Source: Adineta ricciae
Taxonomy: Eukaryota; Rotifera; Eurotatoria; Adinetida; Adinetidae
Direction: 5' to 3'
Length of the DNA stretch: 64,000 nucleotides
NCBI GenBank assembly: GCA_905250025.1
Contig: CAJNOJ010000002.1
Span: forward strand, 992,001-1,056,000
Shown: one piece after another, positions 1-64,000 of the stretch
Numbering within the stretch: position 1 is the first letter of the stretch
Layout of the letters: each line of letters starts with the position of its first letter
Program-made: the position numbers and the translations under genes
Notes under the pieces: generated by a model
The model's database searches: none
Told to the model about the DNA's origin: nothing
What the model saw: only the letters and a program-made list of their open reading frames with translations

Positions 1-2706
1 ACGCGTTTAGATTTCGAACGCGAAGATCGTCGTCTGGTCGAGACTCAACTTACTTCAAAGTAATTGACATCGCCAAAAAGATCATTATAGATTTCTATTT
101 TGTAGAGTAAGTGATCTTCAATCATCCATCAACTCGACACGTTCGACACAAACTGAAATCGTAAAAACAATGGAGAATATGCGTCGAGAAAGTGTGAATC
201 AAGTCGAGCAGACTCAAGTGCGATTACGGCAAGAGATCAGTGATACGAATGCTCAAACCATACAACGAACAACGGATAAACTAGAGCGTTTACGTGATGA
301 ATTTGAATACAAAGCGAAAGACATTGAAAAGGTAATGCGCAAAGATCTACTAAGGTTCTTCTTCCAAAGAGATTCTCTCTAAGAAAACAAAACTGTCTTT
401 TGAAAATTCTTTGAACAGAATCAGCAAATTGAAAATGAACAACGACAACGACAATTACAAGCCTTTCAAAGCGATATCGAACAACAAATGGATGTATTAA
501 AAAGTACTACACATGATGAACAATCGAAAATTTATAATGAAATGAGGGTATTTCGAGTTGTGCCTCTCAACGAATAACTGACGGATTGAATAACATACTG
601 ATTTGAATTCATCTTTTTCTGAACTAATCTATAATTTTCGTTGGATGTGAACTTGATTGCGAATCGAACTTCTTTTTTTTTGTAGGATACAACTAGAAAG
701 AATGCTGAATCGTTACGCAAATTGAACGATGGTATTACTCTAATCGAACAGCAAACAGATGAAAGTCGACGCAAGATCGAAAAAGTACTCGATGCAGAAA
801 TCAAATCGCGGTAAATCAATGTTTACATTCACTAAACCAAACCAATTGAATCAACATATGGTCTCATTTCAGTAAACATCAGTACAAAGAATTAGCTGAT
901 AACATCACCAAATCCGAAGAAAAATCTGCTCATCAACTCACTGCCATTCAATCATCGATAAATAATATCAACACACGTATGGCAGATCTTCGCGACTTAG
1001 TATGTCCTGAAACGATCAGTTCGATTTAGTTGATCTTTCGCTGTTTGTAATTGTAGAGTACTAAACCTGAAATAATCAATATTAATCGACGACTGGATAC
1101 AATTGAACATTCTCAACGAGAAGCCGAAGGAAACATTCATGCAATAAATAACAATCTAGGAGATATTGTCACACGACATACAGCTACAGATGCACGTGTA
1201 CAACAAAATGAAGATAAAATCAAAGGTGGTGCTCAAGCAGTTCGCGATCTTACAACTCGTGTTTCATCGTTGCCTACTACTGATGATCTTGCAGCCGTTC
1301 GACGTGATCTCAATGAAAAAGTATGTTGCTTTACTATAGCGCATCTTGCTTGGCTTATGCATCTGTCTTGCCTCTAAGATTCGCAATGATCTTCAAAAAT
1401 CTATTCAACAACATGATGAAATTACATCTCAGACCTTCACTAAACATGAACAACGTGTCAATAGTTTACGTGTTGATTTGAACCTTTTGGAAGAACAAAT
1501 GACCCAACGTATAAACAATGTAAGTGAGATGAGATGCCTGTTAGCTTTGGCAGCTTAATTCAATGTGCTTTGAATATCTTCTGTAATCAATTTGAGAATT
1601 AAATAGAATGAATCCTTTTATTCTAGACTGAACAACAACTTTCCAATCAAATGCGTGACAAACAAACTGATCTTGATATGTGGCGACGAGATGTCGATCA
1701 AAAGATGGTTCGTTTAATGAACTTAAGAGAAACCATGCCACAAGAGGTAAGTACAACTAACGAAGAAAAACGAACATCTGTCAAAATGTAATACAAATCT
1801 AGATATTCAATCTGAATGAGAAAATCGCAGCCACACGACAAGAGTGTATGAAGTTTTGTCAAGAAGAACACTTTCGAATGTAAAATAGAACATCAATCTT
1901 CATATTATGCCATTATTTGATACTTTGTCGGTGAAATTTAGGAAAAGTGATATGGAACGAAATACTCGAAAAGATCATGGTCTCACTCAACGATCTGTAC
2001 CTATCGCGCCGGCGAGTAAACCTACACCACGGGATGACGATTATGATGATGATAGTGATTATGTACGTATAAAAATTTCATTTCGAGTTGATTTCTTTCA
2101 TAATCATTCGAAATTTTGTTTCTGTAGAAAAAGAAATTAAAAAATGATGTTGAAGAGGTATTTATTGCATATCCACTTCTTTTCTTCTTACTCTTTTGTT
2201 TTGTCTATAGAAAAAAGAAAAAGAAAAAGAAAAAGATGAAACTGAGGAGGTATACTAAATTCTATCTGCATGGATTCCTCTTTTCTCATTCACACTATGC
2301 ATGTTTTCATTTCATAATCCGTACTATCGTATTAGTTGAATTGAATCGCGGAAAGTACATTTGCATTTTCTCTTCTTTCATAACGAATAATCACAGAATT
2401 CAGAGATTAGATCATTACAAACTCACAGTTAATCCTGGATTAATTATCGTTCCTATCATTCTGATCCGATTCTATAAACTATATGTTATAAGTTCAACAA
2501 GTTGTCATTTTCTAAGCTTGAAATCGATCAAACTATGTTGTCTGTGAATTGTGATCATGAATTCTTCTCCTGTTATATTCATTGTTTCGAAATTGAATGA
2601 AGAATTCTTTCTGCATTGCTTTTATTTTGCTTTCTAGCGTCTTCCGCCATCACTGCCAAGACAAGCATCGAATTTTAATAAAAATGACGATGATCCGTAC
2701 TATTAG
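1..2706 (+). CDS. Coiled-coil protein, 3' part (copy A)
   Basis: This is a multi-exon gene that enters the window already in frame. Exons can be followed from base 1 (ends 59) through 106-332 and a series of short exons to a TAG stop at 2704-2706, with introns of about 45-60 bp. The protein is long, charged and mostly helical, rich in Gln, Glu, Lys and Arg with few prolines, so it should form an extended coiled coil. The C-terminus changes character: an acidic stretch (DDDYDDDSDY), a run of alternating Lys and Glu (KKEKEKEKDE) and a tail ending NDDDPYY. No catalytic domain or membrane segment is visible. I do not recognise the family; a cytoskeletal or ciliary scaffold is possible but unproven. 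From base 1073 onward the gene has a second copy at 45,793-47,423. Confidence 0.75.
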
Positions 2707-3369
2707 TTAACACACTCTCTATCCATCGAATGATTCTCTATGAACGGTAATATTTCACCTTAGTATTCTCCTCTTCGTTGATAGAATAAATAGTTTTTTC
2801 ATATCTTTGTTTTTTTTTCTAGGTTCGTGTCAATGAATTTTGTTTGAAGACATGGCTCATCCAGACGAATAAACACTTATTTGTAGATAATTTTTCCTAC
2901 TTATATAGTTTTTTTTTGAAGATTTCTTTTTCCTTATTTTTATTTTTATATCGTCCGGTGTTCGACAATGACTGTCTAATGAAACGATTTTTCTACCGTC
3001 TATTTTCATGCACTCAACATATAAACGCATCTGAAAAACAAAACATGCTGATCAATTCATTTGAATTTCTCTTCTTCGTACTCCATCTATGAGTGTTGAT
3101 TTATTTTGTTCTTTGAATATGAATATATATCCGTCCTCCATGAAGTATGTCGGACACGGTCACATGCACACCGTATATTTCGTCAATATTTTTCGACTCG
3201 TTCTGTTCTTAAATCGAAAAGAAGCGATCATTTTAACAGGTTTTATACTCACAACTATTTGCTTCACTCGATTGCTTGTTGTTTATGTAAGAAATCACCA
3301 CGATATTTTCCCATTTTTTATATATTTAGAATTTATTTTAAGAACGCATTTTCTATCTAATTTAGTTTG
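2707..3369 (+). other. Noncoding interval with 3' UTR
   Basis: About 660 bp lie between the coiled-coil gene stop and the next start. The stretch is T-rich. Short open frames occur, but copy B does not keep them in the same form, because indels and many non-silent changes intervene. I see no gene in it. Confidence 0.5.
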
Positions 3370-3811
3370 ATGATGAATTCATGCATTACTACTATCTGTG
3401 GACTTCTAATAACTTATTTAACAGTACTGACAACAAGTTAGTAATTTTTCCTTGCGAATAATCATTTCTTTGTTGGTATGAATTTGTAGTAATTTACGGC
3501 GAAAGCATCCATGGTGTACCACTGACAAAAGATGAAGCTGTTGCTTTAACACGTGATCACTTTGGTCGTGTCGAACCTGATTCTTTAATGAACGGATTTT
3601 TTCCTGTTTGGGCAGTTATTCAATTGATACTTGCAGGTTAGTCTTTCTTTCAATGCTCAGAAGAAACGTATTCATGGTGTTTTTAGGTATATTCATCGTT
3701 GTTTTTCTTCTTGGTGTACTCTGCTATTGCTTGGGATTTCGAGAAAAGAAGCCCGAAAAAGTAACGGATGGAGAAGACCAAGCAAAAGAGAACTTGTATA
3801 CGAAAAAATAA
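3370..3811 (+). CDS. Small type I membrane protein (copy A)
   Basis: Three exons (3370-3436, 3490-3636, 3687-3811) with GT-AG introns of 53 and 50 bp join in frame to a protein of about 112 residues. It starts MMNSCITTICGLLITYLTVL, a good signal peptide. A short extracellular part containing YGESIHGVPLTKDEA follows. One transmembrane helix (around IFIVVFLLGVLCYCLG) ends in a basic stop-transfer (FREKKPE), and the cytoplasmic tail is charged and ends NLYTKK. The second copy at 48,084-48,525 keeps the exon structure and frame with only scattered substitutions, which supports it as a real gene. I do not recognise the family. Confidence 0.65.
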
Positions 3812-4450
3812 GCAATTGATTCTATGTAAAGTTTCACTCATTATCCGTTGCAGAAATATGACGACTAATCCGATTAGTATAATCATTTCTATTTGTCTGT
3901 CTTAGAGTTTTTTGTTGTTTACTAACGAATAAAAGATAGTCTGCATTTTGCTCGATGTCATTTTCCGATGTACTCGAGCGTTAATAAAGGTACTGAAGAC
4001 TTTGAAACATCTAGAAAAGAAGATTACAAATCAATGGCGAATGATTTCTATTTGTGACAAAGGTTTTATATGAAGAAGAATGAATAAACATTGCAACATA
4101 TTATGATTATTCGAAATACAATTCATATCCGTCTACTGGTCCACTTTGACACGATAGATACTTGAAAAAAGACTTTCTGACAAACTGAATACGATCATTC
4201 ACTTGATTTATTAGTTTAAACAGTACCGAAAATGTCAAAGATATATATTATGCGTTCGCCTTTTGAAAAAAAAAAACAACAATAACCAAAAATACATGCG
4301 TTGCTTTTGTACAATTCAACAGATACATAATTTTTGCATACAAACTTATGTATCATCGGCGTGCTTATGAGAAAGAAAGAAATCTTTTTCTTTCTGTTTT
4401 TGTTTTAGTGGTAATTTAGTAATATAACGTTTGTATAGAAATCTAATAAA
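3812..4450. other. Convergent 3' UTR interval
   Basis: The 640 bp between the small membrane protein (plus strand) and the GPCR (minus strand) are AT-rich, with several AATAAA-like motifs on both strands, as expected for two converging transcripts. No gene is seen. Confidence 0.45.
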
Positions 4451-6305
4451 TCATTTATTTCGTTGCATGTCAGCAATAAGAGACGCTAACCGACGTCGTC
4501 GTCTCGTAATCCTTAAAAACAGTCTTCTATACGCGTCACGGAATTTTGGCTGAATAAATGGATAGAGAATTGGATTGACAGTTGAATTGAGCCATAAAAG
4601 CCAAAATACAGCTGAATATAATTGTCCATTTGTATCGGTTAAGATTTCTAATGAAAATATACTTCCAGCAACAACAACAACAACATAAGGTAATAAGAAA
4701 ATCATGAATACAAGAACAAGAATGAGAAGTGATGTGGCAGCACGTTTATCTCGTCTTAAACGGCGAACGGTGCGCTGTTCGCCGCTATTCATTGTTGTAT
4801 TGCGTTTCGATAGTCGAAATGAATTATGACGCCATGTAAATATCGGATTCGATGCTCGGTCGTTTCGTTGTACTTGTCGACATAGTGTTTGCGTTGATTT
4901 GGTTGTTCGAGAGCCGGGTACCATCGACGAAGACGAAGGTAAAAGAGCCTTTTTAATACGAGTGTAAAGCTTCGATGACGATGATCTCCTTTCGACATTA
5001 ACCGATGATGAGACAACATCAATAGGCTGGGATTTAACGGCTTCTTCTTCGATTAAAGGTTCTTCCACTTCCTTGATCACCGGTGGTATAGTACTAACCG
5101 GATGCTCGTGTGCATGAACCTGTGAAGATGAAAGTTGTTAGTGGTAAATGAAAGTTTATGGAAGCAAAATGCACATTAACAATCTTATCGACTTTTGTGT
5201 ATATTAATGTGGATTAGATGTTGTTCTTCGGAAGTTAGTTATTTCCTTCTTATCAGTTTCATCAGAAAGAAAAAGATATAGATTTTCAATTAAGAAGTAT
5301 ATTTTTATCATCAGATGAGGAACAAGCTAATGAATCTTTTACGTCAACAATCTTTTTCTCTTATGGAATTAGATGTATACTTGATGCACTCATTCGAGAG
5401 ATTTTCTTCGATTAATCTATGATATGAATTACCTCGGTATCGGTTTTGTTTAATGTTTGATAATTATGTTCGTTACTATTCGATAACGTTCCGTCGTCGT
5501 TTTCGATTGTCTGTTCTTGTTTCGTTGACTGATTGTCAGTTTTATCATTAACCTTTCGTAAGCCATTCGGTTTGCGTTTGTCCGTCGTACTATTTAAGGT
5601 TGGAAACCGCTGCGATCGATGATAGAGACTAACAATAATTAACACATTGAGAATAAGAATAACAGCTAACGGCCATGCAAAAAAATTGATTTGAGCAATA
5701 ATTAAATAAACAGCGTGCGAATGGTATGCACCGATACACTCTAGATTGTTTTTTTTCGTTATGTTTGCTTCAGGAGCCGTATCAATGTGATCAAGTAACC
5801 ATATGCCCGGTGCAAAATTAATCAATGGAATAAGCCAAATCAGAATTGAAAATATTCTAATTCGAGTCTTTGTTGTATGACGACGATAATGAACACTATG
5901 ATTAATACTCCAATAACGCTCGATAGTTATAGCCACAATTGATAGTACGCTTGCCATTGTTGCGACATCGTCGATAGTCAACCAGATTTTACAGAAAAGT
6001 TCACCAAATGGCCAAAAACCTCGTATTTGAGCAAATCTAAATGAATTTTTTATGATAAAAAGTGTCAGTTCGTCATTGAGCCTTATTCATATAACTTACG
6101 AATGGAATGGCATAGCTATGAGACCAACGAGTAAATCAGCAATTGCCATGGATAAAAGAAAATTATTTGATGGCGTCAATAAATGTGGATCATTGTAGAA
6201 AGCAAAAAGAACAACGAGATTTCCTCCGATTGTTAATATAATAATTAAAATGATGAAAAAACAAACAGCTACAACTTCAAATGATAATGTGGAAATCGTC
6301 ATCAT
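4451..6305 (-). CDS. Class A GPCR, biogenic-amine-receptor-like (copy A)
   Basis: Three exons (6305-6100, 6036-5433, 5119-4451) give 492 residues with seven transmembrane helices. TM1 carries GGNLVVLFAF and TM2 carries LSMAIADLLVGL. TM3 carries the Asp that binds the amine (IDDVATMAS, 18 residues before the Arg of the ERY motif, which replaces DRY). The third intracellular loop is long and Ser/Thr-rich, and TM7 carries NSTVNPILYPF (NPxxY). TM6 reads FLLPY, so the usual CWxP tryptophan is absent. Asp3.32 and the TM7 sequence point to an aminergic receptor (muscarinic, histamine or serotonin type), but the ligand cannot be told from sequence. A short palmitoylation-free tail ends ADMQRNK. Copy B at 49,160-50,980 also looks intact. 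Confidence 0.85.
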
Positions 6306-9097
6306 GGTGAAAACGGCGAATCGGCGCTCAAAAGCAAAGGTATGCGCAGAATAGAAGTTAAATATAATATATTTTATATGTATATATACTCAATTGCATC
6401 TGAAATGAATCGATGAACGTCTGGTAAAATCTGCGGGAAGTTGATCCTCAAGTGTGAAGCAGTAGAAAACGAGAGGAAAAGAAAGAATATATCCTATTTA
6501 TCATCGTCATCTTAGTAGGTAGTTAGAGCTAACGAATTGAATCCGTTGAACACCCAGAAGAATATCAATTCGAACATAAAGGACAAAAATGAGTGATTGA
6601 ATAGAGAACGAGGAGAAAAACCAACAGTGATTTTCTTTCTCTTTTCTCCTTCGCCTTCTTTTCCTCTTCTCTTTATTGTCCCTTTCATGCTGACTAGAAT
6701 ATTTGTTCACTAACTACAATAGGAAAGAAAGTAGATTACAAGTACAAGTCACACTAAACTAAACTATTCAGTTTTCTATTCCAACACAATCATTGAAATT
6801 TAAAGAAAATTTTTGTCTTTCATCCAACAGCTACTCCGATGTTCCTGTTTGATGGCGTACTTTTATTCTAATGAATTCATACAGTACGTCAAACACCAGT
6901 GTACTGAAAAGTAGAGGTCTGTAAAGCATACACCGTCGCTAATTCATCACTCTGCTGATGCAGTTATCTCGTCTAAGTATAAAGATTGAACGAATAAGAC
7001 AAAATTTATTATTCTATAGAGAGTATCACGTAGGATATTTTAAGGAATGCATATTCACTAATGACGTATTTACTAGTAGGAATAATTTCGCTGTTTTTTT
7101 TCTCAAGTATGAAAATGAATTTCTTTCTCTTCTTCTGTTTCTCCACAGTTGTTGTCCTTAACTGACAAATACTTCGTACGCAGCAATCCACTGTTTTTAG
7201 CTAACGGTAATCTGATGAAATGAGATCATACTGCTTGGAAAAGCTGCTTCAATTCTATTCTCATTCTTTCTTTTTTATCTCGATCTAGTAAATAAGTAGA
7301 AATGTTGAAAAAAAAAGTTCTAATACGCTTTTTCAGCAAGGCAAACTTTGCAAAAGAAAACACAAATATCTTCTCTATTCCTCTTTGTCAAGCATGCTAT
7401 TCTTCTCGCTAAACTCGCTTTTTCTCCTCGTTGTAAAAGTTTTATTTATTGTAGTCCATGAACGAGATTTCCGACTGCCATTATGGTCAAATATATCTGT
7501 TAAAGAAACAACATTCAGCACATGAACTAAACTGAACTAAAATCTGTCTCCTCGTCGGCAAATTGTCTCATTCAATACTTCTAATTACATCGAGGTAGAG
7601 TAGCTGAACAACGATGCATCGGACTTTTTCATTTTGTGGAACAAAAACACTATAATTATAACCTAAGGGTAATTAATCATTGGTCATGAAATCCCTAATG
7701 AAACACCGACGATGAAGTGTGCTTCTCGATCTTCTATGTTACAACTGATGAATATTTTTAAGCTGAAGATTAAAATGTACGCTAATATATCTGATATTCG
7801 CAAGCGGCGTCTTTTTAATTTATGTTGTTGTTGTTCATTTGGGGAGAACGGTTGACTATCTGTTTTTCATTCGACTTAGGTTCAAAACTTACAACACTAA
7901 TCTGCTACGGAACGACAGATGTCTGAAAATTTTGCGGCCTGCTTATTTTTTCATGCTGGATAATATTCTTAGAAATCATGTTGCACATCTTTGCGTATAT
8001 CTCCGTTCGGGAAGTCATGAATAAGATAACACTGCTCTTTTATAAACTATTCTGAGTAGGATACAAAAGCAATCACAATAATGACGGTAATAGTATTCGG
8101 TGTACCTATTTGCTAAATTTAAAATACAACCTCGACAACTAATAATGCTAATTAAGAGTCAGACAGATTATACAAGCCAAAAGAAGAGAGAAAAACAAAT
8201 GCATCGAACAATAGTTGACTAAAGATGGTAAGAATAGTTGATTCAATGAACTTGAGAACTTCTTGGCAATGAGATGCTTATATATTCCCTCGAAGAAGTG
8301 CTCTGTCAATAAAAGAAGTGCTGGAGCTAATATTATTCCGAAAACAAGTCTCATTAGTAAATTATGGAAACGGATTTCCTAACCTCAAGCGAATGATTTA
8401 CACACATAGAAATACGCACCTCAATATTAATCAAATCTAATGATTAGATATGGAATATAATTGTTGATAAACCATAAAACCTTGTCGATGAAATCGATGT
8501 ACGTGTCAGTGCGCAGCAGTCTCCTCTCATTCTTCTTCAGTTCATCGCAACTGAACGATCAATGTCAACCATGACTTCTATCAAACTAGAGCAAAATGCA
8601 TTTATTCCACTCAGGTTTGCCTCTTCATCAGTATTTTTCAAGTAATATATTGAACGTTGATGATGGTTTCAGATGAGAGAGATTTTTGACTTTGTCAATG
8701 ATGCACTGAGCAAAGCAAAAGCATTGAAAAGACGTAGTGAGGAAACATATTTGATAGAAAGGACCTATTATGTCACTGTGAAGTAGAAATGATAAAAGAA
8801 AGAATAAGCACATCCGCTCGTTTGTCAATATCTATCGTTGAGAAAAATATTGATGGAGAACTTCCTTTTCAAACAAAGACCGAACTATATAACTGAGTCT
8901 ATTCATATTTGATTGTCAGCTTTCGATGTTTTTTGCCTGAGCAAAAATCTAGAGATCTGGATAATATTCTACAGAATAATGTATTTTTCCTTTAGAAGAA
9001 AGAAAAAGGATGTCCTACAGAGAGGGGCATCTATCATTGCTGGTGATGCTGCGATTGACAGACAGAACGAAAGGAAAGAACAGAAAAAAAAGAGAGT
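6306..9097. other. Long noncoding stretch, GPCR upstream region
   Basis: About 2.8 kb hold no gene that I can support. All but the last 130 bp are also present in copy B (50,981-53,638), with many small indels and substitutions. Short open frames such as 6507-6710 and 8148-8354 on the minus strand are only loosely kept and change mostly at non-silent positions. The part beside the GPCR should hold its 5' UTR and promoter. Confidence 0.5.
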
Positions 9098-9169
9098 GTT
9101 CTGTGCAGGTGTCGAACCTGCGACCTTCTGCGTGTTAAGCAGATGTGATAACCGCTACACCAACAGAAC
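9098..9169 (-). tRNA. tRNA-Val (anticodon AAC)
   Basis: Read on the minus strand, the 72 bases fold as a full cloverleaf. The acceptor stem GTTCTGT pairs perfectly with ACAGAAC. The anticodon stem TCTGC/GCAGA closes the loop TTAACAC, giving anticodon AAC. The T arm is GCAGG-TTCGACA-CCTGC, and the D arm contains the usual GTGTAGCGGTTATCAC of eukaryotic valine tRNAs. There is no intron and no encoded CCA. It begins about 130 bp beyond the end of the duplicated block. Confidence 0.95.
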
Positions 9170-9232
9170 CCTGTTGTCTATAAGTTAATTCACGGTATAT
9201 AAACAGTAAAAACGCATACGATTGTTTGTGAT

Positions 9233-9520
9233 CTATTGATAAGATTGAACTGAACTCGATTCATGCCGCTGTTTTACTATTGGCATTGCTTTTGATCTTA
9301 TTTTTCTCTTGGAATATTTATTCGATCGTTGAAAATACGTTCGGTATAGTCCAAAAATCAATTGTGCAACACACAGAAAAATGATGAAACAAATTGAACT
9401 GAAAAACACCATTATCATGACATTATGAAAAGGCAAATTCGTTTGCAACATCGTTTCGTTATCCAGTGAGACATTTTTTATATTCACGTCAATATCGAAT
9501 ACAGGATGGACGTTCCACAT
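9233..9520 (-). CDS. Small one-pass membrane protein, unknown
   Basis: One exon of 95 residues starts at the ATG at 9520; the TTG one codon upstream is not needed. The N-terminus (MWNVHPVFDIDVN) carries two N-glycosylation sequons (NVS, NET). A strong hydrophobic helix follows (MIMVFFSSICFIIFLCVAQL), then a very basic stretch (RSNKYSKRKIRSK) and a Ser/Gln-rich tail. The layout suits an outside-in single-pass protein of the size of small channel accessory subunits. I cannot assign it to a family, and a second coding exon may be missing. Confidence 0.45.
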   Translation of the reverse strand: MWNVHPVFDIDVNIKNVSLDNETMLQTNLPFHNVMIMVFFSSICFIIFLCVAQLIFGLYRTYFQRSNKYSKRKIRSKAMPIVKQRHESSSVQSYQ

Positions 9521-10170
9521 CAATCTCCAAGCAAAGAAAAAACAAAGATCGATATCAGAAAAACATTCATCGCGCTCTTTTAACAGATATCATCTCATCA
9601 TGTTCGAAATTCAATTGTATTTGTATTTAAATTTAGAATCAAACGACAGCGAATACTTCTTTTTGTAAAATCATGAGATTCTCTAAGGGTTTATTTTTGT
9701 AACTCAACGTAAATTACGACTTAGAATATAACATGAGATTCATACGTTAAGGATGAAAGTTTCACTGCTTGACTTTGTAACCATTGCAACGGACACACCT
9801 TCTGAAGAATTTTTCTTCTCTATATACTCGTACACATTGTATCTAGCTGCAAAGAAACGACGTATTTTGTTTTGACAGACAGTTGTTCGTTACTATAGCA
9901 AGTTGAAATGCAAAAAAAAAGAGCGAGATTATTTTCTAAAAGAAGACAGCACCAGTTGTAGTGGCCATGGACATGTGCACTTATGTTACCCCTCACGTGT
10001 CCTTTACTTCGTTTTCTTCGGCGGCCAATAAACAAAGAGGAATCATAAAAAATTTTCTTACCGTACCATACTCTCGATAAAAGAAGTAAAAGGGGAAAGA
10101 GTACACTCTTAGAATTCTATTCTTATTCGACTCATTCTAGAACAATTTCAAAGAAAGAAAAATTTACTCG
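9521..10170. other. Intergenic interval
   Basis: About 650 bp lie between two divergent genes. Only short shadow frames occur, and no RNA gene is seen. The right end leads into the TATA box of the hydrophilin-like gene. Confidence 0.4.
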
Positions 10171-10179
10171 TATAAATAG
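10171..10179 (+). promoter_or_regulatory. TATA box of hydrophilin-like gene
   Basis: TATAAATAG lies 91 bp upstream of the ATG at 10262. It is a near-consensus TATA box at a sensible distance, with room for a transcription start near 10,200 and a short 5' UTR. TATA boxes often mark strongly inducible genes. Confidence 0.6.
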
Positions 10180-10261
10180 TTGTGCTCTTTTTTGTTTGAC
10201 TTCATTTACGCTTTGATTTTAACGCACCAATTTACATTCTTCAAGAGAAAAAAAACAAACT

Positions 10262-10668
10262 ATGTCAGAAGGACCTAAGCAACTTGGTGACAAGAAAACA
10301 GACGATCAACGACCAGAAGATCCATCCCATCCAGGCATGTCACCGGATCCAGCTGAACGTGGTAAACAACTTGGTCACGAAAATGCTCACGGTGGACAAT
10401 CTGTAGGCACGGGCGGTCATGGAGCCGGCAGCGGTGCTGGTATGTACTCTAGGACCTCGCGAGAAGTAATCACAAAACTCATTCATCTTTAATTTCTACA
10501 GGTAGTAACCAACCAGTCGGCGGGAAACATGTGTCAGATCCATCTCAATTTTCTCAAGAACAGCTACATCCAGGAATGAATCCTGATCCAGCTGAACGAG
10601 GAAGACAATTAGGACATGAGAATGCTCATGGCGGACACTCTGTTGGTACAGGTGGACATGGACAGTGA
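10262..10668 (+). CDS. Hydrophilin-like tandem-repeat protein
   Basis: Two exons (10262-10439 and 10502-10668, 61 bp intron) encode 114 residues. The protein is very hydrophilic, rich in Gly, His, Pro, Asp and Gln, and has no Cys or Trp and no hydrophobic segment. It consists of two copies of one module: HPGMsPDPAERGkQLGHENA followed by HGGqSVGTGGHG, roughly one per exon and joined at a Gly-rich linker. This composition (over 6 percent Gly, very low hydropathy) is that of hydrophilins and LEA-type proteins, which protect cells during drying. I do not recognise a named LEA group, so the role is inferred. The exon-module match suggests exon duplication. Confidence 0.7.
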
Positions 10669-11012
10669 TAGAACAGATACGAGTAAATCATTCCAGTCCA
10701 AAAAAGTTCTTCTCGGCATGACAATGCTTTGTTAATCATGTCGCACACATTGTACATTGAACATTTATTTGTCTTTTCAATTACTCCGCTCATTTCAATG
10801 ATAGAAATATGTTAATCAGGCATTACGCGTTTTACACGTACACTCACCTTTCGTTTTTGATCTGTTTATGTGAATATTAAGTTTACCTATGAAAAAACTC
10901 GCATCCTTGTCAATCTAAACTGAAAATAAAGAATAAAAATGACGAATATTTCATCGAAAGCTAACACAAGTGAATTTATTGTTTGTATCATCTGTTCAAT
11001 ATTTCTTTACCG
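10669..11012. other. Convergent 3' UTR interval
   Basis: About 340 bp lie between two converging genes. AATAAA-like signals are present (for example near 10,925). No gene is seen. Confidence 0.4.
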
Positions 11013-11555
11013 CTACAATTCAACATCCTGTGGCGCTAGTTTCGACGGTGTATTCGAATCGGTTCCCAAGAAATACTTCTTGATAATCAAACTTAGAACA
11101 ACAGTAACAAGACCAGCGCCGATAAGAATAATTAATAAATATAATGGATGCCTCCAATAGGACCAATTTTTTGTTGGAAAAAAGCCAAAGTCAACAAAAA
11201 TAAAACTCATTATGGCAGGAATAACTTGCACGAATAGAATGCGAGGCGATGCAGTTATCACACCAACAATACCAGCCGTAAAGATAGCTGCCGAAAAGAA
11301 TAATAATATACTTCCATTGAGTTCTGCGAGACCCCATATTAAGCCAACGGCAAGAAGAAGATTATAAAAACCTTGATTAGCCGCCAAACCAGCATTCGCC
11401 TCGACAATCGACTGAGGTAGACGAAACACTTTGGCTGCTCGTTTTCGCCAAAGTATTGCTTCCAAAATGAAGATGTAAATGTGTATCAACGCTACCAAGC
11501 CACACAATACGCATCCTGTAATTGCTAGACCGGGAATTTCAGATTTGAGTGTCAT
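11013..11555 (-). CDS. DUF1304-family membrane protein
   Basis: This is a single uninterrupted frame starting at the ATG at 11555; an upstream GTG-led extension is unlikely to be used. The first 120 residues match the DUF1304 pattern: a first helix ending LVALIHIYIFILEAILW, then AKVFRLPQ, then ANQGFYNLLLAVGLIWGL, then two further helices. About 60 more residues follow with another hydrophobic helix (PLYLLIILIGAGLVTVVLSL) and a polar tail, so the protein (180 aa) is longer than the usual bacterial member. DUF1304 proteins are mainly bacterial and fungal and have no known function. The lack of introns, unlike nearly all neighbours, fits horizontal acquisition. The family call is from memory of its motifs. 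Confidence 0.75.
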   Translation of the reverse strand: MTLKSEIPGLAITGCVLCGLVALIHIYIFILEAILWRKRAAKVFRLPQSIVEANAGLAANQGFYNLLLAVGLIWGLAELNGSILLFFSAAIFTAGIVGVITASPRILFVQVIPAIMSFIFVDFGFFPTKNWSYWRHPLYLLIILIGAGLVTVVLSLIIKKYFLGTDSNTPSKLAPQDVEL

Positions 11556-12002
11556 ATTTTTATCCTTATGCACGCGTGTTTAAAAGCCAAAAAAAAAGTG
11601 AGATAACAAACTCTGTTTCTACGTGATATTTGTGATTAAAATATCGAGAAAAGAAAAACTTTTTACCGTGTTTATTGACATTGATACAGATATGTGGTGT
11701 AAGTACGCAGAAGGACATTTATAAAAGCTCGAAGTGTATGCTGTTGGTTGGGCGAGATTATGTCGATATCAATGACCGAATTACGTCCGCTAATTTCTTC
11801 TTATCAATTTCAAATAAGTGGGCACGTTTTGATATTATCAATAATTTTGAATCAATTATCGAACAGTCTGAGTTTGGTATAAGTCATCGAAAAGTGTTTT
11901 ATAGTGAACAAAAATGAAATTTCAATAACAACAGAAAGCAAAATTGCTTCTGTGTACTATTTATTTGTGGAAAGAAAAGAAGCTCGAATACAAATGACAT
12001 GT
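11556..12002. other. Intergenic interval
   Basis: About 450 bp lie between the DUF1304 gene and the hevein-type gene. Open frames here are short and featureless. No gene is seen. Confidence 0.4.
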
Positions 12003-12863
12003 TTATTTTTTCCCAACACATCCATTTCCACAATTAGCAGTATTACCGCCAACACAATTGCCACAACCGACATTGATTCCTGCATAAGACAAACTATTCT
12101 GAACGAAGAAGTTCGTGTTTCTCAGTTACCTGTAGGATGCAATGCTGTTCCTAAACAATGTTCTGCCGTTCGACCGCAACTAGAAAGGAAAAGTCGCATA
12201 AATACGCATGTCTAGTTCTTCGATCATCATCTCAATATACTAGCCGAATCTTGAACAACAGAGGCCTGGTGCACATCCTGTTTGTTGACAATTTCCTTGT
12301 CCAACTGTTAGATCCACATTGCCACAATGTTCCAGTGTGGTACCGCAACTACAATGTACAGATATCATCTGTAGTGATAGATATTTCAACTTTGCTTACA
12401 ATCCATAGGCACTACAGCATTGACCAGGTGGACATCCTACAGTTTTGCAATTACCATTTGTCACGGGAGTTCTATCGCAGTGTTCTGGCGTATTTCCGCA
12501 AAATCCGTACTTTGAACAACATAAACCATCTGGGCATCCCTTAGTTTGACAATTTCCTTGCGTAATTGCTCCTTGGCAATGTTCTGGGGTTGCACCGCAA
12601 CTAAATAAATCATAAAATTCTTATGTAAAAGCAAAATATCCCCATTAGAAATCACTTACTAGCCATATTGAGAACAACATTGACCTTCCGGACAGCCAAA
12701 CAAGAAACATGGACCACAGCATCCCTGTTGTCCTAAATATATCGAGCACTCATTTTAATTAGCAGACCGCATAAACAGTAGACCAACCTTTTCCAGTTAC
12801 ATTCAATGCTTTGGATTCTACAGCTGATGCAATGCTAAGCATAAGTATTACAGCACCAATCAT
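12003..12863 (-). CDS. Secreted protein with four hevein-like chitin-binding modules
   Basis: Six exons (12863-12788, 12732-12660, 12600-12400, 12348-12241, 12179-12130, 12079-12003) join in frame. A signal peptide (MIGAVILMLSIASAVES) precedes four Cys-rich modules of the hevein type (chitin-binding domain 1). Each has the pattern GC-x2-4-CCS-x2-G-(Y/F)-CG-x-T-x-E-HC, for example GLCCSKYGFCGNTPEHC. A Gly/Cys-rich tail ends GCVGKK. Hevein domains bind chitin or N-acetylglucosamine oligomers and are typical of plants and fungi. Three of the four modules are cut by an intron at exactly the same point and phase, inside the Tyr/Phe codon before CG. This points to growth by exon duplication; the one lacking the intron probably lost it. 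Likely role: binding chitin in the gut, a cuticle-like layer or fungal attackers. Confidence 0.85.
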
Positions 12864-12920
12864 CGTGGCGTTTGTTAGCAGATTAATCGTAAAGAATGAA
12901 TTCTGCCGTCTACCCTCTTA

Positions 12921-12928
12921 CTTTTATA
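12921..12928 (-). promoter_or_regulatory. TATA box of hevein-type gene
   Basis: On the minus strand this reads TATAAAAG, 58 bp upstream of the ATG at 12863. The spacing leaves room for a transcription start about 30 bp downstream and a short leader, which supports the chosen start. Confidence 0.6.
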
Positions 12929-13168
12929 CGCATCTTATTAGCAAAATAATCGACTAGGGTAAAAAGCATTTGATCTGACCTTTGAAAAATGATCATTCTT
13001 CGATATTAATCTTTGTATTTTTATCTCGTACTTCAATCTTATGTAGGAGCACCCACGGATGATCTTCTTTCAAACTCTTGACTAAATATCGATTGACGTA
13101 AAAACAAAACACCAAAAACAATAAGCGTGTATGCCTTTATTTTAATCTACAACAGAGAAAAGCTTCGC

Positions 13169-13850
13169 TTATGACTTAACATAATTCGTCAATTTTTGAA
13201 AATATTGAAGACGATCGAAGGTTGTCATTGAATTGAGCTAACAAAGAAAACAGTCATCATTAAAACTCAACGAACAAACTCAATAAACTAACTAATTGAG
13301 CATCGATTTCGTTCAGTATTAAACTTCCTCTTGCGAGTAATATCTGAAGTCCTTCAACGAAATCGATATCCTTATCAATACATTCAGCAACATCCACTAT
13401 GTTCAACGATGTTTGATTGTTATTTCGATTCTGATCCGTTATTTCTCGTCGTTTTGTGCGTGAGTACGCGTGATATCGATGATCACTATCAAACCAAATA
13501 CACTTGATGAGAAAACAACATTTCCGCTACACATACATTTGTTGTCTACACAAAACAATCGAAGCAATCAGACAAATGACAGCAGCTAGAAGCATGAAAA
13601 CAATCGAGAACCAATCTGTTAATTTGAACGATCTTTCTTCAATTCCAACAATCATTCCGGTACCTAAAGGAAGGAAAATTAAAAACAGAAAATAAAACTA
13701 CATGCCATCAAATATAGTATTACTTTCAAAATGTCTTCTTGTTGATGTATCTAGAAATAACCTATTGTCATCGTCGTTTCCATCGTGTGGATATCGTTTT
13801 CGATTATGTCGGAATCTATGTACATTTCTGTCATAGTAATAGCGAGCCAT
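13169..13850 (-). CDS. One-pass membrane protein of unknown family
   Basis: Four exons can be joined in frame with canonical introns: 13850-13724 (donor GTAATA), about 13661-13541, about 13489-13242, and a last exon ending with TAA at 13169. The N-terminus is basic and polar (MARYYYDRNVHRFRHNRKRY) and is followed by an acidic patch. One transmembrane helix (WFSIVFMLLAAVICLIASIVL) ends in CRQQ. The cytoplasmic part has a basic segment (SRTKRREITDQ) and ends KLTNYVKS. Length is about 190 residues. I do not recognise it. The exon joins near 13,541-13,489 are the least certain part, since a shorter intron would also fit. Confidence 0.55.
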
Positions 13851-14400
13851 GAACGATTGCTTGTTCGAGCGCACACGCCCATAAGATAATGACCTATTTT
13901 ACAGCGCGAAAATTAGTTTTTCGTTTTACGTGAGATTTTTATTTCTTTCCAAGTATCGTGTGTAATGGTTGTTTACAATTATTTCAAGTGTTACAATGAT
14001 ACGGAGAAAAAGAGATTGTGTTCTGCTAACCATTAAGTTGGCAAAGAGAGGGCCACTTGCAAGTTTAGGTAAGTAAATTAACTCAGTTCATTTGTCGACG
14101 CTGAGCAGTTAGAATGATTCCACTCGACTAGCGAATAATACAATTGACATTGTATTGAATATTTATGTGTAGAACTCACGCAGCCAAATGTATTTCATGT
14201 GGGCCGTATATTCACAGATGATAGAACAGATTCGTGAGGTAAAAAAAGGATAGATGTGCGTACATGTGTGTTAAAAGAAAGATTGATGCTAGAAAGTATA
14301 TATTTTTCCAAACGATTCTAGCTCCTATTTGCCTGCTCTGTCGAACATCGTGTGTATTGTTCTTCTCGTCGACTAAAATGAGAATAGATCAATAAGAACA
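13851..14400. other. Intergenic interval
   Basis: About 550 bp hold the upstream region of the preceding gene and the 3' region of the ENT transporter. No gene is seen. Confidence 0.4.
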
Positions 14401-16266
14401 TCAAGAACTAATGTTATCAGTAATATTGCTATTGACGATCATATTCGATTTTGTTTCGTTCAATGTTGTAAGTGGTTGACACCAATCAACACCAGTACTT
14501 TGACCAATGATAACGTCTAGTAAATAGGACAGTAAGCTTCCAGATGTCAAGCCAACTGAATAGGAGAACATCATTAAATTTCCGGTTAATTCTTTTCGTT
14601 CTTCAATCATTGGTAATGGTGCGCGAATCATCGGCACACTACCGAAATAACCATTTGTTAATCCGAGAGTACTCGAGAGAAAAAATTGCCAGAAAATATT
14701 CGATAACAGCGGTGAGCTTTTCGGTAAAATACATAGAATCATCAACGGCACATAGATCAAACGTAGAAGACTACAAATGACCAATTTCATCGGTGTTAGA
14801 AGTTGATGAGCAGCAAGAGCAAAGATCTTGCCGAAAACGTCAAATATATTAAATAAAGCCATTAGAATAATTGGTAACCATTCACGCCACTGGCAATTGA
14901 TCATTTCAGATTCGACACCAGGGAACAACGATAATGTGACTAAATATGTACATGCTATGGAGATCATATAGGGCCAGATAGTTCGCATACAATCGACTCG
15001 ACGATACCATTCACCTACAAAGAAAAATCGAATGTTAAATACATGCGTTTGAGAAAATCAAGTAGTTTACGTTTGATTCGAAACCATAGTTTAATTGGAT
15101 ATTCGTAATGTGTAGGAATAATCGGTTGTTGTTGATCATCGAATGTATCAACAGTTAGAATTCCAAACTGAGGTTCTCGGACAGATGTCATATTCGACTC
15201 GAGTGTTTCCTCCTTGAAAAAAGAACGCATTCAATGTGAAAAGTGAGAAATAACTACGATGAAACTGACGGTTTCGTCAACGATTGTTTGTTTGGAATTG
15301 ATGGAAGCCGCGTGACATCGAATTTGAAATTCAATATCTTCATTTCGTTTCGCATTTTCACACTGACGAACATAATATTCAATGAACGTCGAACGTTGCA
15401 TTAGAATGTAAAAAATAAAACAAAATTGGACGAATAGAAGACCGAGCGAGAAGAATAATATCGTGCTCAAATGACTGTCATTTGGCATGAACAAATTCGT
15501 ACTGATTCGAGCACTAGAAATCAAAATCATAGAGAATTCGCATTCCAAGCGCAAATATTCTTACCTAGACGCGAGTAAACCAGCAAAACCTATTAAACAG
15601 AAACTTGTTCATTCACAAAACTATTCTTTTTACAAAACAAAATATACATACTTTCACCTGTCATCACAGCCTGCGTATATCGGTACGGTAGCATACTTGT
15701 CAATCCATAGAAACTTGATTGTTGTACTAAACCAAAGACACAATGAGAATCAGAATGATTATTATACAAATCTTACATGTGCATCCGATTGCTAAAATAG
15801 CCACCGATAGTAAAAATATCGAATATGACAAATGATGGGAGAAAACTTCCAAGGCAATACAAAAGATTGTGATAAACATCAAGATGACTAACGTGAGACA
15901 ATAACCAAATATCACACGACGTTTAACAGACAGAACGTTCGCAATAATATTGCTAAACAATACTGTTACAAATGCGACGATGATATAGATAAAATTCAAA
16001 TGGAATATAATCGCCGTTTGAGGAAATTGTGAATGAAAATAATCGACACATGTGATATAGATCGAATAAGGTAAAAGAAAACCAATTCCACAACAGAATA
16101 GCGCAAAGTAAACAAGATGGTATTTATCAACAGGAGGTAATGATTGTTGAGATTGTTGTTCGGTGTATGAACGGTGATCATCAAAGCGTGTATAACGATG
16201 ATTATGCGTCTGTTGATGTTCGGAATTTCGTATAACATAACAGTGTCGCAAGAAGTTTTCATCCAT
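14401..16266 (-). CDS. SLC29A4-like: Equilibrative nucleoside/monoamine transporter, ENT4-like
   Basis: The first exon (from 16266) has a polar His/Gln-rich N-terminus and then the ENT signature CCGIGFLLPYSIYITCVDYF. A short exon carries the equivalent of QQSSFYGLTSMLPYRYTQAV and MTGES, which lines TM4-5 in this family. The last exon (to 14401) has WPYMISIACTYLVTLSLFPG, EWLPIILMALFNIFDVFGKI and LTNGYFGSVPMI, all close to vertebrate ENT4/PMAT. About 11 helices are predicted, with a long polar loop between TM6 and TM7. ENT4 moves organic cations and monoamines as well as adenosine. The monoamine preference is inferred from overall likeness, not from tested residues. The tail carries four N-glycosylation-type sequons near the end. 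Confidence 0.88.
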
Positions 16267-17361
16267 TGATTAAATATATTCTCAACTAAATCTAACACAA
16301 AGAAGGAAACTACTCGACATTAGAGTTTTTCCACATCATTTTTTCTGCTTTTTCTTTTTCTGTTTCTTCTGCTTCTTTTTTCTCTCCAGTTGAAAGGATG
16401 TGAGGCCACACGAACGAACAAAAAAAATGTCTATGACCGGAAACAATGACTAGCATGGGGGAAAACTGCAAAAGAAAAAAAGAGAGAGAGAGAGGAAAAG
16501 TCTGATTTTTTTATGGCGTTAGAGATGAGTATAATACACTATTGTTTAATAATGATAGAAAGTTCATTTAAAAACCATTTTTTGATAAAATCACATTGAT
16601 GTTGATGCATTCGTTCGTGAATGTAGGAAATTGATGTTGTGATATGAAAATGTGGAAAAATACGCACTTTTTGTCGTTGTTTAAGAGAAAAAAGAGAAGA
16701 ATTTTATATTTATAAATGTAATCTTCGTGACAAAAAATCGTTGTATAATTATAGAAACTGTAGGGAAACTAACAAGTCATTTTTTTTCTCTTAGATGATG
16801 ATGATCGGTAAGGATATTACTCTCTTGCTCCCTTCCTTCGAGATGTAATAAATATTCCAATTAGCATATGAGTTCTCCGTCGCTAGTAGGTTTGAATTCA
16901 CTAAAAGAGCGTCGGAGCTGAGAACCACCTGAACTTTCCCAGCAGTCATGAAAAAAAAAGCAATATGTGTTTCATCAACCGGTGTTTTATGGTTTAGAAA
17001 CATGGCAGACACCTACTGTTATTTGTATTTTGTCATAGTATATGTGAATTGATTAACGCGAGTAGCATGTGTATCTTGGTGTAAGTATTTTATTTACTTT
17101 TTTTTTTTAGAACTTGTAAAACATCAACTACTTCGTAACTGAAACTAGGGAAGGTTTGAACCGTTTAAATAGGAGATGATCGCAAGTACAGTTTCTATTT
17201 GTCATCATGAGTTATCCTTCCATATCGGGATGTTTAACCCTGCGGAATGAAGTGTACTCTGACAAAGGAGAATTGAATAGAAAAGAAATGTATATTAATA
17301 CGTCGAGACAAATAGTGAAGAACAAGATCAATTAAGAATATAGTTTACAAAAGAAAGAGAT
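16267..17361. other. Intergenic interval
   Basis: About 1.1 kb contain a purine-rich microsatellite-like tract near 16,470-16,500 (AGAGAGAGAGAGAG) and long A/T runs. Short frames such as 16791-17012 on the minus strand show no domain. No gene is supported. Confidence 0.4.
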
Positions 17362-18035
17362 TCAGTCATCCTCGGTTCGACCAAATTTGAGTATTAGTGT
17401 ACTAAAATTAAAAACAAAAGGTATGTCGTATAAAAGTGTTGTTATTTAGACAAATGGAAATGTCTACCTGCTAAAAATGAGTAATGTTTGAATAAAAAGT
17501 GCCACACCTGGATATATATCTTTGGCATTTGGAATTATATAAAGTGCTATCATAATCCATGCACCAGCAATGACACTGCCGAAGACGAGAAGAAATGATA
17601 GGAAAAGAACGGCTCGTGCAAGTACTACACCGCCACATCCATCACGATAAAAGTCACCACGGAAACGTGAATTCGATATTGAATTGACGCTTTGGGAAAA
17701 AGAAAAAAAATGAGACGAAAAAATCAATGAAAACAGAATTCTTACAAAACTAAAGCCAATGATGCGACAATTCCAATTGTCAGAAGAGCTTTATGAAATT
17801 CATCATTCGTCGAATATCGTACACAAACATCAATGATTAACCACCAACCAGTGGCGAACTAAACCAACATTAATCATAGTTTGCATTCAAACCCAAAGGA
17901 AACTTTTTTGCATACCAATGACCCAGCAGCAATTGATGCGATTGTATTTCGATTTTCTTTCACCTCAAATCGATCTAGATTAAGTTTCTCATAATAATAC
18001 GACAATGGGAGACAATCGTCAAATAATCCTGCCAT
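17362..18035 (-). CDS. TMEM50: TMEM50 family four-helix membrane protein
   Basis: Four exons give about 165 residues. The start MAGLFDD (18035) matches the family start. Next come RNTIASIAAGSLFATGWWLI (TM1), a second helix, then VNSISNSRFRGDFYRDGCGG, and TM3 AVLFLSFLLVFGSVIAGAWI. The fourth helix contains DIYPGVALFIQTLLIF, and a last small exon ends TLILKFGRTEDD at the stop (17362). This matches animal TMEM50A/B along its whole length, including the closing KFGRTE motif. TMEM50 proteins sit in ER/Golgi membranes and have been linked to Vps55-like endosomal sorting; their molecular role is unclear. Confidence 0.9.
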
Positions 18036-18163
18036 CTGGAATAAAAAAATACTAATAAGAAAAAGGAATCCAATGGCTTAGTTATTTCATTATTTTTTTA
18101 AAAGCAGAGAAAAAATGTTTGATCAATCCAGTGAAAGACATTGCTCTTAATCATCGGTAAAGT

Positions 18164-20983
18164 TCATTCGATCAGTGTTATGGAATCATTTCCTGTCATC
18201 AATTGACGGAGAACCAATTTCTTGTAGATACCGTCGTCTTTCGCCAAAAGTGTGTCATGTGTGCCCTAATAAAAACGAAAAAGAACGCTCGTTATGGAAT
18301 GTTTGTTCGTATTACTTGTTCAGCAATTGTACCATGCTCGATAACAATGACTAGATCGGCGTTACGTACAGTTGATAACCGATGTGCAATAACGAGCACA
18401 GTTCGGTTTATCATTGCTCGTTCAATAGCTTCTTGAACTAAATGTTCACTTTCGGCATCTAGCGCACTTGTAGCTTCGTCGAGTAGTAGTAATTTCGGAC
18501 TCATGAGTAAGGCTCGTGCAACTAAAGTTCATTACATATCGATTTATTCCAGGAAGAAAAACATATCTTCGACATACTTGCTATACGCTGTCGTTGACCA
18601 CCAGATAAACGAACACCTCGTTCGCCTACCAATGTATCATATTTATTTTCAAATTCTTCTATAAAATCATGTGCATTCGCTTGTTTCGCAACTGACTGAA
18701 TCTCTTCTAAAGATATATCAGTTCTGCGGAGACCGAATGTAATATTATCTCGTATTGAACATGCAAACAAGGATGGTTCTTGATTAACAAAGGAAACATT
18801 GGTGCGTAACCACTCGGGATCGATCGATGTTAATGGATGTGAATTGAATAAGATAGTACCGGAATCAGGATCATAGAATCGTTCAATTAAAGATGCAATT
18901 GTGCTTTTGCCACCACCCGATGGTCCAACTAAAGCTACTTTCTGTCCGGATTTGATTTCAAATGATACATCACGAAGAACTTGTTGATCGGAACGTGTTG
19001 GATATGTAAAACAAACATTCTGAACCTTAACGTTGCCATCAAAATCTGTCGGTCTAATCGAGCAATCTGCAGTTGTCTCGGAGGTTATTTTTGGTTTTCG
19101 ATCAAGCAAATCGAATATTCGTTCGCTAGCACCAACGGCCTGCATAAAGTCTGAGAGAATGAAAAAGAGAGCAATGAATATCTTTATGAACAATACGACA
19201 AGTCAATTTACCTCCGAATAACGACGCTAGCATGCCAAACGCTATGGCAACTTGCAACATGTACATCAGAAACGAAGCAAGAAGGCCGGCAGTTAATTTT
19301 TGGTCGTGTACTAACTTGGCTCCATACCTGAACGAGAGAACAATTTTAATTTTCCGAGTAGTCAAGTTTACTGTCTTACCATAGTACAACAGATATACCA
19401 CCAGCCGTTAATAAACCAATCAATCCCATAAATGTCGCATCACTTAATGCTAGTTTCTTTCCGATTCCGTATGTTTTCAGCAAATTTTCATAGTATTGAT
19501 TGCTAACCTTCTTCTCTGCGCCAAATATGCGTACAGTTCCTAATAAGAAGATCAAAAGTAAATAGTTTTGACTTCGTCTTCTGAAGAAGGCTTGTTAAAG
19601 GGTTCTTACGAATATTCGATATCGATTCCTCTGCCGTTGTTCCTGCTGCAGCTAATTCGTCTTGAAATTTTTTCCTTAACTTTTGTACAATTGTCCCATA
19701 CTGTCTTGCAACGAGCACAATAATCGGCACAACGACCATCAAGACAAGTGTCAACGTCACTTCCAAATAAAACATCACAGCCAGACTACCAAGAATTTGA
19801 AGAACGAATCGAAGAAGCATCGAAATATTAACTGTTAAAGCATTCTGCAAAACCTGTGTGTCACTGGATAATCGATTCGTCAATTCGCCCGTACGAGTAT
19901 CATCAAAGAAGGCGACTTCTTGTTTTGTAATCGCGTCAAATATATTCTGACGAAGTCGAAAGACGACTCGTCTACAAAGAAAAAAACAGACACGAAAATG
20001 AAATGAACAATTATGATTTAAACCTTACTGTCCAGCTAATCCGAATAGCCATGAACGAAAGAACGAAGCTAATGCACCAGCACAATTAACACCGAATAGA
20101 ATTAGCACACTGATATTGACCAAACGCATCGATTGGAATTTTAGTGCATCATCAACAATTTTACCAAAGTAGTATGGTATAACAATTTGGGTGGCACTTG
20201 ATGCCAGCAGAAAGACAGTACCAAGGAATATAAATAACCGTTCCGATTTAGCTAATGTCATTAATCGTTTTAAATCGACTTTTTTCTTGGTTACTGTCGA
20301 TCGTTCCTGCTCAAGTAATTTTAGTCGAGATAAATAAGGTATCATTAAAATCATTCCGATGAATTCAATCGTTGAGAAGACAAGAAAAATATACACAGTT
20401 GATAGGTAAAGTGTATTTAAACTCGATCCACGTAAGACGAATATTAATTTGACAATCGCAAATGCTAAGGAACAGGATGCGGACAATAAAAGTAAAACTG
20501 TAGTGAAATACCGGATAAAAGTAAATAGTAAACGTGCATCTGGATGATACAACCGCTTGATGACGAATGTTTCTAATTCGGTTAGTAAAATAACTGAAAC
20601 TGCAAGTTTCAAAACGGAGACTGCAACAAGATCGAATATCGATGAGGTTAAAGTGTAATGAATGATATCATCAACAAGGGAATGTGTTGAATAGCCTATA
20701 ATTAAAAGTATAAATTCTCATTTGTTTTCAATATCTAATATGGCTAAGTCTTACCTATGAACCAAATGATCGCTAATGACAGAAATTCAATGAAAAGAAG
20801 AATACGTAGAATGTTCGTTAGACGATAACGAGAAAGTGATGGAACAAGAACGGTATCGACATTCGGTGTCGATAAAACGGGATTAGGTTCATCGATATGA
20901 TTAGTTATTAATGGTTGTTCATCAGCTGTAATATCGAGAATAGCGGCATCATCGGAATCGTCGTTCGGATCGTGAGAATTCAT
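18164..20983 (-). CDS. ABCB-type half ABC transporter
   Basis: Multi-exon gene starting [14 protein letters not shown] (20983) and ending ITLIE (18164). An N-terminal acidic cytoplasmic part and about four extra helices come first. A six-helix ABC membrane domain follows (with [13 protein letters not shown] and [19 protein letters not shown]) and then one nucleotide-binding domain. That domain has Walker [10 protein letters not shown], a Q-loop ([10 protein letters not shown]), signature [10 protein letters not shown], Walker [13 protein letters not shown] and H-loop [13 protein letters not shown], so it should hydrolyse ATP. The core resembles ABCB10 and ABCB9/TAPL; the extra N-terminal helices resemble TAPL, which pumps peptides into lysosomes. 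It must dimerise to work. Which of the two subfamilies it belongs to needs a tree. Confidence 0.88.
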
Positions 20984-22009
20984 CAGTAATATTTTTCCTA
21001 AAAAAACAACAACACTGTTATCTAAGCAATCATAGTAAGAAGTTCTCAAAGGATTGACAACAAACAACCCGTTCGCTGATTCTCTTTCATTTATCTGTCA
21101 AATTCAAAGTACAACGATATTTAACAAACAAAATATAACTACACATATAAACCATTCAGACATGAGTCACGCCATGATTAACATTGTGCATAACTGAGCG
21201 ACCTTAAAGTACGTAACCTCTTTCATATGTTATATAATTTCTTCTCTCTAACACGCAATAACTAGGTTAGCAGGTAGACGTCGGCGCAATAAGCAATGTA
21301 CGTTATGTTTTTCAAACCGCTGATGCAACAGATACTCTGGAATATCTATGTCGATAAGACTTCATGTTCAATATGAACATCATCGCACATAATCATTCGA
21401 TTTAATAGAAGAGAAAAAACAAGGCTGTAGTTCAGAGCATAAATACATCTGTCAACTTGATTTCTTCTCTTGCGATCAAAGGAAAATGTTACATACTCGA
21501 TCAGTTGAAAATATATTTCATATTAAGTGTCAATTAATCAATTATTAATACATTTGAAAATGAATATCCTTGTTTTTTTTTCTTTTAAAAGCTAAATTGT
21601 TAACAACATTTTATTAAATGCATTATTATCTTCAATTTAGTTCTCAGTCATTTTGTTTGTATATACAATTCAGCTTGTCAACGATAATTCTCATTGGACA
21701 ATCATTCCAGCCAATGGATTTTCACACGAAAAAGGTTTCCTTTCTATCTAATTATTGAATGTTTATCATTGTTACTCCAAACAGAATGGCATTGGAAACG
21801 TCTGATGTAAAGATACTTCTCAGAAAAGATTTCTCATCCATTCTTCTAAAGATGACACTAGTTTGATATTTATTATTCATCAAAAATTCTCGTCGATTCT
21901 TTGACAAAAGACCCTAAAAAGTCATCATCAAGTTTTTTTGTTTTTCATTCAATAATCCTTCTATTCACACAAATATTTCCTTCTTCTAGTATACATCTCT
22001 TTGTTAATT
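20984..22009. other. Divergent promoter interval
   Basis: About 1 kb lies between the ABC transporter (minus) and TBC1D16 (plus). Only short frames occur. A T-rich run followed by TTCTTCTAG ends at 21,989, just ahead of the TBC1D16 start, and may be a splice acceptor in the 5' UTR. Confidence 0.4.
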
Positions 22010-24901
22010 ATGTCGAATTTCAATAAGAAAATCTCATCAGTCCCTTCAACTCCCCGAAACAATCAAATGCCTTCTTCAACATCAAAAAACGCAGTCACAT
22101 CAATCATTCGTCGTGCTTCGAATCTCCTAACACAACGTACGACGTCCTTCACAGTACCTGCCACGACAACATCTCTATTGAAAAACAAATGTCCTCCACT
22201 AGATGGTGAAATTATCTTCTCGAAGAATAACATTTGTGTGCATCCACCCTCGCGTTTGCACTCCTATACACTTCATCATCCAGGTTATTTATGTGTTAAA
22301 TGTCAGAATAGCCCACAATTTGGTTCGACTTTAATTTTAACATGGATACCGAATTCGACATTGAAAAATCGTTCGAATACATCTCAACTGTCACCGACAT
22401 CGGATGAAAACTCATCGCCATCGATGAACACAAATCCGGAACAGCCACCAACATCTACTCCACGTCATTCGCTATCTCGAACAATTGATAGTGGTTATCA
22501 TGCATCGAATTCTAATAATCCATTATTATCACCTATCGAACAAGAAGAAAACGAAAATCGCCGTCATTCATCAGATGATCAATACGAAGATGCCCTAGAT
22601 GATAAATCTTATATGAGACAAGCCTCGATTACATCAGATTTAACTGAAGGACCTGATGAGATTTTAGACGAACAGGACGTCGACGACGCATTTGAAACAA
22701 GTGAAACAGCAGATCTGTCACCGAATCGTGCGATTGATGATAGTTTACCATTTATGAAAGAAACCAATCTTTGGAAGAATGCTTCCGGCATATGTGAGCA
22801 AAACTGTTCGATTAACGAAGACGACGAAGCAGTACGAACAGTAGCCGAACAATTTTGTGGTGTATTTTCTGTGGATCTCGGTAAAATGCGTTCATTACGT
22901 TTATTTTATTGCGATGATCTACCGGCTGCAGCAAGTGGTAGTGGACAACTAGTAATTGCGTCATGTGAATCTCAATATAAAGTGTTACATTTTCATAATG
23001 GTGGTCTGGATCGTTTGATTGAAATTCTCAATGAATGGAATCTATTTGCATATGAAAAAACTCGTCGTGGTTTCGCTAATTGTCATCAATTCAATGTCGT
23101 ACGTCCAACAATTGAGTCAAGTGATTTGCATCCCGAAGAAGGGTGTTATCATCTGATAACAACGGATAATTGGAGAACATATATGAATTCATTAGGACAA
23201 ATTGAAGATAATCATCAACTGAGAAAAGTAAATAAATTTCCTTTATTTTTCTTATTAATCATGCAGAAGAAATCTGTTTCGTATACATGTTGTCGACTTG
23301 TTATTGACGTTCTATCCAGATTTAAACAGACATTTCGATGAACACGAAAGACTGCAATTTCCGATTCGATCTTTTATTAATATTACCATGAAGAGTGAAC
23401 CATAGTTCCGATAGATTATAAAAACATGCGTTATGCTAGAGGAAACCATGTGCATTATGATGTTTGTCCTTGAAATTGCTTTCTGTTTAGACAATATTTT
23501 TCGCTGGAATTGATCCATCTGTAGCTAAGGAAGTATGGCCGTTCTTGCTTCATCTCTATCCATTTGATTCAACCTTTGATCAACGTGAACAAATTAGGCA
23601 TAATAAATTTTTACATTATCAAAAGATTCGAGCACGACGGTATAGGAAATTTCTTTTTGAAATAGGATTTTGCTCAAAATACTTTGTTCAATTAGAGAGA
23701 CGGCCGTGGACGACCCTGAACAAGCTCAATTTTTCCATGATGTCGAAGCTATTATTGAAAAAGACGTTGTACGCACCGATCGATCGCATCCATACTTCAA
23801 AGGCGATGATAATCCAAATTTAAGAGTGATGAAGTAATTAATATTGACAACTGACATTTTCTTCAAGTGTAGATTCATTGGATTTTTAGAGAAATTCTTT
23901 TGAATTACGCAGCATATTGTCCAACAATGGGCTATACTCAAGGCATGTCCGATCTTTTAGCGCCCATACTAACAATTATCCAACATGAATCAGATGCATT
24001 TTGGTGTTTTGTTGGACTAATGAATCGAACGATCTTCATCTCTACGCCAACAGATGATGTCATGGAAAAGCAATTAGTATGTATTGAAATCAATCGCATC
24101 GAATCTCGTAAATGAATTCTGAACTTATTGTAGAGATATCTTCGTGAACTTTTATTGTTGATGTCGCCTGCATTTTATGAACATTGTGCCAAATTATCTG
24201 ATGGACTTGATTTACTATTTGCTCACCGATGGATATTGTTATGTTTCAAACGCGAATTTCCCGAACGAGGTTTGTGCATCACAGTTTCCTGATCTTTCCA
24301 CGCGAATTAACTTTGTTAACATCTATCTTTGCCTGAACTTAAATAATTAATAAGCAGATTGCAAATACACCCCAAGGCCAAACATATTTTTTTTCCTCTC
24401 AGTGATCAATCTAAAAAAAAAAGGATTTGTTTTATTTAGAAGCATTACGAATGTGGGAAGCATGCTGGTCTCATTATCAAACAGATTATTTTCATTTATT
24501 CATATGCATAAGTATCATGTCAGTCTACGGCGAAGATATTGTTCAACAGAATCTAGGTACAGATGATATGCTTTTACATTTCAATAGTCTTGCAATGCAT
24601 ATGAGTGGATCGATAGTATTGAAAAAAGTAAGACAAATGATGAAGTCTATGTGAAGAAATATCGTTGATATTCTAGGCTCGAAGTTTATTGTATAAATTT
24701 CGTTTACTACAACGTATACCTTGTTGTTTACATGATATATCAGTGCTTGCCGGACCAGGTTTGTTTGTCTAGTTGAAATGAATCTATTTTGATTGCCAAT
24801 TATTAGGAAATTGGGATTCACATCATGTCCCACAAGTTTATTGCATATGTAAAACTGATCAAGAAAAAGAACGTTGTCCATTTAGTGGTATTTGTATGTG
24901 A
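22010..24901 (+). CDS. TBC1D16: Rab GTPase-activating protein TBC1D16
   Basis: The first exon (22010-23226) starts MSNFNKK; it holds the conserved GEIIFSKNNICVHPP and HHPGYLCVKC segments, a long Ser/Thr/acidic linker, and FCGVFSVDLGKMRSLRLFY with SCESQYKVLHFHNGGLD, all typical of TBC1D16. Later exons encode the TBC domain, with the arginine finger (IIEKDVVRTDR), the glutamine finger (MGYTQGMSDLLAPIL), FWCFVGLM, and EACWSHYQTDYFHLFICISI. The last exon ends KERCPFSGICM. Both catalytic residues are present, so it should act as a GAP; vertebrate TBC1D16 acts on Rab4 and controls endosomal recycling. The tail after the TBC domain is short. Introns are 50-260 bp. Confidence 0.93.
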
Positions 24902-27145
24902 AGTTGTCTATCTATTGTGATTTATCGTTATTCTCTATCATCTAGTCATATCTTTCTTCTTTGTTTGTTTTTCTCTCATTTCATTTGGGAACAAAATAAT
25001 CTCTTTTCGCGAATCTCGTTCGATACTCATCGTTTCTTCTGCGTCTTCGTATACATATATAATTTATTTGTTTATAGTTATTTATTTGATTTGTTCTCAG
25101 GTGTGTGTGCATGTGTATGTTTACGATTCTATTCCGGTGCCTGTCTTATGAAAATTCTCTCGTATCCGTTCATTTGATTTTCTCTTTTTCTCCGTTGTGT
25201 GGGTTTCGAACAATGTTAACATTTAGTTTTTCTTTCGATGTCGATACTCAATCAGTTCATTTTCTTTTTTTCTCTTTTCTTGGCTCAAGTCGATTTCCGT
25301 TGTTGACTGTGAACAAATTCGTTTCAATGTTGTCTATTTTAAGTGTGTGTCTTTTTCGAAAAAACGAAGAGTAAAGAAAAACAAACGCCAATAAAGGAAG
25401 GAAAAAAGTTACGCAAATCAATATTTACATTTCGCTTGGAATTTCTGTGTATTTATATCATGTTGAAGATGACTGAGTATGTTGACGTCAAAATGCAATC
25501 AGTAGTAAGTATTTTTTATGCATTCAGTAGCTTTTCAATGCGAATAAAAGATTTGTTGGCGGTAGGCTTTATTTTGTGCTTTGAAATCGATTGTATTTCT
25601 GTTCTTTTTTTGATATCAATGATCAGACTGACGCCCATTGTATAATTTATTCAATTGAAACCATCTGTCGTGTGCATCCGAAAAACGGAATATGACATAT
25701 ATTTTGTTTATTAGCTCACTAGTTTCTATGGTTAGCTGAGGACAAACAGAATTTTCCCTATAATACAACGTTGTTTATGTCAATGTCGATTAGTGTATTG
25801 TCTATTTGATGGGCCAAAGAAAAGCAAAGCAGCTAAAATTGGATTTCATTTGTTGTCGTATATTGATTTCTATTCTAAGTGTTAATTAAATTGAATTTAA
25901 GAGACTGAGTACAAGAGTCGTTGCATGTCTCTCATTGTCAGAGAAGAAAAGAGAAGAAAAAACAAATCCGGCATCCTCCTATGGTGCGTGTGTGTGATTA
26001 ACAGGCAGATGGGTATGTAGTAATCGAAGAGCAATTTGCGTAGATCCACATAAGCAGCGAATAGTGCGGCGAACAAGTTTTTCCTCCTTTTTCTTCTTCT
26101 TCTCTCTTTTTCTTCTGTTCATTCAGCGAATCTATCAGGACAAAAACGTTCATACTTCCTTTTCATCACAACAACATTTCTTCCCTTCTCGATCATTCAT
26201 CACACACGATTATCTATATTACGTGTATCTGATTATCGAAGATAATCAAGGTTAAGAGGTATGTATTTATATGATGTAAGATACATGGCCGTATGAATAG
26301 GATCATATTCGATGTGGATCAAGGTATGAGCTTCAACATATATCCACAAAGGATTGATTTGCATTTTCGTTCGTTCTTTGTTATCAATGCACGTGTCACT
26401 GATTTTTTGTTTCGATAAATCGTAAAGTTGCCATGACGAACATCTTGCTTTTGCATTGTTTTACATTATATCAGCGACTTTTTCCCGCTGTCTAACATAA
26501 TCTTTGACATGACGTCGTAAAAATCTGCTATTAAGTCGTTTCCTAGGGAATTAAGAAAGCCTATCGCTAAAAGAATGTTTCTATGAATTAATTCTTTTAA
26601 AGGTGTGTTTATTATAGCCTTGTAATAAAGGACATACGAATCTCCTCGTTTTGTTCCGATACATTTTTTTTCTTCTCGTTTCTTTCTGTTGCTTTTATTA
26701 CGACAAGAAAGAAACTACGAACAACGTTACCACTCACCAGAAAGAAATAGCTCTATATATATGTTATGTCCTTGGATGCTAATATATTTCTTCTTCTGCA
26801 GCACGTTTTGTAGCTGATAGTCATGCGCGTGAAGATTGAACTTGTTATTGTTTCATAGAATGAGAAAGAAAAAGAAATCGCATTTAAATTTTGAAGCAAA
26901 TTAGTAGGTACTTGAAAAGGTGACGTTTCAATTTCGCAAAAGCTGATTTCGACATATCTCACTTTATCACAGAGTCACCTTCAGAATGTTTTTGACAGAT
27001 GCAGCATCTTTTCATATGTTGTTATCATGAAATACTTTTTTTCTTATAACACTCTACCTTACTTCTAACTTTTTATTGTTCTTTGTTTAGTATTAAATGC
27101 TGACGACATATTGACGAACAGTATTCTTCTCCAGTAACTATTTTC
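24902..27145. other. Long intergenic interval
   Basis: About 2.2 kb are strongly T-rich on the plus strand, with TG-rich microsatellite-like patches (for example near 25,100). The first part is probably the 3' UTR of TBC1D16. Several short open frames are made mostly of Phe, Leu and Ser codons from this composition and show no domain. No gene is supported. Confidence 0.45.
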
Positions 27146-29519
27146 ATGTCGGATAAAGTCCAGAAAAAGCGTCAACAGGACGCAATTGAGTTAAATGTTG
27201 AAAAGAAACCATTACAGAAATCGGGAAATACTGATGATGATGAGTATGATTATATCACACAACCGCCAGATGGTGGATTTGGTTGGATAGTTCTTATTGC
27301 ATGCTTTGTAAGTAATTTCTTCCAGCTTTCATTTTTTAAAACCTCACTATTGACATTTCTTTTGTTGTAGTTTATTAATTTAATTGTCGATGGTTTCCTG
27401 TATGCATTTGGTGCCATATCCGAAGACTTGAAAAACCACTTTGAGTGTTCAGAATGGGCTGTGTCACTTGTTATCTCACTTGCTTGCGGTTTTTATTTAC
27501 TTAGTGGTAATGATTTATTTCCTTTAATCTAGTATTTATGCTTCATTCTTTCCTCTTGTGTTCTACTTTAGCACCTATCGCTTCGGCATTGTGTAATCAA
27601 TGGGGCTGCCGTCCGATCGGGATTATTGGAAGTATTATTGCCGCTATATCGGTTGCTTCATCTGTATTCTCCCCGAATATTTACATTATGTGGTTATTAT
27701 TTGGTTTTATCGGAGGAATTGGCATGGGGCTTGTCTACTTACCAAGCATCGTTATGGTTGGCTATTATTTCGAAGAGAAACGTGCTATAGCAACTGGTAA
27801 TGAACAAAGAGTTCTTTGGATTAATTTCAGATGACTAATTGTAAATTTTAGGTATCGTTACGGCCGGTACAGGAATTGGTTCGATTACTTTTGGACCGTT
27901 GTCTCGGTTTCTCTTCAATATTTTCGGGTGGAAATATGGTTTACTTATACTATCAGTTATTCTCTTGCTGTGTGTTCTTTGTTCTGCCTTTATGGTGCCA
28001 TTAAAACCGGTACGAAAACGACGCGTATTGCAACTGAAAGAAATGTGAGTAAATCATTTCTGTACAATCTATATTAATGAACTGATCCTCTTCACTAACT
28101 TCAATTTCAATCTATCTTTTTGTCTTGTTATAGAGAAGACGATGTCTTCCCGACGACAGTAAGTCGATGGTTACTAAAGTGTTATTAATTTTCTTATATT
28201 TCTTGTAGGCAGCAGCACATCTACTTAATGAAAAAGTAGAAGCAGCGACTACTGTGGCAACTTCATCTGCTCGTCGATCGAATCCTAGTATACACGATGA
28301 AGCAGCAGAAGAATTGTTATCGAAACGAAAACGAGCTGATTCAGCTATTTCAACAAAATCAAAACGGAGCATTAAAGCTGAAGATGCTGTTCGACCGTAA
28401 GTTGTCATTATCTTCAATGTTATCCTGAATATTTGCTTTCTTATGATAGTTGCTATAAAGATGACGTGCTCTATCAAGGTGACGTGACGACCTTACCTGA
28501 GTATCAATCACAGCCGGATATTCCAACATACATTCAAGAAACAACGAAAGTGCCAGAAGATGGTAATCCGAAAGGTCCTTCGAAACCTTTCTGGGATGTG
28601 TTTAGTTCGATGACGAATTTTGAAGTATTAAGCGATAAAAGAATGATCATTATTTGCTTGGTATGATATGCCAAACTTGACATTGACTGTTTTCAAAATT
28701 CAGTCGCTTTTCATTTCATCGAATAGGCCAATGTTTGTTCCATGATTGGATATTACACACCTTATCTGTTTGTAGTTAAATTTGCTACATTAGAAAGAGA
28801 AATTCTTCAATCAAGCGCTGTTTTTCTACTATCATTGATTGGTAATCAAATCCAAAGATTCTATTAAAGTATCATGTCCTGTGTCATTCTAGGTTTCAGC
28901 AACACAGCCAGTCGATTTGCTTCTGGTTGGATAACAAAATTTCCTTACATGTCACCATTGTTAGTCAATAACATTGGTTTAACTGTTGCTGGCATCTCGA
29001 CATTGCTTGTACCATTCTGTTCGACATATTCGCTTCTAATCATATATTGTGTTATATGGGGCGGTTTTATCGGTAAGAAAAAATGAATCACGACTTCTTC
29101 TATTTAAAATCTTACAAAAGATACGACCGACAGTTTTTAATCGACTTCTCTTTTTCTTTGTCTAGCATTTCATGTATCATTAAGCCCTGTTATTGTCTGT
29201 CAAATCGTTGGCCTTGACCGTTACAGTAGTGCGTTAGGTTTAACTTTAATGTTTCGTGGTATTACATCATTGACAGCTCCACCAGTGAGTTTCTTTTCTT
29301 TCCTATCATTCACATCTAAAGTGAACTAAACACTAGATTATGGGTGCTATTCGAGATTTTACGAACAGTTTCGATATCCCGTTTGTCATTGGTGGTATTA
29401 GTTTTCTAACAAGTGCGCTGATGCATTTTGCATTGATGTGGATGAATCGAAACGAGAAGAAGAATTCGAAGAAAGTTGATGATCAAACGTCAGCGGATCC
29501 AGTTGCCGTTGTAGCATAA
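27146..29519 (+). CDS. SLC16 (monocarboxylate transporter) family protein
   Basis: Many short introns interrupt a 12-helix major facilitator. The family signature before TM1 is clear: PPDGGFGWIVLIACFFINLI. TM2-TM5 include EWAVSLVISLACGFYLLS, RPIGIIGSIIAAISVASSVF and GGIGMGLVYLPSIVMVGYYF. Next comes TAGTGIGSITFGPLSRFL, then the long polar central loop (with many Arg, Lys and Ser), then the second half with ASRFASGWITKF and ALGLTLMFRGITSLTAPPIM. The tail is KNSKKVDD... and ends VAVVA. Human members carry lactate, pyruvate, thyroid hormone or aromatic amino acids together with protons. The substrate here cannot be told from the sequence. Confidence 0.9.
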
Positions 29520-29942
29520 TGACTCTTAATGTTGTTGTTCTTTGTAATATCTGTTTGTTTTTATCTTTTTTGATTTTACCCTCTTGATTGTATCAAAAGA
29601 ATATTTTTTTTCGTTTTTCTGTTATTCCTATTGTACAGCTTCAACATTTGAGCAGTATATGTTTTCGTTCTGGTAAATATTTAGTTTTAGTTTAAATAAA
29701 TACCAACCGGTTCAAGGGCTTAATTTCGTTCTAACAATAAAAAATATTTTCTTTTCAAGGTGATCTATACGTAGAAAACAGTCAATATATACTCAATGAA
29801 CAATGTTTTTTTATCCATAACATATTGACAAAATGATCTGTTCCATTGACCGACTTTTATTTATTCGGTTGATTTATTCACGAAACACAAAAGCAAATTT
29901 CATAAAAACGAAAGTTCAAACTTATCAATTTGGCGTATGTTA
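29520..29942. other. Convergent 3' UTR interval
   Basis: About 420 bp lie between two converging genes. Poly-A-signal-like AATAAA motifs occur on the plus strand near 29,690-29,740. No gene is seen. Confidence 0.4.
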
Positions 29943-30864
29943 TTAACAGGTAGCTGTTGTGCTACAACTGTTTGTTAGACGATCGAACTTTTGACCATCT
30001 GGACACATGGCACTAATAGGTGCTGAAACACAAAACATCTCATAAACAATTTCGAACCAACAATTACAACTACTCTTACCACCGCCTGCAGTTGGGCAAT
30101 AAAAATATCGACCAATTGAGCAATAAGCTGTATCAGGAAATACGCCGGCTTGTGTACATGTAAAATAGCCTAAATGAGACGCATGAAATGCAAAATTAGG
30201 GTCCATGAATAAGGTCGTAGGATGCATACATTGATTGCATGTTTGACCTGTCCATCCTGGATTGCAATGACAATAAGCAAATAGACTTGCTCCTATCGTT
30301 TGTTCAACGCAAGTTCCAGCTTGGCACACACCAGTAGCACAACGAGCTGAGATACCTAAATGAATACATCGTTACAATACTGTGAGTTATAAATGATAAA
30401 GACTAACCTTGCAGTTCACAGAATGAACCCGAAAAGCCGAGTGTGCACCAGCAAACTTGTTGACCGTTGACGACATTGCAGACGCCACCGTTAATACATG
30501 TGCGATTACAAGCTCCTTGATTTGGTGATACACCTGTACCTATATTCCGTAAATTACATAGACAAAATAAGATTTCGTAAGAAGAAAGTTGTTGTCGTTT
30601 CTTACGGCAAGGTCCATTGAGGACAGCTGCAGCATTTGGACATGTGCACACGGAATCAGTATTGTACGGTGGAATATCATAACAACAATAGCCATTTGCT
30701 GCATCGAAACTACCCGCAATAAGATTGCACGGATTCGCGGAACATTGAACTAGAGAAATTCGTAATGAAAAACGAAATTTTCCATCGAAAGTCGTACCTG
30801 CAAAAGCTAATTGGACGTGTTGTTGAATTAAAACAATAACAATGGTAGCAATAAACATCATCAT
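29943..30864 (-). CDS. Secreted EGF-like cysteine-rich protein
   Basis: Four exons encode about 240 residues. The signal peptide is MMMFIATIVIVLIQQHVQLA. A Cys-rich segment follows (CSANPCNLIAG, YCCYDIPPYNTDSVCTCPN), then an EGF-like domain (ACNRTCINGGVCNVVNGQQV with CWCTLGFSGSFCE) and a second EGF-like part (YCHCNPGWTGQTCNQC). The C-terminal Cys-rich region contains YCSIGRYFYCPTAGGG and CNCWFEIVYEMFC and ends TTATC. I chose the ATG at 30864 rather than the in-frame one at 30897. The TATA-like box at 30917-30909 would start transcription near 30,887, downstream of 30897, and the signal peptide begins right at 30864. Likely an extracellular adhesion or binding protein; the ligand is unknown. 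Confidence 0.8.
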
Positions 30865-30908
30865 ATTCGTTGATAAAATCGATGAATCCCCATGCAATTT
30901 GTATCAAG

Positions 30909-30917
30909 CCTTATATA
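30909..30917 (-). promoter_or_regulatory. TATA box of EGF-like gene
   Basis: On the minus strand this reads TATATAAGG, 45 bp upstream of the ATG at 30864. A start site 25-30 bp downstream leaves a leader of about 20 bases, which decides between two possible start codons. Confidence 0.5.
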
Positions 30918-31093
30918 TCCAACGAGCCAAGGTTATTAGTCAATATTTTCCTATTGTGATATTAGTTTCATATTTCTTATTACTTCTTGAAATTGATCTC
31001 TTAATACTTAAACGTCCTTTTTTTTTATTGGAAATAAAACAATAATAATAGTAGTAAAAACAACAACAACAACAACGAAATGAAAAACTATTA

Positions 31094-32641
31094 TTATGAA
31101 AGTTCGCCAAGACAGCAATCAACTTTATGAAAAAATCGAATACGAGTTGGTCGTAAATTATCCAAGAGAAGACATACGATATGAACATGATAGTGTAAGA
31201 GAAACGGTAACGGGTCATCAAACGACCAGATTGCCTCTCTACCGTAGAATATTCTCTGTAATGATTGACAAACTTGATCACTTGACTGAATATTTCGAAT
31301 GATTCTCCATAATTCATGCGTTAACCAATAAGTTTCACGTGCTGTTGGCAATGGTATCATCGTCGTCTGAAAATCAGATGGGAAGTAAGCATCAGCAATA
31401 CGTGGATGATTATAAAATGCTGTAATTGCCGAATGAACACGTGGATTACATTCAATTCCATACGCTTTACCGTCATCATGGCTAACAATAAAATCAAACG
31501 ATGCATGACCAGTTAATTTCAATTCTCGAACATATGTTGTAGACCATTGCAAAATAGCTGGATGATCGATATGTTTATAATTTAATTGCCATGCTGACGA
31601 ATGACAGCAAGTAAATAATGCCAAATTCCCATTCAAGCATGTGCCATGTGTACAGTATTCATCACCTTGAATGAATTCTTGTAGAATATACGGACATTCT
31701 TCGCTGATGGGTAAACGATTGATATATTCAATTGTTTCGGCTCGTGTTGCTCGTGGTAATGTGATCATTGCTCCTCGATCAAGCCAATCGTACATGATAC
31801 TCTTGCAGATGTATGGACGCTTTTCTTGATCGAAATTAAAATCCATTAATTGACGTCGTGATGTGATATAATGAGATTTAGGCACGGGTAAACCCAATGA
31901 ACGAGCTTTGTCAGTAAATGAATACTTGTTATCTACAAGAGTTATTTCATCAGTATTCAGGTGAAATGTTGAACAATTGTGTTGTTTTAGACGAGCTTTG
32001 ACCTAGAAGAGGTGAATGTATGAAGGTGTTGGAGAACGAAAAGTAACTATTCCACGTGAACATACTTGTGCATCGATGTGAGCATGGTAAGGACCAGTGA
32101 CTGGTACGAACATATCAATATTTTCTTTTTGAACTATATCTACAAGTGATTGCATATATGCTTCGGGATCTTTTTCAGGTGACGGAACAATGTAAAATCG
32201 TTCGACAGAATTGGACCAACGATGACCTGTGAGCCAATTGATAGCTTCATCAACGAGAATAACTTTATGGCCAGCTCGATGAAATCCACGACATAAGACG
32301 AGTGCTTTTGTCATCATTCCGCCAGAGATAAGAATTCGTTTGCTAGAATGGTTTGGTTTTGGTGTTGACTCATTTTGTTTGAAAAGACGGATTAATTTTG
32401 AGCAAACTATTGTAAATATCGTAATTAATAAACTGAATGGAAAGAGAATCGCAAGTAAAAGAAGAATGCCAATGGTTCGAACATAATTGTTCAATGTATC
32501 AGATGGAATTTGTGTAGAATAAGCTATTGATTTTATAAGTTGACGATACCAAGGCCACGTTTGTTCAAAGCTATCGATCGATCGTTGTCTATGTTTTGCT
32601 GCATCAAAGGATTCAACTGCCTCTGGACTTAATTTTATCAT
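31094..32641 (-). CDS. mysC: ATP-grasp mycosporine-glycine ligase, MysC-like
   Basis: Two exons (32641-32066, 32002-31094; 63 bp intron) encode 494 residues. MysC joins glycine to 4-deoxygadusol with ATP to make mycosporine-glycine. The likeness to cyanobacterial MysC runs over the full length. An N-terminal hydrophobic helix (TIGILLLLAILFPFSLLITI) is followed by ILISGGMMTKALVLCRGFHR, AGHKVILVDEAINWLTGHRW and SNSVERFYIVPSPEKDPEAY. Next come VDNKYSFTDKARSLGLPVPK, YICKSIMYD (the ATP-grasp lysine region), ILQEFIQGDEYCTH, LTGHASFDFI and YGIECNPRVHSAITAFYNHP (metal-binding Glu/Asn). The C-terminus has IWSFDDPLPFLLHYH, also typical. It lies divergent to the MysA-like cyclase and next to an animal EGF gene. 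The intron argues against bacterial contamination. A two-base leader follows an acceptor-like TAG. Confidence 0.93.
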
Positions 32642-33598
32642 ATCTACGAAAAGCAGATGTGTTCATTGTCAAACAATCACATATAATATGCCTACTGTAC
32701 CGTTGCTCACCAGGCTCACAATTTTCTGCTTAATCAGATCTATGAATGGCACTCGGGAAAGAAACTTCATCTAAAATAAAGTCAATCTTATGATGTAAGA
32801 GAGAAAACTATGCATTTTTTAATCTTAGCTTCTCGCCCAACCTACTCTATGACTATCTAACTCATCATGTTTTTCGAACACGTGTTATACAGTGATTTTC
32901 AATCGAACCAACTCATACTTAGCACGTGCTTCTAAAAATTTCCAGTCTGCAGATAAGATTTGTTATTTTATCTTATTCGAAAAAGGCGAGAAATCCTGTC
33001 CGATCTTAAATGAGCCAAAGGCACGTTCGATTCTACTCGTTGATATCTATACAATATAGTACATTCTGTGGTCTATCGAGGGGACACAGAATAGATAAAA
33101 GGAAAATGTCTCCATCCGTTTTATCATCGAGTCTGCATACGTCACAAAATGCGTATAAATTTTTCGATTATGTAAGGTTAAAACTTGGACGGGGTGAAAG
33201 AGTGTAAAATCAATATACAAGCCTATTAATTGTAAATCTTGTATGTGTTAGAGTACAATGAATGCCCATCGATATGAACGCGATGGACTTTGACAGTGTG
33301 ATTGTGTTAACCAATATGCATGTATATATGGAAACTAAAATGGATATCTCTTCATAAATTTCTTGGATTTTCCTGTTTTAATGCTATGGCGAGATGTACT
33401 TTGAGTACGATTTTTTCTTGTCTAGCACGTCTGTGATTCGCTGAAGTATTTTCGATTACATAAGTACACCATCATCATTTTCTTTTCATTTTGATCTGCG
33501 AAATTTATTATATAATACCATCTCCTATTCGATTATGACCCCAGAATAGACCTGAAATCGGATTAAAGAGTAGAAAGCATAACTTCTCGGATCAGTTC

Positions 33599-33606
33599 TA
33601 TATAAG
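33599..33606 (+). promoter_or_regulatory. TATA box of mysA-like gene
   Basis: TATATAAG lies about 200 bp before the ATG at 33798. Once the 66 bp leader intron is removed, the predicted leader is about 100 bases. Confidence 0.6.
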
Positions 33607-33710
33607 AACCATCATTTGACTAGAACAACTCATTTCAAAGCGAAAGCAAACCTAGTGTGTTAGAAAAGCATCTTCATCTACTATTAATTCTTATTCTTCT
33701 ATTACATTAA

Positions 33711-33776
33711 GTAAGTCATTTATCTAGTCATCCATTGAAAGCTGAAAAATCATCCTTCGCGTCGTTGGCTTTTCAG
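33711..33776 (+). other. 5' UTR intron of mysA-like gene
   Basis: A consensus donor GTAAGT at 33711 and a TTTTCAG acceptor ending at 33776 bound 66 bp, the usual intron size here. Removing it excludes the in-frame extension upstream of 33798 and makes MSDMSATV the start. Confidence 0.65.
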
Positions 33777-33797
33777 ATCTCTTTTGATTGTTCAAAC

Positions 33798-35221
33798 ATG
33801 TCGGATATGTCAGCAACTGTTTCATCCACAACAAATGGATTCCATATTGAAGGTTATGAAAAAATTACCTACGATTTTCGTTTCATCGACAACATCTTCG
33901 ATCCAAAACACCACGATCTTGCCGATTGTTATCATTCATGGGGCCGATGTTTGGTTGTCATCGATGATAACGTGTACAAAATGTACGGTCAAGCATTGGA
34001 AAACTATTTCACCGTGCACAACATTAAATGTACAGTCAAAGTCATCCAAGGTGGCGAATTACGCAAAACAATGAAGACAAAATTAGAAATCCTAGATACA
34101 TTCGCCGAATTTGGCCTTGTTCGTAAAGAACCAGTCTTGGTCATTGGCGGTGGTGTCTTAACAGATGTGGCTGGCTATGCATGTGCATCCTATCGACGTA
34201 CATCCAATTTCATTCGTATACCAACGACATTGATCGGCTTAATCGATGCTAGTGTATCGATCAAGGTCGGTCTCAACCATGGCAAACTTAAAAATCGACT
34301 TGGCGCATATCATGCACCATTGATCACATTTCTTGATTTTTCATTCTTGAAAACTTTGTCCCAAGGACATATTCGCAACGGATTTGCTGAATTAGTCAAA
34401 ATTTCAACAGTCGCCGAAAAAACCGTCTTCGATTTACTCGACAAATATGGTGAAGAATTAATTTCAACACATTTCGGTTATTTAGATGGCGCCTCCGAAG
34501 AAGTTCGCAAGGCTGCTAAACAAATCAATTATATTGGCATCAAAAAGATGCTCGAACTCGAGTAAGATCCTTGCCAAATCGATCAAGATCAGCCATTCAT
34601 TTGCTTCTTCGTTGTAGGGTACCAAATCTCCATGAAATCATGCTTGACCGTGTTATTGCTTTCGGACATACATGGTCACCAACACTTGAACTTACACCAC
34701 CCATTCCACTTCGTCATGGTCACGCCATCAACATCGACATGGCTTTTTCAGTCACCGTCGCATGGAAACGAGGTTTGATCACCATAGAAGAACGTGATCG
34801 TATCCTTCGTTTAATGTCACGCGTTGGCCTTACACTTGATCATGAACTGTTCACCATAGATTTAATCTGGAAAGCAACCAAATCGATTATGTTAACACGT
34901 GATGGTCATCAACGTGCAGCTATGCCCAATCCAATCGGTACATGTACATTCGTGAATGATTTAACCTATGAAGAACTCGAACAAGACTTAAAAGAACACA
35001 AAGCACTCGTTAAAAACTATCCACGCGCTGGTGCCGGTGTCGACGCATATATTGATCAAAGTGATTATATGGAAATACACGATGGTGATAACATGGTCCT
35101 AACAAAAGCATTAAATGGAGAATTACTCGTTGAAGCTGTCTCTTCAACGTTATCTTCATCATTAGGAATGAACTTGAAAACCATCGCAGCAGAGAAAGCT
35201 TATCGTTCAGCCATCATGTGA
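33798..35221 (+). CDS. mysA: Sugar-phosphate cyclase, MysA/DDGS-like (dehydroquinate synthase fold)
   Basis: Two exons (33798-34561, 34618-35221) encode 455 residues. The protein belongs to the dehydroquinate-synthase superfamily of sugar-phosphate cyclases. The NAD-binding part has [15 protein letters not shown] and [50 protein letters not shown] and [10 protein letters not shown] (metal-binding Glu) follow. The second exon has [17 protein letters not shown] and [15 protein letters not shown], with the two metal-binding His. [10 protein letters not shown] and LRHGHA separate it from true dehydroquinate synthases and match EEVS/DDGS-type enzymes acting on sedoheptulose-7-phosphate. Beside a MysC-like gene, the DDGS activity (making desmethyl-4-deoxygadusol) is the best call; EEVS, as in gadusol-making fish, is the alternative. 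An upstream leader intron sets the start. Confidence 0.9.
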
Positions 35222-35561
35222 ACAAGTTTATCTGTTGCCGTGACGAACAAACATATAAGGGACATTGGGTGTCATATGATCATCAGGTTCGATACTCTTT
35301 GTCTATTTTATTCATGCTCTTTCTTCAACATTTCAAAAGAGAATTTTCCTTATATTTCGTCCAAGCAATGGATGTTTGTTAATGTTATATTTAGTACTTT
35401 TCCTTTTTTTTGATGTTCTAGTAGTTTTTCGTTGATAAATCTGCCTTTCGTTTTGTTTTTTTTAAACAATAAACAAACTGATTTTATCAGAATCATAGTA
35501 TTTCACATGTTTTGTTTGAAATCTTTTCAGATAAGAAAAAAAAAAGAGAATCAGAACACAA
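35222..35561. other. Intergenic interval mysA-mysB
   Basis: These 340 bp contain the 3' UTR of the cyclase, with AATAAA at about 35,468, and the short promoter of the methyltransferase. The poly-A signal suggests separate transcripts rather than one operon-like message. No gene is seen. Confidence 0.4.
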
Positions 35562-36354
35562 ATGACAAATTTAGTGGATATCAAATCCCATCTATCAAAT
35601 GATCCAATCGATCACTATATCATGGATCATACTTTTCGGCCAACAGCTGAACAAAACGAATTGATCGAATATACTCGATCTTTACCAGGTAAAATCTCCT
35701 ATATATATATACACTTTCATGAACAACAATCTCATATTCTAGAAAAATTCGCACTGATGATCGGCTCGGCTGATGCTGCTCAATTCTTTCAAATGTTAAT
35801 TCGAGTTAGTCATTTCAAGCGTTGTATTGAAGTCGGCACACTTTCAGGTTACACATCCATGAGCATGGCGTTAGCGGTTCCTGATGATGGGCTAGTAGTT
35901 ACCTTAGATATTGATGATAAATATGTTCGACGTGATATATGGGAAAAGGCTGGTGTTGCAAAGAAATTGGATTTACGGATCAAGCCCGCATTAGATACGT
36001 TGAATGAGTTATTAGAACAGTATGGAGAAAATAGCTTCGATTTTATTTTTATTGATGGTGATAAGGTTGGTTCATTTGTAGTTTGATCTATCGTGTATAT
36101 ATATAAATGCTTACTTCTACTTCTTTTAGCCGAATTATGTTAACTATTATGATTTATGTCTTCGTCTAGTACGTCCTAATGGTCTCATTGCAATAGATAA
36201 TACAATTTATACAGGTTTTGTCGCTGATCCAAGCAAAAATGATATCAATACAATAACCATTCGACAGTTGAATGATAAAATCAAACTCGATCAAACAGTG
36301 GATGTGTGCCAATTACGTCTTGGTGATGGCACAACATTCGTACGAAAGAAATAG
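35562..36354 (+). CDS. mysB: Class I SAM-dependent O-methyltransferase in the MysB role
   Basis: Three exons (35562-35688, 35743-36065, 36130-36354) encode 224 residues of the caffeoyl-CoA-type O-methyltransferase family. Motif I is RCIEVGTLSGYTSMSMALAV. Next are VVTLDIDDKYVRR (acidic residue for the SAM ribose) and DFIFIDGDKPNYVNYYDLCL (metal-binding Asp, with the family's ID-x-DK-x2-Y). LVRPNGLIAIDNTIYTG and a closing LRLGDGTTFVRKK follow. MysB converts desmethyl-4-deoxygadusol to 4-deoxygadusol by this chemistry. The general family is certain. The mycosporine role rests on its place between the cyclase and the transporter, since related enzymes in animals methylate catechols. Confidence 0.85.
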
Positions 36355-36760
36355 ATAAATTCATTTGTTTTTCCGAAAGAAATTCAGTCTGGATCAGAAT
36401 GCTTGTATTCTTTTTTTTTGTTTTGTTTCGATAAATACAAATAAACCTTTCCATTCATATTAACCGTAGTCGCATTGCTATTCACGTTTTTGGTTAGGCA
36501 AATTTGTACGCCATCTATCAAACCTTGTCGTACTCTAACATCATTCGATGCCTCATAACTGTATGTGAGCGAATGTTCATACTCTAATTACTTCCTATCA
36601 GTAAGAGAAACTATCTGGTACCTTGTATGACTGGTTACCTGTGATATTTGATGGTGAGAAGAATAGATTCGTGAATAGACCTGATATTAGTAAACACGAT
36701 GGCAATCAATTAAAAACACATTTACGCTGTTTGGAAACTTAGAATAGGAACGAAACTATC
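36355..36760. other. Intergenic interval mysB-transporter
   Basis: About 400 bp, with a poly-A-signal-like AATAAA near 36,440. No gene is seen. Confidence 0.4.
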
Positions 36761-38649
36761 ATGCGTTTTTCATTGCGTTGCTCATTACATCGATTATTTC
36801 ATTCACATTTAGTTGAAATCATTATGTGTCTACAAGTAAGTATCACCTCGAGCTCCCCTATTCCAGTTAAACTTACATTAAAGAAATCTTTTTTTCTGTT
36901 TAGACACTTTATTACTATTTAGCTTCATCTATCGGTCAATACATTTATAACTACTATTTGACTACTTACAACCCATCAGCTGTTGGCTCATTTCAAACGT
37001 TAGAATCAGTGAGTGGAATGACAACGTCACTGTCGTATAATAAGGAATTTAATCAATGTAAACATCGATCCAGTTCGGCACCAGCTCAACAATGGGCCCA
37101 ACAACAATCTTCAAATTTATTCTTCTATCAAACTGTAGCCGCAAGTGCTCCAACAATTGCGATGACTTACATCTTAGGATTGTATACACATCAATTGGGA
37201 AGGAAATTTGTACTCATTCTTACAATGTTCGGGAATGTCCTTCAATACGTAATTTGGTTGTTTACGATACACTATCGAGTAGGTTTTTGAAGACAAAATT
37301 GTGCCTGAATCGATTGTTCCTCATTTTGTTAGTTGCCTGATTATTGGTGGTATATCGCTGCATTTGTATCTAGTTTAGTCGGCGGTGGTAACGTGTCTGG
37401 TTTTATTCTGAACTTGATCATTACAGATAGCACGGAAGAATCCGAAAGAACATCGAAATTTCTTTACATTGGTGTTGTATGTACAGCCGTTGGTGCTTTT
37501 ATTTCACTCGTGATCGGATTCTGGATTGAATATCGTGGTTTTATCGATCTCTACTGGACAGCATTATTTCTTCAGTTACTAACAATATTCATTGTTTATC
37601 GTTATATGAAATCGGACTCGTTTGTACCTGTTCTGTCGAATAATTCCTCTCATTATAAGAAGAAGATCGACAGTAAATGTAGTCAGTTAATAGAGATATG
37701 TACAGTATTCACTCCACGTCATACATATCGGTCAAGAAAACGATCGCTTAGTTTGATCATTACGCTGATAGCGTTTATTTTTCATATTCTTGCATCTTTA
37801 GCATTCAGTGTGCCATTCCTGTGGTTTCAACTCAACTATCCATTCTGTTGGTCAGGTAAATACAGTGCTTTAATTCTATCGACAAACTCAAAGGTTTTGA
37901 GAGTACTCTGTGAACCTTGAAAGATAAGCGAGAAAGAACGATATCGAGATATGCATATTTATTCCAATTACTTCCATTCATCGAGTGCTTTTTATCAATA
38001 GACTTGCATGCAAATTTGACCCTATTCGCAAATTTATCGTTTTTCTTTAGCGAAAGAAATCGGATATTACAATACGGTATCATCAATTATTTGGTGCATC
38101 GGTAGTGTTGTTGGTTTGAAGTTTTTAACTTATACACGTTATAGCGATGCTGTTATTTGTTGCATATCCCATATATTTTTCGTTATGTCAGCATTATGGA
38201 CGTCTCAAGCGTACTATAATTGGCAATTATATGCGGGGTTACTAATATCACCATTTACATCCTATCAAGGATCGTTGACATACTCGATCATATCAAAATG
38301 GTTAGAACCCAGCGAAATCAATAGTGCTTATACATTCATAACGGAGATTAGTACAATTTTAAATGTGTTTGGTAATTCGTTTTTTAATTATTTATATTCT
38401 GTTACAGTTAGTCGTTCGAGAAATTTTCTAATTCTTGTCGCAGCCGGTCTTGGATTGATTCCGTTAGTTTTGAACTGTTTCTTATATTTTGTAACAAAAA
38501 ATCTGCCTGACAATAGTGATAATCGCATCACTGAGTGTAAACCAATTCTGATACCTGATCATATGCCAATCCGAGTGCCTGTAGGAACAGATACGATTCT
38601 TTTGCCAGCCTCGACAGGGAGGAAATTCGATCTACATCAGATGAGTTGA
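36761..38649 (+). CDS. Major facilitator, SLC46-like
   Basis: The first exon (36761-36835) starts MRFSLRCSLHRLFHSHLVEI. The protein has about 12 helices. After TM1 there is a polar extracellular loop and QQQSSNLFFYQTVAASAPTI. Then comes the MFS loop motif LYTHQLGRKFVLILTMFGN, corresponding to G-x3-D-x2-GRK, and GGGNVSGFILNLIITD in TM4-5. The middle loop is basic and the second half ends with a long polar tail (FDLHQMS). This layout fits the SLC46 group (proton-coupled folate transporter and relatives), which moves small organic anions and nucleoside-like compounds. It follows the methyltransferase on the same strand, so carrying the mycosporine product or a precursor is possible but only inferred from position. 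Confidence 0.75.
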
Positions 38650-38906
38650 ATCTCCTTTGTGATAATTCTTTTTCTCATGAAATCTTATTGTAATTTGTTT
38701 TACTTTCTCTGACACAGTAACATTGAACTGAACAAATTTCTTTTTGAATAAATAATAATATTGAACGATAAGTTGAACTCATCACAGAGAGTTATTTAGT
38801 CTGCAAGTCATTGGATTTTAAATACAAAACTAAAGCTTGACTTTTATATTGAGGCATCATTACACGGGTAGTAACAAAAAGGAACACATGAGACATTTAA
38901 CTAAAA

Positions 38907-40060
38907 TCAATGTAAATTATCCCTCGAATAGTAAAGAACTAGTTCAAACACAAGTGCACTGAGAGCTGATATAGGTCCGCGAGACATCAGCTTTGGTAAC
39001 ACACCCCGGAACAATCCATTTATGCCTTCTTCACGCCATAAACACGCTAAACCGTGAAACGTGTTTCTATAGAGAACTGTCGATGATGTTTTTCCTAATG
39101 TATCGATATTTTGAGTTTGTATTCGTGTTTTCACCACATCAAGTGGATTCACACATGCGGACGTGATTGTTCCAGCAACAAAACCGGCTGCTAGCTGTGG
39201 AAGACGATGAACAGCATGTGTGTCGTCCTTTGACGATTTCTTCCATGTAAAATAATGTAATATTGATGGATGATAGAGAAGAGTTTTGACATTTTCATAA
39301 GATGTCCACCATATAGATGATGCAAGCGCACTGACGATAAATGTGGCACCAAGTCCTCGATAATAACCTTTGATACCTTCATTAACATAGATTTTACGAA
39401 TTGCATCAAACGAAGATTTGTAAGGACTATCAGATACTTGGAGACGTTGAACAATCACATCGCTAGGGACGTAGAATAACACACTAACGGCATCAGCTAA
39501 ACAATTCAAAGAGACAGAAAACACATAAGTTGAATCGAAAAAGCATTTCTTGATTACCGAGAGCACCAGCAAGAAAGGGTGCATAAAATCGTGCTGATGT
39601 ATTATTTGTAGCGTTCAATCGATCTTTCGTAGAAATGTAAACACCAAGGTAGAGACCATACGCGGGTAAACCAGCGATATTTGAAAACCAAAACCCGCGA
39701 TACAATGACGATATACTACCAGTTGTAGTTGTTTTCGAAATACTGGCACGAATATGATATCGAAAGGATTGTAGAAGAGTTAAATTGCGTCGATCACTTT
39801 GTTCGCGTGTTTTCAAAACAAAGAATCTAGTTGGAAGATTTTATGAGAATAATGGAAATTGTGTGTTATTAAACAACGACATACGGGTAGAAAATAGCAC
39901 TTTCAAAAGTTGTGGAAACAGCAATTAAAGTTCCAAATTTGAGAAGATTTACATCAGACCATTTTGTCGTATGTGGATCGAATGTATCTTCAGCTTTTGT
40001 CGCTGATATTGCATCTGACTTCGATTCAATAGGTTCAGAATTGAGTTGACTGACAACCAT
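38907..40060 (-). CDS. SLC25A44-like: Mitochondrial carrier, SLC25A44-like
   Basis: Three exons, starting at the ATG at 40060 (MVVSQLNSEP), encode about 370 residues with the three-fold carrier repeat. The signature motifs are YPYVVVKTREQ, VPSDVIVQRLQV and NPLDVVKTRIQ, with following G-x-YRG-like elements (SLYRGFWFSN, GYYRGLGATF, GLFRGVLPKL). The protein should sit in the inner mitochondrial membrane with six helices. The first motif has Tyr-Val in place of the usual acidic position, and the second begins VPSDV, both of which recall SLC25A44, the branched-chain amino acid carrier. The family is sure; the subfamily needs a tree. Confidence 0.82.
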
Positions 40061-40431
40061 AGCATGATCTGAGTAAAAAGTCAACTGGACATTTTCAAAC
40101 TATGATAGAATTTTTCACGTAATGAAGCACAGCTAGTAGATGACGACTATTATAGTGAATTTCATTCTGAATGGTAGATCAATAAGATCCACTAAAATTA
40201 CAACCCCAAACCACTGTGCTGATAGATACAGCTAGATACAACACCATCGCGACATCTGTCTCGTTCGCTTTTTTTCTCGCTGTACGTACACTATAGTCGC
40301 ACCGAACGTAGTACCCTTAGCTTAACTTACTTTATATATATATCTCTGAAATGGAATGTAATAGATCAACAGTATTTATATTTTGACTAAAAGAATGTTT
40401 ACATCGATACAATCGTCATTCAGAAAAGGAT
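40061..40431. other. Intergenic interval
   Basis: About 370 bp contain the upstream region of the carrier and the 3' region of the next minus-strand gene. No gene is seen. Confidence 0.4.
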
Positions 40432-41595
40432 TTATACAGGTGACTCTTGGATGCATCGTTTTTTGGCAAACACACGTTTGCTATCGTTTGGTTGCCGAAT
40501 ACGCACGTCATTTATAGAACGGAATGTCAAGTGTTTAATAGTCGACAAATTCTCTATGCTTTTCTGTTGTAAATCAAGTAAATTTTCTTTTATTTCCGTT
40601 GTAATATGACGTGGGTCAAGTAATTGTTCTTTATCATCATGTTTATCAAATGAATTTTTCGTAATCGACAATATACGTTTGTCAAGTAGGGACGCATAAC
40701 GTCGTTTTCGAGACGATGGTGAAATTGATAGTGAAATTGTTTCGATTGTTTCCGATACTTTCGGTTCATTCATAATGCGTTTCTCTCCAGGTGGTGTAAT
40801 ACCACCTGCCGATGAAATACGTGATTTATGCTGAAGAATAGCATCGCTATTGCCTTTGACAATACCAGCATGATTCATATTTACAGACGTTTTTGCTGCG
40901 GTCGAATGGTATGGTATATCACGGTGACGAATTCGTAAAATATTAGAGTGACGAATGAAAATGAATATTGAGACAAACCATAACAAAAGAACGCAGATAA
41001 CAATAACAATTTCGTGTGCTCGAAGTGGTTCGATTTCATCAGCTGAGAACAAAAGAAAGAAAAAGTTTTATATGAATTATTGATCTTTTGTGGTCTGGGT
41101 TTATCACACATAATATGACATTATTTTTATTATTATTATGAAAAACCTGCCATTTGAGAGAAACTTCATTTACTATTTGAACATGAATTCTTTTTTTTCT
41201 AATTTACTAAAAGCTACTCTTCTGATCTCATGTCTTATAAAACAAGCTGCGTCCCTTATAAAGGAGACACAGAGAGAGTTAAAAATCTTGGACGTACGGA
41301 AAATTCATTTTACCTCCATCTGCATTTCTTGGTGTAGAAATTTCAATTGTATTATTATTTGTCGATGATTTTTGAACGTATAGAAAGAGTTTTTGTGCAG
41401 TTGTCAACAACAAATTTAAATCGTCTGAATCAGTCTAATGAAAAGACAAAAGAATTCACGCGTATAACAAGATTAAGTCATCAGGTTAAACCTTTTCCAT
41501 GCTTTTGTGCGGCCAAAGTGCGAATTACGTCAATCAATTCATGATCTACAACATCAAATAATTGATTACAGAAGATAGCAATCGTAGTTACTTGT
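40432..41595 (-). CDS. Membrane protein of unknown family (5' end unresolved)
   Basis: Three exons join in frame with canonical introns: 41595-41492, 41424-41313 and 41042-40432. They read QVTTIAIFCNQLFDVVDHEL, then LNLLLTTAQKLFLYVQKSS with a sequon-rich NNNTIEIS segment, then one transmembrane helix (IVIVICVLLLWFVSIFIFI) followed by a long basic, Ser/Thr-rich cytoplasmic tail (SPSSRKRRYASLLDKR) ending CIQESPV. This suggests a type I protein with its N-terminal part outside. Exon 1 lies behind an acceptor (CTCTCAG), so the start codon and any signal peptide are in a further upstream exon I could not place with confidence. I do not recognise the family. Confidence 0.55.
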
Positions 41596-43920
41596 CTGAG
41601 AGGATATTTTCATTTATGTGTGATTCTCAACATTCGCAGATTGTTCACAACTACTTGTTACCATAAGAGTGTCTATGGAAATGCTTTTTTTCTTCTTCCC
41701 CTCGTTTTTTCTCCTTCTCATTCATTAATATTCCTCGAGAGAAAGCGAGTTTTTCTCCAAAGGCAAGAAAATATCTCTAAAAGTTCTCACTCCCATCACT
41801 TGTCGGTAATCATTCGAGTAGCCAATGCATCGATTTCAATATCTCAAGTGGCACTAACTTCATAACTTTGAAAATCGATAAATAAAAAGTCCAGACGAGA
41901 AAAACAATCATCAGTCACAAAGCGAGTGTCAGATGAACAGGAAATTGTCAACAGATGTTACTTTTTCATCATATGAAGTGTAGGGGAACGTTATGTCAAA
42001 CTAGAGATTCATATTTTGACAAGAAACCTGTGTAATTGTTCATTAAAGAAGCTCAATATCGTCTAGATTGTCTACAAAGAATGAGTACTCCCTTAGCAAA
42101 CGGATCAATACTCAGCTAGTTGACTTTCAATTATTATACTGTCAACAAATAACTAGTGATTGTTGAATGAAACAAAAATAAACAATCGACTTGTTCAATG
42201 TCCACAAGGAACTGAGAGAATTTAATTGAATACGAATATGAACGATGAACATAATCTACTATTCTTGTAAAAATAAACTTTGTTCAAAAGATTTTCAAAC
42301 AAGGAATCAGTTTTCTTTTAATATAGAATATGAATAGGACATTCCACGCATAGAAAAGTACGATCTACGCGTACAATTACAAAGTAGGACAAGAAAAATT
42401 CATTAACTTGATAGCAGAAATAGTAATGACATTCAGCGAAACGACGGTATATTCATTACTGGATGTAACAATCAAAACTAGAATGGAATTTTTACGAATG
42501 AAACCTGGGCGACATCTCCGATCGAATTTATTTCGTTGGTTATGGACTAATTTAATAAATCTATCCGATTCGATTTTCCTTTTTTCCATCGATCGATGAT
42601 ATTTCTCCCCGTTGACTAAACGAGTCTGACTTTATCATGAATATGTCATTAATCGAAGTTAACATGTAATCCTTGATATTCGTATGTAACTTATTCGAGG
42701 TGCGATACGTTTTTAAAAAGCAATCAATAGGACGTGACTCTCTTTCTTTTTCGCAATGTATACATCGAACAGGAATATGGTGTTACAAATCAATCATAAA
42801 ATCGATTTACCATGCATATAGCTTAATTTATATTTGATGTATATGAATCTATAGCGTGCTAATCGAATAAATGATTCATTTGTTTATTTTTGTGTATGGA
42901 GTTGCGACGCAAAGTCGAAGACGAGCTTCTTGTTGCTATTAAGACCTTGCGTGTTGACTGTTAATTGAAAAGGAAATTATGTCGGATGTTCAACGCTTCT
43001 GAATGAATGATAAGTAAGACCGATTCGCTCGTGTCATAGACGAACATGCACGATCTAGAACGACTTAAATAGAAAAAAACTTTTTCCTAGTGTAAGTCAT
43101 TCGAATTATTTTGATCCCGAAGTGAAAGATTCGTAATTCCTAATGCGGGGAGAGGTTCGACATGATCTTTGTCTTTCTTTGTCATTTGCGATAAATTATC
43201 CGTAACCTTCAGCATAATCATCTAACCAGTCGATCTGTTATGTCTCGGAAACTGATTATCAATAGCGAAACGCGAACAGTTTTATGTATAAGTTCATTTG
43301 TCTTCTCTTTTTTCTTATCAGAACATCATAGCCCACAAGAGAACATCTTTCGTGTGTGTAATTCCAATCGAACTGGCGTCTTCTGAGTTTTCTTGTTTTC
43401 CAGTAGTCGATGAAAATATCATTATTATTATTACATATGTATAGGTCAATTGAAAGTAAATAATTAATTGAATCACTCTCTGACCTTATATTTTGTCTTT
43501 TAGTGACAAAAGAGATATATATTTGTTTAATTTTCAGCATTGAAGTCCAAGGGCATGTTTTTTTGTATCGATCGACGTATTTGTTATGACCAAAACAACC
43601 TTGTGCGTCGTTTCAATCATAGAAACGATTCATAGCAGAGAGAAAAAATATATTCTGGCTATCGTAGATGAGCTTTAGATTACTTCGCACCTTTCTACAT
43701 TCATTTATAATAGTCGAAGGAAAAGAAATCTGTATATTACAACCTAAATATCGCGTGTACAATTACCTTCATTGTACTAGACTAATATGTATACAACGAT
43801 GTAAACTATGTTTGATCTATTGTCTCTCTCTCTCTCTCGTGACGACAGTATGCATACTTGTATCCTCAACGTTTGCTTACGTCTTACGACAATGGATTAA
43901 CAATTGTTTTAATTTCAGAT
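41596..43920. other. Long intergenic interval
   Basis: About 2.3 kb separate the unknown membrane protein and the HAD gene. It includes a (CT)n microsatellite at about 43,822-43,838. It may hide the first exon of the upstream minus-strand gene. At its right end a TTTCAG acceptor (43,913-43,918) lies two bases before the HAD start. Short frames lack domains. Confidence 0.4.
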
Positions 43921-44724
43921 ATGTCTCGTTTAACAAAAGTTTCTTTATCAAGTCAAACAACATCACCTCCTGTCGCACCGACGAAACGATCTCAATCATC
44001 TACATCACTCATATCGTTAATGAGATTAAAAAATCAATCTCGTCGTTCGAATACCAGTCTATCTGAGAAAAATTCATCGTCACGTATCAATGTCTCGAAA
44101 CAGAATTCCGAACAACGGTCTAAAGCTCGTGATATTGTCCTAGGTATCCTTCAGAAGAACATTAAATTAATCGCAATCGATTTCGATAGCACATTTCTAT
44201 CGATACATACGGGTGGTTTCTATCAAGGAACAGTGGATAGTTTATTAGAATACATTCGTTCGACGTTCTTTTATTTTGTTCAAGAACTTCTTGATTCATC
44301 AGCATTTGGTCATACGCTACATGTTTGTATTGTGTCATTCTCAGCTCAAGAACAATTAATACGAAAACTACTTCAACTAGCATTCAAAACATCGTAAGAA
44401 TCGATTCAATGTCTGTTTTAATAGTCAATTTGGATATTTTCTAGAAAAACGGATCGAATTATTATTCGTTGTAATACCCCTGAATTCGTGGCAAATATGA
44501 ACAACGACTTTCTTGGTAAAGAATATCATTTATCATCAGTAGTTACGGAATTATCTACTCGACGGCATAAAACAATAAAACCCAATGAAATTCTTTTACT
44601 TGACGACGATGTACACAATATCTTGATTGCCGAAGAATTTGGTCATCGAGTATTTGAAATTCGAGATGAAATTAGTCTCGACATTCTCAAAGATTTCGTC
44701 TTTAATCTCCTACCTGACAGTTAA
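43921..44724 (+). CDS. HAD-superfamily phosphatase-like protein
   Basis: Two exons (43921-44393, 44445-44724) encode about 250 residues. A Ser/Arg-rich, probably disordered N-terminus of about 75 residues precedes a HAD fold. Motif I is KLIAIDFDSTFLSIHTGG, with the DxDxT nucleophile and acid Asp. Motif II is CIVSFSAQEQL (Ser). Motif IV is EILLLDDDVHNI, with the metal-binding Asp pair. A Lys for motif III could be in the KTDR region after the intron. The catalytic residues are therefore in place for an Mg-dependent phosphatase. The substrate is unknown; similar short HAD proteins are found in protists and other rotifer-like animals, but I cannot name a subfamily. Confidence 0.75.
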
Positions 44725-45087
44725 ATTTTCTGTACATCAACGAAAAAATCTCATTGTGTGTATTTTTATGTGTTAACAAACATTTATTTTAATCGAAATA
44801 GTCAGTCCAAGTCAGAAATGATTCTTTTCTTTTATTCTACACTGAAGTTTTTCGAAAGAGGACGACTGTGTATTAACACATCTCGAATTTTTACCGCCAG
44901 TTTATATTTGCGTCTCTTTAACTTATTTTTATCCTTTCTCTGAAAAAGAACGAAAAGAGACAGAAGTGCATCATCGAAAGGACGGCAAATACGAAACAGA
45001 AACACACCGCTGTTATAGACTCGAACAGCAAGTTTCATATAAAGATGACAATGCAAAAAACGTTTCGCGTATTTTTGTTTTTAGACG
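44725..45087. other. Intergenic interval
   Basis: About 360 bp hold the 3' UTR of the HAD gene and the short leader of the reductase, whose start is three bases after a TTTTTAG acceptor-like site. No gene is seen. Confidence 0.4.
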
Positions 45088-45791
45088 ATGAGCTCCATCG
45101 ACAATCAGAAGATATCCGTGGTTGAAGGCATGCAAAAAAGCGGAATGCCCTATGTTCGACTGGGCAATACCGGTTTACAAGTGTCTCGAATCTGTTTGGG
45201 CATGATGTCGTACGGCACACCAAAATGGCGTGAATGGGTTCTTGAAGAGAAAGAAGCACGACCATTTGTTAAACGCGCATTGGAGCTCGGAATCAATTTT
45301 TTTGATACTGCGGATATGGTTAGAAATGAATAATTGAAAAAGGAAAAACCAGTTAATTAGTTGACATATTTTTGATTATTTTAGTACTCAGCTGGTGTGA
45401 GTGAAGAAGTTACAGGGCGAGCTTTGAATGACATGGCTATTCGAGAAGAGATCGTCGTTGCCACGAAAGTATTTCATCAAGTAGCCGATGGTCCGAATCG
45501 AAAAGGTCTTAGTCGAAAGCACATTTTCGCCGCATGTGAAGCCAGCTTGAAACGCTTGAATATGGATTACATCGATCTCTATCAAATTCATCGATTCGAC
45601 AAAGAAACACCTATTGGTAAGGAGAACAATACAGGAATAATCGAAATTCATACGTGTTTTCGTAGAAGAAACAATGGAAGCATTGAACGACTTAGTTCGC
45701 TCAGGCAAAGTACGTGTGCATTTCGATGAATCCCTCTTTTAATAATGAAAAATAGGTTCGCTATATCGGCGCATCTTCAATGTACGCATGG
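45088..45791 (+). CDS. Aldo/keto reductase, N-terminal half (gene split by assembly)
   Basis: Exons from 45088 encode the first half of an NADPH-dependent aldo/keto reductase. MPYVRLGNTGLQVSRICLGM begins the barrel, LGINFFDTADMYSAGVSEEV holds the catalytic Asp and Tyr, and EEIVVATKVFH holds the catalytic Lys. YIDLYQIHRFDKETPI holds the catalytic His, and VRYIGASSMYAW ends it. The next base is an n at 45,792, after which the sequence switches to an unrelated coiled-coil gene. The missing piece, about 20-25 residues (normally ending in a QNHYN-like motif), should follow directly. The second half is at 53,666-54,110. The sequence is closest in style to bacterial, fungal and plant AKRs such as YajO; introns are short and host-like. 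Confidence 0.88.
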
Positions 45792-45792
45792 N
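45792..45792. other. Single n: left assembly junction
   Basis: An undetermined base sits exactly where the reductase coding sequence stops and copy B of the duplicated block begins. It marks a joined gap. Confidence 0.9.
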
Positions 45793-47423
45793 TAATCAAT
45801 ATTAATCGACGACTGGATACAATTGAACATTCTCAACGAGAAGCCGAAGGAAACATTCATGCAATAAATAACAATCTAGGAGATATTGTCACACGACATA
45901 CAGCTACAGATGCGCGTGTACAACAAAATGAAGATAAAATCAAAGGCGGTGCTCAAGCAGTTCGCGATCTTACAACTCGTGTTTCATCGTTGCCTACTAC
46001 TGATGATATTGCTGCTGTTCGACGTGATCTCAATGAAAAAGTATGTTGCTGTACTATTGCGCGTCTTGCTTGGCTTATGCATCTGTATTCTCTCAGATTC
46101 GTAATGATCTTCAAAAATCTATTCAACAACATGATGAAATTACATCTCAGACTTTCGCGAAACATGAACAACGTGTCAATAGTTTACGTGTTGATTTGAA
46201 TCTTTTGGAAGAACAAATGACGCAACGTATGAACAATGTAAGTGAGATGAGACATCCGTTAGCTTTGGCAGCAGAATTCAATGTGCTTTGAATATCTTCT
46301 GTAATCGATTTGAGATTTAAATAGAATAAATCTTTTATTTTAGACTGAACAACAACTTTCCAATCAAATGCGAGACAAACAAACTGATCTTGATATGTGG
46401 CGGCGAGATGTCGATCAAAAGATGGTTCGTTTAATGAACTTGAGAGAAACCATGCCACAAGAGGTAAGTACAGCCAAAGAAGAAAAACGAGCATCTGTCG
46501 AAATGTAATACAAATCTAGATATTCAATCTGAATGAGAAAATCGCAACCACACGACAAGAATGTATGAAGTTTTGTCAAGAAGAACACTTTCGAATGTAA
46601 ACTAGAACATCGATCTTCATATTATGCCATTATTTGATACATTGTCGGTGAAATTTAGGAAAAGTGATATGGAACGAAATACTCGAAAAGATCATGGTCT
46701 CACTCAACGATCTGTACCTATCGTGCCGGCGAGTAAACCTACACCACGGGATGACGATTATGATGATGACAGTGATTATGTACGTATGAAAAATTCCATA
46801 GCAAGTTGATTTCTTTCATAATCATCCGAAATTTTGTTTCTATAGAAAAAGAAATTAAAAAATGACGTTGAAGAGGTATTTATTTCATATCCACTTCTTT
46901 TCGTGTTATTCTTTCGTTTTGTCTATAGAAAAAAGAAAAAGAAAAAGAAAAAGATGAAACTGAGGAGGTATACTAAATTCTATTTGCATGAATTCCTCTT
47001 TTCTCATACACGCTATGCATGTTTTTATTTCATAATCAGTACTATTGTATTAGTTTAAGTGAATCGCGGAAAGTACATTTGCGTTTTCTCTTCTTTCATA
47101 ACGAATAATCACAGAATTCAGAGATTAGATCATTACAAACTCACAGTTAATCCTGGATTGGTTATCTTTCCTATCACTCTGACCGGATTCTGTACAATAT
47201 ATGTTATAAGTTCAACGAGTTGTCATTTCCAAAGCTTGAAATCGATCAACTATGTTGTCTGTGAATTGTGACCATGAATTCTTCTCCTGTTATACTCATT
47301 GTTTCGAAATTGAATGAAGAATTCTTTCTGCATTGCTTTTATTTTGCTTTCTAGCGTCTTCCGCCATCACTGCCAAGACAAGCATCGAATATTAATAAAA
47401 ATGACGATGATCCATATTATTAG
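45793..47423 (+). CDS. Coiled-coil protein, 5'-truncated second copy (copy B)
   Basis: This repeats the part of the coiled-coil gene from 1073 to 2706, beginning mid-exon at ININRRLDTIEHSQREAEGN and ending DDDPYY with TAG at 47421-47423. Exon borders and splice sites are the same as in copy A, and most changes in exons are silent. The 5' half is absent only because the block starts at the n at 45,792. In the assembled sequence the frame reads on from the reductase, which is an artefact. Confidence 0.8.
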
Positions 47424-48083
47424 TTAACACACTCTTTTTATCCATCGAATGATTCTCTATGAATGGTAATATCTCACCTTAGTATTCTCCTCTTCGTTGA
47501 TAGAATAAATAGTTCATTTTCATATCTTTGTTTTTTCTAGGTTTGTGTCAATGAATTATGTTTAAAGACATGGCTCATTCGGACGAATAAACACTTATCT
47601 GTAGATAATTTTTCCTACATATCTAGTTTTTTGAAGATTTGTTTTTCCTTATTTTTATTTTTATATTGTCCGGTGTTTGACAATGACCGTCTAATGAAAC
47701 GATTTTCCTACAGTCTATTTACATGCACTCAACATATAAATGCATCTGAGAAAAAAAATCATGCTGATCAATTCATTTGGATATCTCTTCTTCGTACTCC
47801 ATCTATGAGTGTTGATTTATTTTGTTCTTTGAATATGAGTATATTTTCGTCCTCCATGAAGTATGTTGGACACGGTCACATGCACACCGTACATTTCGTC
47901 AATATTTTTCGATTCGTTCTGTTCTTACATCGAAAAGAAGCGATCATTTTAACAGGTTATACTCTCAACTATTTCGCTTCACTCGATTGCTTGCTGTTAA
48001 TGTAAGAAATCACCGCGACGTTTTGTCATTTTCATATTTTAAGAGTTTATTTTAAGAACGCACTTTCTATCTAATTTAGTTTG

Positions 48084-48525
48084 ATGATGAATTCATTTAT
48101 AACTACTGTCAGTGGACTTCTAATAACTTATTTAACAGTACTGACAACTAGTTAGTAATTTCTCCTTGTTAATAATCATTTCTTTCATGGTATGAATTTG
48201 TAGTAATTTATGGCGAAAGTATCCATGGTGTACCACTGACAAAAGATGAAGCTACTGCTTTAACACGTGATAAATTTGGCCGTGTCGAACCTGATTCTTT
48301 GATGAACGGATTTTTTCCTGTTTGGGCAGTTATTCAATTGATACTTGGAGGTTAGTCTTTCTTTCAATGCTCAGAAGAAACGTACTCATGACGTTTTTAG
48401 GTATATTCATCGTTGTTTTTCTTCTCGGCGTTCTCTGCTATTGTTTGGGATTTCGAGAAAAGAAGCCCGAACCAGTAACGGATGGAGAAGACCAAACAAA
48501 AGAGAACTTGTATACAAAAAAATAA
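48084..48525 (+). CDS. Small type I membrane protein (copy B)
   Basis: Same three-exon gene as at 3370-3811. The signal peptide reads MMNSFITTVSGLLITYLTVL, the outer part has GVPLTKDEATALTRDKFG, and the membrane helix (IFIVVFLLGVLCYCLG) is unchanged. Compared with copy A there are about nine amino-acid changes in 112 residues, mostly outside the membrane helix, and no break. Preservation of frame and splice sites in two diverged copies is the main support for this being a gene. Confidence 0.65.
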
Positions 48526-49159
48526 GCAATTGATTCTATGTAAAGTTTCAGTTATTATCCGTTGCAGAAATATGCCGACTAATCTTATTAGTATAATAAT
48601 TCCTATTTGCCTGTCTTAGATTTTTGTTTACTAACGAATAAAAGATAATCTGCATTTTGCTCGATGTCATTTTCCGACGTACTCGAGCGTTAATAAAGGT
48701 ACGGAAGATCCTGAAACATCCAGAAAAGAAGATTACAAACGAATGGCGAATGATTTCTGCTTGTGACAAAGGTTTTATATGAAGAAGAAGAATGAATAAA
48801 CATTGCAACGTATTATGATTATTCGAAATACAACTCATATCCGTCTACTGGTCCACTTTGACGCGATAGATACTTGAAAAAGGACTTTCTGACAAACTGA
48901 ATACGATCATTCACTTGATTTATTAGTTCGAACAGTACTGAAAACGTCAAAGATATATATTATGCGTTTGCCTTTTGAAAAAAAAAAACAATAACCAAAA
49001 ATACATGTGTTGCTTTTGTACAATTCAATGGATACATCATTTTTGTATACAAACTTATCTATCATCGACGTGTCTGTGAGAAAGAAAGAATTCTTTTTCT
49101 TTCTGTTTTTGTTTTAGTGGTAATTTAGTAATATAACGTTTATATAGAAATCTAATAAA

Positions 49160-50980
49160 TCATTTATTTCGTTGCATGTCAGCAATAAGAGACGCTAACC
49201 GACGTCGTCGTCTCGTAATCCTTAAAAACAGTCTTCTATACGCGTCACGGAATTTTGGCTGAATAAATGGATAGAGAATTGGATTGACAGTTGAATTGAG
49301 CCATAAAAGCCAAAATACAGCTGAATATAATTGTCCATTTGTATCGGTTAAGATTTCTAATGAAAATATACTTCCAGCAACAACAACAACAACATAAGGT
49401 AATAAGAAGATCATGAATACAAGAACAAGAATGAGAAGTGATGTGGCAGCACGTTTATCTCGTCTTAAACGGCGAACGGTGCGTTGTTCGCCGCTATTCA
49501 TTGTTCCATTGCGTTTCGATAGTCGAAATGAATTATGACGCCATGTAAATATCGGATTCGATTCTCGGTCGTTTCGTTGTACTTGTCGACGTAGTGTTTG
49601 CGTTGATTTGGTTGTTCGAGAGCCGGGCGCCGTTGGCGAAGACGAAGGTAAAAGAGCTCTTTTGATACGAGTGTAAAGCTTCGATGACGATGATCTCCTT
49701 TCGACATTAACCGATGTGACAACATCGATGGGCTGGGATTTAACGACTTCTTCTTCGACTAAAAGTTCTTCTACCTCCTTGATCACCGATGGTATAGTAC
49801 CAACCGGATGCTCGCGTATATGGACCTATGAAGATGAAAATTGTTAGTGGTAAATGAAAGATTATGGAAGCAAAATGCACATTAACAGTCTTATCGACTT
49901 TTGTCTATTTTAATGTGGATTAGATGTTTTTCTTCGAAAGTCAGTTATCTTCTTCTTATCAGTTTCATCAGAAAGAAAAAGATATAGATTTTCAATTAAG
50001 AAGTATATTTTTATCATCCGATGAACAACAAGCTAATGAATCTTTTTCTCTATGGAATTAGATGTGTACTTGATACACTCATTCGAGAGATTTTCTTCGA
50101 TTAATCTATGATATAAATTACCTCGGTGTCAGTTTTGTTCAATGTTTGATAATTATGTTCGTTACTATTCGATAGCGTTCCTTCGTCGTTTTCGATTGTT
50201 TGTTCTTGTTTCTCGGCTTTATCTTTAACTTTTCGTGAGCCATTCGGTTTGCGTTTGTCCGTCGTACTATTTGCGGTTGGAAACCGTTGCGATCGATGAT
50301 AGAGACTAACAATAATTAACGCATTGAGAATAAGAATAACAACTAACGGCCATGCAAAAAAATTGATTTGAGCAATAATTAAATAAACAGCGTGCGAATG
50401 GTATGCACCGATACACTCTAGATTGGTTTTTTTCGTTATGTTTGCTGCAGGAGCCGTGTCAATGTGATCAAGTAACCATATGCCCGGTGCGAAATTAATC
50501 AAAGGAATAAACCAAATCAGAATTGAAAATATTCTAATTCGAGTCTTTGTTGTATGACGACGATAATGAACACTATGATTAATACTCCAATAACGCTCGA
50601 TAGTTATGGCCACAATTGATAATACGCTTGCCATTGTTGCGACATCGTCGATAGTCAACCAGATTTTACAGAAAAGTTCACCAAATGGCCAATAACCTCG
50701 TATTTGAGCAAATCTAAATGAGTTTTATGAGAAAACGTGTCAGTTCGTCATTGAGTCTTATTCATATAACTTACGAATGGAATGGCATAGCTATGAGGCC
50801 AACGAGTAAATCAGCAATTGCCATGGATAAAAGAAAATTATTTGATGGCGTCAATAAATGTGGATCATTGTAGAAAGCAAAAAGAACAACGAGATTTCCT
50901 CCGATTGTTAATATAATAATTGAAATGATGAAAAAACAAACAGATACAACTTCAAATGATAATGTAGAAATCGTCATCAT
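49160..50980 (-). CDS. Class A GPCR, biogenic-amine-receptor-like (copy B)
   Basis: Same three-exon gene as at 4451-6305, starting at the ATG at 50980. TM1-TM3, the Asp3.32 segment (IDDVATMAS), the ERY motif, TM6 (FLLPY) and TM7 (NSTVNPILYPF) are unchanged. Differences cluster in the long third intracellular loop, which has a few small in-frame deletions (for example three to four residues lost near KAEKQEQT and one in the DVVTSVNV region). The last 105 residues are identical in protein and almost identical in DNA. It reads as a functional allele. Confidence 0.85.
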
Positions 50981-53638
50981 CGCGAAAACGGCGAATCGGT
51001 CCTCAAGAATATAAATAAAGGTATGCGCAGAATAGAAGTTAAGTACAATATATTTTATATGGATATATACTCAATTGCATCTGAAATGAATCGATGAACG
51101 TCTGGTAAAATCTGTGGGAAGTTGATCCCCAAATGTGGAGTAGTAGAAAAGGAGAGGAAAAGGAAGAATATATCCTATTTATCATCGTCATCTTAGTAGG
51201 TGGTTAGAGCTAATGAATTGAATCCGTTGAACACCCAAAAGAATATCAGTTCGAACATAAAGGACAAAAATGAGTGATTGAATAGAGAATGAGAAGGAAA
51301 ACCAACAGTGATTTTCTTTCTCTTTTCTCTTTCGCCTTCTTTTCCTCTTCTCTTTATTGTCCCTTTCATGTTGACTAGAATATTTGTTCACTAACTACAA
51401 TAGGAAAAAAGTAGATTACAAATACAAGTCACATTAAACTAAACGAGAACATAAACTATTCAGTTTTGTATCCCGACAAAAACAATCGAAATCTAAATAA
51501 AACTTTTCTCTTCTATCCAGCAGCTGCTCCGATGCTCATGTTTGGTGGCGTACTTTTACTCTAATGAATATATAAAGGACGTCAAGCAGCAATGTACTGA
51601 AAAGTGGAGGTCTGTAAAGCATACATCGTTACTAATTCATTACTCTGTTGATGCAGTTATCTCGTCTACATATAAAGACTGAACGAATTAGACAAAATTT
51701 ATTATTCTATGGGGAGTATCACGTAGGATATTTCCAGAGATACATATTTCCTAATGACTTATTTAATAGTAAAAATAATTTTGCTGTTTTTCTTTCTCAA
51801 CTATGAAAATGAATTTGTTTCTCCACATATGTTGTCCTTAACTGACAGATACCTCGTACACAGCAATCCACTGTTTTTAGCTAGCAGTCATCTGATGACA
51901 TAAGATAATACTGCTTGAAAAAGCTGCTCTAATTCTGTTTTCATTCTTTCTTTTTTCTCAATTTAGTAAATAAGTAGAGATGTTGAAAAAATTCTAATAC
52001 TCATTTTCAGCAAGGAAAACTTTGCAAAAGAAAATACAAATATCTTCTCTATTCCTCTTTGCTAAGCATGCTATTCTCCTTGCTCAACTTATTTTTTCTT
52101 CTCGTTGAAAAAGTTTTATTTATTGTAGTCTATGAACGAGATTTCCGACTGCCATTATGGTCAAATATATATTTAAGAAACAACATTCAGCACATGAACT
52201 CAAGTGAAATCTGTCCCCTCACCGGCAAATAGTCTCATTCAAGACTCCTAATTACATCGAGGTAGTATAGCTGAACAAAGATGCATCGGACTTTTTCATT
52301 TTGTGGCATAAAAAGACTATAATTATAACCTAAGGGTAATTAATCATTGGTCATGAAATCCCTAATGAAACACAGACGATGAAGTGAAGTTCTCGATCTT
52401 CTATGTTACAACTGATAGATATTTTTAAACTGAAGATTAGAATGTACGCTAATATATCTGATATTCGCAAGCGGCGTCTTTTCAATTTATGTTGTTGTCG
52501 TTCATTTGGGGAGGGGGTGATCGTTGACTATCTGTTTTTCATTCGACTTACGTTCAAAACTTGCAACGCTAATCTGCTGCAGACTGACAGATGTCTGAAA
52601 CTTTTGCGACCTGTTTATTTTTCATGCTGAATAATATTCTTAGAAGTCATGTTGCACGTCTTTGCATAGATCTCCGTTCGGAAAGTCATGAATAAGATAA
52701 CACTGCCCTTTTACATACTATTCTAAGTAGGATGCAAAGCAATCACAATAATGAAGATAATAGTATTCGATGTACCTATTTACTAAATTTAAAACACGAG
52801 CTCGACAACTAATAATGCTAATTAAGAGTCAGAGAGATTATACAACCAAAACGAAGAGAGAGAAAAACAAATGCATCGAGCAGTAGTTGACTACGGATGA
52901 TGAGAATAGTTGATTCAATGAACTTGAGAACTTCTTGGCAATGAGATGCTTATATATTCCCTGGAAGAAGTGCTTTGTCAATAAAAGAAGTGCTGGAGCT
53001 AATATTATTCCGAAAACAAGTTTCATTAGTAAATTATGGAAGCGGATTTCCTAACCTCAAGCGAATGATCTACAGATGTAGAAATTCACACCTCAATATT
53101 AATCAAATCTAATGATTAGATATGGAAAATAATTGTTGACAAAGCATAAAACCTTGTCGATGAAATCAGTGTACGTGTCAGTGCGCAGCGTTCTCCTCTC
53201 CATCTTCTACGGTTCATCTCAACTAAACGATCAATGTCAATCATGACTTCTATTAAAATAGAGTAAAATGCATTTATTCCACTCAGGTTTGCCTTTTCAT
53301 CAGTACTTTCCAAGTAGTGTATTGAACGTTGATGACGGTTTCAGACGAGAGAGATTTTTGACTTTGCCAATGATGCACTGAGTAAAGCAAAAGCATTCAA
53401 AAGACGTAGTGAGGAAACATATTTGATAGAAAGGACCTATTATGTCACTGTGAAGTTGAAATGATAAAAGAAAGAATAAGCACATCCGCTCGTTTGTCAA
53501 TATCTATCGTTGAGAAAAATATTGATGGAGAACTTCCTTTTCAAACAAAGACCGAACTATATAACTGAGTCTATTCATATTTGATTGTCAGCTTTCGATG
53601 TTTTTTGCCTGAGCAAAAATCTAGAGATCTGGATAATA
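50981..53638. other. Noncoding part of copy B
   Basis: Counterpart of 6306-8966, with many small indels relative to it. No gene is seen. It lacks the tRNA-Val because the block ends about 130 bp before that point. Confidence 0.5.
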
Positions 53639-53639
53639 N
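53639..53639. other. Single n: right assembly junction
   Basis: Copy B stops at 53,638 in the middle of a sequence that continues in copy A. The following 26 bases are the end of a reductase intron (TTTCTTTCAG). Confidence 0.9.
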
Positions 53640-53665
53640 CGATCGAAAATCTTGTTTTTCTTTCA

Positions 53666-54110
53666 GCTTATTTATCGTGAAGAAGAACGTGAAATGAACC
53701 CATTATGTCTTGATCAAGGTGTAGGTCTTATTCCATGGTCACCACTTGCACGGGGTTTCCTCACAGGAAATCGAAATAAGGCGGATATTAATAAAGAAAA
53801 CACTGAAAAAACTTCCGCTACTAAACGAACAGAAACTGATGAATATATGCATAAACTCTATTATGCAGACAACGATTTTGAGATTGTTGAACGATTGAAA
53901 ACAGTCGCAGAGAAGAAGCAGGTTAAACCGGCTCAATTAGCTTTAGCATGGATTTTATCTAAATCGGGTGTTTGTGCACCAATCATTGGTGCAACGAAGA
54001 TGTATCAATTAGAAGAAGCAGTTGCTGCAACTCAAATCAAACTTTCCGAAGAAGAAATCAAACATTTAGAAGAACTATATCAACCCCATCGTATTCTTGG
54101 TCATCAGTAG
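53666..54110 (+). CDS. Aldo/keto reductase, C-terminal half
   Basis: After an intron acceptor (TTTCAG) the frame opens with LIYREEEREMNPLCLDQGVG and LIPWSPLARGFLTGN, which are barrel strands 6-7 and the cofactor loop of the AKR family. VKPAQLALAWILSKSGVCAP and IIGATKMYQLEEAV follow, which bind the NADPH phosphate end, and then a C-terminal helix ending HRILGHQ. It continues the gene begun at 45,088; together they make a normal-length AKR except for the 20-25 residues lost at the junction. Substrate is unknown; YajO-type members reduce small aldehydes. Confidence 0.88.
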
Positions 54111-54659
54111 ACAAGTTTAAAACCATTCTATAGCTTTTATCTAGTTTGTCTTTTCTTTTGATGAGTATTAAAATAAATAAACAGATAAAAAAGACTTTCA
54201 AGTGGATATTATCTAACCTACGTTTTCTGCCGTGACTCTTTTTAATAAATAAAATGTTTCGGGATGATTTAATTTTCTTTTTCTCTGTCTCTTCGTTCCA
54301 CATAACTACTGTTGAATTTACATATTTTATCAAATACTTCCGTCTTCTATTGTCCCATCTATAGTGACAAGCGCCATCTAGATGCTGTGTTTTTCTCGTT
54401 CTATTGGTGTTGAGAGAAATAAATAATAAACAAATAAATAACAGTCAACGCAGTCTCGTGCCAATTATGGAATCAAATCGTGATGTATGACTAGATAGAG
54501 TCTGACTTGAGTCAAATTATATAACTTTAGTCAAAGATAAGCAAACTAGAAGTATAAATACGAAAAATAAAACACAGAGAACAACATTTATATTCCATTC
54601 AGTAGAGATATACTCATATATAGGTTACATTCTAGAATTTCTACTTTCAGATTCAGCCA
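54111..54659. other. Intergenic interval
   Basis: About 550 bp hold the 3' UTR of the reductase (AATAAA near 54,173) and the dynamin promoter. No gene is seen. Confidence 0.4.
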
Positions 54660-57600
54660 TGGCAACACAAGCAGGCAATCCAAGTATGTTGTGTTTCTTT
54701 GTATATTAAGTGTCCGATAATTTTGCCTATGACTTATTTAGATATGGAAATGTTAATTCCAATGATCAATCAACTTCAACATATATTTACGACTGCAAAT
54801 GCGAAATTAACACTGACTTTACCTCAAATTGCAGTCGTAGGTGCCCAATCAGCTGGAAAAAGTTCAGTATTGGAAAATATTGTTGGACGGTACGAATATC
54901 CGCTGACTTCAGAAGATGATCTATGAGCTATTTTTATAGAGATTTCCTTCCTCGGGGTGGAAGTATGGTTACTAAACGACCTCTTGTTCTTCAATTGATT
55001 ACCTCACAAGGTCAAGGTATGTATTTAACGAAAAAGTGAAATTAGTAATTCAGTAAGCACGATGTTTGATTCTGTATTGTAGAGTATGCTGTCTTTGGAC
55101 ATAAACCGCAACAAAGATTTGTTAATTATGCTGAAATTCGAGCTGAAATCGAAAATGACACAAAATCAGTTGTTCGTGATGATATGGGTGTTTCAAACTT
55201 ACCAATTAATTTAACAATTTTTTCGCCGCATGGTAAGAATCTAAACGCGTGTTTCTACTGGTTTCATTCACGGATCTCCTGGGATATCTTCGGTCTCAGG
55301 AGTTTATCACAACAACTAGTCTATATCGAGTACTTTTCTTCGTCAATACATACTGATTTTCTTTTAGTGGTTAATCTTACACTGGTTGATTTGCCTGGTA
55401 TGGTTAAGGTTCCATCACAAGGTCAACCAGCTGACATCGTGAAGAAAATCGATGATATTATTATCGAGTATATAAGCAATGAGAACTGTCTCATTCTTGC
55501 TGTTACACCAGCTAACATTGATATTGTTACATCGGATGCTCTGGTCATGGCTCGAAGTCGAGATCCACTAGGTAAACGTACTATTGGCGTATTAACAAAA
55601 TTAGATATGATGGGCAAAGGACATAATGCTCGTGATGTTCTTCTAAATAAAGTTGTCGTACTTGAACGAGGTAATCGAACTGGAAACTAACGAGTCCATT
55701 ATGATAATAAATGAGTAATGTAGGTTTTATTGGTGTTGTACTTCGTGGCCAACGTCTCGATGAACATGGTCGAGTGACAAAAGAATTAGACATTCCAGGC
55801 GCACTTGAATATGAACGACAATTTTTTTCTAATGATCCAGCTTATCGGTGAGACAGCTCTAAAAAAATTTCACATTTCGTCATTCTTTCCGTTGCAGTGA
55901 TATTGCTGATCGAATGGGTGTTCCGTATCTCCAACGTACACTTAGTCTTCAACTGACTGAACATATCCTTAAATGTTTGCCGGACTTAAAACGAGATTTA
56001 CAAGGACGTCATCGTGACTTATCGAAAGAAGTCGCTGAATATCGCGCGACAGCAATGTTCGAAAGTGCGTCAACCTCAGATACGAAAGCACTTGTCGGGT
56101 AAACAATGAACAACAAAGCCATTCAAAATACAAAACATATTCTCTTTTTTTTTCAGTTTAACTCATGAATTGCGCGAAGATTTCGATAAAGCCTTGCAGG
56201 GTAGTAACTTAAAAGAAGCCGATTTAAAAACACTAACAGGTGGTGCACGAATTGCAAACATCTTTCGCGAACGCTTTCCATTTGAACTAATCAAAGTACT
56301 AACCATTATAACATGCTTTGCATAAACAAAAATAACTATACATTCGTGCATTTCTTTTTATTCTTCCGTCATTTTATAGGTTGAGTTACAGGATAAAGAC
56401 ATGCGCAATTTGACAATAGTTGCAATCAAAAATATTCGCGGTTTTCGGTAGGTTTTCTTTGATTGATTGATTGATAAACAAAGGGTCAACGGCGTCGTTT
56501 CGATTACGTCTTGTAGATCAGGCCTTTTCACACCCGATGAAGCATTTGAATACATCGTTCAAATGCAAATAGCCAAATTTGAAGAGCCGATCATGAAATG
56601 TGTTGACATGGTCTTATCAGAATTGATGGCTGTTATTCATGAAGCAACCAGTAAAGTAAGTCGAAGAATTCATCGCTTGGACAATTAATTTCGAGATGAA
56701 TAATTTTAGATGAAACGATATCCGTTATTACGTCAATCAACGGAAGAATTACTCATCCAGTATCTTAGAGAAAGAGAAATTGCTACTAAACAAGCATGCA
56801 CAGCTTATGTTCAGACACAATTAGCATATATCAATACAAATAATGAAGATTTTATTGGATTTGCAAGGTTAGTGTGGCGGATTTTTCGACATTTCCTTAG
56901 GCTTATCACGAAGGAAAAGAAGATTAATCGCAGTGGAATAAAACGGATATTTTTTGTATGACGGAAAAAATCTGCTATTTGTTATTTTTAGTGCCGAGAA
57001 ATCTGTTAGTGCCGGTGAAGCCAAAAGACATGTCACGAACCAGGTAAAGAATTATGAAAATATCTCCCTCCTCACCCTATCTACATTTTCGACTGATAAA
57101 ACTCATACGTTCATATGTCAATACCGAAAAACAAACACATGTCTCGCTTTTGTTCTTATAGGGACAAGTATGTTGATACCTCAAAGAAATCTTTCTAGTA
57201 GAAGTTTTCTGTCTAATTGTTGTCTTGCTTATCTACCGATTCTGTTATTCTATAGACGAAAAAACAGTCTGATTTTTTCCTATCACTGCTAATATTGTTT
57301 AAACGTACTCAGTGCATGTCGTCGAGAGATTTGTTTAACGGAGAGAATATATATCGGCGTGCCATTTGTAGGTTATTCGCAAAGGCTTTCTTCGTGTTCA
57401 TACTGGTGTTAAATTATTTCAAGCAAAAGATTTCTTTTTCGTTCTGTCAACAGACAATTTATCATGGTTCACAGATTCGGACGTAAGTTACGCATATTTC
57501 AGATTTTCGTCAAACATTTTCTTCTTATTTTCCTAGGAAAAAGATAAGAAATATATGTTACCATTAGAAAATCTGAAGATTCGAGATGTCGAAGGTGGTT

Positions 57601-59546
57601 TCATGGCTAAACGACCCCAATTCGCTATCTTTAACACCGACGGAAAGTAAGTATCTAACTAACCGAATTTATACGTAACATTCATTTAATCACAACCATT
57701 GAAACTTTAGAAACGTCTACAAAGAACATAAAGTACTTGAATTGTCCGTTGACAATAGTGAAGAATTGGACACATGGAAAGCATCGTTCTTGCGTGCTGG
57801 TGTTTATCTTGAACGAGAACAGCATGTTGAAGACACTGCAGTAAGTGAATGCAAGACACGATTACGATTTACATTGTCTTTTCAATTGATAGGTTGCAAC
57901 TGAAGTTGGCCCAATCGATCCACATATGGAACGACAAGTAGAAACAATTAATAAATTAGTGTCATCATATATGCAAATTGTTGCGAAAATGACACGCGAC
58001 TACATTCCAAAAGCAATTATGTTCAATATTGTTCAAAATGTAAGCACGAATTTGAAGATTATGGTTGTATCTATGCGCTTTGATATGATTTAGGTACAAA
58101 AATTTGTATCAAAAGAGCTATTGGCCCATCTCTACGCTCTCCCTGATCCAGTAAGCAATATTTCTTGTTTTTCTCGGATGTCATAGATGATGGATGATGA
58201 TGATGTGTTTTTTAGAAATCCTTATTACAAGAATCGGAAGAGGAACGACAACGTCGTGAAGCGAAAATTGCAGAATATGAAGCTGTTAAGAATGTATGCT
58301 TGGATTTTATCTTGATGTTCAATTGATTAAAATATACAATTTCGTTTTAGGCTTTGAATATTATTGAAAATTTCCATATCAATGCACGAAAAGTTGCGGG
58401 ATCTGTTATGCCAGTATCAGCTTTAGCTGCTGGAGTATCAAGTGCATCATTAACTGGTCATGCCAACAATAATTTTGCACCTGCATCAAACTTTCAAAAC
58501 AATTCTTTCGACTCAACGTCATTTTTTCAACAACAGCAACAGTTCGCAGCGTACGTAGATGAAACTTTCTTCTTTATCTTTTTAATCGACTGTTCCTATC
58601 CGACCAGAGCTCGTCCGGTTAGTCCTAATCCCCAACGAAAACAACAGGCTCCAATGAACCCAGTTCCGAATTCGTTCTCCTCACGAGAACCGCCTCAACC
58701 ACCATTCCGACCAAATGTACAACCAAATCAAATGGGTGGCAATCCAAATTTACCTACGACAATGATGCCTCAGTATGTAATCATTCGAATGAATATCTAT
58801 CAAGTCTTGCCAGTAGATTCTTTTCAACATGTAAATCTGAAGCACATCTTCGCTCAAAAATAACTAATAGTTTGTCGAGTAAAACCATGTGAGTGGGACA
58901 AAACACTGACACTAATTAATTTGACATAAAAAATTCTTGATGATGCTTCATCCGACATACAACAATCGTTCTACATTCATGTGCATTCTTACAGGCGAAC
59001 TCAAGTCACAGGGCCATCCTTGTCTAATCTATTAAATGAATTGGATCCTTTTTCAACGCCTATATACCAGAATGGTATCACCATCGGGTCGTAAGTTTAG
59101 ACGAACACCGCACGAAATTGGATAGAATCCTAACTTTGCGCATGAAATGACTTCTTCATCGAACGAAAATGCTTTTATTTTCTTCATTAACAATGCACTA
59201 ACGATCGTTTTTTTTCCAACGCTCCTTTGAATTTTTTTCCAGATCAACAATGAATCAATATGGTAGAGTAAGTCCTCAACCAGGAGGCTTACCACCACCT
59301 TTGACACCGATGTAAGTTCTTTTCGAACTAAAGAACAAGAACAAGAAAATACATCTTATTGTCTGAGTTTGTCCGTTCTTCTTAACTTGTGCTTCTTCAA
59401 TATAAACTTTATCGTTGCTGTGGGAGCGATGCATATCTTGTCTTTCAACGTATTCTAAACTTGTCTTTCTCTTCTATTTCAGACGTCCAACACCGTCAAT
59501 TCCGCCACGACCACTCGAACGGCCACCGGTTCCACAACGAAATTAA
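54660..59546 (+). CDS. DNM: Classical dynamin GTPase
   Basis: Many exons from MATQAGNP (54660) to VPQRN (stop 59546) encode all five dynamin parts. The GTPase domain has [20 protein letters not shown] (P-loop), [14 protein letters not shown] (switch 1 Thr), [20 protein letters not shown] (DxxG) and GVLTKLDMM (TKxD). The stalk has [20 protein letters not shown] and [23 protein letters not shown] domain follows ([13 protein letters not shown] to [11 protein letters not shown]), then the GED ([20 protein letters not shown]) and a proline/glutamine-rich tail ([27 protein letters not shown]) for SH3 binding. Dynamin cuts clathrin-coated vesicles from the membrane. Variations from vertebrates are GSMVTK for GSGIVTR and SQGQPADI for GDQPPDI. 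One intron (57,044-57,371) is 328 bp, far above the local norm. Confidence 0.94.
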
Positions 59547-60576
59547 AATCCTATCTAGCATATTATTTCATTTTATCGTCTTGATATTGTCTTCATCTTT
59601 TTCTGTGTATAAAAAGCTCGATTTTTTCTTCTTTGATGTTTGCCTCATTTCCATGCAATTTTATTACACATATTTTTACTTACGATTGACCAATGCACAG
59701 CTTCTTGTTTCTTATCTAGTGGCTGTCTATATCTACTTCGATACTGAGCATAAAAAGCAAACCGAAATTTCTTTCCAAAAAACAAAACCAAACAGAAAGC
59801 AAGAAAGGCGAGAAAAAAAATTCGTAGATTTTCTCCTGTCGATATGCCATTATCAAAACTCGCGTAGCTCTCGTGTATGTGCCACGTTCACCTCCTTTAC
59901 TTTTCAATACAGTCATTGTCATGTGCATAGTAATTATCAATTGTTCTCTTTCGCATTTCCTCTTCACAATAATTTATGTTGTTTTTCTAGAAATCTTTCT
60001 CTTTTCTTTCTATATTGATATAGAACATTCAAACGTCTGTGGTATTTTGTCACTGATGTTCAAGTCTAAACAGAAAATGATTACTTATTTATTTTGCTTT
60101 CGACTTCTTTTTTCTTTTCCTCTTGAAAAGCACAGATATTCTCTCTATATTTTCTTTCCATAATTAATATTTGTCATGTCATGTACTTAGTTGGATTCTA
60201 TTTTATGGATGATTTATTTATATACCCTGTACTTTCCATGATTATAATTTTTTCGTCTTCTATCATTAAATATTTAATAAAAACATTCGTGATCCTAGCC
60301 AATTCCATTTAAAGAATTGCTCTCTTTTTCCTCAATGCCCTTTCAAGACATATTTGTCATTCATGAAATTACTTTATTGTAGATTCTTATTGAATTCCAC
60401 TGTTGACCACAAGAACACTTCGTATGCTTTTCTCGTCATATGTGTTGTACCTTTGTTTTCACGTTTTGTATCTTTGTGAACGAAAATGGTAGAGGATAGT
60501 CAAACTATGTTGCAGTAATCGATTTTTTAGATGTGAAAAAATCAGAGTTGTAAAAAGACTTATCAAGTGAATCAAG
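59547..60576. other. Dynamin 3' UTR and intergenic interval
   Basis: About 1 kb, T-rich on the plus strand. A 209-codon open frame (59389-60018) runs through the last dynamin intron and exon into this region; it is made of low-complexity Phe/Leu/Ser codons and shows no domain, so I treat it as chance. AATAAA occurs near 60,278. No gene is supported. Confidence 0.45.
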
Positions 60577-62323
60577 ATGAAGTTAATGTTCTTTCCGGTG
60601 ACGATGATCGAAGAATTTCCACATGTGTTACTGTATTATAATTTCCTTCGTAAGAAGGATCGTTATTTTCTATCTCCATACGAAGTCGAAATTTCAACAC
60701 ATGGCTCTCAAAGAACTGTATGTGATATCATTTATTCTTCTGATTTCCTTTGTGGTTTACTCGATATTGACCGGCCAACAATGATCAAACAGATATCTCC
60801 AACCTCGGCGTCGACTGGTTCGACTACAACAGAAATAAGTTTATCACCAATAGAGGAAGAAGAAGAAAACTCTTCTCGACGGGCATTCTCTTGTTCATCA
60901 GTATCGACGACGGCGACGACAAACTCCAGTGATCCACTCTTAACACTGATCGAACAACGGTTGGATTTCAAACATCGTTGTATGTTCTATTCAACTGGTC
61001 CAGGATCCGATTTATGTGGTAAGTTCAAGGAATTAATATCCATTGATTTGAATTTTTTTTCGAAATTTGCTCAGTGTGCGCTCTCGATGTTGATTTCAAT
61101 TCTTCTGTTGTTTGCAATGCCATTGGTTACTCAAATCTGTTAACCTATGATGAGTCAACAGTTGAGAAATCTGTTGAAAATACCGAAGCGAACAATAGTA
61201 GCAGTACTGTCAAACGAACACCAACCAAATATGCTCATAAGATGCGTCCTCAACATCGACAGTATATACATCAATGGATTTGTATTCGCGACGTAGTTGA
61301 TGGTTTAATAACTTGTAATCATGTATTGAAAAATAAGAATCTTATGGAGATTTTCTCAAAAATGGATCTTTGGGTTAAACAACGCAATGAACCAAAGTCA
61401 ATTGAGTTAAAGCCAACAAAGTCTGAATCGTCGGAAATGACAACCGCAAATATTAAATTATTTAAAGCACGTACTCGGCAACTTGTTTGGGATTTGTTGG
61501 AAATTAAGTAAATGCTCAAAAAAAGAACATGTGGATTAACACAAATCTTTTCTTTCTTTCTAGAAACGAAGTACGCTTTCCACGTCCAGTTCATGGTCGC
61601 ATACCGAATTTTCGTTATTGTGAAATAGCTGCCGAAAATGTCACTAATCTAGAATGTTTTAAACGAGCACGAGTCATTAAAATCAATCCATCACTTGCTC
61701 AGGAACCTCTTCGTTATTTAACATTATTCTATAACAAAGTCCTTCTCACTCCAACACCTTCACTTGGTAAGTAGCATTGTATTCTTCAATCCGTATCGTC
61801 TTATTTTCACGTATTCATTGCAGATTCGGCATTGTTTTATAAATTAGAACCGACATTTCTACGTCGTAATCAAATTGAATGGGCCGCGACGAAAACTGGC
61901 GCAGCAGAATTAGGTTCTGTCATACAATTACAAGCATTAAAACAAATTCATGTCGATCTTGTTGTCGTTTCATCCGTGGCAATTAATCCAATAACAGGTG
62001 CTCGGATTGGAAAAGGTAAAGGTTACGCTGACTTAGAATACGCAATTATGTCTCAAATGGGTTGTGTATCAGACAAAACTGTTGTTATCACAACATGCCA
62101 TGAAAATCAACTGATCAACGATATTCCCAATCATATTATGGAGCAGCATGATCTACCTGTTGATATTATTGTCACACCCAAACGATATATTTATACAAAA
62201 CGTTTATTTCAACGACCGACACGTATCTATTGGAATACACTCGAACCGAATATGATGATAAGTATTCCCGTTTTGCAAGAATTAAAACGTCTTGAAGAAC
62301 AAAATATAATCAAATCTCAATGA
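60577..62323 (+). CDS. MTHFSD: MTHFSD-like protein with long N-terminal extension
   Basis: Four exons (60577-61020, about 61075-61510, about 61562-61767, about 61824-62323). The second half is the 5-formyl-THF cyclo-ligase-like domain of MTHFSD: RTRQLVWDLLEIKNEVRFPR, PVHGRIPNF, RVIKINPSLAQEPLRYLTLF, KVLLTPTPSLG, VDLVVVSSVAINP and GKGKGYADLEYAIMSQMG, then DLPVDIIVTPKRYIYT. The order and motifs match animal MTHFSD closely. The first roughly 280 residues have no counterpart I know in MTHFSD. They include FPHVLLYYNFLRKKDRYFLS and a Ser/Thr/Glu-rich stretch, and may be an added N-terminal region or an unrelated leader joined by my gene model. The RNA-binding C-terminal domain of vertebrate MTHFSD is absent. 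Confidence 0.8.
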
Positions 62324-62722
62324 AAATACAATGTCTGTCAGACAGTCTTGTCAATGTGTTAATGAAATATTGAAGACTTCAATCTAGTAAAACAAAATCG
62401 ACGTCTCATTTGCTTTTCTTGTTAGAAAACATCTCAGAAACGTGACTAGTCATTCTATTTACACTAAATATTCTTCTTTTATCTCTCGCTTTCGTTATCT
62501 ACTGTTGTTTTACATTCTATTCGATTGTTTTTGTTGTGATTAATGAATTCGCCGATGAATTTTATCAGATGTTGTTCCGTTTCGTTTCTATTGTTGTATA
62601 TAAATGATTAAAAAAACAGTTATGGAATAAAATTATTTATTTATTTATTTGTTGATGAAAATTTTCCATTTCTTCGGACAAAAACGCAACTTTTCTTTGT
62701 AGAGTTAACTGAATAAGCAGTG
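62324..62722. other. Intergenic interval
   Basis: About 400 bp with AATAAA and a TTTA microsatellite (62,632-62,652). No gene is seen. Confidence 0.4.
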
Positions 62723-64000
62723 ATGGTTGATAAATACGATATTTCGCGGAATCCAAGTGATTTACCAGGTTCACTTGGCATCTCTAATGTTCGTGCTGGC
62801 GCATCACGTCAATATTTCCTTAGTTTTGACGACGCACGTGCTCAACAGGAAAGTGCACATCGACAATTAACTGCGTATGTCTGGAAGCAACCAACGAGGT
62901 AATGTAAAACGATGAGATAGTTGCAGATTGGTTTTGCATTGAAATGATTTTCTCTAGTGAAGAAAAGCACAATGAAAATGAAGTTGTGAGTGATTCTTAG
63001 GTCTTCTTCTCCTTCTTTCACACGAAGTGTGTTTGAGTGTTTGACACAAAATCTTTTACTTTGTTTCGATTGATAAGAATGATTCATTTGATTTAGGAGG
63101 ATGTTTTCTCAACAGAAATCGATGCGGAAGTATATGAACGGTATGCTATTGAAAATTTTTTACCAGGTGGTTGGTCAAAAGGTATGTTTAACTCAAATCC
63201 TTTCACGTGAATTCATGTTCATCTTTAGGAGCTGGTCTAAGAGATGCGCTGAAAGATGTCACGGATAGCCATTGTACTGAATTGTAAGTTAAATATTGCA
63301 GTGTAATAGAAGTGTTCTTTTGTCTCTCTTTATAGTTATGAGAAAGCAGTGAATATGTTAGAAAAACGTACAAACTACGAACTAGCATTGATTTACATTA
63401 ACAAATGTCTTTTGTTAAAGCCATATCATATTGTACTTTACGAAATTCGTTCTGAAATCTATTTGAATCTATGTGATTTCCAAAGTTCAATTTTAAGTTT
63501 ACAAAAGGGAGTTTCGTATCAACATGCGATAAACAAAAAAGAACAATTAGCACGTGAGAAATATCAACAGCAACATCCTGAAGAAGTAACAATGCATCAA
63601 CAAGTACCAGCGGTTTCTAAAGAAGAAAAAATGAAGAACGATAAAATTGCATTTCTACGTTACATGTCGGGAATTTCATTATTTGACCAAAAACTTTATA
63701 TTGATGCGTTAAGTATCATTGCTACCGGTGCTGACATATTCAGTACTTTTCCATTTCAAGTCTACAGGTAGATATCAACTAAACGACAATGACAAGAAAT
63801 ATACTTTTCTCTTCCTAGCGTGTTATGTCTGACAGCCTTGAACAAAATGGATGAAGCAACAGCATTGATCAATCAAATGATTGAAGATTATTCTGAAAAT
63901 GCTGATCTACTGATCATACGTGCTCGTTTATATTACAAAGACAAAACCAAGGTATGTTACCGAATAGCTTTTATTTCATCTGTAAAACGTTTACAATGAG
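62723..64000 (+). CDS. TTC16-like: TTC16-like tetratricopeptide protein (partial, runs off the window)
   Basis: Several short exons starting MVDKYDISRNPSDLPGSLG (62723) lead into TPR repeats: YEKAVNMLEKRTNYELALIY, INKCLLLKPYHIVLYEIRSE and IYLNLCDFQSSILSLQKGV. A further pair reads LYIDALSIIATGADIFST and VLCLTALNKMDEATALINQM, and then ENADLLIIRARLYY. The phrases IYLNLCDFQSSILSL and NADLLIIRARLYY resemble vertebrate TTC16. TPR arrays bind other proteins; TTC16 is a poorly known ciliary/testis-associated protein. The gene continues past base 64,000; the last donor is near 63,951. Confidence 0.75.

Follow-up and report, generated by a model that had tools for sequence, protein, structure and literature searches.

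Three adjacent genes of the rotifer Adineta ricciae, situated in a 64-kb stretch of DNA that was analysed as a whole (the window), are predicted to encode a MysC-type ATP-grasp ligase, a DDGS-type cyclase, and a class I O-methyltransferase (OMT; Table 1). In the gene models all three reading frames are free of stop codons after removal of the GT-AG introns, and the family matches are far above chance (the cyclase matches 5TPR at E 9e-159, the ligase matches NF005315 at E 2e-109, and the OMT matches PF01596 at E 3e-56). An initial annotation had described three adjacent genes, each with one or two short introns of host size, and both statements held: the genes are intact, intron-bearing and located in gap-free sequence, with one intron in the cyclase gene, two in the ligase gene (one of them probable), and two in the OMT gene. 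The OMT gene follows the cyclase gene on the same strand at a distance of 0.3 kb. The stretch between the divergent ligase and cyclase genes presumably holds the promoters of both.

Table 1. Features of the three-gene locus, in window positions
Feature	Position	Strand	Remarks
MysC-type ATP-grasp ligase gene	31094..32770	-	518 aa; full-length
Ligase exons	32770-32701 (probable first exon), 32643-32066, 32002-31094	-	gene model
Ligase introns		-	63 bp and a probable 57 bp
Ligase N-terminal hydrophobic segment	about residues 81-99		
Ligase-cyclase intergenic stretch	32771..33797		about 1 kb; genes divergent; from gene models
Possible 5'-UTR intron, cyclase gene	33711..33776	+	GTAAGT...TTTTCAG; by-eye reading
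DDGS-type cyclase gene	33798..35221	+	455 aa
Cyclase exons	33798-34561, 34618-35221	+	single intron, 56 bp
Class I O-methyltransferase (PF01596) gene	35562..36354	+	224 aa
OMT exons	35562-35688, 35743-36065, 36130-36354	+	introns 54 and 64 bp

Genomic setting

Reading from the left, the window shows no undetermined base until position 45792. Within the same gap-free stretch as the cluster, genes for a rhodopsin-type GPCR, an ABC transporter, and a nucleoside transporter lie to the left and a mitochondrial carrier gene lies 2.5 kb to the right, all with firm family matches. The nearest left neighbour, about 0.2 kb away, is a putative EGF gene (Pfam match of 21.0 bits, below the cut-off of 22.1), and the nearest right neighbour, 0.4 kb away, is an intron-bearing membrane-protein gene without a Pfam match. 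Of the flanking genes named in the initial annotation the SLC25-type carrier is firmly placed, whereas the EGF protein stays below threshold and the SLC46 carrier lacks a family match. The GC content and GC3 of the cluster are host-like. The window has a GC content of 35.2% and most introns seen measure 54-68 bp; published values are 35.6% GC for Adineta ricciae and, for four bdelloids, median intron lengths of 55-67 bp (PMC5916493). Both measures are in keeping with a bdelloid.

The three genes thus show what is expected of animal nuclear genes, being split by spliceosomal introns and situated among genes of animal type. Because the introns are of host size and the cluster is linked to an animal chromosome, it is neither a contamination nor a chimera; the initial annotation had likewise argued against bacterial contamination. 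The window does contain an assembly scar, with single Ns at 45792 and 53639 flanking a 92% copy of 1073-8966, but this scar is more than 9 kb away from the cluster. Together with the host-like GC and GC3 and the gap-free connection to the GPCR gene, other animal-type genes, and the mitochondrial carrier gene, this makes a contaminant or an assembly chimera extremely improbable. Two tandem copies of TGTGGG were looked for in the window as a telomere sign, and none were found. The sole match of an Rfam search was one tRNA.

The cyclase and the ligase

The cyclase is 60% identical to 5TPR. In the 40 plasmid records listed (of 112) its identity is 61% with a Nostoc DDGS, drops to 34-38% with annotated sedoheptulose-7-phosphate cyclases, and is lower still, 25-29%, with DHQS-type proteins. 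In the tree it groups with 37 DDGS rows (5TPR and the rows of 36 of the 80 cyanobacterial loci) at 100/100, apart from EEVS and DHQS. It keeps 134 of the 147 columns that are invariant in 79 DDGS. At 23 columns discriminating these 79 DDGS from four EEVS-type rows, which were derived here and are not the published 14-residue fingerprint, 21 residues are DDGS-type, one is an EEVS residue, and one is neither. Constraining the cyclase to group with the four EEVS-type rows was rejected (p-AU 0.003). By its sequence the cyclase is therefore a DDGS, as the earlier MysA/DDGS-type call had it. A true dehydroquinate synthase is discarded by the low identity in the listed plasmid records and by the tree, and an EEVS/gadusol cyclase by the discriminating columns and the constraint test. 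The four EEVS-type rows did not form one clade but were split in the DDGS tree. A scan of viral contigs for DDGS gave 163 pattern stretches with no relative among them.

Where long matches were obtained, the ligase shares 44-51% identity with MysC of the cyanobacterial DDGS loci, a range that excludes the short or broken matches L016, L031, L051, and L058; with nine other ATP-grasps found on plasmids it shares at most 27%. It groups with 38 MysC rows (taken from 78 long ones) at 100/100 against four other ATP-grasps, which rules out an unrelated ATP-grasp enzyme. Of the near-invariant MysC columns 109 of 136 are kept, the homology reaches the C-terminus in the alignment, and an N-terminal membrane segment is common to the ligase and cyanobacterial MysC (hydropathy maximum of 2.79 versus 2.1-2.8 in 38 MysC). 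With NF005315, a model matched by MysC proteins, the ligase scores 365.9 bits, under the curated cut-off of 406, and five cyanobacterial MysC score 526-571 bits. The Pfam ATP-grasp family PF02655, on which the ATP-grasp label of the ligase is based, is matched at 20.4 bits and so misses the cut-off of 23.2, and searches of solved structures (PDB) with the single sequence and with a 10-row profile gave no match. Since the NF005315 cut-off is missed although the tree places the ligase in MysC, we grade it on sequence as a divergent member of the MysC family, and the MysC-type call stands.

The 80 cyanobacterial DDGS loci used for comparison are the best 80 of 146 relatives from a genome scan. 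As the scan patterns were built from the rotifer and Anabaena cyclase pair and only these 80 were kept, non-cyanobacterial DDGS are under-sampled. No tree contains cnidarian, algal, dinoflagellate, or fungal proteins. In the stretches around these best 80 of 146, a matching OMT lies beside DDGS in 74 loci, a matching ligase in 70, and a mysD-like ORF, labelled by eye, in 39. When 1,158 ORFs of at least 120 aa from the 80 loci were compared with the 64-kb window (tblastn, E 1e-6), no MysD-like gene was found; the ORFs matched only the three cluster genes and an ABC gene.

DDGS and MysC are of cyanobacterial type and very probably reached the rotifer lineage by gene transfer, directly or via another eukaryote. 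Support for the rotifer DDGS lying outside the cyanobacterial rows is only 50/88, and a position of the rotifer MysC outside the cyanobacterial rows was not rejected (p-AU 0.228). A eukaryotic donor could be the source of the introns, as an alternative to intron gain after transfer.

The O-methyltransferase

The third protein matches PF01596 at 190.5 bits (cut-off 22) and contains EVGTLSGYTSMSMA, FIDGDK, and AIDN, which we take to be the SAM/metal motifs of class I OMTs. It had been called MysB-type, and this part of the initial annotation is not supported. In the last tree (50 rows), in which the bootstrap had not settled, 28 MysB form a 100/100 branch without the rotifer OMT. The enzyme carries 4 of 46 MysB-diagnostic columns versus 10 of 18 ordinary-OMT columns, and it scores 229 bits with the ordinary-OMT profile versus 120 bits with the MysB profile. 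Ordinary OMTs, which trained one of the profiles, reach 139-171 bits with the MysB profile, above the rotifer value, so that the profile test partly reflects divergence. Two rows outside the training sets scored 183 ordinary and 111 MysB (L085) and 159 ordinary and 172 MysB (L111); both were left out of the profiles, the diagnostic columns, and the last tree. The best identity is 44% to ordinary class I OMTs versus 29-35% (tblastn) to MysB, and identities of 38-46% were found to matches above 130 bits in 59 cyanobacterial genomes, which were not typed one by one. The rotifer OMT is also short, with 224 aa versus mostly 264-315 aa in MysB, whose starts were chosen mechanically. No second OMT resembling it was found in the stretches around the 80 cyanobacterial loci.

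The OMT trees, built with 28 of 74 MysB rows, place the rotifer enzyme at positions that shift with row sampling. In two trees (94/73, and 95/78 in the last) it pairs with a sorghum enzyme, a pairing flagged as long branches meeting; a second tree was made without L085, L111, and the sorghum row. The sequence comparisons suggest that the OMT is likely a functional replacement of MysB, although a position on the MysB stem is compatible with the trees. The cluster, earlier described as complete, has its DDGS and MysC, and would be complete through this probable replacement.

Proposed pathway and comparison with known systems

In the pathway proposed here the cyclase would convert sedoheptulose-7-phosphate to desmethyl-4-deoxygadusol, the neighbouring OMT, probably as MysB replacement, would methylate this to 4-deoxygadusol, and the MysC-type ligase would use ATP to form a mycosporine from 4-deoxygadusol and an amino acid, glycine being the likeliest. 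That DDGS uses SH7P and that a methyltransferase yields 4-deoxygadusol is described in PMC4426668. This reading builds on the family identities of the cyclase and the ligase and on the OMT gene adjoining the DDGS gene on the same strand, as in the cyanobacterial loci, and we consider it probable that an animal nuclear cluster of DDGS, replacement OMT, and MysC ligase makes mycosporine. As the OMT is unlike MysB, the middle step is deduced from position and family. We further infer the substrate of the OMT, the amino acid used by the ligase, expression of the genes, and protection from UV, oxidation, or drying as their role.

The OMT could instead be a very divergent MysB or a free form of the methyltransferase that is fused to DDGS in eukaryotes, in which case all three genes would have been transferred as one cluster. 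This would bear on the origin alone and agrees with the proposed function. Forcing the OMT to the MysB side gave a tree slightly better, by 1.67 log units, with 50 rows (p-AU 0.535), and with three long rows dropped it took this side unforced (82/65); the eukaryotic fused DDGS-OMT proteins described in PMC9298759 are absent from the OMT trees. Against this, the 44-row tree rejected the MysB side (p-AU 0.032), and both the diagnostic columns and the higher identity to the non-typed cyanobacterial matches than to MysB point away from it, so we regard this origin as unlikely. Somewhat less likely still is that cyclase and ligase act as proposed while the OMT adjoins them without belonging to the pathway or works on another substrate, another enzyme methylating the intermediate or an unmethylated analogue being made. 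The features separating the OMT from MysB would fit, and as the genes are densely packed the adjacency to the cyclase is by itself a weak argument; yet the gene next to the cyclase does code for an O-methyltransferase, shares its strand, and follows it as in 74 of the 80 cyanobacterial loci. Finally, the transferred cluster might be silent or beginning to decay, its genes intact-looking but unused. A single copy was seen, but about 1,200 codons are stop-free, every intron has GT-AG, the family motifs are kept, and a neutral cluster of an age at which introns and GC3 are host-like should by now show decay, which leaves this quite improbable.

Returning to the proposed mycosporine pathway, rotifers are listed among the MAA-containing zooplankton groups in a 2020 review (PMC7073964), which names Keratella, Polyarthra, and Asplanchna. 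According to this review self-production of MAAs had not been shown in zooplankton, and it therefore treats only diet and symbionts; the usual crediting of rotifer MAAs to these sources counts against self-synthesis. The three genera are not bdelloids. Mycosporine genes in rotifers were unreported among the matches listed in our literature search. A linked, intron-bearing DDGS-OMT-MysC set makes self-synthesis in a rotifer directly testable. MAAs are reported to protect desert Nostoc against drying (PMC13131328), and the cluster is therefore a concrete chemical candidate for animal drying tolerance. We tentatively suggest, at somewhat less than even confidence, that a drought-proof rotifer synthesises mycosporine itself with transferred DDGS and MysC of cyanobacterial type and a recruited non-MysB methyltransferase, as sunscreen, antioxidant, and drying protectant. 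If so, self-made mycosporine would account for some of the MAAs that have long been credited to rotifer diet, and if the OMT does replace MysB, a bacterial-type pathway would have been completed within an animal genome.

With the cyanobacterial mys cluster (mysA-mysB-mysC, often with mysD or NRPS; Anabaena/Nostoc) the rotifer locus shares the DDGS and MysC families, the N-terminal membrane segment of MysC, and the order of cyclase and OMT gene. It differs in the divergent ligase, the spliceosomal introns, an OMT that does not join the MysB branch sampled here, and the lack of a mysD-like gene in the window. Anthozoans (coral, sea anemone) are likewise described as animals with a DDGS-based gene set (PMC4426668, PMC6001144, PMC3640398). 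Compared by description only, they have a predicted DDGS-OMT fusion and a four-step pathway (PMC9298759, PMC4426668), whereas in the rotifer cyclase and OMT are separate and no fourth gene was seen in the window. Dinoflagellate and red-algal MAA clusters are eukaryotic and nuclear and belong to the same pathway. The vertebrate gadusol pathway (EEVS and MT-Ox) also makes a sunscreen from SH7P in animals, but the rotifer locus has DDGS instead of EEVS and a ligase in addition, and its 224-aa class I OMT is too short for the oxidoreductase domain of MT-Ox. The mosaic MAA cluster of green algae, as described in PMC7826186, is likewise eukaryotic and combines a MysC-like ligase with a non-MysB O-methyltransferase, with EEVS and MT-Ox in place of DDGS; its extra OMT is given there as kin of uncharacterised cyanobacterial cluster proteins.

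Gene models and animal setting

The cluster consists of three genes at 31.1–36.4 kb of the window, in which undetermined bases begin only at 45.8 kb. All three genes read through once GT-AG introns are removed. These introns are 54–64 bp long, confirming that the cluster genes carry spliceosomal introns of host size, as the initial annotation had stated. The introns of the adjoining membrane-protein gene measure 68, 54, and about 195 bp. In the window as a whole the GC content is 35.2%, and the introns identified are mostly 54–68 bp long. Both values are consistent with Adineta ricciae, for which the accessible text of PMC5916493 gives 35.6% GC and a median intron of 55 bp. The GC content of the cluster genes (0.37–0.41) overlaps with that of seven other reading frames of the window (0.35–0.42), and the same holds for third-position GC (0.27–0.36 and 0.26–0.35, respectively).

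The window contains two copies of a rhodopsin-type GPCR, the closest PDB entries being adrenergic and histamine receptors, and genes for a dynamin, a mitochondrial carrier, and a nucleoside transporter; from this gene content we conclude that it is animal DNA. Of the animal flanking genes proposed originally, the mitochondrial carrier was recovered and the GPCR and other families were added, whereas the EGF match was below threshold and the membrane protein named SLC46 had no Pfam match. These two immediate neighbours are therefore weaker witnesses. The membrane protein could be a transporter tied to the cluster; no counterpart of its gene was found in the fetched cyanobacterial loci.

Features of the window and their positions
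Feature	Position	Strand	Remarks
MysC-type ligase	31094–32770	minus	518 aa including a short, probable first exon; 494 aa when counted from the exon-2 methionine
Possible 5'-UTR intron	33711–33776		GTAAGT...TTTTCAG, directly upstream of the cyclase start codon
Cyclase	33798–35221	plus	455 aa
Cyclase C-terminal tail	35051–35218		extends about 55 residues farther than the aligned Anabaena DDGS
O-methyltransferase (OMT)	35562–36354	plus	224 aa
Membrane protein	36761–38649	plus	about 523 aa; 0.4 kb after the OMT
DUF1304 membrane protein	11013–11579	minus	102.5 bits
Direct repeat	10328–10662		two 96-bp copies, 78% identical
Inserted stretch	45792–53639		single N at each end; 92% identical over 7.9 kb to 1073–8966
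Aldo/keto reductase halves	45385–45729, 53637–54110		gene interrupted by the inserted stretch

The inserted stretch appears to be an assembly artefact, in which a gap was closed with a related copy.

Identity of the cyclase and the ligase

The best relative of the cyclase with a solved structure was 5TPR (E 9e-159, 60% identity), which we take to be the desmethyl-4-deoxygadusol-forming cyclase (DDGS) of Anabaena variabilis, labelled a dehydroquinate synthase in the structure listing. It was followed by ValA (4P53, E 5e-75), a sugar-phosphate cyclase of the EEVS type, and then by dehydroquinate synthases (DHQS). The best 80 of 146 genome relatives were all cyanobacterial (57–63% identity). Among the 40 plasmid records listed out of 112, identity was 61% to a Nostoc DDGS, 34–38% to annotated sedoheptulose-7-phosphate cyclases, and 25–29% to DHQS-type proteins. 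In a tree of 44 rows the cyclase grouped with 37 DDGS (support 100/100) instead of among the true dehydroquinate synthases, and its union with the four EEVS-type rows was rejected (p-AU 0.003). At the 23 columns separating 79 DDGS from these four rows, it carries the DDGS residue 21 times, the EEVS residue once, and neither once. Of the columns invariant in DDGS 134/147 are kept, and E198, H272, and H288, presumably the metal ligands, are conserved. Judged by its sequence the cyclase is a DDGS, in agreement with the initial annotation.

The ligase is 44–51% identical to the MysC proteins of the cyanobacterial loci over long matches, compared with at most 27% for nine other ATP-grasps found on plasmids. 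A 43-row tree united it with 38 MysC rows (100/100) and not with unrelated ATP-grasps. Cyanobacterial MysC proteins have an N-terminal hydrophobic segment, e.g. QNLGTLALLAIAFPFN, whose counterpart in the ligase is RTIGILLLLAILFPFS, and the homology extends to the final residues. The proposed MysC assignment is thus upheld at the sequence level. Since the ligase reaches only 365.9 bits with NCBIfam NF005315 (cut-off 406), whereas five cyanobacterial MysC exceed this cut-off (526–571 bits), we regard it as a divergent member. Its ATP-grasp label is based on a sub-threshold Pfam match and on the literature. NF005315 (PRK06849) is titled 'hypothetical protein' and scored above its cut-off in all five scanned MysC of cyanobacterial mys loci; it could be renamed.

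Affiliation of the O-methyltransferase

In three cyanobacterial genomes with a MysB, recognised by its position beside MysC, the OMT was matched best by other O-methyltransferases (157–165 bits, versus 82–95 bits for the three MysB). A sample of 59 genomes from the class of a Calothrix gave an OMT match in 42; the best eight of these tblastn matches, fetched and aligned, were 39–44% identical to the OMT as opposed to 29–35% for MysB. The OMT scored 229 bits with a profile of 13 ordinary OMTs and 120 bits with a profile of 74 MysB, a gap partly reflecting divergence, as ordinary OMTs reach 139–171 bits with the MysB profile. The diagnostic columns are of the MysB type in 4/46 cases and of the ordinary-OMT type in 10/18.

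The trees were less uniform. With 50 rows, 28 MysB formed a 100/100 branch with the OMT outside, and the tree joining the OMT to MysB was better than the free tree by 1.67 log units (p-AU 0.535). This union was rejected with 44 rows (p-AU 0.032) and was the free result once three long rows were dropped (82/65). The pairing of the OMT with a sorghum enzyme is apparent only, long branches being joined. Taken together, the OMT is unlike MysB in sequence and is probably not the cyanobacterial methyltransferase, and the label 'MysB-type' is not supported. The gene may have been recruited from the animal itself or transferred separately, or it may be a cluster OMT that has diverged very strongly. 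The OMT is no nearer to 2AVD, presumably human COMTD1 (135 bits), than to the top-scoring bacterial OMT with a solved structure (170 bits).

Origin, novelty, and proposed pathway

The cluster is real, intact, animal-borne, and of the mycosporine type, with DDGS and MysC firmly assigned. Gene transfer has very probably occurred at some stage. In trees of prokaryotic relatives only, neither the DDGS (50/88) nor the MysC (p-AU 0.228) was firmly placed inside or outside the cyanobacteria. The introns could predate the transfer if the donor was eukaryotic. Published animal examples, as far as the accessible text goes, are anthozoans (PMC4426668, PMC6001144, PMC3640398). None of the matches listed from the open-access literature reported mys genes for rotifers; that some gene list already mentions them is quite possible. 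The matching passages of papers on bdelloids or on mycosporine-like amino acids (MAAs), PMC12559811, PMC5916493, PMC11258130, PMC3499245, PMC4632278, and PMC7826186, found with differing search words, mention no such rotifer genes. A 2020 review on zooplankton (PMC7073964) states that rotifers contain MAAs and that no zooplankton had been shown to produce them. The cluster represents a known pathway in a new form and in an unexpected host, and is readily testable.

An OMT match lies downstream of DDGS, in the same orientation, in 74 of the 80 cyanobacterial DDGS loci, and a ligase match occurs within the fetched stretch of 70; a second OMT of the window's type was found in none of these stretches. 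The order cyclase–OMT is common to these loci and the window, whereas the window's ligase is inverted. As outlined in parts of PMC4426668, DDGS converts sedoheptulose-7-phosphate to desmethyl-4-deoxygadusol and a methyltransferase then gives 4-deoxygadusol, to which MysC attaches an amino acid (PMC7826186, in part). The window's cyclase would catalyse the first of these steps, the OMT would methylate desmethyl-4-deoxygadusol to 4-deoxygadusol, and the ligase would add an amino acid, probably glycine. A pathway with all three activities would be expected to end in a mycosporine. We infer the OMT substrate, the use of glycine, the expression of the genes, and their biological role. A MysD-like enzyme did not come to light in the window, where 1,158 cyanobacterial ORFs, among them a family present in 39 loci and taken by eye for mysD, matched only the three cluster genes and an ABC transporter.

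A further methyltransferase-like gene, by eye of a type unlike the window's OMT, follows MysC in the Microcoleus mys locus L062 (11524–12582). Extra O-methyltransferases adjoining cyanobacterial mys genes are described in a section of PMC7826186.
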